Notes under the pieces: generated by a model
The model's input: only the letters and a program-made list of their open reading frames with translations
Database searches by the model: none
Told to the model about the DNA's origin: nothing
Program-made: the position numbers and the translations under genes
Source of the DNA: an uncultured Bacteroidales bacterium
GTDB lineage: Bacteria > Bacteroidota > Bacteroidia > Bacteroidales > FEN-979
Assembly (NCBI GenBank): GCA_903887775.1
Contig: CAISRB010000033.1
Span: forward strand, 62,001 to 126,000
Direction: 5' to 3'
Length of the DNA: 64,000 nucleotides
Part shown: positions 1 through 64,000 of the stretch, piece by piece
Layout: the number at the start of each line of letters is the position of its first letter
Position numbering within the stretch: the stretch's first letter is position 1

Positions 1-315
1 AATGAAGTTGAACCAGTTCTCATGCCATCCATCCCCGTATGAATTCCAGAAATATGAAAAAGTGACTTCGGCACCCAGTGTAATAACGCCGGGGCCGGCT
101 TTCCACATCCCTTTCTCAAACGAAAATTTAGCCGCAGGGCCGAATCCGTTTCCGTTGCCGAAGAAGGGAGTCCCGGCTCCAAACCCGGCATTCAGAAGCC
201 ATGTATCTTCCTTCATAGGATCCATTGGGCCATTCTGCGCTTTAACGGAAGGGACAACAATGAATAAAACAAGCAGAATGAATAGTGTTTTTGAAATGAT
301 ATTTTTAGTGTTCAT
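1..315 (-). CDS. Outer-membrane beta-barrel protein, N-terminal part (runs off the window)
   Basis: The minus strand is open from the ATG at 315 to the window edge (105 codons). It begins with a classic signal peptide: MNTK, a hydrophobic stretch at about residues 6-23, and cleavage near VKAQ at about 24-27. The mature part is rich in Gly, Phe and Trp in the alternating pattern of an outer-membrane barrel (for example LLNAGFGAGTPFFGNGNGFG). Such small barrels are common in Bacteroidota, but the family cannot be fixed from this fragment. A 13-bp inverted repeat GATTTGTCAAATC lies upstream at 337-349. The plus-strand frame over the same DNA is also open but has no signal peptide or family resemblance. 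Confidence 0.7.
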   Translation of the reverse strand, partial: MNTKNIISKTLFILLVLFIVVPSVKAQNGPMDPMKEDTWLLNAGFGAGTPFFGNGNGFGPAAKFSFEKGMWKAGPGVITLGAEVTFSYFWNSYGDGWHENWFNFI

Positions 316-386
316 GAGAATGAAGCTTTACGTTTAGATTTGTCAAATCAAAAACGAAAGGAAGAAGCAAAAAGTATATGGAAATT

Positions 387-1331
387 TTAATGCCTTAATA
401 AAGCAAGCTGGGAGAACAGCTCGATCTCCCTGGGACTGAGGTTCTGGGGTATCTCAATAATAATTTTAAGATAGAGGTCGCCGAATTCATTTTTCTTCCT
501 GTATACCGGCATACCGAGGCCTTTCATCCGAAGGACCTTCCCGTTCTGGGTTTCTTTCGGAATTCTCATCGTAACGCTGCCTTTCGGCGGATGAACGCTC
601 ACCTCACCTCCAAGAACTGCCACATACAAAGGAACAAGGATGTCGCAATAGAGGTCATGCCCTCTTATTTCGAATACAGGATCAGTCAGGATTCTGACAT
701 GCATATACAGGTCGCCTGGTTCACCACCCCTCCGGCCCTGGGTGCCTTTACCTTTAACTCTCAGGATTTGTCCGTCATAGACACCCGGTGGAATAGTTAC
801 ACTGATCTGCTCATCCTGAAGGGTGATCATCCGCTTTGACCCCATGTACGCGCCTTCAAGGGACACTTCAAGAGTGGCTTCATGATCCTGGCCTTTAGAA
901 GGTCTTCCCCCCGATCGTCCCCTTCCCTGGCTTCCTTGTCCTCCTCCAAAATCAGGTCCATAGCCTCCCCCGAAAAACGAATTGAAGAAATCTGAAAAAT
1001 CCGATCCTTCGAAGTCTTCGGCACTATAAGTACGGGAATAGTTCTTCCCACCTCCCTGTCTTGCCCACTGGCTGAAATCGGCTCCGCCTCCTGAAGCCTG
1101 TTCGTATTGTTTCCAGTTCGATCCGAGGGTGTCGTACTTTTTCCTTTTCTCAGGGTCTTTAAGCACTTCATAGGCTTCACCCATCGCTTTGAATTTTTCC
1201 TCGGCCTGTTTATTCCCCGGATTTTTATCCGGATGGTATTTTACTGCCAGTTTGCGGTACGCTTTTTTGATCTCATCTGCACTGGCTGTTTTTGAAATGC
1301 CCAGAAGGCTGTAATAATCTTTGAAATCCAT
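387..1331 (-). CDS. cbpA: CbpA-type J-domain co-chaperone
   Basis: This is a J-domain protein of about 314 residues that stimulates the ATPase of DnaK. Residues 4-65 form the J domain with the HPD triad at 33-35. A Gly/Phe-rich linker follows (about 75-150) and then two C-terminal substrate-binding beta domains (about 155-310). The Cys-rich zinc domain of true DnaJ is absent, which places it with CbpA. I take the ATG at 1331; an in-frame TTG at 1340 adds three residues. It starts 10 bases after the stop of the KimA-like gene on the same strand, so the two may be co-transcribed. A DnaK is encoded at 29661, far from this gene. Confidence 0.9.
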
Positions 1332-1341
1332 AGTTTGCAAA

Positions 1342-3345
1342 TTAGTCTGTCGGGGTTAATTTGATAGGGATCATTACCAGGACGAATCCTTTATGTGCAA
1401 GGCGGTTCTGAAGGGTGAGCTGGGTCTGGCTGTGAAGCATGCGGGTTAGGGAAGTGGGACTTGCAAAGATCGCATTTCCGATGAAAAATATGACCTTATT
1501 ATATTGACTGACGACTTTTTTCGAAAGCTCCTTCACCTCATCAGCAATATCAGTCCCAACCGAATAATAAGAGTCGGCAAAACATCCGTATGCCCTCGCA
1601 AGGTCTTCATATTTTCTCAGGTTGTATTTCACATTTTCCTCAAGGTTTAGCAGTTCGGCCTCACCCTTGAAACTACCGGCATCGACCATCCCCACCGATA
1701 TAAAGATAAAGTTTTTATACTTTTCAAAATCCTCCCGTATCTTTAAAAATGTATGAATGCCAACTCCGTTAAAATCCTGGACGCAGATACAGGCTGTCTT
1801 GGTTTCAGGATTAAAATCCGGAGCATCCCTTTTGGAGCGTTCATATCCCAGCATGGCCCCTTCGACCTGCCTGAACATTTTAAGGTCGAGTTTGCTGATC
1901 ATCATGGCGGCTTTATCATAATGACGGCGCACCATCATGACGAAATAAACAAGGCTTGATGTTATCAGTATTGTCAGCCAGCCGCCCTCACCGAATTTGA
2001 TAAATACCACGGTGAACAGGATGCTCATCGTTAGCAGAAAGCCAAGACCGTTGATCAGGAGTTTCGGGATCCAGGATTGTTCCCTGGTTTTTACCTGCCA
2101 CCAATGCCTCACCATTCCTGCCTGGGACAGGGAAAAAGTCACAAATACATTGATACTGTATAAAACGATCAGGGTGGTGACATCACCCCCGGTTATCAGA
2201 AGGATAAAGGAAGCGGAAACAGCCATCAGGATCAGTCCGTTCTGGGTCACCAGGCGGTCGGAGAGCACAGAGAACCTTCTGGGGAACCAGTTGTCCTGGG
2301 CCATGTTGGAAATAACTCTCGGGCCGTCCAGGAACCCGGTTTGAGCACCAACGAAAAGCAGAGCCGCTTCAGAAAGCAGGGTAATAACTACAAAAGGCCG
2401 GCCAATCCAATTGTGCCAGCCAGCCGTCATGGCTTCAAGAAGGTTGGCGTTCATCGTTTTGCCAGGGACATGCTTCAGGTGAAATAAAGAATACGCGGCA
2501 AGTAAGCCGAGAACAGTGATTCCCAGGGAAAAAGCCATCAGCCGCATCGTGGCAATCCCGGTCTTGACCCTTGGTTCCTTCAGGATCACCATTGAGTTGG
2601 AAACAGCTTCAATACCGGTATAGGTACCAGCCCCCATGCTGTATGCCCTCGCAAGAATGATAAGGACTGCGAAAGTTCCGATATTACTGCTTGCCTGGTG
2701 AAACTGCCGGGTTGCATCCGGGACAAGGTTTACAAAATCCCTCGTATGAAATATAATGGGATAAACGATGGTAAATGCATGGGTCAGCAGGAAAATTATA
2801 AAAATCGGCATCAGGGAGAATACTGATTCCTTGATCCCCCTGAGGTTCACCAACAGGAGGAGGAGGATAAAGAATACAGTTACAGTCAGTTTATAATGCT
2901 GGTAAGCCGCAGGGAAATTGCTGAAAATAGCATCCACCCCGCTGGCGACGCTGATGGCAATAGTCAGCACATAATCAACGATCAGTGCGCAGCCCGAGAT
3001 CATTCCAAGCTTTGGATTCAGCAGCTTTGTCGCCACCTTATAACCCCCACCCCCCGATGGAAAAAGCTTGATGATCTGGGAGTAACTGCTGCTGATAATC
3101 GAAATGGTAAGGACAACAGCAAGGGCGATAAAGATGGTCATTCCATGGTATTGCCCCAGTGCGCGGTAGGACTCTTCAGGGCCGTAACAGGAAGAAGATA
3201 AACCATCGGAACCCAGTCCTACCCAGGCCAGGATCGCGACGAGAGTGACTTTTTCAAAAATGTTCTCATCCTTCAGATCCCTTGCTTTCCCAACGAAGGC
3301 CTTGCGAACTCTTTCGGTAGTACTTAACCTTTCTCGCGGTTTCAT
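1342..3345 (-). CDS. KimA-like potassium transporter (APC superfamily), copy 1
   Basis: A 667-residue membrane protein with about 12 transmembrane helices (residues 35-470) and a C-terminal cytoplasmic domain of about 190 residues. The motifs match Bacillus subtilis KimA (YdaO), a high-affinity K+/H+ symporter: [10 protein letters not shown] (46-55), FPSGGGGY (95-102) and [10 protein letters not shown] (123-132). From memory of the KimA structure, the Asp, Tyr, Asp and Ser that line its ion site align with D47, Y54, D124 and S132 here. The C-terminal end ([18 protein letters not shown]) also resembles that of KimA. The nearest neighbour upstream is a close paralog of the same length. Potassium as substrate is inferred from the family; an amino-acid permease is the alternative. 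Confidence 0.8.
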
Positions 3346-3364
3346 GGTAAATGAAATTGACCGG

Positions 3365-3372
3365 CAAAAGTA
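3365..3372 (-). promoter_or_regulatory. -7 element (TACTTTTG) of KimA-like copy 1
   Basis: The minus strand reads TACTTTTG, matching the Bacteroidota -7 consensus TAnnTTTG, about 20 bases before the ATG at 3345. The flanking bases (GTACTTTTGCCGGTCAAT) closely resemble the promoter of copy 2, so the duplication appears to have included the promoter. I see no clear -33 TTTG at the usual distance. Confidence 0.5.
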
Positions 3373-3389
3373 CTATGTTTAAACATAGT
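3372..3389. promoter_or_regulatory. Perfect 18-bp palindrome, possible operator
   Basis: ACTATGTTTAAACATAGT is a perfect palindrome with no central spacer. It abuts the upstream edge of the -7 box of KimA-like copy 1 and is absent from the otherwise similar promoter of copy 2. The position suits a dimeric repressor or activator. It is not followed by a T run on either strand, which argues against a terminator. Confidence 0.4.
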
Positions 3390-3395
3390 TTGAAC

Positions 3396-5399
3396 CTATT
3401 CAGTCTGAGTGAGCTTAACAGGTATGAGAACCATCATGAATCCTTTATGTGCAAGACGGTTCTGGAGGGTGATCTGGGTCTGGTTATGAAGCATCCGGGT
3501 AAGGGATGAAGGCCGGGCAAAAATGGCATTGCCTACAAAGAAAATCACCCGGTGATATTTATGCACTACTTTTTTCGATAATTCCTTTACTTCATCAGCC
3601 ACGTCTGTACCCAGCGCATAGTAGCTGTCGGCGAAACAGCCATAGGCCCGGGCAAGATCTTCATACTTTTTGAGGGTGTAGATCACGTTGTCTTCAAGGT
3701 TCTGAAGCTCCTCTTCACCTTTGAAGTTTCCTGTATCCACCATTCCAACTGAAATGAATATAAAGTTTTTATAATTTTCGAAATCCTCACGTATTTTCAG
3801 GAAGGTATTGATGCCTATTCCATTGAAATCTGTTACGCAGATACAGGCAGTATGTGATTCCTGGTCAAATTCAGGATAGGTCCTGTTTGCTTTTTCCCAG
3901 CTCGCCATAGCTCCTTCAGTCTGACGGAACATTTTATGGTCGAGCCGGCTCAAAAGCTTGGCTGCCCTGTCGTAATGACTTCTTACCCTGACGACAAATA
4001 AGATAAGGCTGGATGTTATAAGAACCGTAAGCCATCCTCCTTCAGTGAATTTCACAAAAAGCACGGTGCACAATATGCTTACTGTCAGTATGAGGCCCAG
4101 GCCATTGATTAGCAGTTTCGGGATCCAGTGCCCTTCTTTTTTCTTTACCTGCCACCAGTGCCTGACCATACCTGCCTGGGAAAGGGTAAAGGTGATAAAC
4201 ACATTGATACTATACAATACGACCAAGGTGGTCACTTTGCCGCCTGTTACCAGTAGAACGAATGAAGCGGCGACTGCCATGAGAATAAGGCCGTTCTGGG
4301 TAACCAAACGGTCGGAAAGGACTGAGAAACGCCTTGGAAACCAGCTGTCCTGGGCCATGTTAGAGATCACCCTCGGGCCCCCGAGGAAGCCGGTCTGAGC
4401 TCCTACAAACAGCAGGGCTGCTTCAGAAAGCAGGGTAATAATAACAAAGGTCTGGCCAACCCACCTGTTCCATCCTGCCGTCATAGCTTCAAGCAGGTTG
4501 GCATTCATGGTCTTACCCGGGATATGATGCAGGTGAAAGAGAGAGTATGCTGCCATTAATCCGAGTACCGTGATCCCCAGTGAGAATGCCATCAGGCGCA
4601 TGGTCCGGATCCCTGTTTTAACCCTGGGCTCCTTTAGTATGGCCATCGAATTGGAAACAGCTTCGATACCGGTATACGTACCGGCACCCATACTGTACGC
4701 CCTTGCAAGGATAAGAAGAACGGCAAAGGTTCCCATCTGGCTGCTTGCCTGGCGGAACTCCCTGCCGGCTTCAGGTACAAGATTTACGAAATCTCTCGTA
4801 TGAAAAAATATAGGATAAATGATGGCAAAGGCATGGGTAAGCAGGAAAATGATAAAGATCGGCATGAGTGACATCACCGATTCCTTCACACCCCTCAGGT
4901 TAAGCAATAAGAGTATCAGGATGATACCCAGGGTTGTCCATAACTTGTAAACCTGAAACGATGCCGGGAAGTTGCTGAATATGGCATCCACGCCGCTGGC
5001 CACGCTGATGGATATCGTAAGGATGTAGTCCACGATAAGTGAGCAACCCGATATCATCCCGATGCGGGGCGACAACAATTTCGCAGCAACCTGGTAGCCA
5101 CCGCCTCCCGAAGGGAACAATTTGATGATCTGGGAATAACTGCTGCTGATGATCGCAATTGTGAGAACCACGGCAAGAGCGATAAAGATGGTCATCCCGT
5201 GATAATTGCCCAGGGCACGGTAAGCTTCTTCAGGACCGTAGCAGGATGATGACAGTCCGTCGGAACCCAGGCCTATCCAGGCCATTAAAGCAACCAGCGT
5301 GACTTTTTCAAAGATGTTCTCATCCTTGAGATCCCGTGCGCCTCCAACGAAAACTTTCCTGATCCTTTCTGTCGTGCTAAGCCGTTCTCTCGGTTTCAT
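3396..5399 (-). CDS. KimA-like potassium transporter (APC superfamily), copy 2
   Basis: A 667-residue paralog of the downstream gene with the same length and no obvious gaps over the whole protein. It keeps D47, Y54, D124 and S132, the glycine loop FPSGGGGY, about 12 transmembrane helices and the cytoplasmic tail ending RLAHKGFMMVLIPVKL. The differences from copy 1 are mostly conservative, pointing to an old tandem duplication with both copies under selection. It has its own promoter (5419-5448) and lies 50 bp upstream of copy 1. As for copy 1, K+ transport is inferred from the KimA family. Confidence 0.8.
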   Translation of the reverse strand: MKPRERLSTTERIRKVFVGGARDLKDENIFEKVTLVALMAWIGLGSDGLSSSCYGPEEAYRALGNYHGMTIFIALAVVLTIAIISSSYSQIIKLFPSGGGGYQVAAKLLSPRIGMISGCSLIVDYILTISISVASGVDAIFSNFPASFQVYKLWTTLGIILILLLLNLRGVKESVMSLMPIFIIFLLTHAFAIIYPIFFHTRDFVNLVPEAGREFRQASSQMGTFAVLLILARAYSMGAGTYTGIEAVSNSMAILKEPRVKTGIRTMRLMAFSLGITVLGLMAAYSLFHLHHIPGKTMNANLLEAMTAGWNRWVGQTFVIITLLSEAALLFVGAQTGFLGGPRVISNMAQDSWFPRRFSVLSDRLVTQNGLILMAVAASFVLLVTGGKVTTLVVLYSINVFITFTLSQAGMVRHWWQVKKKEGHWIPKLLINGLGLILTVSILCTVLFVKFTEGGWLTVLITSSLILFVVRVRSHYDRAAKLLSRLDHKMFRQTEGAMASWEKANRTYPEFDQESHTACICVTDFNGIGINTFLKIREDFENYKNFIFISVGMVDTGNFKGEEELQNLEDNVIYTLKKYEDLARAYGCFADSYYALGTDVADEVKELSKKVVHKYHRVIFFVGNAIFARPSSLTRMLHNQTQITLQNRLAHKGFMMVLIPVKLTQTE

Positions 5400-5418
5400 C
5401 AGAAATAATATTGACGGG

Positions 5419-5448
5419 CAAAAGTAATACGTTTATTCAAATAACAAA
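5419..5448 (-). promoter_or_regulatory. Promoter of KimA-like copy 2
   Basis: On the minus strand there is TTTG (5445-5448), an 18-base spacer, then TACTTTTG (5419-5426). This fits the Bacteroidota primary-sigma pattern TTTG/TAnnTTTG. The ATG at 5399 would give a leader of about 15 bases. Confidence 0.6.
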
Positions 5449-5463
5449 CATTTTCAAACCGGC

Positions 5464-5925
5464 CTAATATCCGAAAGCCCGGCCTTCCATTTTATCAATC
5501 ACTATCCTCCATACACTTACTTCCCGGACAGATGGAGGATTAAATTTAAATATCTTGTCGCTGTACTGGGCCATGATGATATTAAGAGCGGCAATCTTTT
5601 CGTCGGGGCCGGTAATGAATTCGGCTTTGCCGTAAACCAGTACCGACCTGTATTTCATACTCCAGGAGCATGCCACCCCTTCATTCTGGTAACGAAGCAG
5701 GTGGTCGGTGCTGAAATTAATGCATACCGACGGCTTTTTTCTGAGGATGCTGATCTTTTTTCCGTGCTGTGCCCCGTGCATATAGATAACTCCCTCACTG
5801 ATCCCGAAATTCATGGGGATCGTATAAGGTAAACCTTCTTCATCAACCATGGCGAGATGGCATACCTGGCATCTCCTGATGATGTCAAGAAGTTCTGTTT
5901 CACTGGTAATATCGTGACGGCGCAT
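5464..5925 (-). CDS. Pyridoxamine 5'-phosphate oxidase-like flavin protein (Nim-type)
   Basis: A 153-residue protein of the FMN-binding split-barrel fold. The N-terminal pattern (CQVCHLAMVDEEGLPYTIPM, about 20-39, then YMHGAQHGKKISILRKKPSVC) is typical of the NimA/PNPOx-like branch. These proteins bind FMN or related cofactors; some reduce nitroimidazoles, but most have no known substrate. It is the last gene of a minus-strand run, 12 bp after radA, with the KimA-like promoter following it. The specific activity cannot be read from the sequence. Confidence 0.75.
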   Translation of the reverse strand: MRRHDITSETELLDIIRRCQVCHLAMVDEEGLPYTIPMNFGISEGVIYMHGAQHGKKISILRKKPSVCINFSTDHLLRYQNEGVACSWSMKYRSVLVYGKAEFITGPDEKIAALNIIMAQYSDKIFKFNPPSVREVSVWRIVIDKMEGRAFGY

Positions 5926-5937
5926 CGAGGTTCAGGT

Positions 5938-7302
5938 TTATCGGAACAACGCTTTGTATACTTCCTGTACTTTGCTCACCGGGATAAGCTCAATGGAATG
6001 CCTGCTTTGGTCAAGAGAACGGGAGTTGTACCTCGAAATAAAGATACGGTCAAATCCAAGTTTTTCCGCTTCAGAGATCCTTTGTTCGATCCGGTTCACC
6101 GGACGTATCTCTCCGCTTAATCCTACTTCAGCGGCAAAACAGGTTTTTGTGCTGATCGGTTCGTCCTGGTTTGACGAAAGAATCGCTGTAACGATTGCAA
6201 GGTCAATAGCAGGGTCTTCCACATCGAGACCACCGGCTATGTTAAGGAATACATCTTTATGCCCAAGCCTGAACCCGCTGCGTTTTTCAAGAACGGCTAA
6301 AAGCATATTCAGGCGGCGGACGTTAAAACCGGTCGTAGACCTCTGGGGAGTGCCGTATACTGCCGTAGAAACAAGGGCCTGGGTTTCGATAAGCATAGGC
6401 CGCAATCCTTCAACCATTGCTGCAATAGCTATCCCGCTCACTTCTTCATCATGCTGGCTCAGAAGTATTTCTGAAGGGTTCGAAACTTCCCTCATGCCTG
6501 AATCATGCATTTCATAAATCCCCAGTTCCGAGGTTGATCCGAAACGGTTCTTAAGGGACCTGAGGATACGATAGCCGTAATTTCTGTCGCCTTCAAACTG
6601 AAGAACGGTATCGACCATATGTTCGAGGATCTTCGGTCCGGCAAGGCTGCCGTCCTTCGTGATATGGCCGATCAGGAAAACCGGAACATTACTGATCTTC
6701 GCATATTTCTGCATTTCACCGGCACATTCCTTGATCTGGCTGATACTCCCGGCCGATGACTCAATGATATCCGTTTGCAGGGTCTGGATTGAGTCAATGA
6801 TCACAATCCCCGGCTGAACCTGCTCAAGATGCTGGAATACTGCCTGGGTGTTGGTCTCAGTAAGGATGAAACAGTTCTCGTTTTCAATGCCGAGCCGTTC
6901 GGCCCTCATTCTGAGCTGCTGTTCACTTTCTTCGCCGCTGATATAAAGTATTTTCAGGCCTGTGCATTTCAAGGCCACCTGTAACATGAGGGTGGATTTC
7001 CCGATCCCGGGTTCCCCGCCGATCAGGACGAGAGAACCCGGCACCAAACCTCCTCCAAGTACACGGTTCAGCTCCGAATCCTTTGTGTTGATGCGCTGCT
7101 CATGTTCAAAACTGACATCTGAGATTAACCTTGGACCAGGCCTCTGGCTGCCGGATCTTAAAACGCCTGTTCGTTTTTCTTCCCTCTGGATTACTTCTTC
7201 CACGAGGGTGTTCCATTCCCCGCAGGCCGGGCATTTCCCCATCCATTTACTTTGCTGGGCTCCGCAGCTTGTGCAGAAAAATGCAGTCTTGACTTTCGCC
7301 AT
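5938..7302 (-). CDS. radA: DNA repair protein RadA
   Basis: A 454-residue branch-migration ATPase acting in recombination. It has an N-terminal four-Cys zinc finger (C10, C13, C24, C27), a RecA-like core with Walker A GEPGIGKST at 96-104, the RadA signature KNRFGST at 251-257, and a C-terminal Lon-like domain (about 270-454). Length and order are normal for the family. It follows the heptose adenylyltransferase gene by 9 bp and precedes the flavin protein by 12 bp, as part of the same minus-strand run. Confidence 0.96.
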   Translation of the reverse strand: MAKVKTAFFCTSCGAQQSKWMGKCPACGEWNTLVEEVIQREEKRTGVLRSGSQRPGPRLISDVSFEHEQRINTKDSELNRVLGGGLVPGSLVLIGGEPGIGKSTLMLQVALKCTGLKILYISGEESEQQLRMRAERLGIENENCFILTETNTQAVFQHLEQVQPGIVIIDSIQTLQTDIIESSAGSISQIKECAGEMQKYAKISNVPVFLIGHITKDGSLAGPKILEHMVDTVLQFEGDRNYGYRILRSLKNRFGSTSELGIYEMHDSGMREVSNPSEILLSQHDEEVSGIAIAAMVEGLRPMLIETQALVSTAVYGTPQRSTTGFNVRRLNMLLAVLEKRSGFRLGHKDVFLNIAGGLDVEDPAIDLAIVTAILSSNQDEPISTKTCFAAEVGLSGEIRPVNRIEQRISEAEKLGFDRIFISRYNSRSLDQSRHSIELIPVSKVQEVYKALFR

Positions 7303-7311
7303 GGCAGGATC

Positions 7312-7809
7312 TTACAAATGAACCTTATGTGCCTTTTCGATGGTATGGGTCGTGGAATACCCCTTTGTAAGTTCAATAGTGACAACTTCCCCGCCTCCTG
7401 CTTTAACAACATCACTTCCGACGATCTCTTTACCATCGTAGTCCTTGCCTTTGACCAGGACATCAGGTTGTATGAAACGGATGAGCTCGTAGGGTGTATC
7501 TTCTTCGAACATGACTACTGCATCTACGAATACAAGAGCAGCAAGTGCAAAAGCGCGGGCATGATGGCTGTTTACAGGACGGTGAGGACCTTTGATGCGG
7601 TGAACGCTCTCATCAGAGTTCATCCCGACGATCAGAATATCCCCCAATTCCCTGGCTTTGCCAAGAAGCTCGATATGGCCAAGATGAAGGATATCGAAAC
7701 AACCGTTTGTAAAGACGATTTTTTTCTCCTGGAACTTCCAGATGGCAAGCCGACGCTGAAGTTCATCCCAGGTAAAGATCTTCGATTTAACAATTTTAAG
7801 CTTTTCCAT
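7312..7809 (-). CDS. rfaE2: D-glycero-beta-D-manno-heptose 1-phosphate adenylyltransferase
   Basis: A 165-residue nucleotidyltransferase making ADP-heptose for lipopolysaccharide. It shows FTNGCFDILHLGH (33-45) with the HxGH active-site motif at 42-45. It corresponds to the stand-alone second half of HldE; no kinase half is fused. The frame is open back to 7860, but I choose the ATG at 7809 because it begins the conserved domain properly and overlaps the upstream stop by only 14 bp. It sits between a flippase-like membrane protein and radA, with short gaps. Confidence 0.88.
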   Translation of the reverse strand: MEKLKIVKSKIFTWDELQRRLAIWKFQEKKIVFTNGCFDILHLGHIELLGKARELGDILIVGMNSDESVHRIKGPHRPVNSHHARAFALAALVFVDAVVMFEEDTPYELIRFIQPDVLVKGKDYDGKEIVGSDVVKAGGGEVVTIELTKGYSTTHTIEKAHKVHL

Positions 7810-8839
7810 TCTCAGGCCGTTTAATCGATAAAAGTAATAATGAAACTCCTCCGAAAACAAGGATCATCAGCGTTTGTGCTGTCCATGCGATCCAGCCAAG
7901 GGCCAGCCCGGTTGGTTTTGCAATGCCGTAAAGCAAAAGGGTTTCCTGTATAATAGCCGGGTACAAACCGATCCCGCCGGGTGTGATCATGATACCCACG
8001 CTGCCCAGGACCAATGATGACAGGCCTGCACCGAGGCCAAGGCCGCTTGTTTCAGCGAAACAGAAGAAAATAACATAAAGCATGAAAAAATATAACACCC
8101 AGATAACCAACGAATAAAAAATAAAAAGACCGGGTTTTTTAACCTGGCTGAGTGATTTCAGGCCTTCCCAGAAACCGATGATAAGGTTTGTTACCTTATG
8201 ATATGTCTTCGAAGCTTTCACTTTTTTCCTCACGGCATACCACAATCCAACAACCAAAACCAACAAACCCAGAAGAAAAAGAAAAATCATGCGGGAGTAG
8301 TGCAGGTCGCCGAATTTAGCTACCAGCTTTGGATACATGTTCTGATTGAGGTATTCCTTAATAGTATGAAGCTGGGTAAAAAACATCAGCAGAAACAGAA
8401 GGAAAAAAATGAGCATGTCAATCGCCCGTTCGGTCACCACAGTCCCCAGGGCTTTCTGAAAGGGGACCTTTTCGTATTTCGACATGATGCCGCAACGTGT
8501 CACTTCACCCAGCCTTGGAAAAGCCATATTGGCAAAATAACCGACCATTACAGCGTAAAACGTGGTTTTAAGTTTGGGTTTGAAGCCCATGGGTTCAAAG
8601 AACAAGACCCAGCGTGCCGCGCGAATCACATGGCTGAATACGCCAAGTATAATCGCAAGAAGGACCCAGGAATAGTTGGCAGTCTTAAAAGAATGAATGA
8701 TCTCAGCCCGTTCTTCGGCTGTAAGGTCTTTCAATGAGAGCCAGATAATCACTAATCCCAATCCCAGAAAAAAAGAGAATTTCAAAACTGTGATTATCTT
8801 CTTTCCCGGGGAGGAAGCTTCAGGCAGGGTTTGTGTCAT
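7796..8839 (-). CDS. Flippase-like (LPG synthase transmembrane/UPF0104 family) protein
   Basis: A 347-residue integral membrane protein with about eight hydrophobic helices and the family pattern RAARWVLFFEPMG, FANMAFPRLGEVTRCGIM (about 112-129) and ITPGGIGLYPAII near residue 300. It belongs to the lysylphosphatidylglycerol synthase transmembrane or AglD-like group, whose members move or modify lipid-linked molecules; it lacks the soluble LPG synthase domain. Its 3' end overlaps rfaE2 and its start lies 6 bp after panD. The substrate is unknown. Confidence 0.8.
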   Translation of the reverse strand: MTQTLPEASSPGKKIITVLKFSFFLGLGLVIIWLSLKDLTAEERAEIIHSFKTANYSWVLLAIILGVFSHVIRAARWVLFFEPMGFKPKLKTTFYAVMVGYFANMAFPRLGEVTRCGIMSKYEKVPFQKALGTVVTERAIDMLIFFLLFLLMFFTQLHTIKEYLNQNMYPKLVAKFGDLHYSRMIFLFLLGLLVLVVGLWYAVRKKVKASKTYHKVTNLIIGFWEGLKSLSQVKKPGLFIFYSLVIWVLYFFMLYVIFFCFAETSGLGLGAGLSSLVLGSVGIMITPGGIGLYPAIIQETLLLYGIAKPTGLALGWIAWTAQTLMILVFGGVSLLLLSIKRPENGKA

Positions 8840-8845
8840 CGATTA

Positions 8846-9208
8846 TTACTTTTTTCTTGAAGAAAGCTTATTCTTATCGTCAGGAAATGCGATAGAGGGT
8901 TTAAACTTTTTCGCCTGATCAAAGTCCATGTAAGCATAGGACACGACAATTACCTTGTCTCCCTTCAGGAATTTGCGGGCAGCAGCCCCGTTGAGGCAAA
9001 TCACTCCGCTTCCTTTTTTCCCTTTGATGACGTATGTTTCAATACGTTCCCCATTATTGATGTTCAGTACCTGAACTTTCTCAAATTCGATCAGGTTTGC
9101 TTCTTTCATCAGGTTCTCATCAATGGTAATGCTGCCCACGTAGTTGATATTCGCATCGGTGACCGTGGCACGATGAATTTTGGATTTGAGGACTTCAATC
9201 TGCATCAT
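8846..9208 (-). CDS. panD: Aspartate 1-decarboxylase
   Basis: A proenzyme of 120 residues that makes beta-alanine for pantothenate. The self-cleavage site is visible as NYVGS: cleavage between Gly and Ser turns the Ser into the pyruvoyl cofactor. Two ATGs stand in tandem at 9208 and 9205; using the second puts this serine at residue 25, its number in Escherichia coli PanD. The gene follows panC by 9 bp, and the two act in the same pathway. Confidence 0.95.
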
Positions 9209-9217
9209 GCAGCAAAA

Positions 9218-10069
9218 TTACGAAAAAAGTTCAACATTGTCGATAAGCCTTACATCCCCTAGGTAAACAGCAGCAAGAGCAATCGCCTGGGTTTTCTGCC
9301 CCCAGCTCTCAATCGGCATCAGGGTTTCCCTGTCGGCAATCTCAAAATACTCAACCCTGAACCTCGAATCTTCCTGAATCTTTTTAATGGCCCATTCCCG
9401 TAATTCCCAGACAGGTGTTTTAGTCCCCTTTTCCCTCACTTTATAAAGCACCTCGAAAATCTTACGGGCAACCTGCCTTTCACCGATAGTCAGGCGGAGA
9501 TTTCTCGAACTCATTGCCAGCCCGTCATTTTCCCTCACCGTTTCGCAGGCTATAATGTTAACGGCAAGGCCAAGAGCCTCCTTCATCCGGTTAATAACCA
9601 TAAGCTGCTGGTAGTCTTTTTTACCAAAGTAAGCGTTCGTGGGGCTGATGATATTAAAAAGTTTGTTAACCACGATAACAACACCCCTGAAGTGACCCGG
9701 GCGAAATTTCCCTTCCATGATTTTATCAAGCAAACCGAATTCAAGCTCAACATTATCTATCCTGCCACCAGGATACATTTCTTCCAATCCCGGGCAAAAC
9801 ATCATATCGCAACCGCTTTTCCTCAGTAAGTTTGCATCCTGGGATAAATTCCGGGGATATTTTGAGAGGTCTTCCTGGTTGTTGAATTGAATGGGATTCA
9901 CAAACACGCTGCAAACAGTGATGTTGTTTTCAGCCGTTGATTGTCTGACAAGCCTGAGGTGACCTTCATGCAAGGCGCCCATCGTGGGGACAAAACCGAT
10001 TCTGAGATTTTTTTTAAGATATGGTTTAAGCCATTGTTTCACCTCTTTGATGGTGGTTATCTCTTTCAT
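9218..10069 (-). CDS. panC: Pantoate--beta-alanine ligase
   Basis: A 283-residue cytoplasmic enzyme joining pantoate and beta-alanine with ATP. The nucleotide-binding motif PTMGALHEGH is at 28-37, followed by the family segments VFVNPIQFN, KDYQQLMVI and SSRNLRL. Length is normal. It lies directly upstream of panD and 9 bp after the response-regulator gene. The pathway's first enzyme, PanB, is encoded at 27601-28425. Confidence 0.96.
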   Translation of the reverse strand: MKEITTIKEVKQWLKPYLKKNLRIGFVPTMGALHEGHLRLVRQSTAENNITVCSVFVNPIQFNNQEDLSKYPRNLSQDANLLRKSGCDMMFCPGLEEMYPGGRIDNVELEFGLLDKIMEGKFRPGHFRGVVIVVNKLFNIISPTNAYFGKKDYQQLMVINRMKEALGLAVNIIACETVRENDGLAMSSRNLRLTIGERQVARKIFEVLYKVREKGTKTPVWELREWAIKKIQEDSRFRVEYFEIADRETLMPIESWGQKTQAIALAAVYLGDVRLIDNVELFS

Positions 10070-10078
10070 TTTCAGGCT

Positions 10079-10738
10079 TTAGAGGTTAATGATTTTATTA
10101 CGGATGGCAAATTTCACCATTTCTACCGGTGACTTTATCCCCAGTTTTTTCATAATGTGGTTTTTATGGGTTTCAACCGTACGGACTGAGATGTTCAGTT
10201 TCATTCCTATCCCCTTGTTGTTTAGTCCTTCCGAATATAGTTTAAGGATCTCCAGTTCCCTGGAAGACAGATTCAAAGGGGTTTTTTCTTCCTGTTCCTC
10301 ATGTTCCACCGCATTACGTATAAAACTCTTCAGAAGGATCTTTGAAATAGTATCGCCGAAAAACTCTTCTCCCCTGTAAATGGTGTATATGGCTTTAACC
10401 AGTTCATCCCTTGAAGTGTTTTTTGGCAGGTAGCCTTTGGCTCCTGAACGGATAGCGCCGGTTACAAAGTCTTCATGCGTATACATCGACAGTATCAGTA
10501 CCCTGATCTGCGGATATTCCTGGCGCAGCCTTTTCGTGATCTCAATGCCTGAAATATCAGGGAGGGAAATATCCAGGACTATGATATCAGGCTGCACTAT
10601 CTTCAGTTTCTCAAACAGGCTGTTACCTGTTGAGGCTTCGCCGATTATGGCAATATCGGGGATGGATGTAAGCAGGGCTTTAAGCCCGTCACGTACCAGG
10701 TCATGGTCCTCAACAAGAAATATTCTTATCGTCTCCAT
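10079..10738 (-). CDS. NarL/FixJ-type response regulator
   Basis: A 219-residue two-component regulator. The receiver domain (1-125) has acidic D11, phospho-acceptor D56 in VLDISLP and K106. The C-terminal LuxR-type helix-turn-helix (about 150-215) reads LSSRELEILKLYSEGLNNKG and then SVRTVETHKNHI. The start codon overlaps the stop of the kinase gene by one base, so kinase and regulator form one unit. Its targets are not visible, but it heads a run containing panC, panD, rfaE2 and radA. Confidence 0.92.
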   Translation of the reverse strand: METIRIFLVEDHDLVRDGLKALLTSIPDIAIIGEASTGNSLFEKLKIVQPDIIVLDISLPDISGIEITKRLRQEYPQIRVLILSMYTHEDFVTGAIRSGAKGYLPKNTSRDELVKAIYTIYRGEEFFGDTISKILLKSFIRNAVEHEEQEEKTPLNLSSRELEILKLYSEGLNNKGIGMKLNISVRTVETHKNHIMKKLGIKSPVEMVKFAIRNKIINL

Positions 10739-11403
10739 TATAGAAATCTTGGAACTTTAATCTGTATCAGAGTCCCTTTTCCTGCTGCCGTTTTTAGGTC
10801 CAGTGTTCCACCAAGCAATTTGACTCTTTCCTGCATGTTATGAAGTCCGTGGCCGCCCTGGCTGCCGGAATCATGGGGCCTGAACCCTTTGCCGTTATCC
10901 TGTATGCTGAGATAAATAAAGTCATGATCGTACTGTAATTTTATGTAAGCCTGGTCGGCATTTGAATGTTTTATAATATTGTTCAGTGCTTCCTGGACTA
11001 TCCTGTAAAGATACGTTTGAATCTTTTTATTCCAGTCATCGGTTCTGACTTTATGTTCAAATATAATCTTCACTGAGGAGTGCTTTCCGGTGTCCTCACA
11101 AAGGTTGAACAAGGCAATAACGAGTCCGAATTCTTCCAGTACAGGAGGCATCAGGTCGGTAGTGATCCTCCTGATCTCATCGACGATCTGGTCGAACTGC
11201 CTCTTTATGCCTTCGAGCTGGGGCTTTATCTCTTTTTCAGGGATATAGCTGAGGCTTTCAAGTTTCATTTTAATGGCGACCATAGACTGCCCGATGCCAT
11301 CATGAAGTTCGCGGGAAAGACGCTGACGTTCCAGCTCCTGCCCGTCGATCACCGACAGGATATGCGACATTCTTGACTTTTTATTACTTTTGGGGGCGGT
11401 CAT
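10738..11403 (-). CDS. HisKA_3-type sensor histidine kinase without a sensor domain
   Basis: About 221 residues from the ATG at 11403. The phospho-acceptor helix RELHDGIGQS has H34. The HATPase domain follows, with IVQEALNNIIKHS as the N box, a DNGKGF motif and GHGLHNMQERV. There is no transmembrane segment or PAS/GAF domain, so it must sense in the cytoplasm or through a partner. The frame is open to 11451, but those extra residues look non-coding and contain a good -7 box, so I reject the longer start. It pairs with the NarL-type regulator that follows. Confidence 0.88.
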   Translation of the reverse strand: MTAPKSNKKSRMSHILSVIDGQELERQRLSRELHDGIGQSMVAIKMKLESLSYIPEKEIKPQLEGIKRQFDQIVDEIRRITTDLMPPVLEEFGLVIALFNLCEDTGKHSSVKIIFEHKVRTDDWNKKIQTYLYRIVQEALNNIIKHSNADQAYIKLQYDHDFIYLSIQDNGKGFRPHDSGSQGGHGLHNMQERVKLLGGTLDLKTAAGKGTLIQIKVPRFL

Positions 11404-11426
11404 AGTATTATAAAAATATGAGGCCT

Positions 11427-11434
11427 CAAAGGTA
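11427..11434 (-). promoter_or_regulatory. -7 element (TACCTTTG) ahead of the kinase-led operon
   Basis: TACCTTTG on the minus strand fits TAnnTTTG. Transcription from it would begin near 11421, about 18 bases before the chosen kinase start at 11403. It probably drives the whole run down to 5464. No convincing -33 element is seen. Confidence 0.5.
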
Positions 11435-11449
11435 AAAAAATAGAATCTC

Positions 11450-13843
11450 ATGACTTTACGAAAATATTTCAGCCTGCTGGCCTTTGTTTTATCAGCGTTC
11501 CAGCTTTTCTCTCAGGACAAGACCGTGACCTATTACCAGGATCCGGCTTCAAATCCTCCTGATCTCCCCGTATCATTAAAGCATGTGACGGCTGATATCC
11601 GTTTCAAACCCGCCGAAAACCTGGTGATCGGGAATGCCGAACTTACTGTGGTCGCAAACCGTTATCATACTGATTCGATATGCATTAACGCACCTGATTT
11701 TGTTATCAGCAAAGTAAGTTTGATGACTGCGGATAACGGAACCCCAAAAGCCCGGGCAGGAAGCGGGGGCAAGATGGAATCAGGCATAATGCAGGTCACA
11801 TGGAAGCTTAACGGCCCTAACCTGGTGATCCGTCCTGCATCAGGTCATTCATTTGTGGTCAAGGGAAATACTTATATCATCAGTATATCCTATGAGGCCA
11901 GGCCAATGGCCGGCCCGATTTATTTCATCGGGTGGAGGCCCGAGGAAGAAGGCAAACGAAAAGCGATCTGGGCACACAGGCCGAATAACTGGTTGCCATA
12001 CATCGAATCGAGAGTAACAACAGATATGTTCTTTACATTCGACGGCAGGTATAAAATATTTTCCAATGGTGAGAGGCTGGGGGTGGTATCAAATCCCGAT
12101 GGCACAAAAACATGGCATTACGCGATGCTCAGGGACCATCCGTATTTTTCCACTTCCCTGGTTATCGGGGATTATGATTATCAAACCTCGGTGACGGGGA
12201 GAGGAGTGCCTTTGGAGTTCTGGTATTATTCGGGTATGGCCGACAAGGTCGCGGTGACTTATAAATATACCGGGAGGATGTTCGATTTCTTCGAGAAAGA
12301 GTTTGGTGTGAATTATCCTTATTCCCAATATCGCGAGGCCCCGGTGATTGATTATATGTACGGAGGTATGGAAACGACCACATCCACAGTCTTCGGTGAT
12401 TATATGCTGATCGACCCGCATGCGTGGTGGCAGAGGAATTTTGTCAATGTAAATGCACATGAACTGGCTCATCAATGGTTTGGCGATGGCATTGCCCATT
12501 TTGTAAACAAGGATGTATGGCTCACCGAAAGCTTTGCAACTTATTATGCGAAGATGTTCGAACGATCTGTATATGGTGAAGAATATTACCAGAACATCAG
12601 GAATGACGAGATGAATATGGCTTTTGAAGCCTCGAAGAAAAACGATTTCCCTGTGGGCGGAAGCCAGGGAGGGAGTCAGAGGATCTACCAGAAGGGGTCT
12701 TTGGTGCTGGACATGCTCAGGGATGTGATGGGCGAAAAAGAGTTTCGGGATGCGGTCGTGCGTTATGCGCAAAAGTATATGTTCACTTATACCCAGAGCA
12801 ACGATTTTATGCGTTGTGTCTATGATGCGACAGGAAACTCTTACAGCTGGTTTTTCGATGAATGGATCCTGAGGGGAGGGGAACCAAATTACAAGGTGAG
12901 CTATGCTTCAGCACAGGATTCTTCGGGCAGGTCATTTACAGCGTTGAATGTTGAACAGGTTCAGGAAGTGACCGAACTGAGACCATTGTTCAGGATGCCG
13001 GTCGGCATCAGGGTTTACTATAAAAACGGTTCATGCGACAGCATTACAGCCTGGATTGACAAGAAAGAGCAAAAGATCATCATACCCAATCCCGGGAAAT
13101 CGCCTGTTGATTTTGTTCTCTTTGATCCTGGCCGCAGGATATTAAAGAAGCTCAGCTTTGAAAGGTCATATGAAGAGCTTTCCTCAGTTTTGCTCAATGC
13201 GCCGGACATGATCGACAGATATGATGCTTTGCAGGATCTGCGAAGCATTCCTGTAGCAAAGAAAAAAGATCTTCTGTTACGGGCCTGGGAGAAGAATCAT
13301 TTCCACCTGGTACGTTCGGCCATACTCGAACAGATGGCGAAAGAGGGATCGGAGGAGACTTTCAATCTGTTCAGGCAGGCTCTTCATGATAATCATGCCA
13401 ATGTCAGGAAAACCGCCCTGGTGTTGCTTGATACTATCAGTCAGGCTCTTAAGCCGGATGCTGAGAGTTGTCTGTCCGACTCATCCTATCTCAATATTCA
13501 GTTTGCCCTTGAGCGACTGTGCACTTCCTTTCCCGGCGAAACAGACCGCTACCTTGAACTCACAAAGGAAATGGAAGGATGGAGGGGTATGAATATCAGG
13601 ATGGCCTGGCTTGAGATCGCGATCAGGAAAGGGAAATATGAATATCTGAAGGAACTTATCGCATACAGTGGCCCGAAGTATGAGTTTGAAACACGTATGA
13701 ATGCCTTATCTGCATTACAGAAGCTGAATTACATTGATTCGATGACGACTGAAAATGCGAAAGCTGCGGCAAACCACTGGAATTACAAGCTTGCCAATAT
13801 CGCGAAAGCATATCTGCACTTTTTCAAGATCGGGCAGAAATGA
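11450..13843 (+). CDS. M1 family metallo-aminopeptidase
   Basis: A 797-residue exported peptidase. A signal peptide covers about 1-21 (LLAFVLSAFQLFSQ). The zinc site is complete: HELAH at 337-341 and the third ligand E360 (NKDVWLTES). YGGMETTT, about 35 residues earlier, is the substrate-binding GxMEN-like motif. The C-terminal part (about 580-797) looks like helical repeats, as in other M1 enzymes. It probably trims peptides in the periplasm. The MFS gene begins within its stop codon (ATGA overlap), so the two are translationally coupled. Confidence 0.93.
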   Translation: MTLRKYFSLLAFVLSAFQLFSQDKTVTYYQDPASNPPDLPVSLKHVTADIRFKPAENLVIGNAELTVVANRYHTDSICINAPDFVISKVSLMTADNGTPKARAGSGGKMESGIMQVTWKLNGPNLVIRPASGHSFVVKGNTYIISISYEARPMAGPIYFIGWRPEEEGKRKAIWAHRPNNWLPYIESRVTTDMFFTFDGRYKIFSNGERLGVVSNPDGTKTWHYAMLRDHPYFSTSLVIGDYDYQTSVTGRGVPLEFWYYSGMADKVAVTYKYTGRMFDFFEKEFGVNYPYSQYREAPVIDYMYGGMETTTSTVFGDYMLIDPHAWWQRNFVNVNAHELAHQWFGDGIAHFVNKDVWLTESFATYYAKMFERSVYGEEYYQNIRNDEMNMAFEASKKNDFPVGGSQGGSQRIYQKGSLVLDMLRDVMGEKEFRDAVVRYAQKYMFTYTQSNDFMRCVYDATGNSYSWFFDEWILRGGEPNYKVSYASAQDSSGRSFTALNVEQVQEVTELRPLFRMPVGIRVYYKNGSCDSITAWIDKKEQKIIIPNPGKSPVDFVLFDPGRRILKKLSFERSYEELSSVLLNAPDMIDRYDALQDLRSIPVAKKKDLLLRAWEKNHFHLVRSAILEQMAKEGSEETFNLFRQALHDNHANVRKTALVLLDTISQALKPDAESCLSDSSYLNIQFALERLCTSFPGETDRYLELTKEMEGWRGMNIRMAWLEIAIRKGKYEYLKELIAYSGPKYEFETRMNALSALQKLNYIDSMTTENAKAAANHWNYKLANIAKAYLHFFKIGQK

Positions 13844-15015
13844 AAGCCCGTGTTTTAACCCGGACCATTATCCTGGTTTCCCTGGTCAGCCTTTTTACAG
13901 ATGTGGCATCTGAGATGCTGTACCCGGTAATGCCGGTATATTTAAGGTCGATAGGTTTTTCAGTCATACTTATCGGGATTTTAGAAGGGATTGCGGAAGC
14001 GGTTGCAGGTTTAAGCAAAGGTTATTTCGGGCAAAGTTCAGATGCCCTTAAGAAACGTGTTCCTTTTGTGAGGGCCGGTTATGCCCTCAGCGCTTTTTCA
14101 AAACCCATGATGGCTGTTCTGACATATCCCTGGTGGATTTTTCTGGCCAGGACTGTTGACAGGCTGGGCAAGGGGGTGCGCACGGGCGCCAGGGATGCTG
14201 TTCTGAGTGATGAAACGACCCCTGAACATAAGGGAAAAGTTTTTGGTTTTCACCGCGGCATGGATACTGTCGGCGCCGCGATAGGACCGGTTTTTGCACT
14301 GCTTTTTCTATGGTTTTTTCCAGGGGAATACAGGATGCTGTTTTTTTTGGCCTTTTTCCCCGGACTGATAGCCACCGGGTTGACCTTTTTTCTTAAAGAG
14401 AAGAAGATTACGGCTTCGCCGGATGTCAGAAGACCGGGATTCCTGTCATTTCTGAAATACTGGAAATGTTCTGCGGTTCCTTACCGCTACCTTGTTTCCG
14501 GATTGTTGCTGTTCACACTGTTCAACAGTTCAGATGCATTTCTTTTACTGGCGATCAAGGACAAGCATGTTTCTGATACCGGGATGATAGGCATGTACAT
14601 TTTTTATAACCTGGTCTATGCCGTGGCTTCCTATCCTTTAGGGGCGCTGGCCGACAGGATAGGGTTGAAGACTATGCTGATTTGCGGTTTGTTCCTGTTT
14701 GCCGGGGTTTACCTGAGTTTTGGTTTTACGGCATCCGTGGCAGGTTTTGTGGTACTTTTCTTTCTTTACGGGATATATGCGGCCAGCACGGAAGGGATTT
14801 CGAAGGCTCTGATCAGCAATATTGCAGATAAATCAGAAACTGCGACTGCCATAGGTTTTTACACCAGTTTTGCCAGTATTTTTTCGTTGTTGGCGAGCAG
14901 TGTGGCAGGGATTTTATGGTTTACCCTGGGTGTTAAAGTCATGTTCATGATATCGGGGGCAGGGGTAATGCTTGTAGGGATCTATTTTCTGATTATTTCG
15001 AAGAAGTTGGTATAG
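13840..15015 (+). CDS. MFS transporter
   Basis: A 391-residue protein with about 12 transmembrane helices. It carries the loop 2-3 signature GYFGQSSDALKKRVPFVRAGY (about 63-83) and R/D motifs such as RTVDRLGKGVRTGARDA typical of major-facilitator drug or solute transporters. Its start overlaps the aminopeptidase stop by four bases (ATGA), which suggests a linked role such as peptide export or uptake, but the substrate is not readable. Confidence 0.88.
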   Translation: MKARVLTRTIILVSLVSLFTDVASEMLYPVMPVYLRSIGFSVILIGILEGIAEAVAGLSKGYFGQSSDALKKRVPFVRAGYALSAFSKPMMAVLTYPWWIFLARTVDRLGKGVRTGARDAVLSDETTPEHKGKVFGFHRGMDTVGAAIGPVFALLFLWFFPGEYRMLFFLAFFPGLIATGLTFFLKEKKITASPDVRRPGFLSFLKYWKCSAVPYRYLVSGLLLFTLFNSSDAFLLLAIKDKHVSDTGMIGMYIFYNLVYAVASYPLGALADRIGLKTMLICGLFLFAGVYLSFGFTASVAGFVVLFFLYGIYAASTEGISKALISNIADKSETATAIGFYTSFASIFSLLASSVAGILWFTLGVKVMFMISGAGVMLVGIYFLIISKKLV

Positions 15016-15061
15016 GTTCCGGAAGAGTGTTGGAGCCGGGCGGAAAAAACGGGGTAAAAAT

Positions 15062-15090
15062 GCGGCCGCCCCGGGAACCGGGGCGGCCGC
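15062..15090 (-). terminator. GC-rich hairpin terminator between convergent genes
   Basis: A perfect 13-bp stem GCGGCCGCCCCGG with a GAA loop, much richer in GC than its surroundings. On the minus strand it is followed by ATTTTTACCCCGTTTTTT, giving a Rho-independent terminator for the LruC gene, whose stop is at 15118. It may also stop transcripts from the MFS gene. Confidence 0.75.
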
Positions 15091-15117
15091 AAACAATCAA
15101 CCACAAACAATAGATTA

Positions 15118-17799
15118 TTAATACAAATTATTCACATCCTGGTACCCGGGCTTAAGCATATACCAATCCTGGGAGTTCACGCCCGACGACTGAGCCCAGT
15201 CGGCAAAATGAAGATAGGTCTGAAGGATATCGATCTTTTCCTGAGGATAAGACCAGTCAATGGGAATCTCAAGGGCCCAGCAGAGGCCGGTAGCTGAACG
15301 ATAATACTTGCCCTGTGAAGGAACAGATGCATCCTGCCAGATCCCGAAATATGCAGGATTCACAAGTTCTGAAGGAGGCTGATCCTTTAAATGAATTTCC
15401 TTGCCTCTGTCCTGGTTCACGAAAATGAACGGATTGAAAGGAGCTGCTCCTATGTTTGACTGAGGCGTTGAGAAATGAACGTTTACAGTCTGCTCAGTTG
15501 TCTGGATCACGTTCCCCCCGTGCACGGTGTTAACGATTTCTGCACCTAATAGGGTGTTCACAGCATCTACAGGAATAATAACAGTTTCGTTCGTATGACC
15601 TGCTTCATATCCCTTCGGATCAATCGTTACAGCCGTACCAGCTTTAATACATCCGGTAACACTGGCAATGTTGGATGGAGCTGTGTTGAGTATAAACCCA
15701 AAACCATTATTCATCTGTGCGCCTGCAGCCTTGATCTTATACCTTACGATAATATCCACAGTCGCATTCTGAGCATTGGTCACGATCTTGTAATTGAAAT
15801 TCATAACAAGGTCATTCATGTCATAATCTCCATAAGCCGGCCAGAGATCTTCAAAAGCTAATGTGCCATAGTCTGATTCATTCGGGTAATACGAATTAAA
15901 TGCCCTGGTGGGATCCAGCGGATATGCATCTAAATTGTCGGGCACACCGTCGCCATCCGTATCCAGAGGAGGAGGACTTGCGATAACAATTACGAGTATC
16001 TGGTTGTCGGCACCTACCGAATTCGTAGCATTAAGGTTTACATTAAAGGTGCCTGCTGCTGAAGGTATCCCGGAAATAATGCTGCCATTGGAAGTCAGGC
16101 CGGCGGGGAGGTTTGTTGCGTTATAGGTTATAGGAGATGTTCCTGAAGCTGTAATCTGGTAACTGAACGACTGGTTCACTGTAGCAGTGGCAGTAAGCGG
16201 ACTGGTGATTAGAGGAGCCGCAGGTGGCACTGATACTGTGATTACCAGGATCTGTGTGTCGAACCCGATCGCATTCGTTGCTGTAATAGTAACCTGGTAT
16301 GTCCCAACAGCGCTGGGGCTTCCGCTTATTGTTGATCCGCTGAAGAATAATCCTGCAGGCAGACCGCTTGCGTTATAGGTTATCGGAGATGTTCCTGAAG
16401 CTGTGATATTATAGGTAAACTGCGATCCGGTATAAGCAGTCGCCGTAAGAGCGCTTGTTATCGTCGGAGCAACAGCTGCATTGCAGCCTGGTATGGGAAG
16501 GGTATAGGAACAGAACGATACATGGTTCCCGTAGTTACCCTGATTAGGTGATATGTTTTTTACAGTGCAAAGATCAACATAGCCGCTTACAGTACAACCT
16601 CCGGTGGTTTTACTCCTGCTTTCACTGCTCAGCGCTTTGATTTGAGATCCCTGGCTTGCCGGCCCCGTGACTGTGCCTTCAAGGTCAAAGGTATTGCATT
16701 TTATCAGAGCGCCCTGGCCCAATGTTGTTGTTGACCCGCCCTGGGCGCTGTATGTGCCGTTGCAAACAGAAACATAGCCGTTATTTGTCAGCTTTCCGTT
16801 TTGCTGGAAATCACTTTCTCCGGTAATAGTTATTGAGCAGGAATTCGTGATCACTCCCGAACCGTTATTGGTTAACGTACCGTCAATTGTCATAGGCCCG
16901 TCGTTCGTCAGGGTCCCGTTGACATTAAATTTCGAGGGAATGTTCATGGTTCCGAAATTATGAACCACTGCAGACGAATTGATCTGGAAAGTACCATCAC
17001 CTGTAACATCAAGAGTGCCGAAATTATTCAGTGTACCGTCAAAATTGTTATTGGGAAGATTATAGGTCAGACTGTAATTGTTCAAAGTCCTTCCGGTGAG
17101 AGAATAGTTACCATCCATGTTACCTGAAGAAGTAAGGAGTATAGTACCGCCATTTCCATTTATATTATTCCAATGAACTTTGCCGCAAATGCGGATTGTG
17201 CCTCCCGTATTAAGAGTAGGAGTGTTCAGGGTAACAGTTTTTCCGGCGGGAACGCATACTACTGCACCCGCTCCGATGGTTAGGTTGTTATATGATGCTA
17301 GAGAAAGAGTCTGCGTACAGCCTGAACTGCAATCGGGGACACTGTTGTCACTTTCCATTGACTTCGTCCCGGTAGTAAAGCTGTAAACGAGAGTGGATCC
17401 GGTAATGTTCGCAGCCACATATGCATTGATGCCGTCGGGGCTGATCTTACCAATGTAAACCTGTTTCACGCTGGAAGGCATGCGGATCTTCGTTTTGTAC
17501 TGAAAATTAGCGTCGGTAGCCCCGGTGCCGATAAGTTTTCCACCGCTTGCAGGGTCTCCGTTAAAAAGCTGGATGACATACATGCTGAATGCAGTTGTCT
17601 GCGGAACATTCACCGTTACGTCGATATCTGTATAAGAACTGAATTTGAAATTCTGATCCACCTGAAGTTCGGTGAATTTTGTAGGAGTTGATGTTTCATT
17701 TGTCGTATGTTTCTTACAGCTGGTTTGCATAACCAGAGTGCCTGATAAAATCAACAGAAACAGGAACTGAACAAAAAAAACGTGTTTAACTTTTTTCAT
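15118..17799 (-). CDS. LruC-domain surface lipoprotein with Ig-like repeats
   Basis: About 893 residues from the ATG at 17799. The N-terminus is a lipoprotein-like signal (hydrophobic 10-24, then MQTSCKK). The middle (about 160-420) is rich in Asn, Thr and Gly with repeated TLTNNG-type turns suggestive of a beta-helix. Two putative Ig (He_PIG-like) repeats of about 80 residues follow, each with ASGTSPITYNA. Next comes DTDGDGVPDNLDAYPLDP, a calcium-binding type-3 repeat, and a C-terminal LruC/DUF4842 domain with FEDLWPAYGDYDMNDLV. It is probably surface-exposed. The frame opens at 17823, but the first eight residues look untranslated. A strong terminator follows. Confidence 0.85.
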   Translation of the reverse strand: MKKVKHVFFVQFLFLLILSGTLVMQTSCKKHTTNETSTPTKFTELQVDQNFKFSSYTDIDVTVNVPQTTAFSMYVIQLFNGDPASGGKLIGTGATDANFQYKTKIRMPSSVKQVYIGKISPDGINAYVAANITGSTLVYSFTTGTKSMESDNSVPDCSSGCTQTLSLASYNNLTIGAGAVVCVPAGKTVTLNTPTLNTGGTIRICGKVHWNNINGNGGTILLTSSGNMDGNYSLTGRTLNNYSLTYNLPNNNFDGTLNNFGTLDVTGDGTFQINSSAVVHNFGTMNIPSKFNVNGTLTNDGPMTIDGTLTNNGSGVITNSCSITITGESDFQQNGKLTNNGYVSVCNGTYSAQGGSTTTLGQGALIKCNTFDLEGTVTGPASQGSQIKALSSESRSKTTGGCTVSGYVDLCTVKNISPNQGNYGNHVSFCSYTLPIPGCNAAVAPTITSALTATAYTGSQFTYNITASGTSPITYNASGLPAGLFFSGSTISGSPSAVGTYQVTITATNAIGFDTQILVITVSVPPAAPLITSPLTATATVNQSFSYQITASGTSPITYNATNLPAGLTSNGSIISGIPSAAGTFNVNLNATNSVGADNQILVIVIASPPPLDTDGDGVPDNLDAYPLDPTRAFNSYYPNESDYGTLAFEDLWPAYGDYDMNDLVMNFNYKIVTNAQNATVDIIVRYKIKAAGAQMNNGFGFILNTAPSNIASVTGCIKAGTAVTIDPKGYEAGHTNETVIIPVDAVNTLLGAEIVNTVHGGNVIQTTEQTVNVHFSTPQSNIGAAPFNPFIFVNQDRGKEIHLKDQPPSELVNPAYFGIWQDASVPSQGKYYRSATGLCWALEIPIDWSYPQEKIDILQTYLHFADWAQSSGVNSQDWYMLKPGYQDVNNLY

Positions 17800-17843
17800 A
17801 ACTTTAAGATTAGTGACTTCCATTAATAATATTTTTTTCGGTA

Positions 17844-17851
17844 CAAAAGTA
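17844..17851 (-). promoter_or_regulatory. -7 element (TACTTTTG) of the LruC gene
   Basis: The minus strand reads TACTTTTG, a match to TAnnTTTG. Transcription would begin near 17838, giving a leader of about 40 bases to the chosen ATG at 17799. Confidence 0.45.
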
Positions 17852-18178
17852 ATCTCAAAAAGAACAGCTTAAAGTCAGAACAAGTAAGTGTCAGGATAAA
17901 CTTAGTCATTGTATGACATTAAGATGAAAACGTTGTTGATCACTTCGTATCGACGACATGCCAGATAGCAGCTTAAACCATAAAGTTAGTGAATTTTATG
18001 CTAATTAATTGATTGATGATGAAATATATTTTTAATCAGTTTGCTCAAACTATGGCTGCCTGTGATCTGAAACAAAATTATTCCTCCGGCGACGGGGCTT
18101 CGCTACCGGATCCCCTTCTCAGGGTCAGGGCATCTGATTTCACTAAAACGGCCGGGATTTCCCAAGGAAAATAAATAC
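17852..18178. other. Divergent intergenic region between the LruC gene and mnmA
   Basis: The 394-bp gap 17824-18217 holds a promoter at each end. Between them I see an AT-rich stretch (about 17935-18060) and a short GC-rich patch at about 18086-18112 with a weak CCGG...CCGG stem. A 52-codon plus-strand frame (18016-18174, two ATGs in tandem) is open, but it has no family resemblance and no -7 box in front of it. No RNA gene is recognisable. Confidence 0.4.
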
Positions 18179-18186
18179 TACCTTTG
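18179..18186 (+). promoter_or_regulatory. -7 element (TACCTTTG) of mnmA
   Basis: TACCTTTG matches TAnnTTTG and lies 32 bases before the TTG start of mnmA. The transcript would start near 18192. Upstream, TTTC at 18158-18161 is a weak -33 candidate. Confidence 0.5.
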
Positions 18187-18217
18187 AAGCCTGAATTCTT
18201 AAGTTAAAAATCCGGTT

Positions 18218-19309
18218 TTGAGTAAACAAAAAACTGTTCTTGTTGGATTAAGCGGGGGAGTAGATTCCTCCGTTGCCGCATACATTTTGAAGCAGGAAGG
18301 GTTTAATGTTATTGGTGTTACGATGGCAATATGGGATGGAAAAAAACTCCCTTTATCCTCAGGGGGGAAGCATGCCTGTTATGGTCCGGATGAGCAGGAA
18401 GAGATCAAAGAAGCCAGGGAAATTGCAGGAATCCTTAACATCCCTTATGAGGTTTTTGATTGCTCTGGAGAATACAAAAAGGAAGTCCTGGATTATTTCA
18501 GGAATGAATATTATGCCGGACGAACGCCGAATCCATGCATACAATGCAATCAGCACATCAAATTCGGTCTGCTTCCTGCAATGGCTGAAAAGCAGGGTTT
18601 TGAGTACGATTATTTTGCAACAGGTCATTATGCCAGGGTTGAACAGAATCCTTCCTCGGGCAGATACATTCTGAAAAAAGGGGTGGATCAGATAAAGGAC
18701 CAAACCTATTTCATATACCGTCTCAAACAGCAGCAGCTTGCCAGGGCAATGCTTCCCGTCGGCATATATACTAAAACGAAAATCAAGGAGATTGCAAAAG
18801 AAGCCGGGCTGCCTGTTTTTGATAAGGAAGAAAGCCAGGATTTCTATAGCGGGAACTACAAGGATCTGCTGGAACATGAGCCTGCTCCCGGTAATTTTAT
18901 ACACACAAGCGGCAAAGTGCTTGGAACTCACCAGGGTATATGGAATTATACGATAGGACAGAGAAAAGGAATGGGTATTGCCTGGTCGGAACCCCTGTAT
19001 GTCATCAGAATTGACAGGGAAACAAATACAGTTATTGTCGGCAGCAGGGAAGAGACTTTCAACACCAGTTTCCTGGTCAGCGACCTGAACTGGATCGCAA
19101 TTGATGGCATAACTTCACCTATGGATGTCAGTATAAAAATTCGCTCGGCCCAGAAGGAAAAAGATGCCCTGATCGAACCTTATGAAGATGGCTTTGTGAA
19201 GGCCACATTCTTTCATCCGAACGATTCGATAACCCCCGGGCAAAGTGCAGTGTTTTATGACGGGGATGTGGTGCTGGGCGGAGGGGTAATTACATCTGTT
19301 AAGGAATGA
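18218..19309 (+). CDS. mnmA: MnmA-family tRNA 2-thiouridylase, atypical active site
   Basis: A 363-residue PP-loop enzyme that adenylates and thiolates U34 of tRNAs. The P-loop SGGVDSS is at 12-18, followed by ATGHYARV and NYTIGQRKG. The start is TTG, with no ATG at the right place. Two differences stand out. The usual NPDxxCN is NPCIQCN here, giving a C107-x2-C110 pair. The second catalytic Cys, normally in SQDICF, is replaced within SQDFYSG by Y210. The CxxC pair recalls Fe-S-dependent MnmA enzymes, but those also need the third Cys. It is a related paralog or uses another sulfur route; family confidence is high, exact reaction less so. Confidence 0.85.
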   Translation: MSKQKTVLVGLSGGVDSSVAAYILKQEGFNVIGVTMAIWDGKKLPLSSGGKHACYGPDEQEEIKEAREIAGILNIPYEVFDCSGEYKKEVLDYFRNEYYAGRTPNPCIQCNQHIKFGLLPAMAEKQGFEYDYFATGHYARVEQNPSSGRYILKKGVDQIKDQTYFIYRLKQQQLARAMLPVGIYTKTKIKEIAKEAGLPVFDKEESQDFYSGNYKDLLEHEPAPGNFIHTSGKVLGTHQGIWNYTIGQRKGMGIAWSEPLYVIRIDRETNTVIVGSREETFNTSFLVSDLNWIAIDGITSPMDVSIKIRSAQKEKDALIEPYEDGFVKATFFHPNDSITPGQSAVFYDGDVVLGGGVITSVKE

Positions 19310-19356
19310 GGAGAATAATTGAATGATCGAATACTCGAATGTTGAATTCCGAATTG

Positions 19357-19477
19357 AACGCAATAACGCTGAACGCAATAACGCAATAACGCTGAACGCA
19401 ATAACGCTGAACGCAATAACGCTGAACGCAATAACGCAATAACGCAAAACGCATTAACGCAAAACGCAATAACGCAA
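19357..19477 (+). repeat. AACGC tandem repeat upstream of the M28 peptidase gene
   Basis: Sixteen consecutive units of AACGC plus a 2-3 base spacer (AAT, TG, AA or ATT), so the period is 7 or 8 bp; many pairs form a 15-bp supra-unit AACGCAATAACGCTG. The array fills the gap between mnmA and the peptidase gene and ends 14 bases before the ATG at 19492. The A-rich strand is the coding strand of the downstream gene. Confidence 0.95.
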
Positions 19478-19491
19478 AAACATTTTACGAT

Positions 19492-21273
19492 ATGATAAAA
19501 CGAGTTCTTATTTATGTAGTGATAATATTTTTTGTTCTGCCGGTTTTCGCCCAGAAAGGTGCAATAACTGCAAAAGACATGAAGGAATATGTTTATTTTC
19601 TTGCTTCTGATTCCCTGAAAGGAAGAAAGCCCGGTACAGCGGAAATGAATGTAGCGGCAAAGTACATCCTCGATCATTTTAAAGCAGCCGGGTTGAAACC
19701 TATGGCTGACAATGGATTCCAGTATTTTGACATTGTGACTGATGTTACTCTGGGGCCGGATAATAAGCTTTCTGTTGATGGTTATGATGCCACCTTCAGG
19801 AAGGAATTCATCCCACTGGCTTTTTCATCGGGCGGGGAAGTGAATGCTTCTGTTGTTTTTGCCGGATATGGTTTCGACCTGGATCTTGACAGCCTGAAAT
19901 GGAACGACTATTCAGGCCTTGACGTGAAAGGCAAATGGGTGATGATCTTCAGGGCGGACCCCGAACTTGATAAAAGTGACAGCAAATTCATCGCGTTCAG
20001 CGATGCCCGAAGCAAGGTGCTTACCGCGAAGGACAAAGGCGCTGCAGGAGTGCTGCTGGTTACTCCCAGGGGCCTCGACAAGGATGATAAATTAATGGCG
20101 GTGGTTGTGGAGAACAATGAGGTTACCAGCGGTATTCCGGTGATAAACATCAGGCATGCAGTTGCTGACCGTATCCTTGCCGCAAAAGGGATTTCAGCAG
20201 ATAGTCTTGAAAACCTGATCACGGCAAAGAAAAAACCAAACAGTTTTGAAACAGGCACCCTTGTCAATGGAGGTGTAGATGTTGCCCAGAAACATGCAAA
20301 GACAGCAAATGTGGTGGGGCTGCTTGAAGGCAGTGATAAAATTTTGAAAGATGAGTATCTCGTGATCGGAGGTCATTATGATCACCTCGGTTTCGGCGGA
20401 CCGAATTCGGGTTCCCGCGTTCCAGATACAAATGCCATTCATAACGGGGCCGATGATAATGCTTCCGGGACTGCCATGGTCATGGAACTCGCAAAAAATC
20501 TGAGCTCACAGAGAGCAAAACTGAAAAGAAGCATCATATTTGTTGCGTTCTCAGGAGAAGAAATGGGATTGCTGGGTTCAAAATATTTTGTTAACAACCC
20601 ACCTGTGGAATTGAAAAAAATCAAGGCGATGTTCAACTTCGATATGGTGGGCCGCTTTGATAAAGAAAAGAATTCAATCTCTGTAAGCGGTACGGGGACA
20701 TCCGCCGAAGGCGATAGCATCCTGAGGGTTTTTGAAAAAGGACTGCCCTTCACCGTGACTCATTCTCCCGATGGTTATGGCCCATCGGATCATGCTTCCT
20801 TCTACTCTTCCAACATACCGGTGTTCTTTTTCACTACAGGTGTTCATATGGACTACCACACTCCTTCTGATGATGCCGGTAAGCTGGATTATAACAAGGA
20901 AAAACAAATCGGGGATTTCAGCTCAAACCTGATTGCCGATATTGACAACCTGAATAAGGATCTCACTTTCAGAGAATCTGGTAAGAAGGAAGCTGCCGGA
21001 AGAAGCGGCCGCCGCCTGAAAGTGACGCTTGGCATTATGCCCGACTTTGCCGGTTCCGAGAAGAAGGGGCTGAGAGTCGATGGAGTTACTAAAGACGGCC
21101 CTGCCAGCAAAGGCGGTATGCTGAAAGGCGACATTATTATTTCAGTTCACGGCATGAAAGTCGAGAATATATATGACTATATGGCCCGGCTAAATAAGTT
21201 AAAGTCAGGTATGACAGTCAACGTGGAAGTACTGAGGAACGGGAAAGTGGAAATATTGATAATACAGCTATAA
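19492..21273 (+). CDS. M28 family zinc peptidase with PA and PDZ domains
   Basis: A 593-residue exported peptidase. The signal peptide is at 1-20. A PA-like insert (about 100-250) precedes the M28 catalytic domain with ligand motifs GGHYDHLG (near 293), NGADDNASG, FSGEEMGLLG, FNFDMVGR and GVHMDYHTPSDD. A C-terminal PDZ domain (about 510-593) has GLRVDGVTKDGPASKGGMLKGD across two strands. It is likely an aminopeptidase of the periplasm or cell surface. Its start is directly preceded by an AACGC repeat array, and a second array follows its stop. Confidence 0.92.
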   Translation: MIKRVLIYVVIIFFVLPVFAQKGAITAKDMKEYVYFLASDSLKGRKPGTAEMNVAAKYILDHFKAAGLKPMADNGFQYFDIVTDVTLGPDNKLSVDGYDATFRKEFIPLAFSSGGEVNASVVFAGYGFDLDLDSLKWNDYSGLDVKGKWVMIFRADPELDKSDSKFIAFSDARSKVLTAKDKGAAGVLLVTPRGLDKDDKLMAVVVENNEVTSGIPVINIRHAVADRILAAKGISADSLENLITAKKKPNSFETGTLVNGGVDVAQKHAKTANVVGLLEGSDKILKDEYLVIGGHYDHLGFGGPNSGSRVPDTNAIHNGADDNASGTAMVMELAKNLSSQRAKLKRSIIFVAFSGEEMGLLGSKYFVNNPPVELKKIKAMFNFDMVGRFDKEKNSISVSGTGTSAEGDSILRVFEKGLPFTVTHSPDGYGPSDHASFYSSNIPVFFFTTGVHMDYHTPSDDAGKLDYNKEKQIGDFSSNLIADIDNLNKDLTFRESGKKEAAGRSGRRLKVTLGIMPDFAGSEKKGLRVDGVTKDGPASKGGMLKGDIIISVHGMKVENIYDYMARLNKLKSGMTVNVEVLRNGKVEILIIQL

Positions 21274-21299
21274 ATCGGGATGGAAAGCGGAATGTAAAG

Positions 21300-21400
21300 A
21301 ACGCCATAACGCAAAACGCTATAACGCCATAACGCAAAACGCCATAACGCAAGACGCCATAACGCCATAACGCCATAACGCAAAACGCCATAACGCAATA
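21300..21400 (+). repeat. AACGC tandem repeat upstream of the GtrA gene
   Basis: About 13 units of AACGC followed by CAT, AA, AAT or TAT (period 7-8 bp), one of them degenerate (GACGCCAT). The array runs right up to the ATG at 21401; the start codon itself lies in a degenerate unit AATGCTAT. The sequence differs in its spacers from the array at 19357 but shares the AACGC core and the sense orientation. Confidence 0.95.
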
Positions 21401-21820
21401 ATGCTATTTAACATAGGTATGGATTACGCACAACTCTTCAACGAGGCCTTTATCCTGAAATTCATCAAATTCTGCATGGTGGGATTTTCAGGCGTTTTCG
21501 TGGATTTCGGCATCACTTTTATCTGTAAGGAATTTCTGAAAATCCAGAAGTATGTATCTAATGCGATGGGGTTTACGATTGCTGCCACGACCAATTATAT
21601 GCTGAACAGGATGTGGACTTTTCACAGCAACAATCCTCAAATAGGGCTTGAATTCACCAGATTTTTCCTCATCGCCCTCATTGGACTGGGGATCAACCTG
21701 CTCATAATCTGGACTATGACGGGAAAGTTCAGGGTGAACTTCTATATTTCGAAGCTGATGGCTACTATCTTGGTTACGATGTGGAATTTCCTGATCAATG
21801 CTTATTTTACTTTTGCCTGA
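21401..21820 (+). CDS. GtrA-family membrane protein
   Basis: A 139-residue protein with four transmembrane helices and the family signature KFCMVGFSGVFVDFGITF, then ATTNYMLNRMWTF. GtrA proteins help move undecaprenyl-linked sugars or otherwise assist cell-surface polysaccharide building. The ATG at 21401 follows the repeat array without a gap; an in-frame ATG at 21419 is an alternative start. The 3' end overlaps the convergent ChaN-like gene by 19 bp. Confidence 0.85.
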   Translation: MLFNIGMDYAQLFNEAFILKFIKFCMVGFSGVFVDFGITFICKEFLKIQKYVSNAMGFTIAATTNYMLNRMWTFHSNNPQIGLEFTRFFLIALIGLGINLLIIWTMTGKFRVNFYISKLMATILVTMWNFLINAYFTFA

Positions 21821-22716
21821 TCAACCGCATAGGTTTTGGTCATGTCGGATGGGATGATAATAATAAAATCAGCTGTTCCCTCATTTGATTTCTCCAGGTC
21901 ATCCAGCTTGTCCTGTTCAACACAGGTAATTGTCAGGATCTTTGGACTGAGATTCCCTTTAAGCAGGTATTGCTGCATCATCCAAACAATGCCTTCATGA
22001 TTTTCACTGTGATATGAACCGTTGAAATGAAGGAAAACAGTACTGTCGGCCAAAAAATTCTTCAGTATAAAAGAAGCCATTGTCGCATCCTTTATTGCCT
22101 GGGCTTTCGCAATATTGGCTCCCATATGAGGAACACCCTTTACGGCTTCGGTAATGTTTTTATAGCAGTTTACTGACGAGTCATATGGAATAGGGAGAGG
22201 AGCTATAAGACCGCGCTCATTGCCCATAATACTATCAAGCCCTTCAAAGCCTTTCAGGTTTACAATGGCGGCGAACCTTCGCGGAATGCTGGTAGCAATA
22301 AATCGTACCTTGTTTTCCCTCGCAAATTCAACCAGGGGGGAATAGTCGGTTTTATAATTCGGCCATAATTTTGCTTCGGCATCAAAATCTTTTTTCCGGA
22401 TGATCTGCCTCGTAACGTACTCATTCAGGAGCAGCTGATTGTCGGTTTCAAACATTTCGGCTCCAAGAACCAGGTTTTTCCCGTTCACCTTGAGCAGATC
22501 TTTGGCAAGCTGGAGTTCCAGCCAGTGGCAGATCGGATTATCATGTATTTCACCGAAAAAGATGATCTCGGACGATCTGGCAGCTTTTATCAAATCGCCA
22601 TAGTCGGCTGATCTGCCTTTTGATGTAAATACTTTATATGCGGGTTTATCGGAACTGAATCCGGAAAAGGAAAAACCGGCTATTATTAAACAGACGACAA
22701 AGAATGATTTTTTCAT
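21802..22716 (-). CDS. ChaN/Tiki-fold (haem-binding uptake-like) protein
   Basis: A 304-residue exported protein with a signal peptide at 1-21. FFGEIHDNPICHWLELQL near residue 55 and the later FNGSYHSENHEGIVWMMQ carry the Glu/His pattern of the ChaN and TraB/Tiki group. ChaN of Campylobacter binds haem, but many members are uncharacterised, so the ligand is uncertain. It starts 15 bp after the stop of the S41 peptidase gene and is the last gene of that run. Confidence 0.75.
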   Translation of the reverse strand: MKKSFFVVCLIIAGFSFSGFSSDKPAYKVFTSKGRSADYGDLIKAARSSEIIFFGEIHDNPICHWLELQLAKDLLKVNGKNLVLGAEMFETDNQLLLNEYVTRQIIRKKDFDAEAKLWPNYKTDYSPLVEFARENKVRFIATSIPRRFAAIVNLKGFEGLDSIMGNERGLIAPLPIPYDSSVNCYKNITEAVKGVPHMGANIAKAQAIKDATMASFILKNFLADSTVFLHFNGSYHSENHEGIVWMMQQYLLKGNLSPKILTITCVEQDKLDDLEKSNEGTADFIIIIPSDMTKTYAVDQAKVK

Positions 22717-22731
22717 AGGAGTTAAATTTGG

Positions 22732-24471
22732 TTACTGACCGTCTTTGGAGTGTAATTCTTCTTCAACCGAACCTGGCAGGCTGTTGTCGGGCTGGGAGAA
22801 CTTCCCGGCCAGTATTCCGGCATATCTGTCGGAATCTTTAAGTACTCCGATAGCCTCGTTAATCAAAGGATCAGTTTTCAGGGAGCCTATGATCTTTCCT
22901 TTCTGGTAATAATATCTGGCCAGAATATCCATTTTGAGAAGTTCGCGGATCTGATCTGAATATTTGTTAAGGTCTTCCTTTTTGTTATTATCCATGCTGG
23001 TTTGCAAAAGATCCAGTCCATCTTTGATTGCACTGAAATATTGTTCTTTTTCTGCTTCCTTCCTCAGTTTTTCAAGTGCAAGTTCACTTCGGGTAGTGTA
23101 CTTAAAGTCTTTGTCCTTCAGGAAGCTGATAAAGTCACTGTATAATGAATCGGTGATCTCAAACTTTTCAGGAGCTGAAATCGTGGAATGAGAATGTTCA
23201 AAAAGTGTTCCGTAATCAAAGATCAGAAATTTGTTATAAAGGGCCAGGGCGATGCTGCTTATCTGGCGTTCACTGCCTTTCACATCCGGGCTTATTCCCC
23301 CTCCGTCATAAACTTTGCGGCTGTGCTTTGTTTTAAACTCCCGGATAAGGGAATCGGGGATCTTATCAAAAGTGCCCTGTTTGTTTTTGTGAGAATAATC
23401 AATAGCCTGAATACATCGTCCGCTTGGAATATAATATTTTGCAACAGTAATCTTCATTTGGGCATTATAGCTGAGGGGAACTACATTCTGCACCAGTCCC
23501 TTTCCAAATGTGCGCTGACCTAAAACGACTCCACGGTCGAGGTCCTGTATGGCTCCGGCCAGGATTTCAGAGGCAGAGGCACTCTGGCTGTCAACAAGGA
23601 CGACTACAGGTATTTCAGGGTCAACTGCTGCGGAAGAAGTATAGTGAATTTGGTTCTTATCAGCTTTTTGTCCTTTTGTTGATACGATCTCCTGGCCCTT
23701 TTCAACGAAGATGTTAGCGATATCAACGGCTTCATTAAGCAATCCGCCTCCGTTGCCCCTGATATCGATAATAAGTCCTTTCAGAGTATTGTTTTCCTTT
23801 AAATTAATAAAAGCCTGGCGGAATTCTTTTGATGCATTTTGTGTGAATCCTGTAAGCTTGATATAAGCAATGCCATCCCGAAGAATCCCTGCATACGGAA
23901 CATTGTCAATTTTAATATTTTCGCGGATAATGTTTTTAACGATGGTATCCGAAGGGCCACTGCGTTCAATCACCAGGCATACCTGGGTGCCCGCCTGGCC
24001 TTTGAGTACGGCACTTACTTCGTCATAGGATTTATTAACCGCGACCTGTCCGTTGATCCGGATGATTTTATCGCCCGCTTTGAGGCCTGACTTCTGGGCC
24101 GGTGATCCTTCATAGGGTTCTGAGATTATAACATATTTCCCCTGCTGGTGGATCAGGGCGCCGATACCGCCATACTGCCCTGTCGTAATAAAACGATAAT
24201 CCTCAACCTGGTTTTCAGGAATGAAATTCGTATATGGGTCAAGTGATTCAAGCATAGCGTCAATCCCGGTCTCGGTGAGCTGGCCCGGGTTGATCAAATC
24301 CACGTAATCAGTGCTTAACTCTTTCATCATGCTGGAATAAATATCCAGGTTTTTCAGAAGTTCAAAACCGATATTCGTATTGGTTCCTTCTGTTGCCGGC
24401 TTATCCTGTGCAATGACAGAAAAACTGATCCCCAGTAAAACAATAAAAATGCAATATTTCAACCTTGTCAT
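22732..24471 (-). CDS. ctp: C-terminal processing peptidase (S41 family)
   Basis: A 579-residue periplasmic protease. The signal peptide (about 1-21) is followed by a helical region, a PDZ domain (about 90-180; YGGIGALIHQQGKYVIISEP, SPAQKSGLKAGDKI) and the S41 core. The catalytic Ser lies in VDSQSASASEILAGA (about 290-305), with the Lys in QRTFGKGLVQ (about 315-324). The C-terminal helical tail (about 450-579) is typical of Bacteroidota members. It is preceded by a GCGAAAR heptamer array, which separates it from yidD. Confidence 0.93.
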   Translation of the reverse strand: MTRLKYCIFIVLLGISFSVIAQDKPATEGTNTNIGFELLKNLDIYSSMMKELSTDYVDLINPGQLTETGIDAMLESLDPYTNFIPENQVEDYRFITTGQYGGIGALIHQQGKYVIISEPYEGSPAQKSGLKAGDKIIRINGQVAVNKSYDEVSAVLKGQAGTQVCLVIERSGPSDTIVKNIIRENIKIDNVPYAGILRDGIAYIKLTGFTQNASKEFRQAFINLKENNTLKGLIIDIRGNGGGLLNEAVDIANIFVEKGQEIVSTKGQKADKNQIHYTSSAAVDPEIPVVVLVDSQSASASEILAGAIQDLDRGVVLGQRTFGKGLVQNVVPLSYNAQMKITVAKYYIPSGRCIQAIDYSHKNKQGTFDKIPDSLIREFKTKHSRKVYDGGGISPDVKGSERQISSIALALYNKFLIFDYGTLFEHSHSTISAPEKFEITDSLYSDFISFLKDKDFKYTTRSELALEKLRKEAEKEQYFSAIKDGLDLLQTSMDNNKKEDLNKYSDQIRELLKMDILARYYYQKGKIIGSLKTDPLINEAIGVLKDSDRYAGILAGKFSQPDNSLPGSVEEELHSKDGQ

Positions 24472-24506
24472 ATCCTGTCTTGTTATTTCGGCTGCACCGA
24501 ACGCCT

Positions 24507-24680
24507 TTCACTTTTCGCCTTTCGCCTTTCGCTTTTCGCTTTTCGCCTTTCGCTTTTCGCTTTTCGCTTTTCGCCTTTCGCTTTTCGCCTTTCGCCTTTC
24601 GCCTTTCGCTTTTCGCTTTTCGCTTTTCGCCTTTCGCTTTTCGCTTTTCGCCTTTCGCTTTTCGCTTTTCGCCTTTCGCT
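24507..24680 (-). repeat. GCGAAAA/GCGAAAG heptamer repeat upstream of ctp
   Basis: About 25 heptamers, GCGAAAA or GCGAAAG on the minus strand, almost without error; only the last is altered (GTGAAAG). The array begins just after the yidD stop (24688) and ends about 36 bases before the ctp ATG. The purine strand is the sense strand of ctp. Because the period is 7, all three frames encode the same basic heptapeptide cycle (such as SERRKAK), which makes a spurious 73-codon frame across the array. Confidence 0.95.
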
Positions 24681-24687
24681 ATCTCCT

Positions 24688-24909
24688 TTATGGAACCGGG
24701 TCAAAACCCTGTCCCCCCCAGGGATGACAACGGCTTAAACGGCGCATCGTCATCCATCCTCCTTTCAATGGTCCGTATTTCCGGATAGCTTCAATGCCAT
24801 ACTCAGAGCAGCTCGGCGTAAAACGGCAGGAAGGCATAAGGTAGGGTGAAATAGCTCCCTGATAAAACCTTATCAGCAGTATGAAAAATTTGCTAAAAAT
24901 CCTTTTCAT
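24688..24909 (-). CDS. yidD: Membrane protein insertion efficiency factor YidD
   Basis: A 73-residue protein with the YidD signature [13 protein letters not shown] and the Cys pattern [15 protein letters not shown], then [23 protein letters not shown]. YidD is a small amphipathic inner-membrane-associated protein that aids membrane protein insertion. Its start overlaps the end of rnpA by 17 bp, the usual neighbour. A heptamer repeat array follows its stop codon. Confidence 0.95.
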
Positions 24910-25282
24910 ACTCTTCCTTTAAACGCCGTAAAAGTAAAATTATTTTATCTTGTATTGCCCTATGGGTGAGGATTTCTTTAGAAAGATAAGTAATGCAGAA
25001 GATGAGATCCGGCGGCTTTGATGATCCTCCATCATAAAGAATGGATTTGTTAAGCCGGTATGCTTCCCTGATACGACGCTTTATGGTATTCCGGTCTGTT
25101 GATTTCCGCTGGATTACTTTTGGAACGCTGATCATTACCTGGGGAAAGGGCAGTGTTTGGTTCCGGAACCTGAGCCAGGTGACCTTGAAGGCAGGGACAG
25201 ACAATGCATGTCCGTCGGTAAAAAGCATGCGGACAAGACGGAATTCATGCAGTCGTTCATTTTTGTTAAAAGTAAATGACAT
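24893..25282 (-). CDS. rnpA: Ribonuclease P protein component
   Basis: A 129-residue basic protein that binds RNase P RNA for tRNA 5' processing. The signature [16 protein letters not shown] lies at about 77-92, preceded by the N-terminal helix and [17 protein letters not shown]. Here rnpA is grouped with yidD but not with rpmH or yidC; hemD is upstream instead. Confidence 0.92.
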
Positions 25283-25337
25283 TTCCTGGATAATTTGCCC
25301 GGTCGTTTGAGAAGGCCGGCATGGCTAGTGTCCGGGT

Positions 25338-26096
25338 CTATTTTTTTCTGACTTCCCTGGCTATAAATTGTTCAATTGCACTTGTGATGGAAGGAGCTTC
25401 TTTTGTCGGAGCTTCAATGTCGAGACGAAGTCCTGCATCTTTGGCCTCTTTGGCAACACTGGGTCCAAGGGCAGCGATCACAGTATGGCCCTGTTTGAAA
25501 TCGGGATAATTTTTGAACAGGGACTTGATCCCTGACGGACTGAAGAATACCAGCATGTCAAACTTTGTAATATCCGTGTCGGACATATCGCGGGCAAGGG
25601 TACGGTATATGATCGCTTTTTTATAAACAACTTTGCTGTCTTCGAGCATTTTGGGTACATCCTGTTTATGAACATCCGAGCAGGGGAGAAGAAATTTTTC
25701 GCTCTTATGCTTTTTTATCAGGTCAACCAGTAACGAGAAATTCTCTTTGCTGTGAAATATCTTTCTTTTCCGGAATTGAACATATTTCTGGAGATAATAA
25801 GCCGTCGATTCCGAGATGCTGAAATATTTCATGGTTTCAGGAACATCAATCCGCATTTCCTTACAAATCCTGAAAAAATGATCAACAGCATTCTTCGAGG
25901 TAAAAATGATGGCAGTATAATCCAGAATGTTAATCCGGTCTTTCCTGAAATCTTTTGCGGGAACTCCTTCGATCTGGATTAACTGTTTAAATGTGAAATT
26001 GACACAGAATTTCCGGGAAATCTCTGCATAGGGAGATTTTTCAAAATCTGAGGGAGCTGGCTGAGAAACAAGGATATTCCTGATCTTCAATTTCAA
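25338..26096 (-). CDS. hemD: Uroporphyrinogen-III synthase family protein
   Basis: A 252-residue two-lobed enzyme that closes and isomerises hydroxymethylbilane in haem synthesis. Recognisable segments are ILVSQPAPSDF at the N-terminus, AIIFTSKNAVDHFF (about 61-74) and MLVFFSPSGIKSLF with TVIAALGPSVAKEAKDAGL near the end. HemD sequences are poorly conserved, but the fold pattern and the neighbouring DUF4271 gene, a common Bacteroidota pairing, support it. Confidence 0.85.
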   Translation of the reverse strand: MKLKIRNILVSQPAPSDFEKSPYAEISRKFCVNFTFKQLIQIEGVPAKDFRKDRINILDYTAIIFTSKNAVDHFFRICKEMRIDVPETMKYFSISESTAYYLQKYVQFRKRKIFHSKENFSLLVDLIKKHKSEKFLLPCSDVHKQDVPKMLEDSKVVYKKAIIYRTLARDMSDTDITKFDMLVFFSPSGIKSLFKNYPDFKQGHTVIAALGPSVAKEAKDAGLRLDIEAPTKEAPSITSAIEQFIAREVRKK

Positions 26097-26125
26097 AAGT
26101 GTATTTAGTCAGACAATCCATGAAA

Positions 26126-26962
26126 TCAAAAGCCCTTGCTGAAGATGTAAAGCCCTTTCAGGATTACCAGCAGGGGCAGGATTTCGAGGCTGCAAAGATA
26201 CACAAATAAAAATAAATAGGAAAACTTCTTCAATGAAATTCCAATAAAAAAACCTCTCATCACCCTAAAAAAGTAGAGTAGCCCAATGATTATCAGTGAA
26301 ATATAAAGAAGAATATTGGATGACAGGAATATGGTCAGAATCATAAAGGGCAGAAGGATCAGACCTGTAATAAATGAAAAAGCAAGGATATTCTGAAGAT
26401 AATCCAATGTCGCAGGCATCGTATGGAAAACACTTCCGACAAAACGTATTGCAGATGTTTTCAGAAGCCAGAAAAGAAAAAGTCCTGCGACACAAATAAT
26501 AAAAATCTCGTAGTCCCGGTACCCGGCAAGTCTTTCCGGGATTAGTTCTTTCAGTAAAAGACTCAGAAGCAAACTGAAGGTGAAAACATAAACAATTGAA
26601 AGCACGAGTGAACTGCGTTCCCTGAAAAGGCTTCCTTCTTTCGTCAGGATGTTAAGAAAGCGTTGGGAAAGAGGTGCATAGAAAATTTGCCTGAGGCGTT
26701 TGTGATGGAAGAAATGAAGCCAGGCAACAAGGATCATACTAAACAGAAAAGAAAGAACGATCCAGTCGGAAGGGTAATGCTGCCGGGCTGAATTCAGGTA
26801 AGTCCCTGCATGAAGCTGGTGTCCTGTGAACAATGAAGTTTCATAATGCTTCGAAGGCCTGGTAATGCTCTGCAGAATAAAGGTTGTATCCGGTGAATAC
26901 GTTGTGAATCTCAATAGCTTAAGTGTTGATCTGGCTTGCAAAATGATTCCAGAGAGGGTCAT
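26126..26962 (-). CDS. DUF4271 membrane protein
   Basis: A 278-residue protein with about seven hydrophobic helices beginning near residue 68 (SDWIVLSFLFSMILVAWLHF), after a soluble N-terminal stretch with TSLFTGHQLHAGTYLNSARQ. The order, an N-terminal tail then a membrane bundle next to hemD, is that of DUF4271 in other Bacteroidota; its function is unknown. The ATG at 26962 lies one base after a C11 tract in the upstream gene and overlaps that gene by 44 bp. A shorter start at an internal TTG is possible, since residues 1-15 are encoded in the overlap. Confidence 0.75.
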   Translation of the reverse strand: MTLSGIILQARSTLKLLRFTTYSPDTTFILQSITRPSKHYETSLFTGHQLHAGTYLNSARQHYPSDWIVLSFLFSMILVAWLHFFHHKRLRQIFYAPLSQRFLNILTKEGSLFRERSSLVLSIVYVFTFSLLLSLLLKELIPERLAGYRDYEIFIICVAGLFLFWLLKTSAIRFVGSVFHTMPATLDYLQNILAFSFITGLILLPFMILTIFLSSNILLYISLIIIGLLYFFRVMRGFFIGISLKKFSYLFLFVYLCSLEILPLLVILKGLYIFSKGF

Positions 26963-27620
26963 CGGGGGGGGGGGCTACAATCTCCAACGGTACTTGTTTT
27001 ACCGGGTGGATGAAAGATATCAGCCGGGCATGAAGATGAATTGAACCATCCAGGTTTGACCTTGCGTATCCGTATTTCAGATCCCCCCGAATCGGACAGC
27101 CGATATGCGAAAGCTGTGCCCTGATCTGGTGGTGCCGGCCTGTGATCAGGTTAATCTCAAGCAGGTAATAATCTTTACTCTTACCTATCATCGTGTAAGT
27201 GAGTTCGGCGACCTGCGTTTGCTTATCCTTTTGAGTCTTAATAAAGGTTTTATTCCTGTCCTCGTCTCTCCACAGATAGTTGATAAGCCGGTCGTTGTCG
27301 CCGGGCGGCGGATTTTTGACAACGGCCCAGTAGGTTTTACGGATCTGACCGGCTTTCAGCATCTCGTTGAGACGGCTCAGGGATTTTGAAGTTCGGGCAA
27401 AGATCACAACACCGCTTACAGGCCTGTCAATACGATGGACAACTCCCAGGAAAACTTCTCCGGGTTTATTGTATTTGACTTTAATATATGTTTTGATTTT
27501 TTCACTCAGGGGCTCGTCACCTGTTTTATCTCCCTGCACAATTTCCGAAGGAAGTTTGTTGACAAGCAGGAGATGATTGTCTTCATACAAAATGCGGTTC
27601 TCAATATTGTTCGCGTTCAT
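26919..27620 (-). CDS. RluA-family RNA pseudouridine synthase
   Basis: A 233-residue enzyme converting uridine to pseudouridine in RNA. The catalytic motif is [19 protein letters not shown] (about 61-79), with the Asp at 64. [16 protein letters not shown] later in the protein is also typical. No S4 domain is present. The start overlaps panB by 20 bp. A C11 homopolymer (26964-26974) lies in its last 20 codons and encodes Pro-Pro-Pro, so a one-base slip would change the C-terminus. Confidence 0.9.
26964..26974 (-). repeat. C11 homopolymer tract
   Basis: Eleven consecutive C on the minus strand, inside the 3' end of the pseudouridine synthase gene and one base ahead of the ATG of the DUF4271 gene. 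As written, it reads GCC CCC CCC CCC GAT. With ten C it would read GCC CCC CCC CCG ATG and continue in the DUF4271 frame. Confidence 0.9.
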
Positions 27621-28425
27621 TCGGAAAATTAAGCGATTTGATATCGTTGATGTAGGAATCCACAGCGCCTTTAATTTCTTCTGAAAGATTGTGATACCTT
27701 CTCAGGAAGCGGGGAGAGAATTCCATAGTAATTCCCAGCATGTCGTGTAAAACAAGCACCTGGCCGTCAACCTCTCCACCTGCGCCAATACCTATAAGGG
27801 GGATCTTTAATTCGCTCGTCACCCTGCCTCCCAGTTTTGCAGGGATTTTCTCGAGCACGATGGCAAAGCAGCCGGCATTTTCAAGCAAATGTGCGTCTGT
27901 TATAAGTTTGCCGGCTTCTGACTCGCTTGTTGCACGAACCACATAAGTGCCGAACTTATGGATCGACTGAGGTGTAAGGCCGAGGTGTCCCATGACAGGA
28001 ATCCCTGCTGACAGTATCCTGTCAACCGATTCGATGATCTCCTTGCCGCCTTCCATTTTCACTGCATCGGCGCCGCTTTCCTTCATGATCCTGATCGCAG
28101 AGTTCAGGGCTTCCTTTGAGTTGCCCTGGTATGTGCCGAATGGAAGGTCTACAACGACCAGGGCCCGTTTCACAGCTCTCACCACCGACGAGGCATGATA
28201 GATCATTTCATTCAGTGTGATCGGAAGGGTAGACGAATAGCCTGCCATAACATTGGAGGCTGAGTCCCCCACCAGAATGATATCAATTCCTGTACTTTCG
28301 AGAATCCTGGCGAAAGAATAGTCATATGCCGTAAGCATGGCAATTTTCTCTCCTTTGGCCTTCATCTCCTGAAGCACATGGGTAGTCACTTTGGTGACAT
28401 TTCGAAAGGAATAGTTAGCCGACAT
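27601..28425 (-). CDS. panB: 3-methyl-2-oxobutanoate hydroxymethyltransferase
   Basis: About 274 residues from the ATG at 28425. This is the first committed enzyme of pantothenate synthesis. Signature segments are [56 protein letters not shown] and [21 protein letters not shown]. The frame extends to a TTG at 28446, but that codon falls inside the -7 box, so the ATG is preferred. It leads the minus-strand run that continues through rluA-like, DUF4271 and hemD. Confidence 0.95.
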
Positions 28426-28443
28426 AAGCTCTGAATTTAATTG

Positions 28444-28451
28444 CAAAGGTA
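28444..28451 (-). promoter_or_regulatory. -7 element (TACCTTTG) of panB
   Basis: TACCTTTG on the minus strand fits TAnnTTTG. The transcript would start near 28438, about 13 bases ahead of the ATG at 28425. The position decides the start codon of panB. Confidence 0.55.
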
Positions 28452-28510
28452 TTACAATAAAATATGTTTCCTACCTTGTCGTTTATTTCATATACATTCA
28501 ACGAATTAAT

Positions 28511-28518
28511 TATCTTTG
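28511..28518 (+). promoter_or_regulatory. -7 element (TATCTTTG) of the lipoprotein gene at 28545
   Basis: TATCTTTG matches TAnnTTTG, about 27 bases before the ATG at 28545. It rules out the longer open frame that begins at 28464. Confidence 0.5.
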
Positions 28519-28544
28519 CAAAACCATTATTATTCTCCCACCAG

Positions 28545-29543
28545 ATGAAAAAATACTACTCCCTGCTGATTCTGGCCTTAGCCCTGTTTAACCTGGCCTC
28601 CTGTAATAAAAAGCTGGAAGTCAATGCTGACTGGAAAGATGTTACTGTAGTATACGGACTTCTTGACCAGACTGATTCTGTTCATTATGTCAAGGTCACA
28701 AAGGCCTTCCTGGGCCCCGGTAATGCACTGCAGTTTGCCCAGGTTTATGATTCGAGCAACTATGGCCGGCTTCAGGTGAGCATGGAAGAGTATAATGGTT
28801 CAGTATTGCTTCGTACGATTACACTGGATACCACATCGATCTTAAACAAAGACACCGGGATTTTTTATTCCCCTTACCAGAGGGTCTATTCCACGACTGC
28901 CAGGATTGCCTCGGATCTTACATATCATCTTATCATCAAAAACCCGGTAACACAAAAAATAGTCGAAGGCTATTCTACACTGATCAGCGACTTTGACATT
29001 GAGAAACCTACAATGTTTACCCGTGCAACTTTCCAGGCCGGCAAGAGTTCCGAAGTGAAATGGGCTTCGGCCAAATCAGGAAAACGTTACCAGGTAAATA
29101 TCAGGATACGATATGCTGAAACAGCTTCCGGAGTTCCTAATTCAACAGTTATAAAATCTCTCGACTGGCTTGCACTAAGTAATATCAAGTCAATGACAGA
29201 TAAAGGCGGCCAGAATATGGACTATTTCATTAACGGCGATGCTTTCTTCATCTTTATGGGTTCACAGCTTAAAAATGACTCTGTCAACGGGCAGGTGGTT
29301 ACCCGGGCTCTGCGGGATTGCGATTACATTTTCACAGTAGGTTCGGAAGACCTGAGTACATACATGGACGTTACAGAACCCTCACTGACTATTATCCAGG
29401 AGAGACCTCCATTTACCGATATCGTCAACGGGATCGGACTTTTTTCCGCCAGGGTTGTGAAATCGGTAGATACCCTGAGATTCAGTGTTTTTACTCTTGA
29501 CGAGATCAAAACCAACCAGTACACAAAGAACCTGGGCTTTTAA
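28545..29543 (+). CDS. Uncharacterised lipoprotein, possibly DUF4249-like
   Basis: A 332-residue protein with a clear lipoprotein signal: MKKYYSLLILALALFNLASC, with lipobox LASC and Cys20, followed by NKK. The mature part is beta-rich. The opening segment, which gives a short strand then VVYGLLDQTDSVHYVKVTKA, resembles DUF4249 lipoproteins, but the match is weak and no function is known. It stands alone between panB, which is divergent, and dnaK. Confidence 0.7.
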   Translation: MKKYYSLLILALALFNLASCNKKLEVNADWKDVTVVYGLLDQTDSVHYVKVTKAFLGPGNALQFAQVYDSSNYGRLQVSMEEYNGSVLLRTITLDTTSILNKDTGIFYSPYQRVYSTTARIASDLTYHLIIKNPVTQKIVEGYSTLISDFDIEKPTMFTRATFQAGKSSEVKWASAKSGKRYQVNIRIRYAETASGVPNSTVIKSLDWLALSNIKSMTDKGGQNMDYFINGDAFFIFMGSQLKNDSVNGQVVTRALRDCDYIFTVGSEDLSTYMDVTEPSLTIIQERPPFTDIVNGIGLFSARVVKSVDTLRFSVFTLDEIKTNQYTKNLGF

Positions 29544-29596
29544 TCCTTTTTCATCATTTTCTGTCTTTTTGTCATTCCTTGTCAGGGTTTTTTTCT

Positions 29597-29613
29597 TTGG
29601 CACAATGATTGAC
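29597..29613 (+). promoter_or_regulatory. Sigma-54-like promoter upstream of dnaK
   Basis: TTGGCACAATGATTGAC has a -24 TGGCAC and a -12 TTGA with the canonical 10-base gap between the GG and the -12 dinucleotide, which is GA rather than GC. Transcription would begin near 29624. I find no TAnnTTTG box in the 117-bp gap. No sigma-54 activator gene is in the window. Confidence 0.35.
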
Positions 29614-29644
29614 GTTTGTGAGTTACTTCTCAAAATTTACTATG

Positions 29645-29651
29645 AAAGGAG
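29645..29651 (+). promoter_or_regulatory. Shine-Dalgarno sequence AAAGGAG of dnaK
   Basis: AAAGGAG lies nine bases before the ATG at 29661. Such a strong site is unusual in Bacteroidota, where most genes, including the others here, lack one. Confidence 0.6.
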
Positions 29652-29660
29652 ATAAAAACT

Positions 29661-31592
29661 ATGGGAAAAATAATAGGAATTGATTTAGGAACAACAAATT
29701 CATGTGTTGCTGTAATGGAAGGCAATGAGCCTGTCGTTATTGCTAACAGCGAAGGAAGGAGAACAACCCCTTCGATCGTGGCTTTTACTGATAATGGTGA
29801 AAGAAAAGTAGGCGATCCTGCAAAACGTCAGGCAATCACCAATCCGAGAAACACAGTGTTCTCGATAAAACGTTTTATGGGTGAAACCTTTGATCAGGTG
29901 CAGGTTGAAACAAAACGCGTACCATACAAGGTAGTTAAAGGCGACAATAATACCCCAAGGGTTGATATCAGCGGGAAACTCTATACTCCCCAGGAGATAT
30001 CTGCAATGATTCTTCAGAAAATGAAAAAGACTGCCGAAGACTATCTCGGACAGGAAATAAAAGAGGCAGTGATCACTGTCCCTGCATATTTCAGTGATTC
30101 ACAGAGGCAGGCAACAAAGGAAGCAGGCGAAATTGCAGGTCTTACAGTTAAACGTATTATTAACGAACCTACAGCTGCAGCCCTGGCATATGGCCTCGAT
30201 AAAAAGCTTAAGGACATTAAGGTTGCTGTATTTGACCTTGGTGGCGGAACCTTTGACATTTCAATTCTTGAACTTGGCGACGGAGTATTTGAAGTAAAGT
30301 CGACCAATGGGAATACCCACCTGGGTGGTGATGATTTTGACCATATCGTAATTGACTGGCTGGCCGATGAATTTCTGAAAGATGAAGGAATCGACCTCCG
30401 GAAGGATCCTATGGCTTTACAGCGCCTGAAAGAAGCTGCCGAAAAAGCAAAGATTGAGCTGTCAAGTTCAGTGGAGACAGAAATCAACCTGCCCTATATC
30501 ATGCCTGTTGACGGAGTGCCTAAGCACCTTGTGAAAAAACTTTCGAGATCTAAATTTGAACAGCTGATCGATCAGCTGATGCAGTCGACTATACCTCCCT
30601 GCCAAATGGCTCTTAAAGATGCCGGAATGAAGGCTTCTGACGTTGATGAAGTTATTCTTGTCGGAGGATCAACAAGGATTCCGGCTGTACAGAAGATTGT
30701 AAAGGATTTCTTCGGGAAAGAGCCTTCAAAAGGTGTGAACCCGGATGAAGTTGTGGCTGTTGGGGCCGCAATCCAGGGTGGCGTGCTTACCGGTGAGGTA
30801 AAGGATGTGCTGCTGCTCGATGTCACCCCGCTTTCATTGGGTATTGAGACCCTTGGCGGTGTCATGACAAAGCTGATTGACTCGAATACAACCATTCCTA
30901 CGAAGAAATCAGAAGTGTTTTCGACGGCAGCTGACAGCCAGACTTCTGTTGAGATCCATGTATTGCAGGGCGAACGCCCGATGGCAACGCAGAATAAGAG
31001 CATCGGGAGGTTTCACCTTGACGGAATTCCTCCTGCTCCAAGAGGCATACCCCAGGTTGAAGTCATTTTCGATATCGACGCAAATGGCATATTGCATGTG
31101 ACTGCGAAGGATAAAGCAACAGGCAAATCACAGCAGATCAGGATCGAAGCCTCATCAGGTCTCTCAGAAGACGAAATCAAAAAAATGAAAGAGGAAGCTC
31201 AGCGAAATGCCGACAGCGATAAGAAGGTAAAAGAAGAAGCCGACAAAATCAATCAGGCTGATTCACTTATCTTCCAGACAGAAAAACAGCTCAAGGAATT
31301 TGGAGATAAGATACCTGCCGATAAAAAAGGCAATATTGAAAAAGCCCTTGAAGAATTGAAAAAAGCTCATAAGAGCCATGACGTTGCTGCTATTGACGCG
31401 GCTCTTGCAAATCTGAACTCAATCTGGCAGGTTGCCAGCGAAGAGATGTACAAGAACAGCCAGGGAGCTCAGGGAGCCGAGCAGAATCAGCAATCCGGCC
31501 CTCAGCCCGGGCAGGAACAGGGAGGAAGTCAGAAAGGTCCGGGCAATGACGAAGTGACTGATGTTGACTTCGAAGAGGTGAAGGACAAATAA
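29661..31592 (+). CDS. dnaK: Molecular chaperone DnaK
   Basis: A 643-residue Hsp70. The nucleotide-binding domain opens with [16 protein letters not shown] and has [19 protein letters not shown] and [16 protein letters not shown]. The substrate domain begins near residue 390 with [17 protein letters not shown], and the tail ends [10 protein letters not shown] after a Gln/Gly-rich linker. A sigma-54-like promoter and a strong Shine-Dalgarno lie upstream and a terminator downstream, so it is a single-gene unit without grpE or dnaJ. Confidence 0.98.
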
Positions 31593-31615
31593 TCAGCTTA
31601 CATTAATTAATTCAG

Positions 31616-31648
31616 GAGGGTGTCCCGAAAGGTCACCCTCTTTTGTTT
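31616..31648 (+). terminator. Rho-independent terminator after dnaK
   Basis: A stem GAGGGTG/CACCCTC (31616-31622 and 31634-31640) with an 11-base loop is followed by TTTTGTTT. It begins 23 bases after the dnaK stop codon. Confidence 0.8.
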
Positions 31649-31683
31649 GCGCCCAGACTTTTATGACAGCCTCTTTTTTTCGT

Positions 31684-31691
31684 TATTTTTG
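31684..31691 (+). promoter_or_regulatory. -7 element (TATTTTTG) of the gene at 31710
   Basis: TATTTTTG fits TAnnTTTG and lies 18 bases before the ATG at 31710. It supports the shorter start over the frame opening at 31620, which would begin inside the dnaK terminator. Confidence 0.5.
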
Positions 31692-31709
31692 CTGCCTGAA
31701 CCTTTTCTT

Positions 31710-33275
31710 ATGCGAAAACTGATCATTCTTTCACTTTTACTTATTCTGTCGTCCCCTCTGCTAATGGCTCAGCAAAGCAGCGAAGGCCGGGATGAAGAAA
31801 CTGCAAGAGTTGAAATTACCGCCAGAAGTGATCAGGAATCATACAGGGCAATACCATGCGGCTATCATGGTGCATTGATTTTTTTTAAAAGTGTCGAAAT
31901 CGCAGACGCACAAAGAGTCAAATGGTATTTTTCATTTTATGACCGGGAGTTGAAGCAAGTATGGGTGAAAAGCCTTCCCATACTTGAAGATCTTGACTTC
32001 AGATTCAAACTTTTTTCGAAAGATACTGTGTTCCTGGTTTTTACTTATACAGGGAAACTAAAGAGTGAAGACCAGCCACTTGAAATAATCAGGATCGATC
32101 TTAAGAAAGGAAGCTTTATCCCAAACCTTACTAAAGTCCCGGCTAACTCTGAACCTGTTTTTTTTAATGTCATGGGGAGGAATGCCTACCTGGCACTTAA
32201 CCATAAGAGTGGTCAATCAGCAGTTGAAATCCTTGACTTCAAATCGAATCACAGTAAGGGATTTCTGCTTGACCGGCAAAGCCCCTCAGCGTTCCGCTGG
32301 TTTAATACCGATTCCGCTTCATCGACCTTAAATGCAGTCATTTCTAAAGTTTTAAGTAAAAAGGAAACTGAGCATTGGTACCAGGTTTTCGATACGACAG
32401 GAAAAGTATTATTATCGGTCAGGCTGAGTACGATAAACCAGGACAGGGAGTTTACAGGATTTACAGCAATAAAAAACCAGAATGGAGATTATCTGGTGAT
32501 GGGAACATACAGATTGAGTATTGGAAGCTCCAATCAGAAAAACAAATTGAAGGATGAATCAGCGGGAATCTTTACCAGTCTTCTTGTTCCCGGGAATCAA
32601 AAAAATCTCAACTTCATTAATTTTCTTGAGTTGAAGAGCATCAGTTCACTTCTTAGCTCTAAAAATCTTATTGATCTGAAAAAGAAAGCGTTAAAGAAAA
32701 ACAAGAACATGGGTGAGACCTCTGTCGATTTTAGGATTCTTCAGCATGACCCAATAGTGTATAATGGACAGTATATCATGGCGTCGGAGGTGTTCAATCC
32801 CCAGTTTCATACTGAAAATTTTACGGATTTTGATTTTTATGGACGACCCTATACGAACTCTTATTCAGTTTTCGATGGTTACAGATATACAGGCGCTATC
32901 ATCGCCGCATTTAATTCAGAAGGACAGTTGTTGTGGGACAATGCGATGGAAACCAGGGATTTAATCGGCTCTGATCTTAGTCCGAAGGTGGTCGTTAAGC
33001 CAGAGGGTGATAAATTCCTTATAGCATACTCTGCAGCAGGAGGGATAGGTTCTAAAGTCATAAGGAATGCAGAAACCACAGGCAAACCTGAATTCAGTAA
33101 GCTGGATTCAAAATACCCTGACGATAAACTTATTTCCGAAACCAGGAATGGACTGATCCCATGGTATGATAATTATTTCCTTTGCTATGGATTCCAGGAA
33201 ATAAAAAACGTGGCCCTCGAGAGCAACAACAAGAGGTTTGTATTTTATCTGATGAAGGTAAAATTCGAAGACTAG
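31710..33275 (+). CDS. Uncharacterised secreted protein
   Basis: A 521-residue protein with a signal peptide (MRKLIILSLLLILSSPLLMA, cleaved before QQ). The rest is rich in beta-strand pattern with repeated segments such as YFSFYDRELKQVW, WYQVFDTTGKVLLSV and IIAAFNSEGQLLWDN, which recall the blades of a beta-propeller. I do not recognise the family. It ends three bases before the stop of a convergent small lipoprotein gene. It may be secreted or periplasmic. Confidence 0.65.
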   Translation: MRKLIILSLLLILSSPLLMAQQSSEGRDEETARVEITARSDQESYRAIPCGYHGALIFFKSVEIADAQRVKWYFSFYDRELKQVWVKSLPILEDLDFRFKLFSKDTVFLVFTYTGKLKSEDQPLEIIRIDLKKGSFIPNLTKVPANSEPVFFNVMGRNAYLALNHKSGQSAVEILDFKSNHSKGFLLDRQSPSAFRWFNTDSASSTLNAVISKVLSKKETEHWYQVFDTTGKVLLSVRLSTINQDREFTGFTAIKNQNGDYLVMGTYRLSIGSSNQKNKLKDESAGIFTSLLVPGNQKNLNFINFLELKSISSLLSSKNLIDLKKKALKKNKNMGETSVDFRILQHDPIVYNGQYIMASEVFNPQFHTENFTDFDFYGRPYTNSYSVFDGYRYTGAIIAAFNSEGQLLWDNAMETRDLIGSDLSPKVVVKPEGDKFLIAYSAAGGIGSKVIRNAETTGKPEFSKLDSKYPDDKLISETRNGLIPWYDNYFLCYGFQEIKNVALESNNKRFVFYLMKVKFED

Positions 33276-33277
33276 GC

Positions 33278-33613
33278 CTACTTCTTGGGCGGGTAAATAA
33301 TAATCAGCTTATTATCACAATTCTGAATAAGAAAAGTAGTGTCTTTAAGGTTTCCTGTATAAGCCGGGCCTGAGTATTTGACAGTATAAGTAGCTCCACC
33401 TGTCAAAGACTTGCATTGCATTTGATCGTGTAATAAGTTGATCGTGGCATGGATCTGTACGATACTGATTACCAAAAGTGAATCCCGCTTATTTTCAAAG
33501 CATATAGTTCCAGCGCCGTCGCAAGGCTGGGAGGTTGAATTCTTCTTACAGGAAGATGAAACGAACACCGTACAACAGATCAATGTAATTAAGATCAGAA
33601 AGTTCTTTTTCAT
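33278..33613 (-). CDS. Small lipoprotein of unknown function
   Basis: A protein of 111 residues starting at the ATG at 33613. The lipoprotein signal has a hydrophobic core and SSSCKK at about 19-24. The mature part holds several Cys (QPCDGAGTICFENK, DQMQCKSL, LIQNCDNK), probably in disulfides. No family is recognised. It has a full promoter 18 bases ahead of its start and is convergent with the 521-residue secreted protein. Confidence 0.65.
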   Translation of the reverse strand: MKKNFLILITLICCTVFVSSSCKKNSTSQPCDGAGTICFENKRDSLLVISIVQIHATINLLHDQMQCKSLTGGATYTVKYSGPAYTGNLKDTTFLIQNCDNKLIIIYPPKK

Positions 33614-33631
33614 AAAAAATATTCGCTTTTG

Positions 33632-33661
33632 CAAAAATACAAGGAATTAATTAAAATCAAA
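33632..33661 (-). promoter_or_regulatory. Promoter of the small lipoprotein gene
   Basis: On the minus strand TTTG (33658-33661), an 18-base spacer and TATTTTTG (33632-33639) match both Bacteroidota elements. The leader would be about 13 bases. Confidence 0.6.
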
Positions 33662-33741
33662 ATGAGAGGTTAAGCATAACAGAAGACAGAATTAGTTTGT
33701 TAGGGTTGTATGGGAAACGACAAAAAGACGAAAATTAGTTT

Positions 33742-33749
33742 TACTTTTG
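33742..33749 (+). promoter_or_regulatory. -7 element (TACTTTTG) of the PKD gene
   Basis: TACTTTTG fits TAnnTTTG, about 105 bases before the ATG at 33855, leaving a leader of about 100 bases. No obvious hairpin or riboswitch is seen in that leader. Confidence 0.4.
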
Positions 33750-33854
33750 TAAACTCTGAAAAAATATTAGTTTCAGGCAACCATACAACCGCAACCATTG
33801 TCAACTAAATCAAGTATAAGTTAATTATAGTAATCCTCTTCTAATATCAACCCT

Positions 33855-36800
33855 ATGCGGAATTTAACATTGCGCCTTATTCTTGTTTCCGGGTTCCTGC
33901 TACTCTTACGCACATCACTTCTTGCAATCAACTGTCCTGACACCCAGCCGGTTGTAAAAGGTCCTGATGTAGTCAGGGCCGGGCAAACGGTGACATATAT
34001 GACCAATGACATACCGGGCCATACTTATAACTGGACGTTGAGCGGGGGAGGAAGTATTGCAGGTTCAAACACATCGAACCAGGTTATTGTTAATTGGGGA
34101 AACACTCCAACTTCAGCTACACTTTCAATAACTGAGAAAAATTCTGCCGTTGCAGGATGTACAGGCATATCTGCCCAGAAAACAATAACAATCCAGCCAT
34201 TGTTGAATGCTTATTTTTATTATGAATTTGACCCTACCCATGGATGTTTCTATAATGAAATTACTGCAACAGCCACCGGCGATGGAAACTTTCCTCCTGT
34301 TGATCCAACCATTTCTTTTACATGGAAATGGAGGTTATATGACCCTCTGAACGTCTTACCCTGGAACACGACAGGGATTGTACCGGGATCCGGTCCAAAT
34401 ATTATAAAGATGACTTTACCGGCTGTTCCAAAGAAGACGTATGAAGTTGACCTTCAGGTATCAAAAACAATCTCAGGAAGTGTGTATACCGATGAAATTG
34501 TTGATTATGTATATGTTGATCCTGACAAGTACAAACCTACTGCCGTGATATCCTCAGTTACGCCACCATTTCCAAACTGTCTTTATAATCAGTATACTTG
34601 TTCCGCCAGTGGCAGTTCCCCCAGTAATTTTCCTGATCCATCGATCACAATTAAGTATTGTTATTGGTATGTTAATGATGTTTTGGTCCGCACAAAGGCT
34701 AATGGAATAGACACCATGAAGTATACCTTTCCTGCACCGGGAAGTTATACGATTAAGCTTATCATTGAAAACTCATACAGCTGTAAAAGCAACGCGATAA
34801 CTTCCAATGTCACGATTACAAACACAGTCCCTGTTGCCAATTTTACTGCTGAAGCAGCCTGTGTTGATATCCCGACAGTTTTCAATGATTTTTCGCTTGC
34901 CGTAGTCCCTTCAGGAACACTCACTAAATGGGAATGGAACTGGGGAGATGGTACTCCAAACACTATTTATGGTCCTGCTGCAATTCCGCCTGCACCCAAA
35001 CCTGCAACGATTGAACATACTTATACCGAGGTTGGTATTAAACATATTACCCTTCAGGTAACCAATTCCAATGGTTGTATTTCTCCGGTATTTACCCAGG
35101 ATGTTAATGTGATCCCCTCTCCGATTGCCAATTTTGAGTATGATTTCACCTGTGCCAACACCCTTATTACATTCAGGGACAGGAGCATCACTAATGGTGG
35201 AAGCGATATCATAAGCAGGCAGTGGAATTTCGGAGATGGTAACTGGACAACAAATCCCACGTACACGTTTACCACTACCGGTCCGCAAACAGTAACATTA
35301 AAGGTTACCAATGCAAATTACTGCACCGATACGAAAGTTGATAACAGCATCATTATCCATCCGATTCCTGATTTTACACCCGACCCGGCTGTCGGGTTTA
35401 CCTGGGCCAATACAACTTTACCATTAGAGATTCAATTTTCTGATTATACAGATCCCTTGCAGGTTGGTAATAACCTGCAGTGGGATTTTGGTGATGGGAA
35501 ATATGGTTTCGGGAAAAACCCTGTTCATAATTATGGGAATCCCGGCGAATACAATGTTCAGATGACCTGTACCAGTACTTTTGGATGCACAAACTTCTAT
35601 CAGGCAATGATTAAAATGGCTCCCCCGATACCGAGTTTCTATTTTGATCCCTCGGAAGCCTGTCTTGACAAAGAAGTCCGTGTTGTACCCAATCCGGTTG
35701 CTGGAACCATTGCAAAGGAGGAATGGTGGTATCAGGATGAAGGATATACACCTGATCCGAGTTTACCATCCCCTTATACTGTCAAGCACAGCTGGGTTAT
35801 TCCTGTGGTCATGCCGGCTGCAGATACCCATTTCTTTAAAAGCTATGGTATCAAACAGGTCAATCACGTGATTACCCTTAGTGGAACCCCGCCGACTATT
35901 GTAGCTTATAACGATTATGTAACCATTCATGATACCGCAAAAGCTGAATTCACATGGAACAATATAAATCAGCCACCTGTCGGAGGTCCTCCTTTACCCG
36001 GTTGTAAAGGCCAGGAGGTCTTTTTCTTCGACCGGAGCACCCCTCCTGTCGGGAGTCCGACTGCCCAGATTGTGGGATGGCTATGGGAATTTGATGACCC
36101 TGCCTCCAGTGGAAGCAATTACGCTTATACCCAGGATTGTTCCCATATTTTTATGGATCCGGGAAAGACTACTTTCCATGTAAAACTGACTGTGACAAGC
36201 AGTGATAATAATTGTGAGTCTTTCACAATAAAGACAATAACAATCAAGCCATCTCCTTTAGTAAATTTTATTGTTAATGGAAATTCAACGGCAAACGTGG
36301 GCTGCATGAGCACCCCCGACATCCCGGCCGTGGTTAACTTTGCCTATGATCCGACAGTCATCCCTGATCCTACTCAGATCAAAGACTGGCTGTGGGAGTT
36401 TGGTGATAATATATCACAAAGCGGGCCTTTTTTATCGAGTACCTCGCATGCATATCTCACATCAGGATGGAAAACCGTGAAATTGACTATTACTGATGCT
36501 GATGGGTGCAGAAATACGATATCAAAAAGCGTTTATATCAATCCCGCACCTATTGCCAGTTTTAGTTTTACTCCGGATGCGTGCGAAGGTCAGGCGGTAC
36601 AGTTTGACGATCATTCCCAGGCCGGCGGGGATTTGAACGCCTATGTTGTTAAATGGGAGTGGTTCTGGGGCGATGGATCTTTGCCCAGTCCTGAGGTCAT
36701 TACCAATAGCCAGACCGTATCTCATACTTTTCCTATCGTACCTGGGATGTATACCTGGCCTGTGAAGTTAAGGGTGACTACCAATTATGGTTGTATAAGT

Positions 36801-39800
36801 GAGATTACCATACCTGTAACCCTGAAAGCCTCACCGGTAACGTTTTTTGAAGTTGAACCTCTGACGCCTCAATGTATGTCGCCACAATCTGTCCGGTTCC
36901 AGGACAGAACAGTAACTTCTTCCGCCACGGGTCCCATTACGAATTGGGTTTGGGACTTTGCAGACGGAACTGCAACCGTTTCCGGCATTTCAAATCCTTC
37001 CCATGTTTTTATCAATGCAGGGTCCTATGCTGTATCCCTGACCGTAACAACAGCGAATGGCTGTTCCAAAACTTATGTGGCCACCCCACCGGTCGTTGTC
37101 AATCAAAGGCCTGTCGCTGATTTCACTGCAAATACTCCCTGTGAAAACAACCCTACAGTATTTACGAGCAATTCGACACCGAATGCAACTGCAATTACCA
37201 GTTATCTGTGGGAGTTTGGGGATGGAAATACTTCTACCCAGCCTTCCCCGTCCCATACCTATCTGACTTATGGGAATTACAGCGTAAAGTTAACAGTGAC
37301 AAACTCGAACGGATGTATTCATGATACCACGAAACAGGTTTCTGTATATCCTAAGCCGAACGCATTATTTTCATTTTCACCGAGCAGCTGCATCGGGATT
37401 CCGGTTGATTTTGTTGATCATTCGACTGTCCCGGGTGCCATGTCAAGCTATATTCAGACATGGCAATGGGATTTTGGCGATGGTTCCTCTCAACCGCCAA
37501 TCAATTATCCTGCAAACCCGAATATTTCCCATACGTTTTCAGGAACAGTTGCGATACATACTGTTAGGCTTACTGTAACTACATCTGCAGGGTGTATAAG
37601 TTTCATTGACAAGGTTGTGACCAGTATTCCTTCACCCATTTCAAACTTCTCATTCTCCACGACAAATTGCACAGCACAGCCGGTTCAGTTCACTGATCAT
37701 TCACAGGAAAATGGTGGCGGGCCTATCACGGCATGGCAATGGAATTTCGGCGACCCCGCATCAGGCTCAAACACATCTACCCTTCAGAACCCTACCCATA
37801 GTTTCACTGCTGCTGCCACCTATACAGTACATCTTAAAGTCTTCAATGCCAGCGGATGTTATAAGGACAGCAGCACGACCATTACGATCGCAGCAAATCC
37901 GACTGCTGACTTTACAGCAACCAACGTATGCAAAAGCAGCCCGACAGTATTCACAGGGAGCGCAAGCGGAGGAACAATTGTTACATGGTCATGGAATTTC
38001 GGTGACGGAGGCACTTCAAACGCCCAGAGTCCTTCCTATACTTATGCCAATTCAGGTTCATACAACGTAATGTTAACAGTTACAACCGCTGCAGGCTGCC
38101 AGGGTGTCGTCAGCAAATCAGTTCAGGTTTATGGGTCGCCGGTTTCTCAGTTCAGCTTCTCTTCTACGGCATGTTCAAGCGACTCTGTTCAATTTACCGA
38201 CCTCTCGACCACTCCGCATGGTAGTATCCACGATTGGTATTGGGATTTCGGAGACGGTGGAACGTCTCATATTGTTTTCCCGGGAAATCAGAATGTAAAG
38301 CATAAATATGCAAACGGCGGGTCTTTTAATGTGAAACTTTCAATCACTACAACCGACAGTTGTAAAAATGAAGTAACCATTCCGGTTACAGTAGAGGCTA
38401 AGCCAATAGCCAACTATAGCAATTCATCAGGTGCCTGTGCCCTGATGTCAAATCAGTTTACCGACTTATCCCAGGCGAACGGGGGGACCCCTATTATTTC
38501 CTGGTTATGGAACTTTGGTGATCCTGCCTCAGGTTCTTACAACACCTCAACACTGAAAAACCCCACTCACGTCTTCACGGCCGGAATGATATTTTCGGTC
38601 AAGCTGATAATTTACAATGCGACCGGATGCCTCGATTCATTGAGAAAAGACATTACTGTCAATGCTGCGCCCGTGCCAATATTCAGCTTCGATACAGCCT
38701 GTGTAAACAGCCCAACGCAGTTCATCGACGCTTCAACTTCTCCAACCGGCATAGTCAATGCATGGTTATGGGATTTTGGTGATCCTTCCTCGGGCACTAA
38801 TAATTCCTCAACCCTGCCAAATCCGGTGCATTATTATTCAGTTCCGGGTAACTACATGGTTAAACTTTTTGTAACAAATACAAATAACTGTTCAAAGGAC
38901 ACAACTAAACAGATTTCAGTCAGTCCGAAACCCCAGGCCTTATTTCAGTATTCAGCCGCATGTGCCCAGGATTCAACTTCATTCACCGATCTTTCCATCG
39001 CAGCCAACAGCCAGGTAGTGGCATGGTCATGGAATTTTGGCGACGGAGGTACCGACACAATAAAGAATCCGAAACATAAATATGCTGCTTCAGGAACATA
39101 TAGTGTGAAAGAGGTTATAACCAATCTGAGCGGATGTAAAGACTCGGTTACCATATCAGTGCTTGTCCATGCCAAACCGCTTGCAGCTTTCCAGTATACA
39201 AGCAAATTCTGCCCGGCAGGACAGGTTACTTTCCAGGATCTGTCGACTGCTGCCGGTGCGGCTATTACAGACCACCTCTGGATCTTCGAACCAGGAGCTA
39301 CTTCTACCGTGCCAAACCCCGTCTATACATTTTCGGCTACCGGCGGCACCTACTCAGTGACACTTATCGTTATGGATAACTTCGGATGCAAGGACACCAT
39401 TATTAGCAGCGTCAGCGTTAAACCCGCTTTCAAATTTACCTATACCAACGATATGGTCTGCCTCGGGTATCCGACACATTTCACCCCGGTTAATAATAAC
39501 CCCGGCCAGGACTCTTTATATTCACCAAGATGGGATTTTGGTGACCCGAATTCCGGCCCTGCCAATTATTCAAACCTTTACAATGCTTCTCATATTTTTA
39601 CTGCGCCCGGATCATTTTATGTGAAACTGAAGGTATTTAATTCCGATAACTGCCTTGATAGTGTATTCAAAATAGTGCAGGTATACGCCCCTCCCAAACC
39701 GCATTTCAGATATACCGCGCCCCAATGTGACAGCGCTCTGTATTTTGTTGATACCACCAGTAATTTCGGCACGGGTACGATAGCAAGCTGGGAATGGCAT

Positions 39801-41312
39801 TTCGGCGACAACTCTGCTCCTTTTATCATTCCGGCGCCGGGTCCGGGCAGTACTTCGCATATTTACGCTCAGCCCGGTGATTACAAGGTTACACTTATCA
39901 TTACGAATACAAAAGGATGTGTCGACAGCATCTCCCAGGGTGTAACCAGGCTTCCGTGTATCAAGGCAGCCTACGATTACCCTGATACCCTCAGGTGTAT
40001 GAATTATATGGTGACATTCCATGATACTTCTGTTCCGACAAGCAGAATCAACGAATGGAAATGGACATGGGATGACGGGACCGATACAACCTATAGTAAA
40101 TACGCACAATATGTCAAACACAGGTTCACGAGCCCCGGAACTTTCAATGTGAAGTTGTGGATCAGGACCCTCGTTAATTCGGTGATCATACGTGACAGTA
40201 ACATTCAGCAGGTAATTATCCATCCGACTCCAAAGACCTTATTTTCGGATGTACCCGTATGTTTACACCAGGCGGCAATCTTCAGGGATACATCTTTGAC
40301 GAACGGAGAAGCAGTTTCTGTATGGAAGTGGAACTTCGGTGAACCTTCTTCGGGCCCCGGCAATACATCCACTCTGAGAAATCCAACACATACCTATGCA
40401 ACCAGGGATACGTTTAATGTTCAACTGGTTGTCATGAATAAATTCGGATGTAAAGACTCCCTGACAAAACCACTGAGGATCTATGGGTTACCGGTTGCCA
40501 GCTTCAGCTATCTTGCAGCTTGTACCGGAGATCCGACATTCTTCAGGGATTCATCCGCGATATCTGATACCACTATTGGTTTCTGGAGGTGGAACTTTGG
40601 TGACCCGACAGTTCTTAAAGATACTTCAGTTCTGAGGGATCCGATCTTCAAATACAAATCAGGCGGGGATTACCTTGTCCGCCTCATCGTTAGGGACCAT
40701 TTCGGATGTAAGGATACTATTGATTCGACTGTTACGGTGCATGTGACACCGGTTTCTGCTTTCACCCTGATCAACGGGTATGACGGAACTCCGGGCAAAG
40801 TCAAACTGAATAACCAGTCAAAAGGAGCTTCTGCCTATTCCTGGGATTTCGGTAATGGAAAAACAAGCAATGATACGAATCCCATTGCTACATATTCCGA
40901 GGATGGCACCTATTCGATAAGACTGGTTTCAATGAATGACTTCGGTTGTACCGATACAACTTATTATGAATATAAAATCCTGTTCCGCGGGCTTTTTGTG
41001 CCGAATGCATTTGCACCTAACAGCGGAAATTTGGCGGTTAGGTTGTTCAAACCTGTGGGTATAAATCTGAAGACTTATCATATCATGGTATTCGATGCAG
41101 GGGGGCATCTGATGTGGGAATCCAACAAGCTCGACAACAACGGTGCACCTCTTGAAGGATGGGATGGTACCGTTAATGGTGTGCTCATGCCTCAGGGGAA
41201 CTATTTCTGGAAGGCAACTGCAACCTTTATTGACGACTCCTCCTGGACCGGTTCGGACACAGGGGTGAAAGGTGGTGGCGGAACTATGGGAACAGTAATT
41301 TTATTAAGATAA
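33855..41312 (+). CDS. Giant PKD-repeat surface protein with T9SS type B sorting domain
   Basis: A 2485-residue exported protein. The signal peptide (about 1-25) is followed by roughly 22 PKD-type beta-sandwich repeats, each about 85-110 residues and carrying a core like WxWNFGDGG, WLWDFGDPSS or WEWFWGDGS. The C-terminal 85 residues form a gliding-motility-type (type B) sorting domain: FVPNAFAPNSGN, YHIMVFDAGGHLMWES, then GWDGTVNGVLMPQGNYFWKA. This suggests export by the type IX system and retention at the cell surface as an adhesin or matrix protein. The next gene encodes a PorP/SprF protein, the standard partner. Repeat sequences have diverged, so recent expansion is unlikely. Confidence 0.92.
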   Translation: MRNLTLRLILVSGFLLLLRTSLLAINCPDTQPVVKGPDVVRAGQTVTYMTNDIPGHTYNWTLSGGGSIAGSNTSNQVIVNWGNTPTSATLSITEKNSAVAGCTGISAQKTITIQPLLNAYFYYEFDPTHGCFYNEITATATGDGNFPPVDPTISFTWKWRLYDPLNVLPWNTTGIVPGSGPNIIKMTLPAVPKKTYEVDLQVSKTISGSVYTDEIVDYVYVDPDKYKPTAVISSVTPPFPNCLYNQYTCSASGSSPSNFPDPSITIKYCYWYVNDVLVRTKANGIDTMKYTFPAPGSYTIKLIIENSYSCKSNAITSNVTITNTVPVANFTAEAACVDIPTVFNDFSLAVVPSGTLTKWEWNWGDGTPNTIYGPAAIPPAPKPATIEHTYTEVGIKHITLQVTNSNGCISPVFTQDVNVIPSPIANFEYDFTCANTLITFRDRSITNGGSDIISRQWNFGDGNWTTNPTYTFTTTGPQTVTLKVTNANYCTDTKVDNSIIIHPIPDFTPDPAVGFTWANTTLPLEIQFSDYTDPLQVGNNLQWDFGDGKYGFGKNPVHNYGNPGEYNVQMTCTSTFGCTNFYQAMIKMAPPIPSFYFDPSEACLDKEVRVVPNPVAGTIAKEEWWYQDEGYTPDPSLPSPYTVKHSWVIPVVMPAADTHFFKSYGIKQVNHVITLSGTPPTIVAYNDYVTIHDTAKAEFTWNNINQPPVGGPPLPGCKGQEVFFFDRSTPPVGSPTAQIVGWLWEFDDPASSGSNYAYTQDCSHIFMDPGKTTFHVKLTVTSSDNNCESFTIKTITIKPSPLVNFIVNGNSTANVGCMSTPDIPAVVNFAYDPTVIPDPTQIKDWLWEFGDNISQSGPFLSSTSHAYLTSGWKTVKLTITDADGCRNTISKSVYINPAPIASFSFTPDACEGQAVQFDDHSQAGGDLNAYVVKWEWFWGDGSLPSPEVITNSQTVSHTFPIVPGMYTWPVKLRVTTNYGCISEITIPVTLKASPVTFFEVEPLTPQCMSPQSVRFQDRTVTSSATGPITNWVWDFADGTATVSGISNPSHVFINAGSYAVSLTVTTANGCSKTYVATPPVVVNQRPVADFTANTPCENNPTVFTSNSTPNATAITSYLWEFGDGNTSTQPSPSHTYLTYGNYSVKLTVTNSNGCIHDTTKQVSVYPKPNALFSFSPSSCIGIPVDFVDHSTVPGAMSSYIQTWQWDFGDGSSQPPINYPANPNISHTFSGTVAIHTVRLTVTTSAGCISFIDKVVTSIPSPISNFSFSTTNCTAQPVQFTDHSQENGGGPITAWQWNFGDPASGSNTSTLQNPTHSFTAAATYTVHLKVFNASGCYKDSSTTITIAANPTADFTATNVCKSSPTVFTGSASGGTIVTWSWNFGDGGTSNAQSPSYTYANSGSYNVMLTVTTAAGCQGVVSKSVQVYGSPVSQFSFSSTACSSDSVQFTDLSTTPHGSIHDWYWDFGDGGTSHIVFPGNQNVKHKYANGGSFNVKLSITTTDSCKNEVTIPVTVEAKPIANYSNSSGACALMSNQFTDLSQANGGTPIISWLWNFGDPASGSYNTSTLKNPTHVFTAGMIFSVKLIIYNATGCLDSLRKDITVNAAPVPIFSFDTACVNSPTQFIDASTSPTGIVNAWLWDFGDPSSGTNNSSTLPNPVHYYSVPGNYMVKLFVTNTNNCSKDTTKQISVSPKPQALFQYSAACAQDSTSFTDLSIAANSQVVAWSWNFGDGGTDTIKNPKHKYAASGTYSVKEVITNLSGCKDSVTISVLVHAKPLAAFQYTSKFCPAGQVTFQDLSTAAGAAITDHLWIFEPGATSTVPNPVYTFSATGGTYSVTLIVMDNFGCKDTIISSVSVKPAFKFTYTNDMVCLGYPTHFTPVNNNPGQDSLYSPRWDFGDPNSGPANYSNLYNASHIFTAPGSFYVKLKVFNSDNCLDSVFKIVQVYAPPKPHFRYTAPQCDSALYFVDTTSNFGTGTIASWEWHFGDNSAPFIIPAPGPGSTSHIYAQPGDYKVTLIITNTKGCVDSISQGVTRLPCIKAAYDYPDTLRCMNYMVTFHDTSVPTSRINEWKWTWDDGTDTTYSKYAQYVKHRFTSPGTFNVKLWIRTLVNSVIIRDSNIQQVIIHPTPKTLFSDVPVCLHQAAIFRDTSLTNGEAVSVWKWNFGEPSSGPGNTSTLRNPTHTYATRDTFNVQLVVMNKFGCKDSLTKPLRIYGLPVASFSYLAACTGDPTFFRDSSAISDTTIGFWRWNFGDPTVLKDTSVLRDPIFKYKSGGDYLVRLIVRDHFGCKDTIDSTVTVHVTPVSAFTLINGYDGTPGKVKLNNQSKGASAYSWDFGNGKTSNDTNPIATYSEDGTYSIRLVSMNDFGCTDTTYYEYKILFRGLFVPNAFAPNSGNLAVRLFKPVGINLKTYHIMVFDAGGHLMWESNKLDNNGAPLEGWDGTVNGVLMPQGNYFWKATATFIDDSSWTGSDTGVKGGGGTMGTVILLR

Positions 41313-41333
41313 TACAATCTAACATATAGCTCG

Positions 41334-42443
41334 ATGAAAAAGCTCTCATGTATTCTTTGCCTGCTGGTGCTGATGTGGATCTTACCTCACACATCTGTCC
41401 GGGGACAGGACATGAATTACACTCAGTATTTCAGCACACCACTTTATGTGAATCCTGCGTTCACAGGCATCAATACAGGGATTCGCGCAAGGTTTTTATT
41501 CAGGGATCAATGGCCTTCTGCTCCTATTCCTTACAAATCATATTATTTTTCGGCTGACCTTGGAGATCGCGGATTGCCCGGAGCCGGGGGATTGGGGATA
41601 GTCGTCGAGTCTGATAATCCGGGAGCCGGACTTATAAACAACCTGAATGCTGCTCTTACAATTGGTGTCCGTATTCCTATTACAGGATTTTTAGCTGCCC
41701 AGGTAGGTATTAAAGCGGGCATTATGCAAAGGAGGATTAACTATGACGACCTGGTATTTACAAGTAACTTTGACGCAAGGTACGGTAATATTTATCAGAG
41801 CGGCTTCACCGATTTTAATGCAAACAAGAGAGTGGTCCCGGATTTCGGTGCAGGCGGTTTATTTCAATTTTCTTCCAATGAAGGAAACATAACAGGTGAT
41901 CTTGGTTTTGCAGTGGATCACATTTTTCAACCGGATGTATCATTCCTTTCTGTCGGGACTTCCCAATACCCAAGGAAATGGGTTGGACACCTTGACCTGG
42001 TATTTTCAACCGGCCCCGCCGGAAGTTCGAATGCGATGTATGTCAGTTCGTCGGAGCCACTGAAGATAAATGTGGGCGCATTATACATGAACCAGTCAAA
42101 CCTGAACTCCCTGGAGTTTGGTTTAAATCTTTTAAAGTACAACATTTACCTGGGCTGCTGGTTCAAGAGCACGTTAACCGGTACTGTCAATAATTCCTGT
42201 GCAGTATTAGCTGGTTATAAATTCAATTTTTACGATAATATGAGCATTAAATTCATGTACTCATATGACATCCAGGTGAGTGGTGCACTTCAGGGCACAG
42301 GTGGGGCACATGAGATCAGCCTCATTCTTGAATTCGATAAATTGACGATCTTCGGAGGCGGGGGAGGTGGCGGATCCATTCCCGGCAGCGGAGGGAGCGG
42401 CAGGAAATATGGCGGACCTATGGAATGTCCGAGTTTCTATTAA
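41334..42443 (+). CDS. PorP/SprF-family T9SS outer-membrane protein
   Basis: A 369-residue outer-membrane beta-barrel protein. A signal peptide (about 1-24) is followed by the family opening MNYTQYFSTPLYVNPAFTGI and then RFLFRDQWPSAPIPYKSYYF. The C-terminus has a Gly-rich stretch (IFGGGGGGGSIPGSGGSG). Members attach cargo with type B signals to the cell surface. It lies 21 bp after the giant PKD gene, so the two are probably transcribed together. A bidirectional terminator follows. Confidence 0.93.
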   Translation: MKKLSCILCLLVLMWILPHTSVRGQDMNYTQYFSTPLYVNPAFTGINTGIRARFLFRDQWPSAPIPYKSYYFSADLGDRGLPGAGGLGIVVESDNPGAGLINNLNAALTIGVRIPITGFLAAQVGIKAGIMQRRINYDDLVFTSNFDARYGNIYQSGFTDFNANKRVVPDFGAGGLFQFSSNEGNITGDLGFAVDHIFQPDVSFLSVGTSQYPRKWVGHLDLVFSTGPAGSSNAMYVSSSEPLKINVGALYMNQSNLNSLEFGLNLLKYNIYLGCWFKSTLTGTVNNSCAVLAGYKFNFYDNMSIKFMYSYDIQVSGALQGTGGAHEISLILEFDKLTIFGGGGGGGSIPGSGGSGRKYGGPMECPSFY

Positions 42444-42460
42444 AAGGGATTGTTGACAAT

Positions 42461-42489
42461 AAAAAAACCGGGTGCTTCCCGGTTTTTTT
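42461..42489. terminator. Bidirectional terminator between PorP/SprF and icd
   Basis: Seven A, the stem CCGGG-TGCTT-CCCGG and seven T make a terminator that works in either direction, serving the convergent genes on both sides. Confidence 0.85.
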
Positions 42490-42490
42490 A

Positions 42491-43753
42491 TTACATATTT
42501 GCGATGATCTCTGTCCCGAATTCAGAACATTTAAGTTTAATCGCCCCCTCCATAAGGCGCTCAAAATCATAGGTTACCCTCTTTTTTGCAATGGAACCTT
42601 CGAGGCCTTTAAGGATAAGGGTTCCGGCTTCTTTCCATCCCATGTATTCGAGCATCATCACACCTGAAAGGATCAAAGAGCCCGGGTTTACCTGGTCTTT
42701 ATTGGCGTATTTCGGAGCAGTGCCATGGGTAGCTTCAAACACGGCATGCCCGGTCTCATAATTGATATTGGCCCCCGGGGCAATGCCGATTCCGCCAACT
42801 ATTGCCGCCAGTGCATCGGAGATGTAATCCCCGTTCAGGTTCAGTGTGGCAATCACAGAATATTCGGCAGGCCGGGTCAGGATCTGTTGCAGGAAGGCAT
42901 CGGCGATTACATCCTTGATGATTATACGGCCTTCGGCAATGGCCTTTTTCTGTGCTTCTTCTGCTGCCTGCTCACCTTCCTTCTCTTTGATATTATCATA
43001 CCTGGTCCAGGTAAAGACCTTTGCATTGAATTCCTTTTCAGCCAGGGCATAACCCCAGTTCTTAAACTGTCCCTCGGTGTATTTCATAATATTCCCTTTA
43101 TGGACCAGGGTGACAGAAGGAAGTTTCTGATCGACGGCATATTTTATTGCAGCCCTGACGAGACGTTCGGTCCCATCCTTCGATACAGGCTTAATCCCGA
43201 TAGAGGAAGATTCAGGAAACCGTATCTTTTTAACGCCCATTTCCCCGATCAGGAAATTGATCACTTTCTTTACTTCAGGAGTCCCGGCCATCCATTCGAT
43301 CCCGGCATAGATATCTTCAGAATTTTCACGGAAGATGACCATGTTGGTCAGCTCTGGTTTCTTCACCGGTGAAGGAACACCCTTGAAGTATTTCACAGGA
43401 CGAAGGCAAACATAAAGATCAAGAATCTGCCTTAAGGCCACGTTCAGGGAACGTATCCCTCCCCCCACCGGGGTGGTCAGGGGGCCTTTTATGGCAACAA
43501 GATATGTATTGATCTCATCCAGGGTTAACTGTGGCAACCATTCAGCTGTTTGCCTGAAGGCTTTTTCACCTGCAAGGACTTCTTTCCAGCTTATTTTTCT
43601 TTTCCCCCCATATGCTTTTTCAACGGCTGCATCAAAAACTCTCACACTGGCATTCCAGATATCGGGCCCGGTACCATCTCCTTCAATAAACGGAATTACC
43701 GGATTATCCGGAACAATCAACCGGCCATTCAATAATGTTATCTTTTCTCCCAT
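42491..43753 (-). CDS. icd: Isocitrate dehydrogenase (NADP+)
   Basis: A 420-residue citric-acid-cycle enzyme, close in length to Escherichia coli Icd. Signature parts are [25 protein letters not shown] (with the serine phosphorylated by AceK in enteric bacteria), [18 protein letters not shown] and [17 protein letters not shown] with GIAPGANIN. No aceK is near. Its start is preceded by a degenerate AACGC repeat array, beyond which lies the acyl-adenylating/GNAT fusion gene on the same strand. Confidence 0.96.
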
Positions 43754-43763
43754 AGTATTTAAT

Positions 43764-43844
43764 CGTTATTGCGTTCTACGTTGTTGCGTTAAGGCGTTGT
43801 TGCGTTTAGAACTGTGGCGTTATTGCGTTACTGCGTTTAGCGTT
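43764..43844 (-). repeat. Degenerate AACGC repeat upstream of icd
   Basis: On the minus strand about 10 units of AACGC (one AACGT, one AACGA) with 2-3 base spacers such as AAT, AAC, CTT or AGT, interrupted once by CACAGTTCTA. It ends 10 bases before the icd ATG. It shares core, period and sense orientation with the arrays at 19357 and 21300 but is more decayed. Confidence 0.9.
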
Positions 43845-43868
43845 ATTTCGTAATTTGTACATTGTACA

Positions 43869-46800
43869 TCAGATGATTTTAACCAGGGCCCCCCATTTCT
43901 TGTCGACCTCGAAGAAATGCTTCATATAGTAATTGCCGAAAAGAAAGTGCGCCTTGATGACCTTAATACCGTAGGCTGACATGCTGACAAAGAAATTGGC
44001 TATCATGGCCGCGGCTATCCCTTTTCCCTGAAGCGCCGAAGTTACAACGATTCCGTCAAAAAGTACGGTTGCTTCATCCAGGAAATGCCAGGTAAGCCCT
44101 CCGATGATCTTTCCCGTTTCATCCGCTACAACATGCTGGTGGTCTGTTTTACTGATCTCCTTCGGATAATTTTCCCTGAAGAACATCTGGTATAACTGGC
44201 CTGTCTCCCGGGGTTCAACCGGCTCATACTGGGTGTAATGCTTCCTGTCCAGGTCGTAAATGTCGAAGCGCACAAGAATATGTTCCTTTAAATGTTCCCC
44301 TATTTTAAGGAGGTCGATATGCTGATCGGTCTGCAGCCTTGGGAAGACCATATGGCTGAAGATGTTTTTGTCTTCTTCTTCTGTTAATGCAGACTGCAAA
44401 TCCGAAAGTTCGATAAGCTGGATCGGAAGTGTGTCTTGTTTTTCCTGCATCGTCTCAATCAGGCAGTCAAATGATCGCAGGGCCTCAGTGCCGGAATTGA
44501 TGAAGTAAGTATGCCTGTAAAAGGAATACCGTACAAGATCGGGCCATGAATTAAGCCTGAACAATTCCATGAGTTCGACTATTGTTTGCTCTTTGGCTGC
44601 CGCGGTAGTGAGGGGGTTCATGCGATACCAGTCGATATACTGGTCAATGGCAGCGTATAATGACAAAGGCAGGTGGAAGAGCCTGATATTTTCGGCAAGA
44701 TATTTATTAAGGTGATGTTTCATGTTTGTCTGATCATGGCAGATGACCTTGTGCTTTTTCAGTTCCTCTTTTAAGCTTGTAAGGAATTCAATGGCTTCCT
44801 GCTTTCCCAGGGCTTCAATGCATGCATCGAAGATCCAGTTTATATCTATCTGTTTTTTTACCCAGGGATAAAGGGCCGTTGTTTTACAATAGTAATCCTG
44901 GACCATGGGGTTGACAAGCGAAAGCGGGCTCCTGTATTCAGACCAGCCTGTAAGGGTAAGGATCACTGCGGATTCACGGAAATCCATTTCCGGTATCGAA
45001 ATGTTGGTAGGGGTGATGGCTCCGGGAACGATTTGGTAACCACTATGGTGCCATGCCTTAAACACTGCAACCAGGGACCGTATAAAGACTTTTTTCCAGG
45101 CATTCGGTTTAACGAAACCTGATGAACGGTGAATTTCTGCAAATTCCCTGATCCTGTCCCATGCTGTGAGCCCTCCGATATACTGGGTACTGAGAAGACC
45201 GAGATTGGGCCTGCTGCTGCCCATGAGGGAAGCAACTGCCGCACCGTAGGGAAAGCCTGCAAGAGAGGCCTGCCAGTAAAACGTGTCAGGGTTTGGCTTG
45301 TATTCCGGGTTGTTGCTGATCACGATATGCAGGTCAAAGTGTTTTCCCGCTTTCGTGTTTACGCTAAGCCTGTAATGCTTGAATTCCTTAAAAGCGAGAA
45401 GGCGAAGTATCCAAATCCCCCCCGGGGGGACATCCTTTAGGTCAAAATCCCACTCATTAAACGTCAGGACGATACTTTCTTCAAGAAATTTCGTTGTTTG
45501 GAAAATTTTTAAAATTCTTTCCTTGTCTGTATTCTGAATGCCGTGTTCAAACACCAGTTTCGACTTCCAGGTTGAAAGAGGGTATTTCGGTCCCCTTCCT
45601 TCCATATGGTTCTCAAAAACCTGGGCCAGCCTGTAAAAATAATCTTCTGCTTTTTTCGATAACCAGGGGTCCTGGCGGTGAAGGATCCATCTCGACAATT
45701 CAGCCCGTACAGGTACGTAGAAATCGAGATGCCTGAGAGCGAAATTGTAAAGCATCCTGAGCATGTCAGCGAACTGATTGCGCATTTTAACAGGCGCTGG
45801 CCAGGAAGAATGCGTACGGTAAAAATAAAGCCTTTGTTTCAGGGCATCAAGCCGGTGTTTGCCGATATTGGATGAAGCAATCGCCTGAATTGACTTCTCA
45901 TTCAGAAAAGACAAACCCGACTCCAGAAACATGGGCAGGTTAGGGATGGCTTCAGGCTGTGGGGCATAAAGCAGGATAGTCCTGTATGCCATACAGCGGA
46001 CTTCTTCCAGGGGATGGAATGCAAGCGCTTCCAACCTTAGCCTCATCACTTCGGCAAGCCTGTATTCAGATTCGATAAAGATCTCCCCGATCTTTCCGAT
46101 GGCAGTGATGGCATCGGATTCCGATCCGTACAATGCCTGGCAAAGAAGAATATTCGCCCTGGCAACAAACTGATCGCGTATATTGCCTGAGGCTTTGCAT
46201 TCCTCTTTATATACATGGCCAGGCTTAGCAATATAGATGATTTCGCTGATCCCTTTCACGGGAACATCCCATCCTTCTTTCACGGGGCAGAATGATATCA
46301 GGGAAGGGTTTCCCGTCCAGAGTTTCGGGGAGCGCGTAAATACCCCCAGATCAAGAATGTCGCTGTTGAAACTATAAATAAGGTCGCCAATGATCCATCC
46401 CCCCGCTTTACTTTTTTTAATATCGAGAGTTTGTTTTGTCCTTGTGTTTTCAAGACGATACTTGCTTAAAATAATATCGGATTCAAGTATGCCAAGGTCC
46501 CTGTAAAACCATTTCGGAATAGAAATCGTGATATTAACTCCTTTTATCAGAACTACATTGCTTTGGTACAAAGAGTCTATGAGCTTTGCAAAACTGCTTT
46601 CTATGGCTTTCCTGTTGAATGACCCTTTCGGAGTTAATTCGCCTTTTTCAGCGCTGAACTCCCGTTCGAGAAGAGTAAAATTGACCACCCTCTCATAGGG
46701 TGCCACATCTTTATTGGCCGACATGACGATCTGGTGGAAATATTCCCTGAGGTTGTCCCCTTCAAGCGAAGAGAATAATGAATCAACTTTGTCGGGAACA

Positions 46801-48518
46801 ATAAGCAGCACATTATACGGACGGTTATCGCCAACCACAAAAGTGCTTTTAATCCCGGGTACATTAAGGAATTTCTTTTCGATGACCTGGGGGGCGACGG
46901 TTTGTCCCCTGTTGTTTTTATAAATATCCTTTACCCGGTCAACGATTTCATGATATCCGTCTTTATTGATGACAAAAACATCACCTGTTTTCAGCCAGAA
47001 GTCTTCCTTTTCAGAAACCGGGTAAGCGATAATGCCTGATGGAGGAGCATCTTCAAGGTACCTGCCGATATAATGCCCGCTGATCTCGAGCTCAGAGTTC
47101 TCGTTCAGCCTGGTGACCACACCCGGCAAAGGAATGCCGACTTTGTAATCCTGGTAGCTGAAAGGAGGTGTCATCGTTATACCTCCCGTGGCTTCCGTCA
47201 TGCCAAATCCGCTGCATAAAGCTATGCCGTGTTCGTTAAAAAAGCGGAAAACTTTGGGATCGAGATACCCCGCGGCGCTAAGTCCCCATTTAAGGCGGTT
47301 GCCTGCGACCTCTTCAATGGCCCTGGCCCTGAGTTCCGGACTCCCGATCCCACCTATCTTCTCCTGACATTTTTCATATAATTCATGCCAGCGTAAAGGA
47401 ATGCTGATAAAACCGCTTGGGTTGATCCCGGGGAAAAGGGCGAAAAGCGTTTCAGCCGAGTTGTTCCCGGCAAAAACATAGGTCCCATGCCAGTATATCG
47501 CCCCGGTCATCTCAAGGTAACGGCCAAAAGTGTGGAACAATGGAAGGTAACAGAGGAATGTTTCATTGCCGACTTCCGGGAGGGCTGCAGCACGTGCAAA
47601 ACGCTTCGATACGATATTGTAGACAGAGAAAGAGACTCCCTTTGGAAGGCCCGTGCTGCCCGATGTGAACATTGTTGTTGCAACAGCATTGCCCGGCTTT
47701 ACCGGCCTGGAAGAGAGAATGTGAACGGTCTCTGAACGGGAGACCTTTTTACATTCTTCCTGAAGGTAAGCAACAGAAGAAGACTTCTTTGAGCCCGGGC
47801 TCATTGTGAAGATCCTGAAATTCTTTGCGGTCATCCCGTTAACCTTTTCAAGGACCGCTATTCTCTGGGGTGTATCTGCAACTGCTATATTTACAGAAAG
47901 CTTATCAAACAAGGCAGCGAGGATTTCAGCGCTAAAATGTGTGCTGAAAGGTGAAATGAATATGCCGGAACAAAGACAGGCCAGGTCAACACAGGCGCCT
48001 TCAACACAGTTCTCGGTATAAAGCGCCACCCTGGGTTCTTCATTCACTGCCAGGCAGAATACTGCTGAAATCTCAGCCATATGGCGATAGATCTGCTCAT
48101 AGGTCCATTCCACAGTTGGTGATACCGACATGTCTTTAAAAAGCAACTGCTGCGGATGTTCATCAACTCTTTGTTTCATCAGGTCATTGAATGAATACTG
48201 AGTGTTCCTGAGAATCGTGAAAACCATTTCAGCCCAGCGGTTTCTCGAGGCTGCATCAAGGTTTCTCAGGAAGCGGGATTTCCCGGTTTCATTCAGGAAT
48301 TCAAACCAGGTTTCGCGGGAAACGATGCCTGGGACCTCAATATTTCCCTGATGTTTTCCTGAGGTTTTTCGTTTATTATGTCCCGGCTCCAGTTTCTCAA
48401 GGGGAGCTCCCGCCTCATCCAGCAGGGTTGAGGCTAATGCCTGCCGTTGCTTATCTTTTGCATTTTTCCAGGAAGTCAGTAGTTCTGCCAGCGTCATCAT
48501 CAGATTATTCAGAATCAT
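43869..48518 (-). CDS. Acyl-CoA synthetase-like / GNAT acyltransferase fusion protein
   Basis: A 1549-residue multidomain protein. After a leader of about 100 residues, residues 110-645 form an AMP-binding domain with FTSGSTGLPKG at 284-294, CSGFGMTEATG at 435-445, WLKTGD at 508-513 and a terminal LTPKGSFNRK, the position of the catalytic Lys in long-chain acyl-CoA synthetases. Residues 650-1400 match nothing I know; 770-870 look like helical HEAT-type repeats. Residues 1400-1549 form a GNAT domain with VVTSALQGKGIAAAMIANFF. One protein may activate an acid and transfer the acyl group. It sits between icd and a divergent acn-gltA pair. The exact substrate is unknown. Confidence 0.8.
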   Translation of the reverse strand: MILNNLMMTLAELLTSWKNAKDKQRQALASTLLDEAGAPLEKLEPGHNKRKTSGKHQGNIEVPGIVSRETWFEFLNETGKSRFLRNLDAASRNRWAEMVFTILRNTQYSFNDLMKQRVDEHPQQLLFKDMSVSPTVEWTYEQIYRHMAEISAVFCLAVNEEPRVALYTENCVEGACVDLACLCSGIFISPFSTHFSAEILAALFDKLSVNIAVADTPQRIAVLEKVNGMTAKNFRIFTMSPGSKKSSSVAYLQEECKKVSRSETVHILSSRPVKPGNAVATTMFTSGSTGLPKGVSFSVYNIVSKRFARAAALPEVGNETFLCYLPLFHTFGRYLEMTGAIYWHGTYVFAGNNSAETLFALFPGINPSGFISIPLRWHELYEKCQEKIGGIGSPELRARAIEEVAGNRLKWGLSAAGYLDPKVFRFFNEHGIALCSGFGMTEATGGITMTPPFSYQDYKVGIPLPGVVTRLNENSELEISGHYIGRYLEDAPPSGIIAYPVSEKEDFWLKTGDVFVINKDGYHEIVDRVKDIYKNNRGQTVAPQVIEKKFLNVPGIKSTFVVGDNRPYNVLLIVPDKVDSLFSSLEGDNLREYFHQIVMSANKDVAPYERVVNFTLLEREFSAEKGELTPKGSFNRKAIESSFAKLIDSLYQSNVVLIKGVNITISIPKWFYRDLGILESDIILSKYRLENTRTKQTLDIKKSKAGGWIIGDLIYSFNSDILDLGVFTRSPKLWTGNPSLISFCPVKEGWDVPVKGISEIIYIAKPGHVYKEECKASGNIRDQFVARANILLCQALYGSESDAITAIGKIGEIFIESEYRLAEVMRLRLEALAFHPLEEVRCMAYRTILLYAPQPEAIPNLPMFLESGLSFLNEKSIQAIASSNIGKHRLDALKQRLYFYRTHSSWPAPVKMRNQFADMLRMLYNFALRHLDFYVPVRAELSRWILHRQDPWLSKKAEDYFYRLAQVFENHMEGRGPKYPLSTWKSKLVFEHGIQNTDKERILKIFQTTKFLEESIVLTFNEWDFDLKDVPPGGIWILRLLAFKEFKHYRLSVNTKAGKHFDLHIVISNNPEYKPNPDTFYWQASLAGFPYGAAVASLMGSSRPNLGLLSTQYIGGLTAWDRIREFAEIHRSSGFVKPNAWKKVFIRSLVAVFKAWHHSGYQIVPGAITPTNISIPEMDFRESAVILTLTGWSEYRSPLSLVNPMVQDYYCKTTALYPWVKKQIDINWIFDACIEALGKQEAIEFLTSLKEELKKHKVICHDQTNMKHHLNKYLAENIRLFHLPLSLYAAIDQYIDWYRMNPLTTAAAKEQTIVELMELFRLNSWPDLVRYSFYRHTYFINSGTEALRSFDCLIETMQEKQDTLPIQLIELSDLQSALTEEEDKNIFSHMVFPRLQTDQHIDLLKIGEHLKEHILVRFDIYDLDRKHYTQYEPVEPRETGQLYQMFFRENYPKEISKTDHQHVVADETGKIIGGLTWHFLDEATVLFDGIVVTSALQGKGIAAAMIANFFVSMSAYGIKVIKAHFLFGNYYMKHFFEVDKKWGALVKII

Positions 48519-48531
48519 TAAAGGAAACTTG

Positions 48532-48539
48532 CAAATTTA
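48532..48539 (-). promoter_or_regulatory. -7 element (TAAATTTG) of the AMP-binding/GNAT gene
   Basis: TAAATTTG on the minus strand fits TAnnTTTG and lies 13 bases before the ATG at 48518. It is within 15 bp of the opposing -7 box for aconitase. Confidence 0.5.
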
Positions 48540-48553
48540 TCGATTCAAATTGT

Positions 48554-48561
48554 TAATTTTG
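48554..48561 (+). promoter_or_regulatory. -7 element (TAATTTTG) of aconitase
   Basis: TAATTTTG fits TAnnTTTG and lies 26 bases before the ATG at 48588. TTG at 48529-48531 is a -33 candidate with a 22-base spacer; it overlaps the divergent promoter. Confidence 0.5.
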
Positions 48562-48587
48562 AATTCGAATAAAAGATATTTTATACC

Positions 48588-50846
48588 ATGTTACTTGAAT
48601 TAGATAAAATTGAAGCCATCTATCAGAAGATCAGTACATCTGCGGATAAAGCTAAAAAGATCCTCGCTCATCCTTTAACGCTTACCGAGAAGATTTTGTA
48701 CGGGCATTTGTTTGACGAAATTCCAGGTTCCCCATACAAGCGCGGAACAGATTATGTGAACTTCCGCATTGACCGTGTTGCCATGCAGGATGCAACGGCA
48801 CAGATGGCATTGCTTCAGTTCATGACAGCCGGAAGGCAATCTTCAGCGGTTCCGGCAACGGTTCATTGCGATCACCTTATTCTGGCAAAAGAAGGGGTGA
48901 GCCCCGACCTTGCTGCCGCTTTATCACAAAATGCCGAAGTATACAACTTCCTGCAGTCAGTCTCGGCAAAATACGGCATCGGGTTCTGGAAACCCGGCGC
49001 AGGGATTATACACCAGGTAGTGTTTGAGAATTATGCATTTCCCGGCCAGATGATGATAGGAACGGATTCCCATACACCCAATGCCGGCGGACTAGGAATG
49101 CTTGCCATCGGGGTCGGAGGCGCTGATGCAGTGGACGTCATGTCAAACATTCCCCTGGAACTTAAGATGCCAAAGATCTTGGGCGTTGAGCTCACAGGTA
49201 AATTAAACGGCTGGGTTTCTGCAAAGGATGTTATCCTGGCACTTTCAGGCATATTAACGGTTAAAGGCGGCACCGGGTTTATTATTGAATACTTCGGAGA
49301 CGGAGCTGAATCCCTTTCCTGTACGGGCAAAGGGACTATCTGTAATATGGGGGCTGAAGTCGGGGCAACCTGTTCGGTCTTTGCATACGATGCAAGCATG
49401 AAGCGGTATCTTGAAGCTACCGGCCGAAAAGCTGTGGCCGAAAAGGCTGATCAGTATGCAGCTTTTCTGAAAGCCGATCCCGAAGTTACCAGGGACCCTT
49501 CAAAGTATTATGACCAGGTTATCCATATCAACCTCTCCGAACTGGAACCTTATGTAAACGGCCCGTTCACACCCGATCTTGCAAACCCCGTTTCGGCCCT
49601 CCCTGCTTTTTTGAAAGAAAATGATTACAGCGATACACTCGAGGTGGGACTGATAGGTTCCTGCACCAACTCTTCCTATGAAGACCTTTCAAGGGCTGCT
49701 TTCATCGCACGCCAGGCCAAAGCAAAGAAGCTGAATGTAAAAGCCGGGTTTATAATAACACCAGGTTCTGAACAGATCAGGTTTACAGCCGAAAGGGACG
49801 GGTTGCTCGAAGCCTTTGACGAAATAGGGGGGGTGATCATGGCCAATGCATGTGGCCCCTGCATCGGCCAATGGTCAAGGAAGATGGATGATCCTGAAAG
49901 AAAAAATTCCATCGTGACCTCATTCAACAGGAACTTTACCAAACGCAACGATGGCAATGCAGGTACCCATACTTTCATTGCCTCTCCCGAGATGGTCACA
50001 GCAATGGCTCTTGCAGGAAGGCTTTCATTCAATCCATTAAAAGATAGTATTGTGAATGCTGATGGCCGGGAGGTTAAACTCGACGAGCCCCGGGGGTACG
50101 AGTTGCCGCCAAAAGGTTTCGATGTGAGGGATCCCGGTTTCATCCCGCCTCCGGCTGATCCGAAAAATATAAGGGTGGAAGTGAAACCCGATTCCGGCAG
50201 GCTTCAGCTGCTCGAACCCTTTGAGGTATGGAATGGTAAAGACATCACCGGAATGCGTCTGCTCATCAAGGCGAAAGGCAAATGCACTACCGACCATATT
50301 TCCATGGCAGGACCCTGGCTTAAATACCGGGGACATCTTGACAAGATATCCGACAACCTGCTTATGGGTGCTGTCAATGCCTTCAACGGCAAGACCAATT
50401 CGGTAAAGAACGGGATTACCGGTGAATTTGCAGAAGTCTCGAAAACCGCGAGGTATTACAAAGCCAATCATATCCCTTCACTGGTGGTTGGTGATGAAAA
50501 TTATGGCGAAGGTTCATCGCGTGAGCATGCCGCTATGGAGCCAAGGTTTCTTGGAGTGAGGGTAGTCCTGGTGAGGTCATTCGCGAGGATACATGAAACC
50601 AATCTTAAAAAGCAGGGCATTCTGGCGTTGACATTCGCCAATCCGGCTGATTACGACAAAATCCAGGAAGATGACGCCTTTGATCTTTCAGGGCTTCAAA
50701 CATTTGAACCGGGAAAACCACTGAAACTGAAGATACACCATGCCGGAGGAAGTACGGAAGACATCCTTCTGAACCATACATACAGCATGCTGCAAATATC
50801 ATGGTTCAAAGCAGGGAGTGCACTTAACTATATGAAAGAAAAATAA
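48588..50846 (+). CDS. acn: Aconitate hydratase (mitochondrial-type)
   Basis: A 752-residue Fe-S enzyme that isomerises citrate to isocitrate. The [4Fe-4S] ligands are in [14 protein letters not shown] (Cys near 358) and [11 protein letters not shown] (Cys near 421 and 424). The C-terminal swivel domain has [20 protein letters not shown]. The N-terminus and length resemble the mitochondrial-type aconitases. It is 31 bp upstream of citrate synthase. Confidence 0.96.
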
Positions 50847-50847
50847 T

Positions 50848-50855
50848 TACATTTG
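50848..50855 (+). promoter_or_regulatory. -7 element (TACATTTG) of citrate synthase
   Basis: TACATTTG fits TAnnTTTG, just after the aconitase stop codon and 22 bases before the ATG at 50878. Citrate synthase may therefore be transcribed alone as well as from the aconitase promoter. Confidence 0.4.
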
Positions 50856-50877
50856 TGCAATTAACAACAGGACAAAT

Positions 50878-52227
50878 ATGGACATGAAGAAATTTATTGC
50901 CGAGCATGCCCCTGAAACGGAAAGCTCATGCACTATTGACGAGCAGCTTTTCAAGCAGTTTGATGTAAAAAGAGGCCTTCGGAATGCAGATCATACGGGC
51001 GTACTTGTAGGACTTACAAGGGTCGGAAGCGTGGTAGGTTACGAAAAAATTGATGGCAAGCTGGTTGCGATCGATGGCAAACTGATCTACCGCGGAATTG
51101 AAATAAGTGACCTGGTTCGCGGCAACCAGGCCGCGAAACGTGCCGGTTTTGATGAAACCGTATTTCTCCTGCTTTTCGGGCATCTCCCAAAAAAGGAAGA
51201 GCTGAAAGTGTTCTCGGAAGGCCTGGCTGAACAAAGGGCCCTGCCCGAGAATTTCAACAGGGATATGATCCTGACCATGAAAGGCAAAGACATCATGAAC
51301 ATGCTTGCCAGGTCTATCCTTGCTTTGTATACACTCGACGAAAATGCGGATGATACCAGCATTCAGAATATCATCAGGCAGTCGGTCAGCCTTATAGCAA
51401 AATTCCCGACCATTGCAGTATATTCCTATCACGCCATGCGCCATCTTATTTATTATGATACACTTACGGTGCGCTATCCGGATAAAAAACTGCACACGGC
51501 CGAGAACTTCCTGTATATGCTCAAGGGGCACGACTATACCCCGCTCGAAGCCGAACTTCTTGATCTTTGCTTAATGCTTCATGCCGAGCATGGAGGCGGC
51601 AACAACTCAACCTTTACCACAAGGGTTGTTAGTTCAAGCGGCACCGATACCTATTCGGCTATTGTCGCTGCCATCGGCTCGCTAAAAGGCCCACTCCATG
51701 GTGGAGCCAACATTGAAGTGATCGACATGATGGACAATATCAAAGCTAATATAAAGAACTGGGGCAACGATGATGAGGTGACCGAATATCTTCGTAAGAT
51801 CCTGAAGAAAGAGGCGTATGACAAGAGTGGAAAGATATACGGATTCGGCCATGCAGTGTACACCGTTTCCGATCCCCGCGCTATCCTCCTGAAAGAGAAA
51901 GCCAGGCTGCTTTCAAAAGAAAAAGGCCGTGAAAAGGAAATGGCCCTGTATGAAGCAATTGAACGAATCGGACCTGAAATCTATTATGAATTCAAAGGCA
52001 CGAAGGAGAAACTGATCTCTCCGAACGTTGATTTTTACAGCGGCTTCGTGTATGAATGTCTCAAGATACCGAAGGAACTCTTTACCCCTCTCTTCGCCAT
52101 TTCACGTATCTCCGGATGGTGTTCTCACCGTCTTGAGGAACTGATCAGCGGGCGCAGGATCATACGACCGGCCTACAAGGCTGTTGAGCCCGACCATAAA
52201 TATATCCCGTTCAGCGAGAGAAAGTAG
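50878..52227 (+). CDS. gltA: Citrate synthase
   Basis: A 449-residue enzyme condensing oxaloacetate and acetyl-CoA. Active-site histidine segments are HAEHGGGNNSTFTTRVV and GPLHGGANIEVIDMM, followed by GFGHAVYTVSDPRA and NVDFYSGFVYECLKIP with the catalytic Asp. The length is slightly above the common 430 residues, through an N-terminal extension. Its end overlaps the convergent SDR gene by 17 bp. With acn and icd it gives the oxidative opening of the citric acid cycle. Confidence 0.95.
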   Translation: MDMKKFIAEHAPETESSCTIDEQLFKQFDVKRGLRNADHTGVLVGLTRVGSVVGYEKIDGKLVAIDGKLIYRGIEISDLVRGNQAAKRAGFDETVFLLLFGHLPKKEELKVFSEGLAEQRALPENFNRDMILTMKGKDIMNMLARSILALYTLDENADDTSIQNIIRQSVSLIAKFPTIAVYSYHAMRHLIYYDTLTVRYPDKKLHTAENFLYMLKGHDYTPLEAELLDLCLMLHAEHGGGNNSTFTTRVVSSSGTDTYSAIVAAIGSLKGPLHGGANIEVIDMMDNIKANIKNWGNDDEVTEYLRKILKKEAYDKSGKIYGFGHAVYTVSDPRAILLKEKARLLSKEKGREKEMALYEAIERIGPEIYYEFKGTKEKLISPNVDFYSGFVYECLKIPKELFTPLFAISRISGWCSHRLEELISGRRIIRPAYKAVEPDHKYIPFSERK

Positions 52228-53059
52228 GGTACATTTTGCGCATGGCCCTGTTCACGAAATACGACGAAAAAGCTGAAGGCAGAATTCTTGAAATAAAAAA
52301 ATAACCCAGGCGGTTTGTAAATCCATCAATACAGACCGCCTTTTTTCCGCACATTTTTATAGCATAAGCTGCCACCCTGAACGGATCAGCCATGGGTATA
52401 TCGCCCTGCGCCCTGCTTTCAAGAAATTTCGGAGTGTTGATGATACCTGCGCAGCAAGTGCTGATACCGATTCTGTAAGGCTTCAGCTCGTAATATAAAG
52501 ATCTGGCAAGGCTTATCAGGAATGCCTTGCTTGCTGCATAAGGGGTTATATAGACCGGCGCCATCAACCCGGCCAGGGATGACATCAGCAGTATTTTACC
52601 CGGTTTTTTCTGATCGCGGAGATACCCGGCAAAAGCATGGACAACCAGCATGGCCGTGCGGTTGTTCACATCAATAAAGCGTTCAAGGTTTTCAGAAGAA
52701 TGGTTGAGAAACGGCTTGACCTCCGACATGGCCGCGCAATACACCAACATCGTGCATCCCCCATCCTGTATCCCGGATCCTTCATTCTGCACCCCGGACC
52801 CCGGATCCCGGAGCCTGGATTCCGGATTCCGGACCGCATCCATGCACACCTTCCATGCATCCTGTTCCCCCAGGTCAACACACAGGCTTGTGACTTTGAT
52901 GCCATATTCCTTAACCACCTTCCTCTCTATCTTCTCCAATGCTTCTCTCCCGCGATCGACCAGTATGAGGTTAAATCCTTGCGCAGCAAGCAATGTAGTG
53001 AAAGCCTCGCCCAATCCCTCAGCCGACCCAGCGATGAGGGCCCATTGCACTTCTTCCAT
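52211..53059 (-). CDS. Short-chain dehydrogenase with an internal heptamer-encoded insert
   Basis: About 282 residues from the ATG at 53059; the open frame to a TTG at 53086 overlaps the divergent promoter. The Rossmann glycine motif is GSAEGLG (11-17), followed by LVYCAAMSE and the active-site YAASKAFLISLARSLYYEL. It lacks the usual NNAG, having YCAAM. Between the second strand region and LVYCAAM there is an unusual stretch of about 26 residues (RNPESRLRDPGSGVQNEGSG and on) encoded by a 7-bp DNA repeat. The substrate is unknown; a mammalian-type 17-beta-HSD/retinol relative is possible. Confidence 0.85.
   Translation of the reverse strand: MEEVQWALIAGSAEGLGEAFTTLLAAQGFNLILVDRGREALEKIERKVVKEYGIKVTSLCVDLGEQDAWKVCMDAVRNPESRLRDPGSGVQNEGSGIQDGGCTMLVYCAAMSEVKPFLNHSSENLERFIDVNNRTAMLVVHAFAGYLRDQKKPGKILLMSSLAGLMAPVYITPYAASKAFLISLARSLYYELKPYRIGISTCCAGIINTPKFLESRAQGDIPMADPFRVAAYAIKMCGKKAVCIDGFTNRLGYFFISRILPSAFSSYFVNRAMRKMYPTFSR
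52758..52834 (-). repeat. Heptamer (ATCCGGG-like) repeat inside the SDR coding sequence
   Basis: On the minus strand, eleven contiguous 7-bp units: GTCCGGA, ATCCGGA, ATCCAGG, CTCCGGG, ATCCGGG, GTCCGGG, GTGCAGA, ATGAAGG, ATCCGGG, ATACAGG, ATGGGGG. The array covers 77 bp, so gain or loss of one unit shifts the frame. Confidence 0.85.
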
Positions 53060-53076
53060 GATATTTCCTAATTTTG
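53044..53076 (+). promoter_or_regulatory. Promoter of the DUF1214-like gene
   Basis: ATTG at 53044-53047, a 21-base spacer and TAATTTTG (53069-53076) fit the Bacteroidota pattern. Transcription would begin near 53082, which excludes the TTG frame start at 53074 and supports the ATG at 53107. Confidence 0.5.
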
Positions 53077-53106
53077 CGGCATGCAATAATACTTAATTTC
53101 CTGCGA

Positions 53107-54291
53107 ATGTCTAAGTTGCTCTTTTTCTTCCTGAACCTGATGAAGTCCTGGCAGTCCTTTATTTTAAAGATGAAAGGCAAGACTGCGGATGACATACACG
53201 GGGACCGGATCATATCGGGTAAGGCCTGGGATGAATTCTGCGATAACCTGAAAGCTGCAGGTGCAGCTCTTAAAATGCCGGGTACACCGCGGGATGCCTT
53301 TAACCAGGCCGAAGGCATCCGGTACCTTAGCCGGCTTACGAGGGGAGGGCTTGAGGCTTTCATAGAATACTGTGATCCTGCATTTCCTGTTTTAAGGCGC
53401 ACGGCCCACGAAACGATCAAGCTCGGAGCCGACAACCCCGATAATTATTATTTCAACGCCCAGATCAGCGGGCAATATGAATACCGGCTTACCGGAAAAA
53501 GGAATACTGTGCATTACTTCGGCCTGTTTACCCAGAACGGGAACTACGGAACCACCGGAGGCATGGCGCCATGCGCAGTCCTCGAACATAATGAAATCCA
53601 ATATGAACATGATGGCAGTTTTGAGGTCATCCTGAGCGTTGAAAAGAAAGGAAAGAACTGGCTTAAAATTGAAAAAACAACCAGTATGCTGATGGTAAGG
53701 CAGACCTTCAACAACCGCTTTACCGAGACTCCTGCCGAGATACAAATTGAAAACCTCGATGGCCGCAGGGCTCCGGTAAATATCACGCCGGCGATGGTTG
53801 ACCAGGGATTGAACACCGCATCGATGTTCGTGGGCGGGGCAGCCCTGCTGTTCTCCCGCTGGGCCAAAGGTTTCAAGGAGCATACCAACAAACTTCCCCT
53901 CTTCGACCCGAAGAAGTCGAACGATGCCGGGGGAGATGCCTCCATCATTTATTACCATTCTTACTGGAAACTTGCCGATGACGAGGCCTTGCTGATTGAA
54001 GTGATGCCTCCCGACTGCGATTCCTGGAATTTCCAGTTGAACAACTATTGGATGGAATCCCTCGATTACCGCTATTTTACAGTATGCATCAACAAGGCCT
54101 CCGCAAAATACGAACCGGATGGCTCGGTAAAAGTGGTGGTTGCTCATTCGGATCCCGGCTTGCCAAACTGGATCAGTACCTGCGGGCATTACGAAGGTAC
54201 CATGCTCTGGCGGTGGTACCGGTTGGAGCCCGGGGCGCAGGCGGTAGAACCATCATGCAGGGTGATCACGCTCCGCCATCCGCAGTCATAA
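53107..54291 (+). CDS. DUF1214-like protein
   Basis: A 394-residue protein without a clear signal peptide; the first helix (SKLLFFFLNLMKSW) is hydrophobic but short. The C-terminal part (about 290-390) has MESLDYRYFTVCINKAS, VAHSDPGLPNWISTCGHYEG and MLWRWYRLEP, the pattern of DUF1214. That domain is frequent in mycobacteria and in lipid- or sterol-metabolising bacteria, with no settled function. It is divergent from one SDR gene and lies near a sulfotransferase and a second SDR. Confidence 0.65.
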   Translation: MSKLLFFFLNLMKSWQSFILKMKGKTADDIHGDRIISGKAWDEFCDNLKAAGAALKMPGTPRDAFNQAEGIRYLSRLTRGGLEAFIEYCDPAFPVLRRTAHETIKLGADNPDNYYFNAQISGQYEYRLTGKRNTVHYFGLFTQNGNYGTTGGMAPCAVLEHNEIQYEHDGSFEVILSVEKKGKNWLKIEKTTSMLMVRQTFNNRFTETPAEIQIENLDGRRAPVNITPAMVDQGLNTASMFVGGAALLFSRWAKGFKEHTNKLPLFDPKKSNDAGGDASIIYYHSYWKLADDEALLIEVMPPDCDSWNFQLNNYWMESLDYRYFTVCINKASAKYEPDGSVKVVVAHSDPGLPNWISTCGHYEGTMLWRWYRLEPGAQAVEPSCRVITLRHPQS

Positions 54292-54300
54292 ACAGAAATT

Positions 54301-54319
54301 ATCTGTAAATTATATAAAA
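54301..54319 (+). promoter_or_regulatory. Putative operator, direct repeat copy 1 (regulator gene)
   Basis: ATCTGTAAATTATATAAAA starts 59 bp before the -7 box of the regulator gene. It matches 18 of 19 bases of a copy at 54924-54942, which has nearly the same spacing to the next gene's -7 box. A weaker match continues for about 20 more bases. Confidence 0.55.
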
Positions 54320-54359
54320 GATAGACAAAAATGTATAATAGCTTTTCATCTCCGGAATT

Positions 54360-54367
54360 TACTTTTG
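54360..54367 (+). promoter_or_regulatory. -7 element (TACTTTTG) of the regulator gene
   Basis: TACTTTTG fits TAnnTTTG. The ATG at 54377 is only nine bases downstream, so the message would be nearly leaderless. Confidence 0.45.
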
Positions 54368-54376
54368 CAGATTAAT

Positions 54377-54919
54377 ATGAAAGTCTATCTAAAAAATATG
54401 GTGTGTGTGCGTTGTAAGCTGGTTGTGCAATCGGAATTGGAAAAACATAACTTTCATGACGTGATGGTCATTGAAGAAGAAATGACCATCAATGATAATA
54501 TTGCCCCCGATAGGCTTGACCAACTTAAAGTATTACTGCACAACCTCGGATTTGAATTAATAAATGACAACGAGAATATATTGATAGAAAAAATCAAAAA
54601 ATCCATTACTGAACTGATATACGATACAGGGGATTCATTGAAGATAAATTTCTCTGACTATATCAGTTCAAAATTAGGATACAATTACCATTATCTCAGT
54701 AACCTTTTTTCGGCCGTACATGGTAATTCTATTGAAAAATATTACATCCGTCAGAAAATTGACAGGGTAAAAGAAATTATCATTAACGAAGATCTTTCCT
54801 TCGGTGAAGTCGCTGACAAAGTGCATTACAGCAGCACATCCCATTTGTCGGCTCAGTTTAAAAAGGAAACAGGGCTTACCCTTTCGCAGTTTAAAGCAAC
54901 CCACAGCAAGCGAAAATAA
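54377..54919 (+). CDS. Small AraC-type regulator with an N-terminal HMA-like domain
   Basis: About 180 residues. The first 65 resemble a heavy-metal-associated (HMA) fold with a CxxC pair: MKVYLKNMVCVRCKLVV, C10 and C13. Residues 75-180 form an AraC-type double helix-turn-helix: YISSKLGYNYHYLSNLFSAV, YYIRQKIDRVKEIIINEDLS, FGEVADKVHYSSTSHLSAQF and KKETGLTLSQFK. It may sense a metal or redox state. It is followed by a secreted protein gene with the same upstream repeat, so autoregulation with control of that neighbour is plausible. Confidence 0.8.
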   Translation: MKVYLKNMVCVRCKLVVQSELEKHNFHDVMVIEEEMTINDNIAPDRLDQLKVLLHNLGFELINDNENILIEKIKKSITELIYDTGDSLKINFSDYISSKLGYNYHYLSNLFSAVHGNSIEKYYIRQKIDRVKEIIINEDLSFGEVADKVHYSSTSHLSAQFKKETGLTLSQFKATHSKRK

Positions 54920-54923
54920 GCTA

Positions 54924-54942
54924 ATCTGTAAATCATATAAAA
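54924..54942 (+). promoter_or_regulatory. Putative operator, direct repeat copy 2 (secreted protein gene)
   Basis: ATCTGTAAATCATATAAAA starts 60 bp before the -7 box of the gene at 55031. It differs at one base from copy 1 at 54301-54319. Confidence 0.55.
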
Positions 54943-54983
54943 CATCTGAAAAATTATACAACGGTCCGAAGGATTGATGGTCG

Positions 54984-54991
54984 TAAATTTG
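54984..54991 (+). promoter_or_regulatory. -7 element (TAAATTTG) of the secreted protein gene
   Basis: TAAATTTG fits TAnnTTTG. The ATG at 55031 follows after a leader of about 34 bases. It argues against the frame start at 54974, which would lie upstream of the transcript start. Confidence 0.5.
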
Positions 54992-55030
54992 TATCAGATT
55001 TTTAAAATTAATTTAATCCATTTAAAAATT

Positions 55031-55639
55031 ATGAAACCACAAAGCAAAATAATCATTAGCCTTTTAATGATAATCAATATATGTATAGGCAGCCAGGTAA
55101 ACGTTCTTAAAGCAGGCAACGAAAAAACCGTTGAATCCGCTGTCAGGAATGAATTTACCGAATCCTCCTTCAATTCCCTTGCTCCGACCACCCCAAGGGA
55201 AGCAACTTTTGATGATGAAGTTTATTCAATCAATGAATCGATGTTCGTCGACCTTAAACCCACTTTCCCACTGCTGGCTGATTTCAATGACGATAGCATT
55301 GAATCGGATTTGTCTGCTGATATCAGTTCACCTGACCAGCCATCAAATGCTGTGAATACATCTGATAAAAAATCTCCCGAAATGAAACAGTTGAGAAAGA
55401 TCGTGAGAAAACTGTTAATATCTCCCGGTTTTACATTAACTGATAATGAAGACAACAGCGAGATCTTTGTGACTTTTATGTTTTCCAATAATGGGAAACT
55501 TATTGTTAATGAAGTAACAGCTCCTTCGAAGAGGTTGGAAGAATATGTAAAAAAGACCCTGTCGGACTTTACTACGACCGACTTGAACCTTACCAACAAT
55601 CAACAGTACAGAGTTGAAATTCGTTTTAGGAACAGTTAG
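55031..55639 (+). CDS. Secreted protein with TonB_C-like C-terminus
   Basis: A 202-residue protein with a signal peptide (about 1-27, IIISLLMIINICIGSQ) and a low-complexity acidic middle (about 45-115, many Ser, Asp and Glu). The last 80 residues (KIVRKLLISPGFTL, EIFVTFMFSNNGKLIVNEV, VEIRFR) resemble the C-terminal fold of TonB-like proteins, with no transmembrane anchor or Pro-rich spacer. Its upstream region shares a 19-bp repeat with the AraC-type regulator gene. Function unknown; the regulator may control it. Confidence 0.65.
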   Translation: MKPQSKIIISLLMIINICIGSQVNVLKAGNEKTVESAVRNEFTESSFNSLAPTTPREATFDDEVYSINESMFVDLKPTFPLLADFNDDSIESDLSADISSPDQPSNAVNTSDKKSPEMKQLRKIVRKLLISPGFTLTDNEDNSEIFVTFMFSNNGKLIVNEVTAPSKRLEEYVKKTLSDFTTTDLNLTNNQQYRVEIRFRNS

Positions 55640-55659
55640 GCGATTTTCTTTTTATTGTG

Positions 55660-55695
55660 AAAACTGCAGCCAGAATAACGGTTGCAGTTTTTTTT
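55660..55695 (+). terminator. Terminator after the secreted protein gene
   Basis: A 12-bp stem AAAACTGCAGCC / GGTTGCAGTTTT (one G-T wobble) with an eight-base loop and a trailing T run, 20 bases after the stop codon at 55639. Confidence 0.8.
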
Positions 55696-55770
55696 ATTCT
55701 TCATCCATCAAGTTTCATCCAATGTCAATAAATTGTTAACCGGTCAGGGGTTTCTTTTAGAACATTGGTT

Positions 55771-55778
55771 TAATTTTG
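55771..55778 (+). promoter_or_regulatory. -7 element (TAATTTTG) of the sulfotransferase operon
   Basis: TAATTTTG fits TAnnTTTG. Transcription near 55784 would give a leader of nearly 100 bases that contains the two hairpins at 55805-55845. TTTC at 55751-55754 is a weak -33 candidate. Confidence 0.45.
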
Positions 55779-55804
55779 CATTTTAATCTCTCCCGCTGAA
55801 TTCC

Positions 55805-55845
55805 CCGCAGCTCGCTGCGGAAATTAGGGCCGGGGCCTGCCCCGG
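55805..55845 (+). repeat. Two GC-rich hairpins, REP-like
   Basis: CCGCAGCTCGCTGCGG (55805-55820) and CCGGGGC-CT-GCCCCGG (55830-55845) form adjacent stems in an otherwise AT-rich leader. The first resembles the REP-type palindromes scattered in many bacterial genomes. There is no following T run, so it is not a standard terminator. Confidence 0.6.
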
Positions 55846-55881
55846 GGTTTATACCATTGATTTATTTAATTCAAAGGTTTA

Positions 55882-57135
55882 ATGAGCAATAAAAATTTCT
55901 CTAAGCGCCCGCTATTATTCAGGGGTATAAATTCGGTATGGGAAAGTACATATTTCCTCGGCAGCAGAATCAAACTTGATAAAGATATCCTGATAAGCAA
56001 GGCAAGAAAGATAACCGGCCTGAGCGACCTGGGAAAAGATTTTTGGGATGAGCCGGTTGAGCGTATGATTGATTCGATAAACGGGGAAGCAAACCTGAAT
56101 CCCATTGGGCGCTTCATCACCCGCGAGAGGCTGACAAGCCTGATCAGCATCAGGCTCAGGGCCGAGTACTTCTTTAAAAAATATCCTGAAATCCTTGAGC
56201 AGGAACTTTATCCCGCCTGGATCATCGTTGGATTACAACGGACCGGGACCACCAAACTTCACAGGCTGCTTGCGGTTGATCCCAACCACAGGGTCATTCC
56301 GAGCTGGGAGGTGATCAACCCCATGCCGTTAAACCTTGATTTCAGACCTTCAGGGGTTCATGAAGATCTTAAACGTATGAAGGTGGCACGTACATCGGTG
56401 AAAGCCGTAGAACTCATGTCGCCGGGTTTCTTTGCGATTCATCCCATCGATGCGATTCAGCCCGAGGAAGATATCCTTATGCTCGATGTGAGCTTCCTGA
56501 GTACAACCACCGAGGCGATGATGGATGTGCCTTCCTATGCCGCCTGGCTCGAGCAGACCGACCAGTCGCCGGCTTATGAATATGCGGTGAAACTTATGAA
56601 ATTCCTGCAATGGGTAAAACCGGCCAAACGATGGGTGCTTAAAACACCACACCATCTTGAGTTCCCTCACCTTATCACGAAATATTTCAATGATGTGAAG
56701 TTCATCTGGCCCCACAGGAACATCTACGAATCCGTACCTTCTTATTTAAGCATGCTCACCTACAATTATATGATGTTCAGTGACGATGTGGATGAGCAGA
56801 AGATCGCGGCCCACTGGGTGAGGAAAACCGGTTATATGCTTGAACAGGCATTCAAATTCAGGCTTAAAGGAAATAATAATGACAAATTCCTGGATATCTA
56901 TTACAAGGATCTCCTTCGTGATTCGATGAAGGAGCTGGGCAGGATCTATTCGATGGACGGGGGATTAAATCCGGCCCTGGTGGAGAGCTTCAGGCAACAT
57001 GAACTCGATCACCCCCACCGCAAGCATGGAGTCCACCAGTATTCATTGGTGGATTTCGGGCTTACCGAAGCCGACATCGACCATCACACAACGCATTACC
57101 AGGATTTTATAAAAGATCATTATGGAAGGAAATAA
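55882..57135 (+). CDS. Sulfotransferase family protein
   Basis: A 417-residue protein of the PAPS-dependent sulfotransferase family. The 5'-phosphosulfate-binding loop is IIVGLQRTGTTKLHRLLA (114-131). VLKTPHHLEFPHLITKYF, near residues 252-270, and the following WPHRNIYESVPS carry the 3'-phosphate-binding pattern. This branch is seen in mycobacteria and sterol-rich genomes and often has no proven acceptor. It overlaps the next SDR gene by 14 bp, so the two are co-translated and probably act on the same molecule. Confidence 0.85.
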   Translation: MSNKNFSKRPLLFRGINSVWESTYFLGSRIKLDKDILISKARKITGLSDLGKDFWDEPVERMIDSINGEANLNPIGRFITRERLTSLISIRLRAEYFFKKYPEILEQELYPAWIIVGLQRTGTTKLHRLLAVDPNHRVIPSWEVINPMPLNLDFRPSGVHEDLKRMKVARTSVKAVELMSPGFFAIHPIDAIQPEEDILMLDVSFLSTTTEAMMDVPSYAAWLEQTDQSPAYEYAVKLMKFLQWVKPAKRWVLKTPHHLEFPHLITKYFNDVKFIWPHRNIYESVPSYLSMLTYNYMMFSDDVDEQKIAAHWVRKTGYMLEQAFKFRLKGNNNDKFLDIYYKDLLRDSMKELGRIYSMDGGLNPALVESFRQHELDHPHRKHGVHQYSLVDFGLTEADIDHHTTHYQDFIKDHYGRK

Positions 57136-58222
57136 GCAGGAGAAGTACAAAGACCCGTTCAGGGCCACCTTGACCGGAATCATGGACCTGTTTAAAAAAC
57201 AGATACCTGTGGGGGCGCTGAGTGAATCGGACCGCCTCGATGGAAAGACAGTAGTTGTAGACGGGGCCAGTTCCGGCCTGGGTTTTGCCATCGCTGTTGA
57301 AGTTGCCAAACGGGGCGCGAAAACAGTAATGGCATGCCGAAGCGGTATTCCTGCAAAAGGGGAGGAGGTCAAGAAACTCAGCGGGAACCCGGATGTTCAT
57401 ATGCTGCATGTGGATTTCTCGGATGCGGGGAGCATTGAAAAGCTCGCATCAGAGTTACAAGAGAAATTTGCACCCATAGATATCCTGATCTGCAATGCAG
57501 GTGTGGTCCCGAACAAAGCAAGGAAAACTCCCCAGGGGTTTGAAGAAATGTTCATGGTTAATTATTTCTCGAAGTTCCTGTATGTTACAGCCCTGCTGGG
57601 GAACGGGAGCTTCGGGAAAACAGGATTAACGGCTCAGCCGGGAAAACCGGTGACCGGAAGTTCAACTTCCGGAATGACATCACAGGAGAATGGTTCAGAA
57701 GCTGGCCTGTCAGATCCGGCTATCGTTTCAAAAAATAACGGCTCAGCCGTCCCAAGGATAATTTTTGTTTCTTCCGAATCACACAGGAACCCGGCTGAAA
57801 TAAAATGGGAGGAATTTGGGAAATTCACACCCTACGGTATCAAACAGTCTATGGAGCATTACGGCCACAACAAATTGCTTCTGACCACCTTTGCCGTGGA
57901 ATTGTCGAGGAGGCTGAATCCGAACGGCAGCACGGCCTTTTCGGTATTTGCTTTATGTCCCGGACCGGTCAATTCGAATATTGCCCGCGAAACTCCGAAA
58001 GTGTTTCAACCACTACTGAGGCTTATCTTCAGGATGTTTTTCAGATCGCCTAAAGAGGCTTCAGCACCGGTTATTTATTTTGCTGCTTCGCAGGATGTGG
58101 AAGCAAAAACTTTCGATTACCTCTTTTTAATGAACCGCAAAGATGCAGATGACAAAGCGATGAATCCGGAAAACGGGAAAAAGTTATGGGAGATTTCTTC
58201 CGCTCTCAGGAAAAAACTTTAA
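57122..58222 (+). CDS. Short-chain dehydrogenase (retinol dehydrogenase/POR-like branch)
   Basis: A 366-residue NAD(P)-dependent enzyme. The glycine motif GASSGLG is at 48-54, ILICNAGVVPNK follows, and the active site is YGHNK near 247-251 with upstream VSSESH. It is longer than a classical SDR: an N-terminal extension of 35 residues and an insert of about 45 residues (about 165-210, rich in Gly, Ser and Thr) before FVSSESH. Similar inserts occur in protochlorophyllide-reductase and retinol-dehydrogenase relatives. Its start lies inside the sulfotransferase gene. The substrate is unknown. Confidence 0.85.
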   Translation: MEGNKQEKYKDPFRATLTGIMDLFKKQIPVGALSESDRLDGKTVVVDGASSGLGFAIAVEVAKRGAKTVMACRSGIPAKGEEVKKLSGNPDVHMLHVDFSDAGSIEKLASELQEKFAPIDILICNAGVVPNKARKTPQGFEEMFMVNYFSKFLYVTALLGNGSFGKTGLTAQPGKPVTGSSTSGMTSQENGSEAGLSDPAIVSKNNGSAVPRIIFVSSESHRNPAEIKWEEFGKFTPYGIKQSMEHYGHNKLLLTTFAVELSRRLNPNGSTAFSVFALCPGPVNSNIARETPKVFQPLLRLIFRMFFRSPKEASAPVIYFAASQDVEAKTFDYLFLMNRKDADDKAMNPENGKKLWEISSALRKKL

Positions 58223-58283
58223 CTTTGCACTATTATAGAAATTTGAACGTTTAATAAGTGTTGAATCATAAAAAAGAAAATCA

Positions 58284-58535
58284 ATGAAAAAAGTAACATT
58301 ATTTGTTGGAATGCTTGCAATGGCAGCGTTCTTATCTACTTCAGTTTTAGCTCAGGATAAGACCCAGGATAAAACTAAGGATACAAAGGCAACCACAACA
58401 CAGGCAGCTCCTGCAAAGACAGATGCGAAGGCCCCGGCTTCAAAAGAAGGTTGCAAGCCCGGTTGCACAATGAAAAAGGATAAATGCTGCGATAAAGACA
58501 AGAAAACGACTACACCAACTCCTGAAAAGAAGTAA
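58284..58535 (+). CDS. Small secreted Lys/Cys-rich protein
   Basis: An 83-residue protein with a signal peptide (MKKVTLFVGMLAMAAFLSTSVLAQ). The mature part is a Lys/Thr/Ala-rich spacer followed by EGCKPGCTMKKDKCCDKDKK, which packs four Cys into 14 residues and could bind a metal. No family is recognised. It is followed directly by a terminator, which shows it is a separate unit. Confidence 0.7.
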   Translation: MKKVTLFVGMLAMAAFLSTSVLAQDKTQDKTKDTKATTTQAAPAKTDAKAPASKEGCKPGCTMKKDKCCDKDKKTTTPTPEKK

Positions 58536-58548
58536 ATACAATGCTTTA

Positions 58549-58581
58549 AAAAAAGCCCTGGTGTTTTACCGGGGCTTTTTT
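58549..58581. terminator. Bidirectional terminator
   Basis: AAAAGCCCTGGT-GTTTT-ACCGGGGCTTTT with flanking A and T runs forms a 12-bp stem with one wobble. It terminates the small protein gene and the convergent kinase gene, whose last codons lie in the right arm. Confidence 0.8.
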
Positions 58582-60005
58582 GTTAACGGTAAAGTGAATA
58601 TGAATTTCGAGCCTTTGCCCTCATCACTTTCGATCCTGAAAGTTCCATGATGACGTTTAATGAACTCTTTGCAAAGGGTCAGACCGATTCCGGTTCCTTT
58701 TTCATTTTCAGTGCCCAAAGCCGGGGTCTGAAAATCGAAGGTCATTAACGCATGAACTGTTTTTGCCGGCATCCCGATCCCGTCATCTTCAACACAGATC
58801 TCAAGGACCTCATGTTCCTCTGAGAGCCTGGCGGATATACTGATATGACCCCCTTTCGGTGTAAATTTCAGGGAATTGCCAATCAGGTTACGAAGGATAG
58901 CTTCGGTCATGTTTTTATCCGCCTCAATTGCAAGATCACCCGGGATCAGGTTTTGAATACTGATTTCTTTTTCTTTTGACCTTACTTGTAATAGTTCAAT
59001 ACAGGATTCCACAAGGGTTTTCAATACCAGGGTTTCAGGGTCGAATTCCCCTATGCCTTTCTGGGTACTGTACCAGGTTACAAGTTGCTCGGACAACTGG
59101 TAAGTTTGCCTGGTCGACTTGAGGATCATCCTGCTGATATTGATCAGTTCTTCCTTCGACATTGAATCCCCCTCTGTTTGGATAACCTCCCCGAGCCCGA
59201 GAGCGCCTGAAAGGGGGGATTTCAGATCATGTGACACCAATGAGAAGAGAGTATCCTTCGTATGGATATTCTTTTGCAATTCTTCATTTTGCTGAATGAT
59301 GACCTGAAACTGTTTTTGCATCATGTTTTTGAAAAAAAGAAGCGCGGCCGATCCTGCGATCAGCAGAAATAAAAATAAAATCGCGATAATCAGGATCTGA
59401 TTATGTACTGCAGTAAAATACCCCTCCGATTTCATGGTTACGCTGATCCCACCCCTGATCTGCCCGATCTTATAACCTTGTTTCGCGTGGCAGTTTAAAC
59501 AGGACCTGTCAACAAACACAGGCGCCATGTAACGAAAAACCTTCAAACTATCCTGCTTTACCATCTCAAAACATTCCCTATTCCCTGTTTCAAAAGATAA
59601 AAGAGCATTTCTCTCCCAGGGGTCGGGTTTGTTTGCAGGGCGGATAGGATTAAGGCTGGTGATATGATATTGAACGCCGTCTTTGATCCTGGCTATTTCG
59701 GCCATTTGCCGTGTCATGAATGCCGGATTGATTTTCGTAAGCTTCAAGCCGTCGGTTGCAGTTATATCCCTTTTCGGATCGTCCAGGTATTCATTGGGTG
59801 TTACATGATCAGTAACAGGTACGTATATTCCCCCCATTGAAGCATTCCATTCACGGGTTATCATGATCTCCTGAAAAAAAGCCCGGGAAGCTTCTTTTAT
59901 GATCACCTCATTATAACGGAAAACGAAATAGAGATTTACAAGGAAAGACCCCGTGATAAATATTAGTCCGAGCAGAAACAGCAAAGTGAAATTCAGTTTT
60001 TTCAA
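58566..60005 (-). CDS. Membrane histidine kinase with a c-type-haem (Tll0287-like/DUF3365) sensor domain
   Basis: A 479-residue kinase. A transmembrane helix (about 6-28), a periplasmic domain (29-200) and a second helix (about 203-225) precede the HisKA domain with H259 in VSHDLKSPLSG and an HATPase domain (DDGIGMP, GTGIGLTLCKEF). The periplasmic domain has CLNCH at 169-173, a CxxCH haem-attachment motif, as in DUF3365/Tll0287-like sensors. It could read redox state or a gas. The start is TTG. No response regulator is adjacent; a redox block follows divergently. Confidence 0.87.
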   Translation of the reverse strand: MKKLNFTLLFLLGLIFITGSFLVNLYFVFRYNEVIIKEASRAFFQEIMITREWNASMGGIYVPVTDHVTPNEYLDDPKRDITATDGLKLTKINPAFMTRQMAEIARIKDGVQYHITSLNPIRPANKPDPWERNALLSFETGNRECFEMVKQDSLKVFRYMAPVFVDRSCLNCHAKQGYKIGQIRGGISVTMKSEGYFTAVHNQILIIAILFLFLLIAGSAALLFFKNMMQKQFQVIIQQNEELQKNIHTKDTLFSLVSHDLKSPLSGALGLGEVIQTEGDSMSKEELINISRMILKSTRQTYQLSEQLVTWYSTQKGIGEFDPETLVLKTLVESCIELLQVRSKEKEISIQNLIPGDLAIEADKNMTEAILRNLIGNSLKFTPKGGHISISARLSEEHEVLEICVEDDGIGMPAKTVHALMTFDFQTPALGTENEKGTGIGLTLCKEFIKRHHGTFRIESDEGKGSKFIFTLPLTKKPR

Positions 60006-60070
60006 ATCCCGGTCATTTTAGCTATTGTTAAATTCTTTTAAACGTATAGCTAAAGATACGAAATTTCTTC

Positions 60071-60808
60071 CTACTTCTTCAACCTCGCGTCCTCAAGAAT
60101 AACTTCGTAAAAATATCCTGCACCAAAATCTTTCTCGAGAATGACCTTACCTTCAAAGACCACTATTTGACCGACTTTTACTGAGTCCTGGGTAGTAATG
60201 GTCAGATCGAAGTTCTCACCGTCCTTGCTGCCGTCCTGAATATGCACCCAGTTCTTGTTCATGATACCGGGTGAGAACTTCACAACCTCTCCCCGGATCT
60301 TCACAGTTTTTCCTTCACAGGTTTTACGTTTTGCATATATTTCAGCAATGTTCATTCCGCCTTCAAGTTTTGGGACCGAAATTCCTTTGTGTTCAACCGC
60401 CGGCATTTTACCGGCCGGGCCTGTTTGGTCATTCTGGCCCATCTGATGGCCCGAAGGCATTTGGTTTGCAGCTAAAATTGGTTCTGATGAAAAATCCTGA
60501 ATGAAAAATATGCTGCGAAAGGTCCTTTTAAGTTCCTTGCTCGTAAACTCCCGCATTTCGGATCCTTCCGACCAGAAATAAGTATTGCCGGCTTTCACAT
60601 CCATTTTCGCAATGGCAGCCCAGTAGTCCCTGCCGTCGGCCGAAACCCTTACATAAGTGTATGCGCTGGTCTGTATCACTTCCTCGGCTTTGACCTGATG
60701 GGCATTAGGAGCAAGATCAGCATTTCTTTTGTCATTTCCTGACCCGCAGGAGATTATCAAGAAGGCAACCAGTGTGGTTAAAATTAGGCTAAGGACGCGG
60801 AGTTTCAT
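60071..60808 (-). CDS. NrfJ-like OB-fold lipoprotein
   Basis: About 245 residues from the ATG at 60808. The lipoprotein signal has LIISC at about 17-21, followed by GSGND. Residues 45-115 match the NrfJ-type module (TYVRVSADGRDYWAAIAKMD, then SKELKRTFRSIFFI). A Met/His-rich linker (PSGHQMGQND) leads to a second OB-fold-like domain (KIRGEVVKFSPGIMNKNWVH, then VFEGKVILEKDFG). NrfJ-type proteins accompany cytochrome c nitrite reductase and other multihaem cytochromes. It is divergent from the cytochrome b gene. Confidence 0.7.
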   Translation of the reverse strand: MKLRVLSLILTTLVAFLIISCGSGNDKRNADLAPNAHQVKAEEVIQTSAYTYVRVSADGRDYWAAIAKMDVKAGNTYFWSEGSEMREFTSKELKRTFRSIFFIQDFSSEPILAANQMPSGHQMGQNDQTGPAGKMPAVEHKGISVPKLEGGMNIAEIYAKRKTCEGKTVKIRGEVVKFSPGIMNKNWVHIQDGSKDGENFDLTITTQDSVKVGQIVVFEGKVILEKDFGAGYFYEVILEDARLKK

Positions 60809-60835
60809 ATCTTTGCAGCTTGTTTTTTCAGGACA

Positions 60836-60843
60836 CAAAGCTA
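60836..60843 (-). promoter_or_regulatory. -7 element (TAGCTTTG) of the NrfJ-like gene
   Basis: TAGCTTTG on the minus strand fits TAnnTTTG and lies 27 bases before the ATG at 60808. It excludes the frame start at 60838, which lies within it. Confidence 0.5.
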
Positions 60844-60875
60844 ATACTTTTCTTTATTTTTAACAGGCTGATGTC

Positions 60876-61742
60876 ATGTCATTTACCCACAGGTTATACA
60901 TTCTCACTCTGAGTATCATCATTCTTGCCACCTTCGGTCTGATTTTCTATTACGGATATTCCTATTACAGGCTGCCGCTGGAAGAACGTTTCTTTTACCA
61001 GGGTCATAACCTTTTAAAACCCGGCGGGAACTGGGGCCATGGCTTCGGTATCATCGGATCTGTTTGCATGATCCTCGGCATCGTACTCTACATGGCCAGA
61101 AAGCGGATGCGTTGGTTATCACGTTTCGGCTTGCTGAAACATTGGCTTGAGTTCCATATTTTCCTATGTACCCTGGGACCCGTTTTGATATTGTTTCATA
61201 CTTCCTTCAAATTCGGTGGACTTGTTGCTGTGAGTTTTTGGAGCATGGTCGCGGTTTTCCTGAGCGGCGTCGCAGGCAGGTTCATATATATTCAGATACC
61301 GAGAACAATAGAAGGACGGGAATTGAGTTTAAATGAAGTAAGGGACATGAAAAGCAATATAGGTGCTGTCCTGTCAGAATCTTATAAACTTGATGAAGAA
61401 AGTTATAACCTTATTATAGAATCTACAAAAAAGAAAGTCGAACTATACCAGAAAAGCCTATTCTTACAAATTACTTTAACGTATTTTGAGGATCGCAAAA
61501 CAATCCGCAATATAAAAGCAGCGATCAAAAGGAATAAACTAACGCGGGCCGACCGTAGAAAGGTGGTACAACTGGTAAATCATGATATAAAACTGAACAG
61601 GAAAATCGACAGTCTTGTAACAATGCAGAACCTGTTTAAATACTGGCATGTTGCCCATCTTCCTTTTGCAATAGTAATGATGATCATCATGGTCATCCAT
61701 GTTGCAGTTACCCTGGTTCTCGGCTACCGCTGGATCTTTTAA
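60876..61742 (+). CDS. Di-haem cytochrome b-like membrane protein
   Basis: A 288-residue protein with about five transmembrane helices: about 7-28, 55-73, 92-110, 117-137 and 262-283. H94/H108 in one helix (LEFHIFLC, ILFHTSF) and H261/H275 in another (VAHLPF, MVIHVAV) are each 14 residues apart, the spacing that holds two b-haems across the membrane in cytochrome b proteins. A cytoplasmic loop of about 100 residues joins helices 4 and 5. It ends one codon before the Fe-S flavoprotein gene (stop at 61742, next ATG at 61745). It probably passes electrons between that protein and the multihaem cytochrome. Confidence 0.75.
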   Translation: MSFTHRLYILTLSIIILATFGLIFYYGYSYYRLPLEERFFYQGHNLLKPGGNWGHGFGIIGSVCMILGIVLYMARKRMRWLSRFGLLKHWLEFHIFLCTLGPVLILFHTSFKFGGLVAVSFWSMVAVFLSGVAGRFIYIQIPRTIEGRELSLNEVRDMKSNIGAVLSESYKLDEESYNLIIESTKKKVELYQKSLFLQITLTYFEDRKTIRNIKAAIKRNKLTRADRRKVVQLVNHDIKLNRKIDSLVTMQNLFKYWHVAHLPFAIVMMIIMVIHVAVTLVLGYRWIF

Positions 61743-61744
61743 TT

Positions 61745-63082
61745 ATGGAAACACTTGTTGAAAACATACTGATTTATTCAGTCGTCTTTGCATTTTGCCT
61801 TGCAGTGGTGATTCTCTATCTGCGGAGGCAGAAACGGAATTCTCAAATAGTTGAGGAGAAGATATTACAGGCCAAGCAAGACGGGATCCACGAACCTGTT
61901 TCATTACACCCGGTGGTCGACATGAACTTATGCATACAGACAGGAGCTTGTATTTCAGCCTGTCCCGAAAAAGATATCCTTGGCATCAGAAATGGCAAAG
62001 CAACAACTATTAATGCCTCCCATTGTATCGGTCACGGCGCTTGTTTTCATGCCTGTCCCACACAGGCAATCACACTTTGTATTGGAACGGAAAAACGAGG
62101 CGTTGAACTGCCACATATTGACCAGAATTTCGAAACCAATATTCCTGGGATATATATTGCCGGTGAACTTGGAGGAATGGGGCTCATAAAGAATGCTGTA
62201 GAACAGGGCAAACAAGCCGTCGAAAATATTATAAAGGCCGGGAAAAAGCATCATGCCGCGGCTTACGATCTGATTGTTGTCGGAGCTGGTCCAGCGGGTA
62301 TATCAGCTTCCCTCACTGCAAAAAAACACAATCTCAGATGCCTGACTCTTGAACAGGATACACTTGGGGGAACAGTTTTCTCTTTCCCAAGAGCCAAGAT
62401 TGTAATGACTTCACCCATGGATCTCCCGCTGCATGGGAAGCTCAGACTTTATGAGACCAGCAAATCAGAACTTCTGGAATTATGGAAGAGCGTTCTTCAG
62501 AAAAACAATATCACGATTAAAGAAAATGCGAAAGTAGAGGCCATTATCCCTGAGAACGGGCATTTCAGTGTTGAAACACTGAGTGGGGAAAAATTTACTT
62601 CCCGTTTCGTATTGCTGTCCATCGGAAGGCGGGGATCACCCAGAAAACTGAATATTCCGGGAGAGGGACTTGAAAAAGTAGCATACCGCTTACTGGAGCC
62701 TGATCTGGTAAAAGGGCAAGATGTCCTGGTTGTAGGAGGAGGAGATTCAGCGATAGAATCGGCCATACTGCTCTCCTGTGAGAACAAAGTCATACTTTCA
62801 TACAGGGGGGATACCTTAAGCCGTATAAAACCCAGGAACAGGGAAAAGATTGACGGGGTTGTTAAGGCCGGACTTATTGATTTAAGGCTAAACACCAATC
62901 TTGTTTCAATTGAAAAGGAAGAAATCGTTCTTACAGTTGCAGGAGAAGGGGAGGAGAAGGTCAGAATTAAAAACGACCTTGTATATATTTTTGCAGGAGG
63001 AGAATTGCCAACGCAATTCCTTGTGAAGATTGGATTACAGATTACAAAGAAATTCGGCGAGGCGTTACTCAAGCACCATTAG
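61745..63082 (+). CDS. Membrane-anchored Fe-S flavoprotein with permuted TrxR-like fold
   Basis: A 445-residue protein. Helix 8-27 anchors it. Two ferredoxin motifs follow: C63-x5-C69-x3-C73P and C94-x5-C100-x3-C104P, in which the second canonical Cys is T66 and H97. Then come IPGIYIAGELGGMGL (about 132-146), normally the C-terminal FAD motif of thioredoxin-reductase-like enzymes, the N-terminal-type FAD motif VVGAGPAGISAS (about 178-189) and the NAD(P) motif VVGGGDSAIES (about 329-339). The order suggests a circular permutation. No CxxC disulfide centre is seen. It likely oxidises NAD(P)H and feeds the cytochrome b. Confidence 0.8.
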   Translation: METLVENILIYSVVFAFCLAVVILYLRRQKRNSQIVEEKILQAKQDGIHEPVSLHPVVDMNLCIQTGACISACPEKDILGIRNGKATTINASHCIGHGACFHACPTQAITLCIGTEKRGVELPHIDQNFETNIPGIYIAGELGGMGLIKNAVEQGKQAVENIIKAGKKHHAAAYDLIVVGAGPAGISASLTAKKHNLRCLTLEQDTLGGTVFSFPRAKIVMTSPMDLPLHGKLRLYETSKSELLELWKSVLQKNNITIKENAKVEAIIPENGHFSVETLSGEKFTSRFVLLSIGRRGSPRKLNIPGEGLEKVAYRLLEPDLVKGQDVLVVGGGDSAIESAILLSCENKVILSYRGDTLSRIKPRNREKIDGVVKAGLIDLRLNTNLVSIEKEEIVLTVAGEGEEKVRIKNDLVYIFAGGELPTQFLVKIGLQITKKFGEALLKHH

Positions 63083-63130
63083 ACTTTGCTCAGGCACCAG
63101 ACCAGATATTCGATATAAACATCACTATTT

Positions 63131-64000
63131 ATGAGGAGAATATTTTTTATAAATATTTTCTTGCTGATCCTGCTTTTTGCTATCCCTGCGATCGCCCAGA
63201 TCTCACCTGGTAAGCTGGTATCGGTACATTCCCATCTTGAAGGTATTTCAAACTGCACGCATTGTCATACCCTGGGTGACAAGGTCACAAATGACAAATG
63301 CCTGACCTGCCACGCTGAGCTGAAGGCCCGGATTGACCTTCGCAAGGGGTACCATTCATCCGCAGAAGTTAAAAATAAAAACTGTACATCCTGCCATAGC
63401 GATCACCATGGCGTAACATTCCAGATCGTTCGCTTTGACAGAGAGAAATTCAATCACCAGCTGTCGGGGTTTCCATTGACTGGCGCTCACGCAAAGAAAA
63501 AATGCAAGGATTGCCACAAGGCTGAGTTTATCACGAATATCAAGGTAAAAAACAAAAAGTTCACCTATCTCGGGCTCACAGCTTCCTGCCTGCCCTGCCA
63601 TACCGACTATCACCAGAAAACTATCACTGCTCCTTGCCTGAATTGCCACGGAGACAATGCCTTCAAACCTGCATCAAAATTCTCTCATGCCTCTACTAAA
63701 TTCCCACTCCTGGGGATGCACCAGACAGTCCCATGTGTGAAATGCCACCCGGTGACAGTTTCAAACAATGTTAATTTTCAGAAATTTGCAGGTGTACAAT
63801 TCAAGGAGTGTTCAAACTGTCATACCGACCCGCATAAGGGACAGTTTGGCTTAAACTGCACTTCGTGCCATTCGGAAGCCTCCTTCCATACAGTTAAAGG
63901 GATCAGCAACTTTGATCATTCCAAAACAAGGTACGCTCTCGAAAACAAGCATCTCGCGGTTCCATGCAAGTCCTGCCATAAAAATAATGTAACTGACCCT
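63131..64000 (+). CDS. Multihaem c-type cytochrome, N-terminal part (runs off the window)
   Basis: The frame is open from the ATG at 63131 to the window edge (290 codons). A signal peptide covers about 1-23 (FLLILLFAIPAIAQ). Ten CxxCH haem-attachment motifs follow: CTHCH, CLTCH, CTSCH, CKDCH, CLPCH, CLNCH, CVKCH, CSNCH, CTSCH and CKSCH, at intervals of about 17-35 residues, with extra His for distal ligands. It is likely a decahaem-or-larger cytochrome of the periplasm or outer surface. It begins 48 bp after the flavoprotein and is probably in its operon. Confidence 0.9.
   Translation, partial: MRRIFFINIFLLILLFAIPAIAQISPGKLVSVHSHLEGISNCTHCHTLGDKVTNDKCLTCHAELKARIDLRKGYHSSAEVKNKNCTSCHSDHHGVTFQIVRFDREKFNHQLSGFPLTGAHAKKKCKDCHKAEFITNIKVKNKKFTYLGLTASCLPCHTDYHQKTITAPCLNCHGDNAFKPASKFSHASTKFPLLGMHQTVPCVKCHPVTVSNNVNFQKFAGVQFKECSNCHTDPHKGQFGLNCTSCHSEASFHTVKGISNFDHSKTRYALENKHLAVPCKSCHKNNVTDP

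Follow-up and report, generated by a model that had tools for sequence, protein, structure and literature searches.

Five architectural types of bacterial GNAT protein acetyltransferases have been distinguished in a review: types I and II carry NDP-forming synthetase domains, type III small ligand domains, type IV none, and type V consists of tandem GNATs (PMC8556138). In Pat-type enzymes the acyl-CoA-synthetase-like domain serves as a sensor, and in PatZ this domain is NDP-forming and catalytically inactive (PMC8556138). A different pairing occurs in Bacillus, where the GNAT AcuA is reported to acetylate the AMP-forming acetyl-CoA synthetase AcsA, encoded adjacent to it (PMC13121692, PMC11255334). 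Neither an AMP-forming synthetase nor a kinase fold occurs in any of the five review types. Here we describe a protein that combines such a synthetase with a predicted kinase fold, encoded in a 64,000-nucleotide stretch of Bacteroidales DNA (the window) next to citric-acid-cycle genes. Its architecture is described in no title or abstract found in our literature searches, and no experiment on it was found in the literature searched.

Like Pat/PatZ of E. coli and Salmonella, the fusion protein ends in a GNAT domain that is preceded by a large module related to acyl-CoA synthetases. It differs from PatZ in that its synthetase is of the AMP-forming (ANL) class with intact motifs, and in the helical repeats and pseudokinase inserted between synthetase and GNAT. 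With AcsA-AcuA it shares the pairing of an AMP-forming acyl-CoA synthetase with a GNAT, whereas the Bacillus proteins are reported to come from separate genes with no pseudokinase and with acu neighbours rather than citrate synthase.

A single reading frame among citric-acid-cycle genes

The fusion gene (43869..48518, minus strand) is one uninterrupted open reading frame of 1549 residues in the window ORF list. That such a chain is real rather than a gene-calling accident was borne out by its relatives: congeners share 80-84% identity with the window protein from end to end and other members of the order 48-64%, while in other phyla the identity is 35-46% across the C-terminal 900 residues. 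The position noted for the gene, between a same-strand icd and a divergent acn-gltA pair, was also confirmed by NCBIfam and Pfam matches. The icd gene for NADP-isocitrate dehydrogenase (42491..43753, minus strand; TIGR00183/NF005425) lies 118 bp downstream, while acn for a mitochondrial-type aconitase (48588..50846, plus strand; TIGR01340) is divergent and separated from the fusion gene by an intergenic region of 69 bp (48519..48587, from ORF coordinates), with similar spacing in the clade. Behind acn follows gltA, encoding a citrate synthase of the PRK14032 type (50878..52227, plus strand; NF010635, 663 bits).

On the gltA side, 52214-58222 of the window holds two short-chain-dehydrogenase-like genes (52214, 57122) along with genes for a sulfotransferase-family and a DUF1214 protein, and these recur beside the cluster in about 8-16 relatives. 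Downstream of icd, the Bacteroidales clade keeps a gene for a secreted repeat protein of 2485 aa and, after it, a gene judged by eye to be PorP/SprF-like (type IX secretion; 33855-42443).

Scanning one genome per species, we confirmed 131 stretches and kept 80; nearly all of the kept matches span the C-terminal 900 residues. The kept matches came from Bacteroidales, Chlorobiota, Kapabacteria/Ignavibacteria, Zixibacteria, Gemmatimonadota, Krumholzibacteriota, Deltaproteobacteria and Acidobacteria, and the co-linear family was found in Bacteroidota, Chlorobiota/Ignavibacteria, Zixibacteria, Krumholzibacteriota, Gemmatimonadota, Myxococcota-type and Acidobacteriota genomes. In phylum samples the family occurred in 37/80 Krumholzibacteriota, 21/247 Acidobacteriota and 6/200 Gemmatimonadota genomes, and in 5/237 of the phylum to which locus L128 belongs; an even sample of the window's own class (395 genomes) contained none beyond the window's own genome. 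A distant group scored about 120-350 bits, with ORFs mostly of 1550-1780 aa and an identical domain order. AMP-binding, AMP-binding_C_3 and GNAT domains were present together in 27/27 diverse members scanned. One metagenome-assembled genome titled Alphaproteobacteria (L071) has a sequence and neighbours like those of the Bacteroidales clade and is probably mislabelled. Two full-length copies occur in one genome, G029 (L027; also L074 and L093); most other genomes searched have one. A phage origin was rejected, with no relatives in viral contigs, as was membership in a defence system, with no PADLOC match.

An AMP-forming synthetase with a shifted A10 lysine

The predicted acyl-CoA synthetase-like domain was recovered by two Pfam matches. 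The ANL large domain (residues 117-476; 47091..48170, minus strand; AMP-binding, 7.9e-41) contains the P-loop TSGSTGLPKG together with LPLFHTFGR and FGMTEATGG, and the small domain (residues 537-653; 46560..46910, minus strand; AMP-binding_C_3, 4.4e-13) carries the A10 loop GELTPKGSFNRK. Across 120 proteins, T285, K293, H329, E442, D513, R528, K530, K631 and R636 were invariant wherever the column was present. These residues and the Pfam matches place the domain in the ANL superfamily by its P-loop, A5, A7 and A8 motifs. Its core motifs are common to ANL acyl-CoA synthetases and carboxylic acid reductases, and its closest solved relatives by sequence are the latter. Unlike such enzymes, the fusion has no reductase or carrier domain that we could find (a domain scan of the window protein and 27 family members detected no carrier-protein domain) and adds a pseudokinase and a GNAT.

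A further departure from ANL enzymes is the A10 loop, which reads K-x-[ST]: the usual lysine position is Ser/Thr (S633), and an invariant lysine, K631 (120/120 proteins), sits two residues earlier. We considered whether the serine marks a dead ANL domain and dropped this explanation, because ordinary free-standing Bacteroidota synthetases of about 550 aa from the same order have this K-x-S pattern too, and the shift therefore does not point to inactivity.

A GNAT domain with its acyl-CoA loop kept

The C-terminal GNAT domain (residues 1401-1549; 43872..44318, minus strand), with the CoA loop LQGKGIA, D1488 and Y1530/Y1531, was matched by Pfam Acetyltransf_1 (residues 1441-1537, 1.4e-6, window protein) and by a GCN5 profile (4.6e-7). 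Foldseek matched its predicted model to PatZ (9it0, prob 1.00, 168 columns) and to SACOL1063. Fold and an R/Q-x-x-G-x-G/A loop together identify a member of the GNAT superfamily. Position 1488 is D/E in 112/119 proteins and the CoA-loop Gly1500 is kept in 115/119, while residues 1530-1531 are mostly Tyr/Phe. At the start of the loop the window protein has Gln and 16/16 distant members have Arg; in the core family this Q/R position is variable, with K, H, L and A occurring. Since the acyl-CoA loop is kept, the GNAT lacking an acyl-CoA site that would have told against the original prediction was not what we found.

The middle region folds as helical repeats and a pseudokinase in predicted models

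About 750 residues between synthetase and GNAT had been called unassignable. By sequence this stood, with no Pfam match at residues 654-1440 of the window protein; by predicted structure it did not, the models giving a small beta-rich part followed by helical repeats and then a kinase fold. The AlphaFold models, built from 77 and 66 sequences, had pLDDT values of 86.8 and, for the latter, a submodel, 90.8. They place a small beta-rich domain at residues 650-759 (46242..46571, minus strand), to which no type could be assigned from its strands, followed by a HEAT-like helical-repeat region at residues 783-974 (45597..46172, minus strand). Helical repeats had been anticipated in the middle, and one relative gives a HEAT_2 match (3e-4). 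Next come the kinase fold at residues about 981-1255 (44754..45578, minus strand) and a further helical region at 1266-1391 (44346..44723, minus strand).

With the first model, the top Foldseek match was VPS34 (4.6e-5). With the submodel searched against the PDB, the best 50 matches listed were all kinase-fold proteins (a phosphotransferase, protein kinases and pseudokinases), and Bud32 was matched with a TMt of 0.64 and an rmsd of 4.8. The model shows the two-lobed kinase topology; sequence profiles found no kinase in the middle region, so the call rests on predicted structure. A faint hint of a kinase catalytic loop noticed earlier, HHSGYQIVPGAITPTNIS, proved to sit at that very place in the predicted fold. 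The catalytic-loop equivalent YQIVPGAITPTN (residues 1161-1172; 45003..45038, minus strand) follows a core-family pattern xPGxxxPxN, in which P-G and N1172 are kept and the Asp is lost. The fusion thus shares its fold and, in the core family, the catalytic-loop Asn with Bud32/PRPK and other kinase-fold proteins. Unlike Bud32/PRPK-type kinases, it shows no conserved Asp at the DFG place throughout the family and no clear lysine, judged by eye, at the VAIK place. The HRD Asp is absent in the window protein and is not the rule in the core family, but is D in 9/16 distant members. The residue set of an active protein kinase (VAIK Lys, HRD Asp, DFG Asp) is therefore lacking, and the domain is, judged by its motifs, a dead kinase; the Asp in distant members, combined with the lost DFG Asp, indicates a pseudokinase with a probable kinase ancestor. 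A Fic-domain hint (profile E 0.035) was treated as chance.

Citrate synthase is the recurrent neighbour across lineages

Of about 30 loci in the Bacteroidales clade, 29 have icd directly next to the fusion gene and 28 have acn divergent from it, with gltA behind acn; icd is mostly 18-226 bp and acn usually 50-190 bp from the fusion gene. Outside this clade, genes for eukaryote-like citrate synthases of the PRK09569 type, about 25-29% identical to the window gltA and non-orthologous to it, lie 115-1954 bp from the fusion in five loci (L083, L091, L095, L101, L114) and in three orientations, accompanied by a eukaryote-like icd in three of the five.

In the distant group, 6/17 genomes had gltA no more than 3 kb from the fusion match (0.03 expected under random placement) and 10/17 had it within 35 kb (0.31 expected), although the relatedness of these genomes makes the tail probabilities for linkage too small. 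Most of them have a single citrate synthase. Citrate synthase was the most recurrent neighbour family in this group, the next best reaching 3 loci. On a FastTree tree the linked state appeared in about four separate parts, with at least 8 changes of state. Neighbourhood ORFs were called mechanically as the longest ORFs, and because this missed at least one gltA (in G514, found by family search), ORF-based linkage counts are minimum values; they are further blurred by contig ends and possibly chimeric MAGs.

Linkage as the synteny of one clade only was rejected, since non-orthologous gltA recurs. A general linkage to icd and acn was unsupported outside the Bacteroidales clade, except for icd in the L083/L095/L114 group and L119. 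The proposed citric-acid-cycle connection accordingly held with non-orthologous genes in unrelated lineages, but the partner across lineages is citrate synthase and not icd/acn. Homologs free of any such link, which the original prediction had named as evidence against itself, were largely not the picture obtained: many are linked, yet many lineages show none. We saw no linkage in core-family Krumholzibacteriota, in several Acidobacteriota or in many divergent Bacteroidota, several of the contigs being short.

Several other neighbourhoods were recorded. In the Acidobacteriota subclade L140-L147 (e.g. L147:11657-19899) the fusion is convergent with an adjacent gene of the class I fumarase family. 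Behind it come genes for DUF4387, AtuA-like, methylaspartate ammonia-lyase, mutase E chain and MutL proteins, which together probably form a cluster for the glutamate (methylaspartate) pathway. In Krumholzibacteriota (L152-L162) it often follows a response-regulator gene and a gene for a 464-aa sodium-symporter-like membrane protein, judged by eye. In G622 the citrate synthase gene is in two pieces 340 kb apart (G622:C1:3487704 and 3826459), reflecting either an assembly error or a rearrangement breaking inside gltA beside the fusion gene.

A possible self-charging N-acyltransferase of central metabolism

We tentatively favor a model in which the fusion is a self-charging N-acyltransferase of central metabolism with citrate synthase as its likeliest target or partner, although we hold it as somewhat short of an even chance. 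Reasoning from the intact motifs, we infer that the ANL domain would adenylate a carboxylic acid and convert it to an acyl-CoA, from which the C-terminal GNAT would move the acyl group to an amine. The helical repeats and dead kinase fold may act as a docking or sensing module that brings in the target or a regulatory ligand. Gene context suggests citrate synthase as the target or controlled partner, and in the Bacteroidales clade control might extend to the whole citrate-to-2-oxoglutarate branch (GltA, Acn, Icd). Such a mode would be analogous to that of Pat/PatZ, except that the AMP-forming synthetase is unrelated to theirs and apparently active. The constant architecture in 27/27 members, the invariant ANL motifs, the kept GNAT residues, the resemblance of the GNAT to GCN5, PatZ and SACOL1063, the kinase fold and the gltA linkage support an N-acyltransferase, as do the fumarase-family and methylaspartate-pathway genes near the fusion in one Acidobacteriota subclade. 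The lineages without linkage, the non-standard A10 lysine and the variable CoA-loop Q/R position count against it, and linkage alone does not show that neighbours are modified.

GNATs often acylate small molecules, and both catalytic parts look intact by their motifs, which would suffice for both forming an acyl group and passing it on. The fusion could thus be a biosynthetic enzyme whose GNAT joins the activated acid to a small amine, yielding an N-acyl amino acid, a lipid or similar, with the dead kinase being structural and the citric-acid-cycle neighbours present because citrate, 2-oxoglutarate or glutamate feeds into the product. The fumarase-family and methylaspartate-pathway genes of the Acidobacteriota subclade would fit such dicarboxylic-acid chemistry. 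We consider this explanation rather unlikely, because the fusion is mostly a stand-alone gene with no recurrent biosynthetic operon, no carrier-protein domain was found by the domain scan, 750 residues make a large scaffold for acylating a small molecule, and the sole recurrent partner across distant lineages is citrate synthase.

The Ser/Thr at the canonical A10 lysine position, the sensor use of a synthetase-like domain in Pat-type GNATs (PMC8556138) and the reported acetylation of the adjacently encoded AMP-forming synthetase AcsA by AcuA (PMC13121692, PMC11255334) would also suit a regulatory sensor, in which the synthetase-like domain mainly senses an acid, an acyl-CoA or AMP/ATP and the GNAT modifies its own chain or a few targets, as a one-chain feedback unit resembling AcsA-AcuA. 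The other catalytic ANL residues are invariant, however, K-x-S also occurs in free-standing synthetases of the order, and the citrate synthase neighbour stays unexplained unless it is a target as well; the odds thus run clearly against a sensor. That the linkage is incidental hitch-hiking by a protein with an unrelated function is highly improbable, for although linkage is missing in Krumholzibacteriota and others and the Bacteroidales cluster is inherited as a block, non-orthologous citrate synthases recur in changed orientations and separate lineages far above expectation.

Extending the self-charging acyltransferase model, the fusion might constitute a sixth architectural type of bacterial GNAT, in which one chain makes an acyl-CoA, docks an enzyme on a dead kinase and acylates it, so controlling citrate synthase in several phyla; taken as a whole, this scheme is possible but doubtful. 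If true, it may represent an unstudied switch at the entry to the citric-acid cycle, for which genome linkage points to the first target for testing. The protein would thus offer a direct test of whether bacteria modify a central enzyme with an enzyme-made, channelled acyl-CoA.

Follow-up and report, generated by a model that had tools for sequence, protein, structure and literature searches.

An SDR-family oxidoreductase gene of an uncultured Bacteroidales bacterium carries a diverged array of 7-bp units within its coding sequence. We consider it likely that this array arose by in-frame expansion of heptamers, within a tolerant loop at the surface of an SDR enzyme that is otherwise ordinary. 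It seems to be one among many in-frame repeat insertions that these genomes tolerate, rather than an on/off switch. The gene is located in a contig stretch of 64,000 nucleotides, hereafter the window. Comparisons were made across eight genomes of the genus, including the window genome (G000).

The SDR gene is on the minus strand (52211..53059). Its assignment is based on the list of open reading frames, on a Pfam adh_short match, on PDB relatives that are SDRs and on orthologues present in all eight genomes of the genus. Counted from the ATG at 53059, a start codon chosen by inference, the product contains 282 residues; the open frame reaches further up, to a TTG at 53086. The match to PF00106 (E 1.1e-31, 110.3 bits for a cut-off of 26.6) is split in two pieces, the best of which covers residues 112-221. 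The catalytic motif of SDR enzymes is composed of Tyr-x-x-x-Lys and an upstream Ser. Residues S161, Y174 and K178 are invariant in an alignment of nine sequences, and we take these to be at the expected places of the catalytic Ser and of the Tyr-x-x-x-Lys motif. Among the matches listed, none of the 25 NCBIfam models reaches its own cut-off, so that no substrate is suggested for the enzyme. The gene converges with a citrate synthase gene (50878..52227, plus strand; Pfam PF00285, E 6.1e-123), the 3' ends of the two genes overlapping by 17 bp. The divergent neighbour shows a DUF1214 match (53074..54291, plus strand; Pfam PF06742, E 2.9e-08). In another genus of the family, the SDR orthologues L044 and L050 (genomes G014 and G008, respectively) contain a different insertion of about 40 residues (..PQQQPEAGKEAGIVSSGKISGEDRATGPDQLRGSVDSR..), located earlier in the protein.

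The array extends over positions 52750..52833 and is read on the minus, coding strand. It is supported by TRF, a lag-7 test, the linker lengths of the orthologues and the predicted loop described below. TRF reports period-7 arrays at 52763-52820 and 52793-52833. Cut in register on the coding strand, the array is made of 12 units (84 bp). Units 1-6 are TCCGGAA TCCGGAA TCCAGGC TCCGGGA TCCGGGG TCCGGGG and units 7-12 are TGCAGAA TGAAGGA TCCGGGA TACAGGA TGGGGGA TGCACGA. The lag-7 identity is 54/77 (0.70), a value reached by none of 20000 shuffles of the same letters. Over the 390,857 bp of the whole contig, a lag-7 identity at least this high is attained by just six clusters of 84-bp windows, one of which is the SDR array. 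TRF, the lag-7 test and Pfam therefore confirm the heptamer repeat within an SDR coding sequence proposed by the sequence-only reading; the count of eleven units given there becomes 12 in register.

The SDR protein was modelled with AlphaFold2 from the nine-sequence alignment (mean pLDDT 69.5, pTM 0.74). In the model, strands and helices alternate in the Rossmann-type order. The insert corresponds to a modelled loop that follows helix 68-77 and leads to strand 102-107, spanning about residues 78-101 with block pLDDT values of 45 and 41. This location, between a helix and the next Rossmann strand, agrees with the earlier suggestion that the insert sits between the Rossmann strands. In SDRs, a loop ahead of the fourth strand generally lies opposite the catalytic end of the sheet. 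The insert is probably a floppy loop with little effect on the enzyme.

The linker, defined as the coding DNA between the anchors AW and LVY, could be compared in all eight genomes of the genus; in G004 the SDR gene is split over two contigs and the linker is still covered. G007 has the longest linker, with 141 bp, followed by the window genome with 120 bp, and the six other genomes all have 57 bp. The reading frame across the linker is intact in 8/8. The gains are thus 63 bp (9 heptamers) in the window genome and 84 bp (12 heptamers) in G007, both multiples of 21 bp. With respect to the six short orthologues, nine of the 12 units of the window array represent the net insertion and the remaining three correspond to the native linker. 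Hence, the three-unit length logic anticipated from the sequence holds between species, where the differences are multiples of three units. The alignment with the closest SDRs that had been proposed as a check was carried out, and the insert is missing from most close homologues, namely the six with a 57-bp linker. The repeat-encoded linker had been put at about 26 residues, which is close; the net gain over the short orthologues is 21 residues. The array of G007 is cleaner than that of the window genome, with GGATGCR as the unit. The two SDR proteins are about 79% identical.

The insertion site already resembles the repeat in genomes with a short linker. Three copies of ATGCRGG were scored along five of the six short orthologues, G004 being left out because its gene is cut. 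With this consensus, which was derived from the array of G007 after that array had been seen and makes the test partly post hoc, the insertion site is the rank-1 match of 793 positions in 5/5 orthologues. The scores at the site are 21, 21, 15, 21 and 22 of 24, the value of 15 being that of G003. In G006, the native 21 bp read ATGCGGG ATGCAGG ATGCAGG. In the 22 family-level orthologues examined, the linkers are short, the scores range from 9 to 16 of 24 and the site ranks first in three cases. The simplest reading of these alignments is that the 21-bp linker came to look like three heptamers within the genus, and was then lengthened in one branch. The native linker probably seeded the SDR array. 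The sequence-only reading had evoked the capture of an intergenic-type repeat; the insert more probably grew from a native 21 bp of about three heptamers, as seen in the relatives.

A tree built from 253 ungapped columns of the SDR joins the window genome to G007 at 98%. An AlaRS tree recovers this grouping at 37% only, so that two independent SDR expansions are possible. The preferred scenario would start in an ancestor shared by the window genome and G007, with a native 21-bp linker near three heptamer units. This linker would have grown by duplication of units, most likely through replication slippage. Selection would have kept only array lengths in multiples of three units (21 bp), other lengths being lost because they break the frame. 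After the lineages parted, nine extra and now degraded units would be left in the window genome, and 12 extra, cleaner ones in G007. In the protein, the added residues would form the floppy loop that precedes the next Rossmann strand, with probably little change to the enzyme. We infer slippage as the mechanism, a single origin and a near-neutral effect of the insert.

Arrays of 7- and 8-base units are found at other places in the window, and were located with TRF with no strand attributed. By crude gene calls, an array of AACGCAAT/AACGCAA units (8 and 7 bases; 19355..19481) and an array of CGTTATTG units (43764..43855) are intergenic, and an array of AACGCCAT units (21300..21401) touches the end of a crude ORF. 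An array of 25.6 CGCTTTT units, belonging to the AAAAGCG family (24502..24680), lies in a crude ORF of 115 aa that is probably no gene. Since this last array, with its 21-bp super-period, is in no convincing gene, three-unit super-periods are not limited to coding sequence. The 21-bp super-period was also considered as a sign of frame selection in genes, and was rejected as such: it is found in 3 of 12 internal and in 1 of 13 intergenic heptamer arrays, which is no clear excess.

At the genome scale, tandem-repeat rows peak at periods 7 and 8. The window genome has 18 and 9 such rows in 391 kb, and G007 has 53 and 30 in 385 kb, as counted in MAG assemblies, which may collapse repeats. Five Markov simulations for each of these two genomes gave no tandem-repeat row at period 7 or 8. 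Position counts took in arrays of periods 7, 8, 14-16, 21 or 24, some of the longer-period rows being probably due to chance, and relied on crude gene calls. On this basis, the 37 arrays of the window genome comprise 13 intergenic ones, 7 across a gene end, 5 near a gene terminus and 12 internal. The corresponding numbers for the 90 arrays of the G007 sample are 32, 21, 16 and 21. A Pfam scan of one frame of locus L165 gave no match.

The abundant units differ between genomes. Four successive GGATGCN units give 324 overlapping matches in G007 and none in the window genome, and matches are present in 17 of the 43 genomes of the family. GGATGCT/GGATGCN arrays are also abundant in G028, G030 and G031, from genera g3 and g4 (26, 46 and 282 overlapping matches, respectively). 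No such array was found in the 19 genomes of genus g2. The unit is therefore patchy across the family. Three successive AAAAGCG units, with at most one mismatch, occur 259 times in the window genome, 15 times in G004, 10 times in G006 and in none of the other five genomes of the genus. Reversing this unit yields a rotation of the same repeat, and the control with the reversed pattern therefore carries no information.

Several housekeeping genes, identified with NCBIfam models, contain in-frame arrays. In G007, these are the genes of DNA polymerase I, alanine-tRNA ligase, MurG, NAD+ synthase (NadE), UvrA and the A/G-specific adenine glycosylase MutY, the last one scoring just below the cut-off (277.4 vs 286.5). 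In the window genome, they encode phosphoribosylformylglycinamidine synthase (PurL), MutS (scanned over its first 689 residues) and an RlmI-like methyltransferase whose best model is far under its cut-off. For both AlaRS (linkers of 126-192 bp) and MutY (69-276 bp), 8/8 genomes of the genus keep the linker in frame, these counts including some linkers without a clear array. PolA has an in-frame linker in six of the eight; in G004 the linker is interrupted by the end of a contig, and in the G001 assembly, which is about 80% complete, it is out of frame. In G001 (L197, G001:C22), the anchors differ in frame and are separated by 527 bp, the linker holds heptamer arrays and 63-bp repeats, and the assembly has separate exonuclease and polymerase reading frames. 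This apparent frameshift, either natural or an assembly error, is the sole one seen in a gene. Where an array is flanked on both sides by matches to the protein of the other genome, one frame is kept in 5/5 cases in G007 and in 3/3 in the window genome, only arrays with a match in the sampled part being counted and two of the three latter cases being weak or in a small ORF.

For AlaRS and PolA, unrelated heptamers occupy the same linker in different species. For instance, the PolA linker contains AAAAGCG-like units in the window genome versus GGATCCA units and octamers in G007. These sequences suggest that the repeats of the two linkers were replaced repeatedly, and slippage at a single inherited seed offers no explanation there. 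A 1738-aa double UvrA-type protein of G007 (L128:225-5438; G007:C75:40225-45438) shows four separate in-frame heptamer arrays, two of which are located between what we take to be the LSGGEAQR motif and the next DEPTTGLH motif. A dispersed element of about 140 bp, unlike the heptamers, is found in frame in the mutY linker of G005 (C33:29679-29821, L198) and of G004 (C259:1786-1928, L199). In G002, the mutY linker has part of it, in reversed orientation. Matches to this element, full or partial, are seen in 7/8 genomes of the genus, with seven matches in G007. It looks like a small mobile repeat that entered a housekeeping gene in frame.

The species-specific units raise another possible origin for the SDR insert. 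Ready-made heptamer arrays could be copied from elsewhere in the genome into tolerant loops, by recombination or template switching at short matches, and the insert could have been pasted at a heptamer-like match. Each genome indeed has its own abundant heptamer (GGATGCN in G007, AAAAGCG in the window genome), the PolA linkers differ in the same manner, and for 16 of 100 arrays a reverse-complement copy is found within 120 bp, as compared to 0 for shuffled units. These inverted pairs were also considered as a possible mobile palindrome, a reading that was not retained. At the SDR site, however, a match to the unit, in register, is already present in the native DNA, which makes an import superfluous. 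In addition, no target duplication or donor copy was found for the insert, and GGATNC arrays are few in the window genome. We regard such a dispersal as an unlikely origin for this particular array. A peptide selected for a function of its own, for example binding or oligomerisation, is the least probable of the explanations considered. The insert is shared by two species with SDR proteins of about 79% identity, but its peptide is poorly conserved between them (RNPESRLRDPGSG.. vs RDAGCGMQDAGCG..), is modelled at low confidence and is missing from six relatives of the genus.

Phase variation, the possibility put forward by the sequence-only reading, would imply that slippage by one or two heptamers turns the SDR off and on. 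The unit is not a multiple of three and lies in a coding sequence, its number varies between species, and the out-of-frame polA of the G001 assembly could be viewed in the same way. In Haemophilus, heptanucleotide tracts in promoters or coding sequences are known or proposed mediators of phase variation; those of hmw1A and hmw2A in H. influenzae have 13-38 units, are mostly in promoters of surface-protein genes and vary between strains (PMC2651432). The SDR array shares with these tracts the 7-bp unit and a variable copy number. Unlike them, it is degenerate and located in the middle of a gene for a predicted enzyme, and its alleles are all in frame (8/8). No near-identical tract prone to slippage is observed, since at most two adjacent units are identical in the window genome. 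Moreover, similar in-frame arrays occur in alaS, murG and polA, usually essential or important genes whose switching off should be costly. The proposal of a phase-variable enzyme is therefore unsupported, and we consider it very improbable. In-frame expansion from the native linker remains the preferred reading for the SDR gene.

Heptameric repeats are over-represented, or are the commonest long simple repeats, in many bacteria (Mrazek 2007, as reported in PMC4679880 and PMC4692102). GGGNATC arrays of Xanthomonas and Nostoc are described as mostly non-coding with a preference for four units; 11% and 7% are intragenic in two xanthomonads, with a larger share in Nostoc, and unit numbers vary (PMC4692102). 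The present genomes likewise have many dispersed heptamer loci, some of them intragenic, and the G-rich GGGNATC is close to the GGGATCC and GGGATGC found here. In contrast to that description, several long arrays are here in frame in housekeeping genes, the SDR gains come in threes and the linker units differ by species. In Geobacter metallireducens, four GGGACCG units are found at 49 places, in and between genes, and a regulatory role was proposed; unlike the SDR array, each element has four units, and protein linkers or three-unit steps are absent from the discussion as far as the excerpt goes (PMC2700814). TAACTGA repeats of Beggiatoaceae, Cyanobacteria and some Bacteroidetes are also heptamer arrays with a patchy distribution, and several Bacteroidetes and Cyanobacteria have as many as 43 copies. 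Unlike the SDR array, most of those in the main genome studied directly precede start codons, and their unit has stop codons on one strand (PMC4679880).

The best parallel for in-frame insertion in metabolic genes is given by the Rickettsia palindromic elements. These are portrayed as discrete elements of about 150 bp, grouped in families and inserted in frame in metabolic genes, with added peptides that seem to be tolerated (PMC10969869). The SDR insert differs from them by its tandem heptamers, its native seed and the lack of any sign of mobility at the locus. It does not have the character of a discrete mobile element, as it shares sequence with the native flanking heptamers and its seed is present in the empty sites. 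A literature search, thin on subscription papers, identified no recognised in-frame heptamer expansion in Bacteroidales housekeeping genes. Genome-wide heptamer repeats are thus already known in other bacteria; the new aspects are the probable seed, the gains in steps of three units and the apparent replacement of units, species by species, in linkers of housekeeping proteins.

When the unit length of a pure repeat is not divisible by three, the three frames of a strand all encode one cyclic peptide, a heptamer giving a cyclic heptapeptide. Since the peptide is the same whatever the entry frame, only the exit frame constrains a heptamer array. This makes heptamers a simple source of new in-frame loops. 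We tentatively envisage, as a possibility rather than an expectation, that heptamer and octamer arrays are a continuing linker factory in this genus. A species-specific "dialect" would be spread by copying and would refill the linkers of PolA, AlaRS, MutY and the SDR, the frame being held by selection. If this is true, proteins of the core machinery would gain new segments from frame-neutral DNA repeats. As a caution, a period-7 repeat in a gene is not, by itself, evidence of phase variation. The genus provides a before/after series in conserved genes, with a short native linker, a seed, a 9-unit array and a 12-unit array. Comparisons within it raise the questions of what favours units of 7 and 8 bases, how a species-specific unit comes to spread and to what extent random linkers are tolerated by core enzymes.
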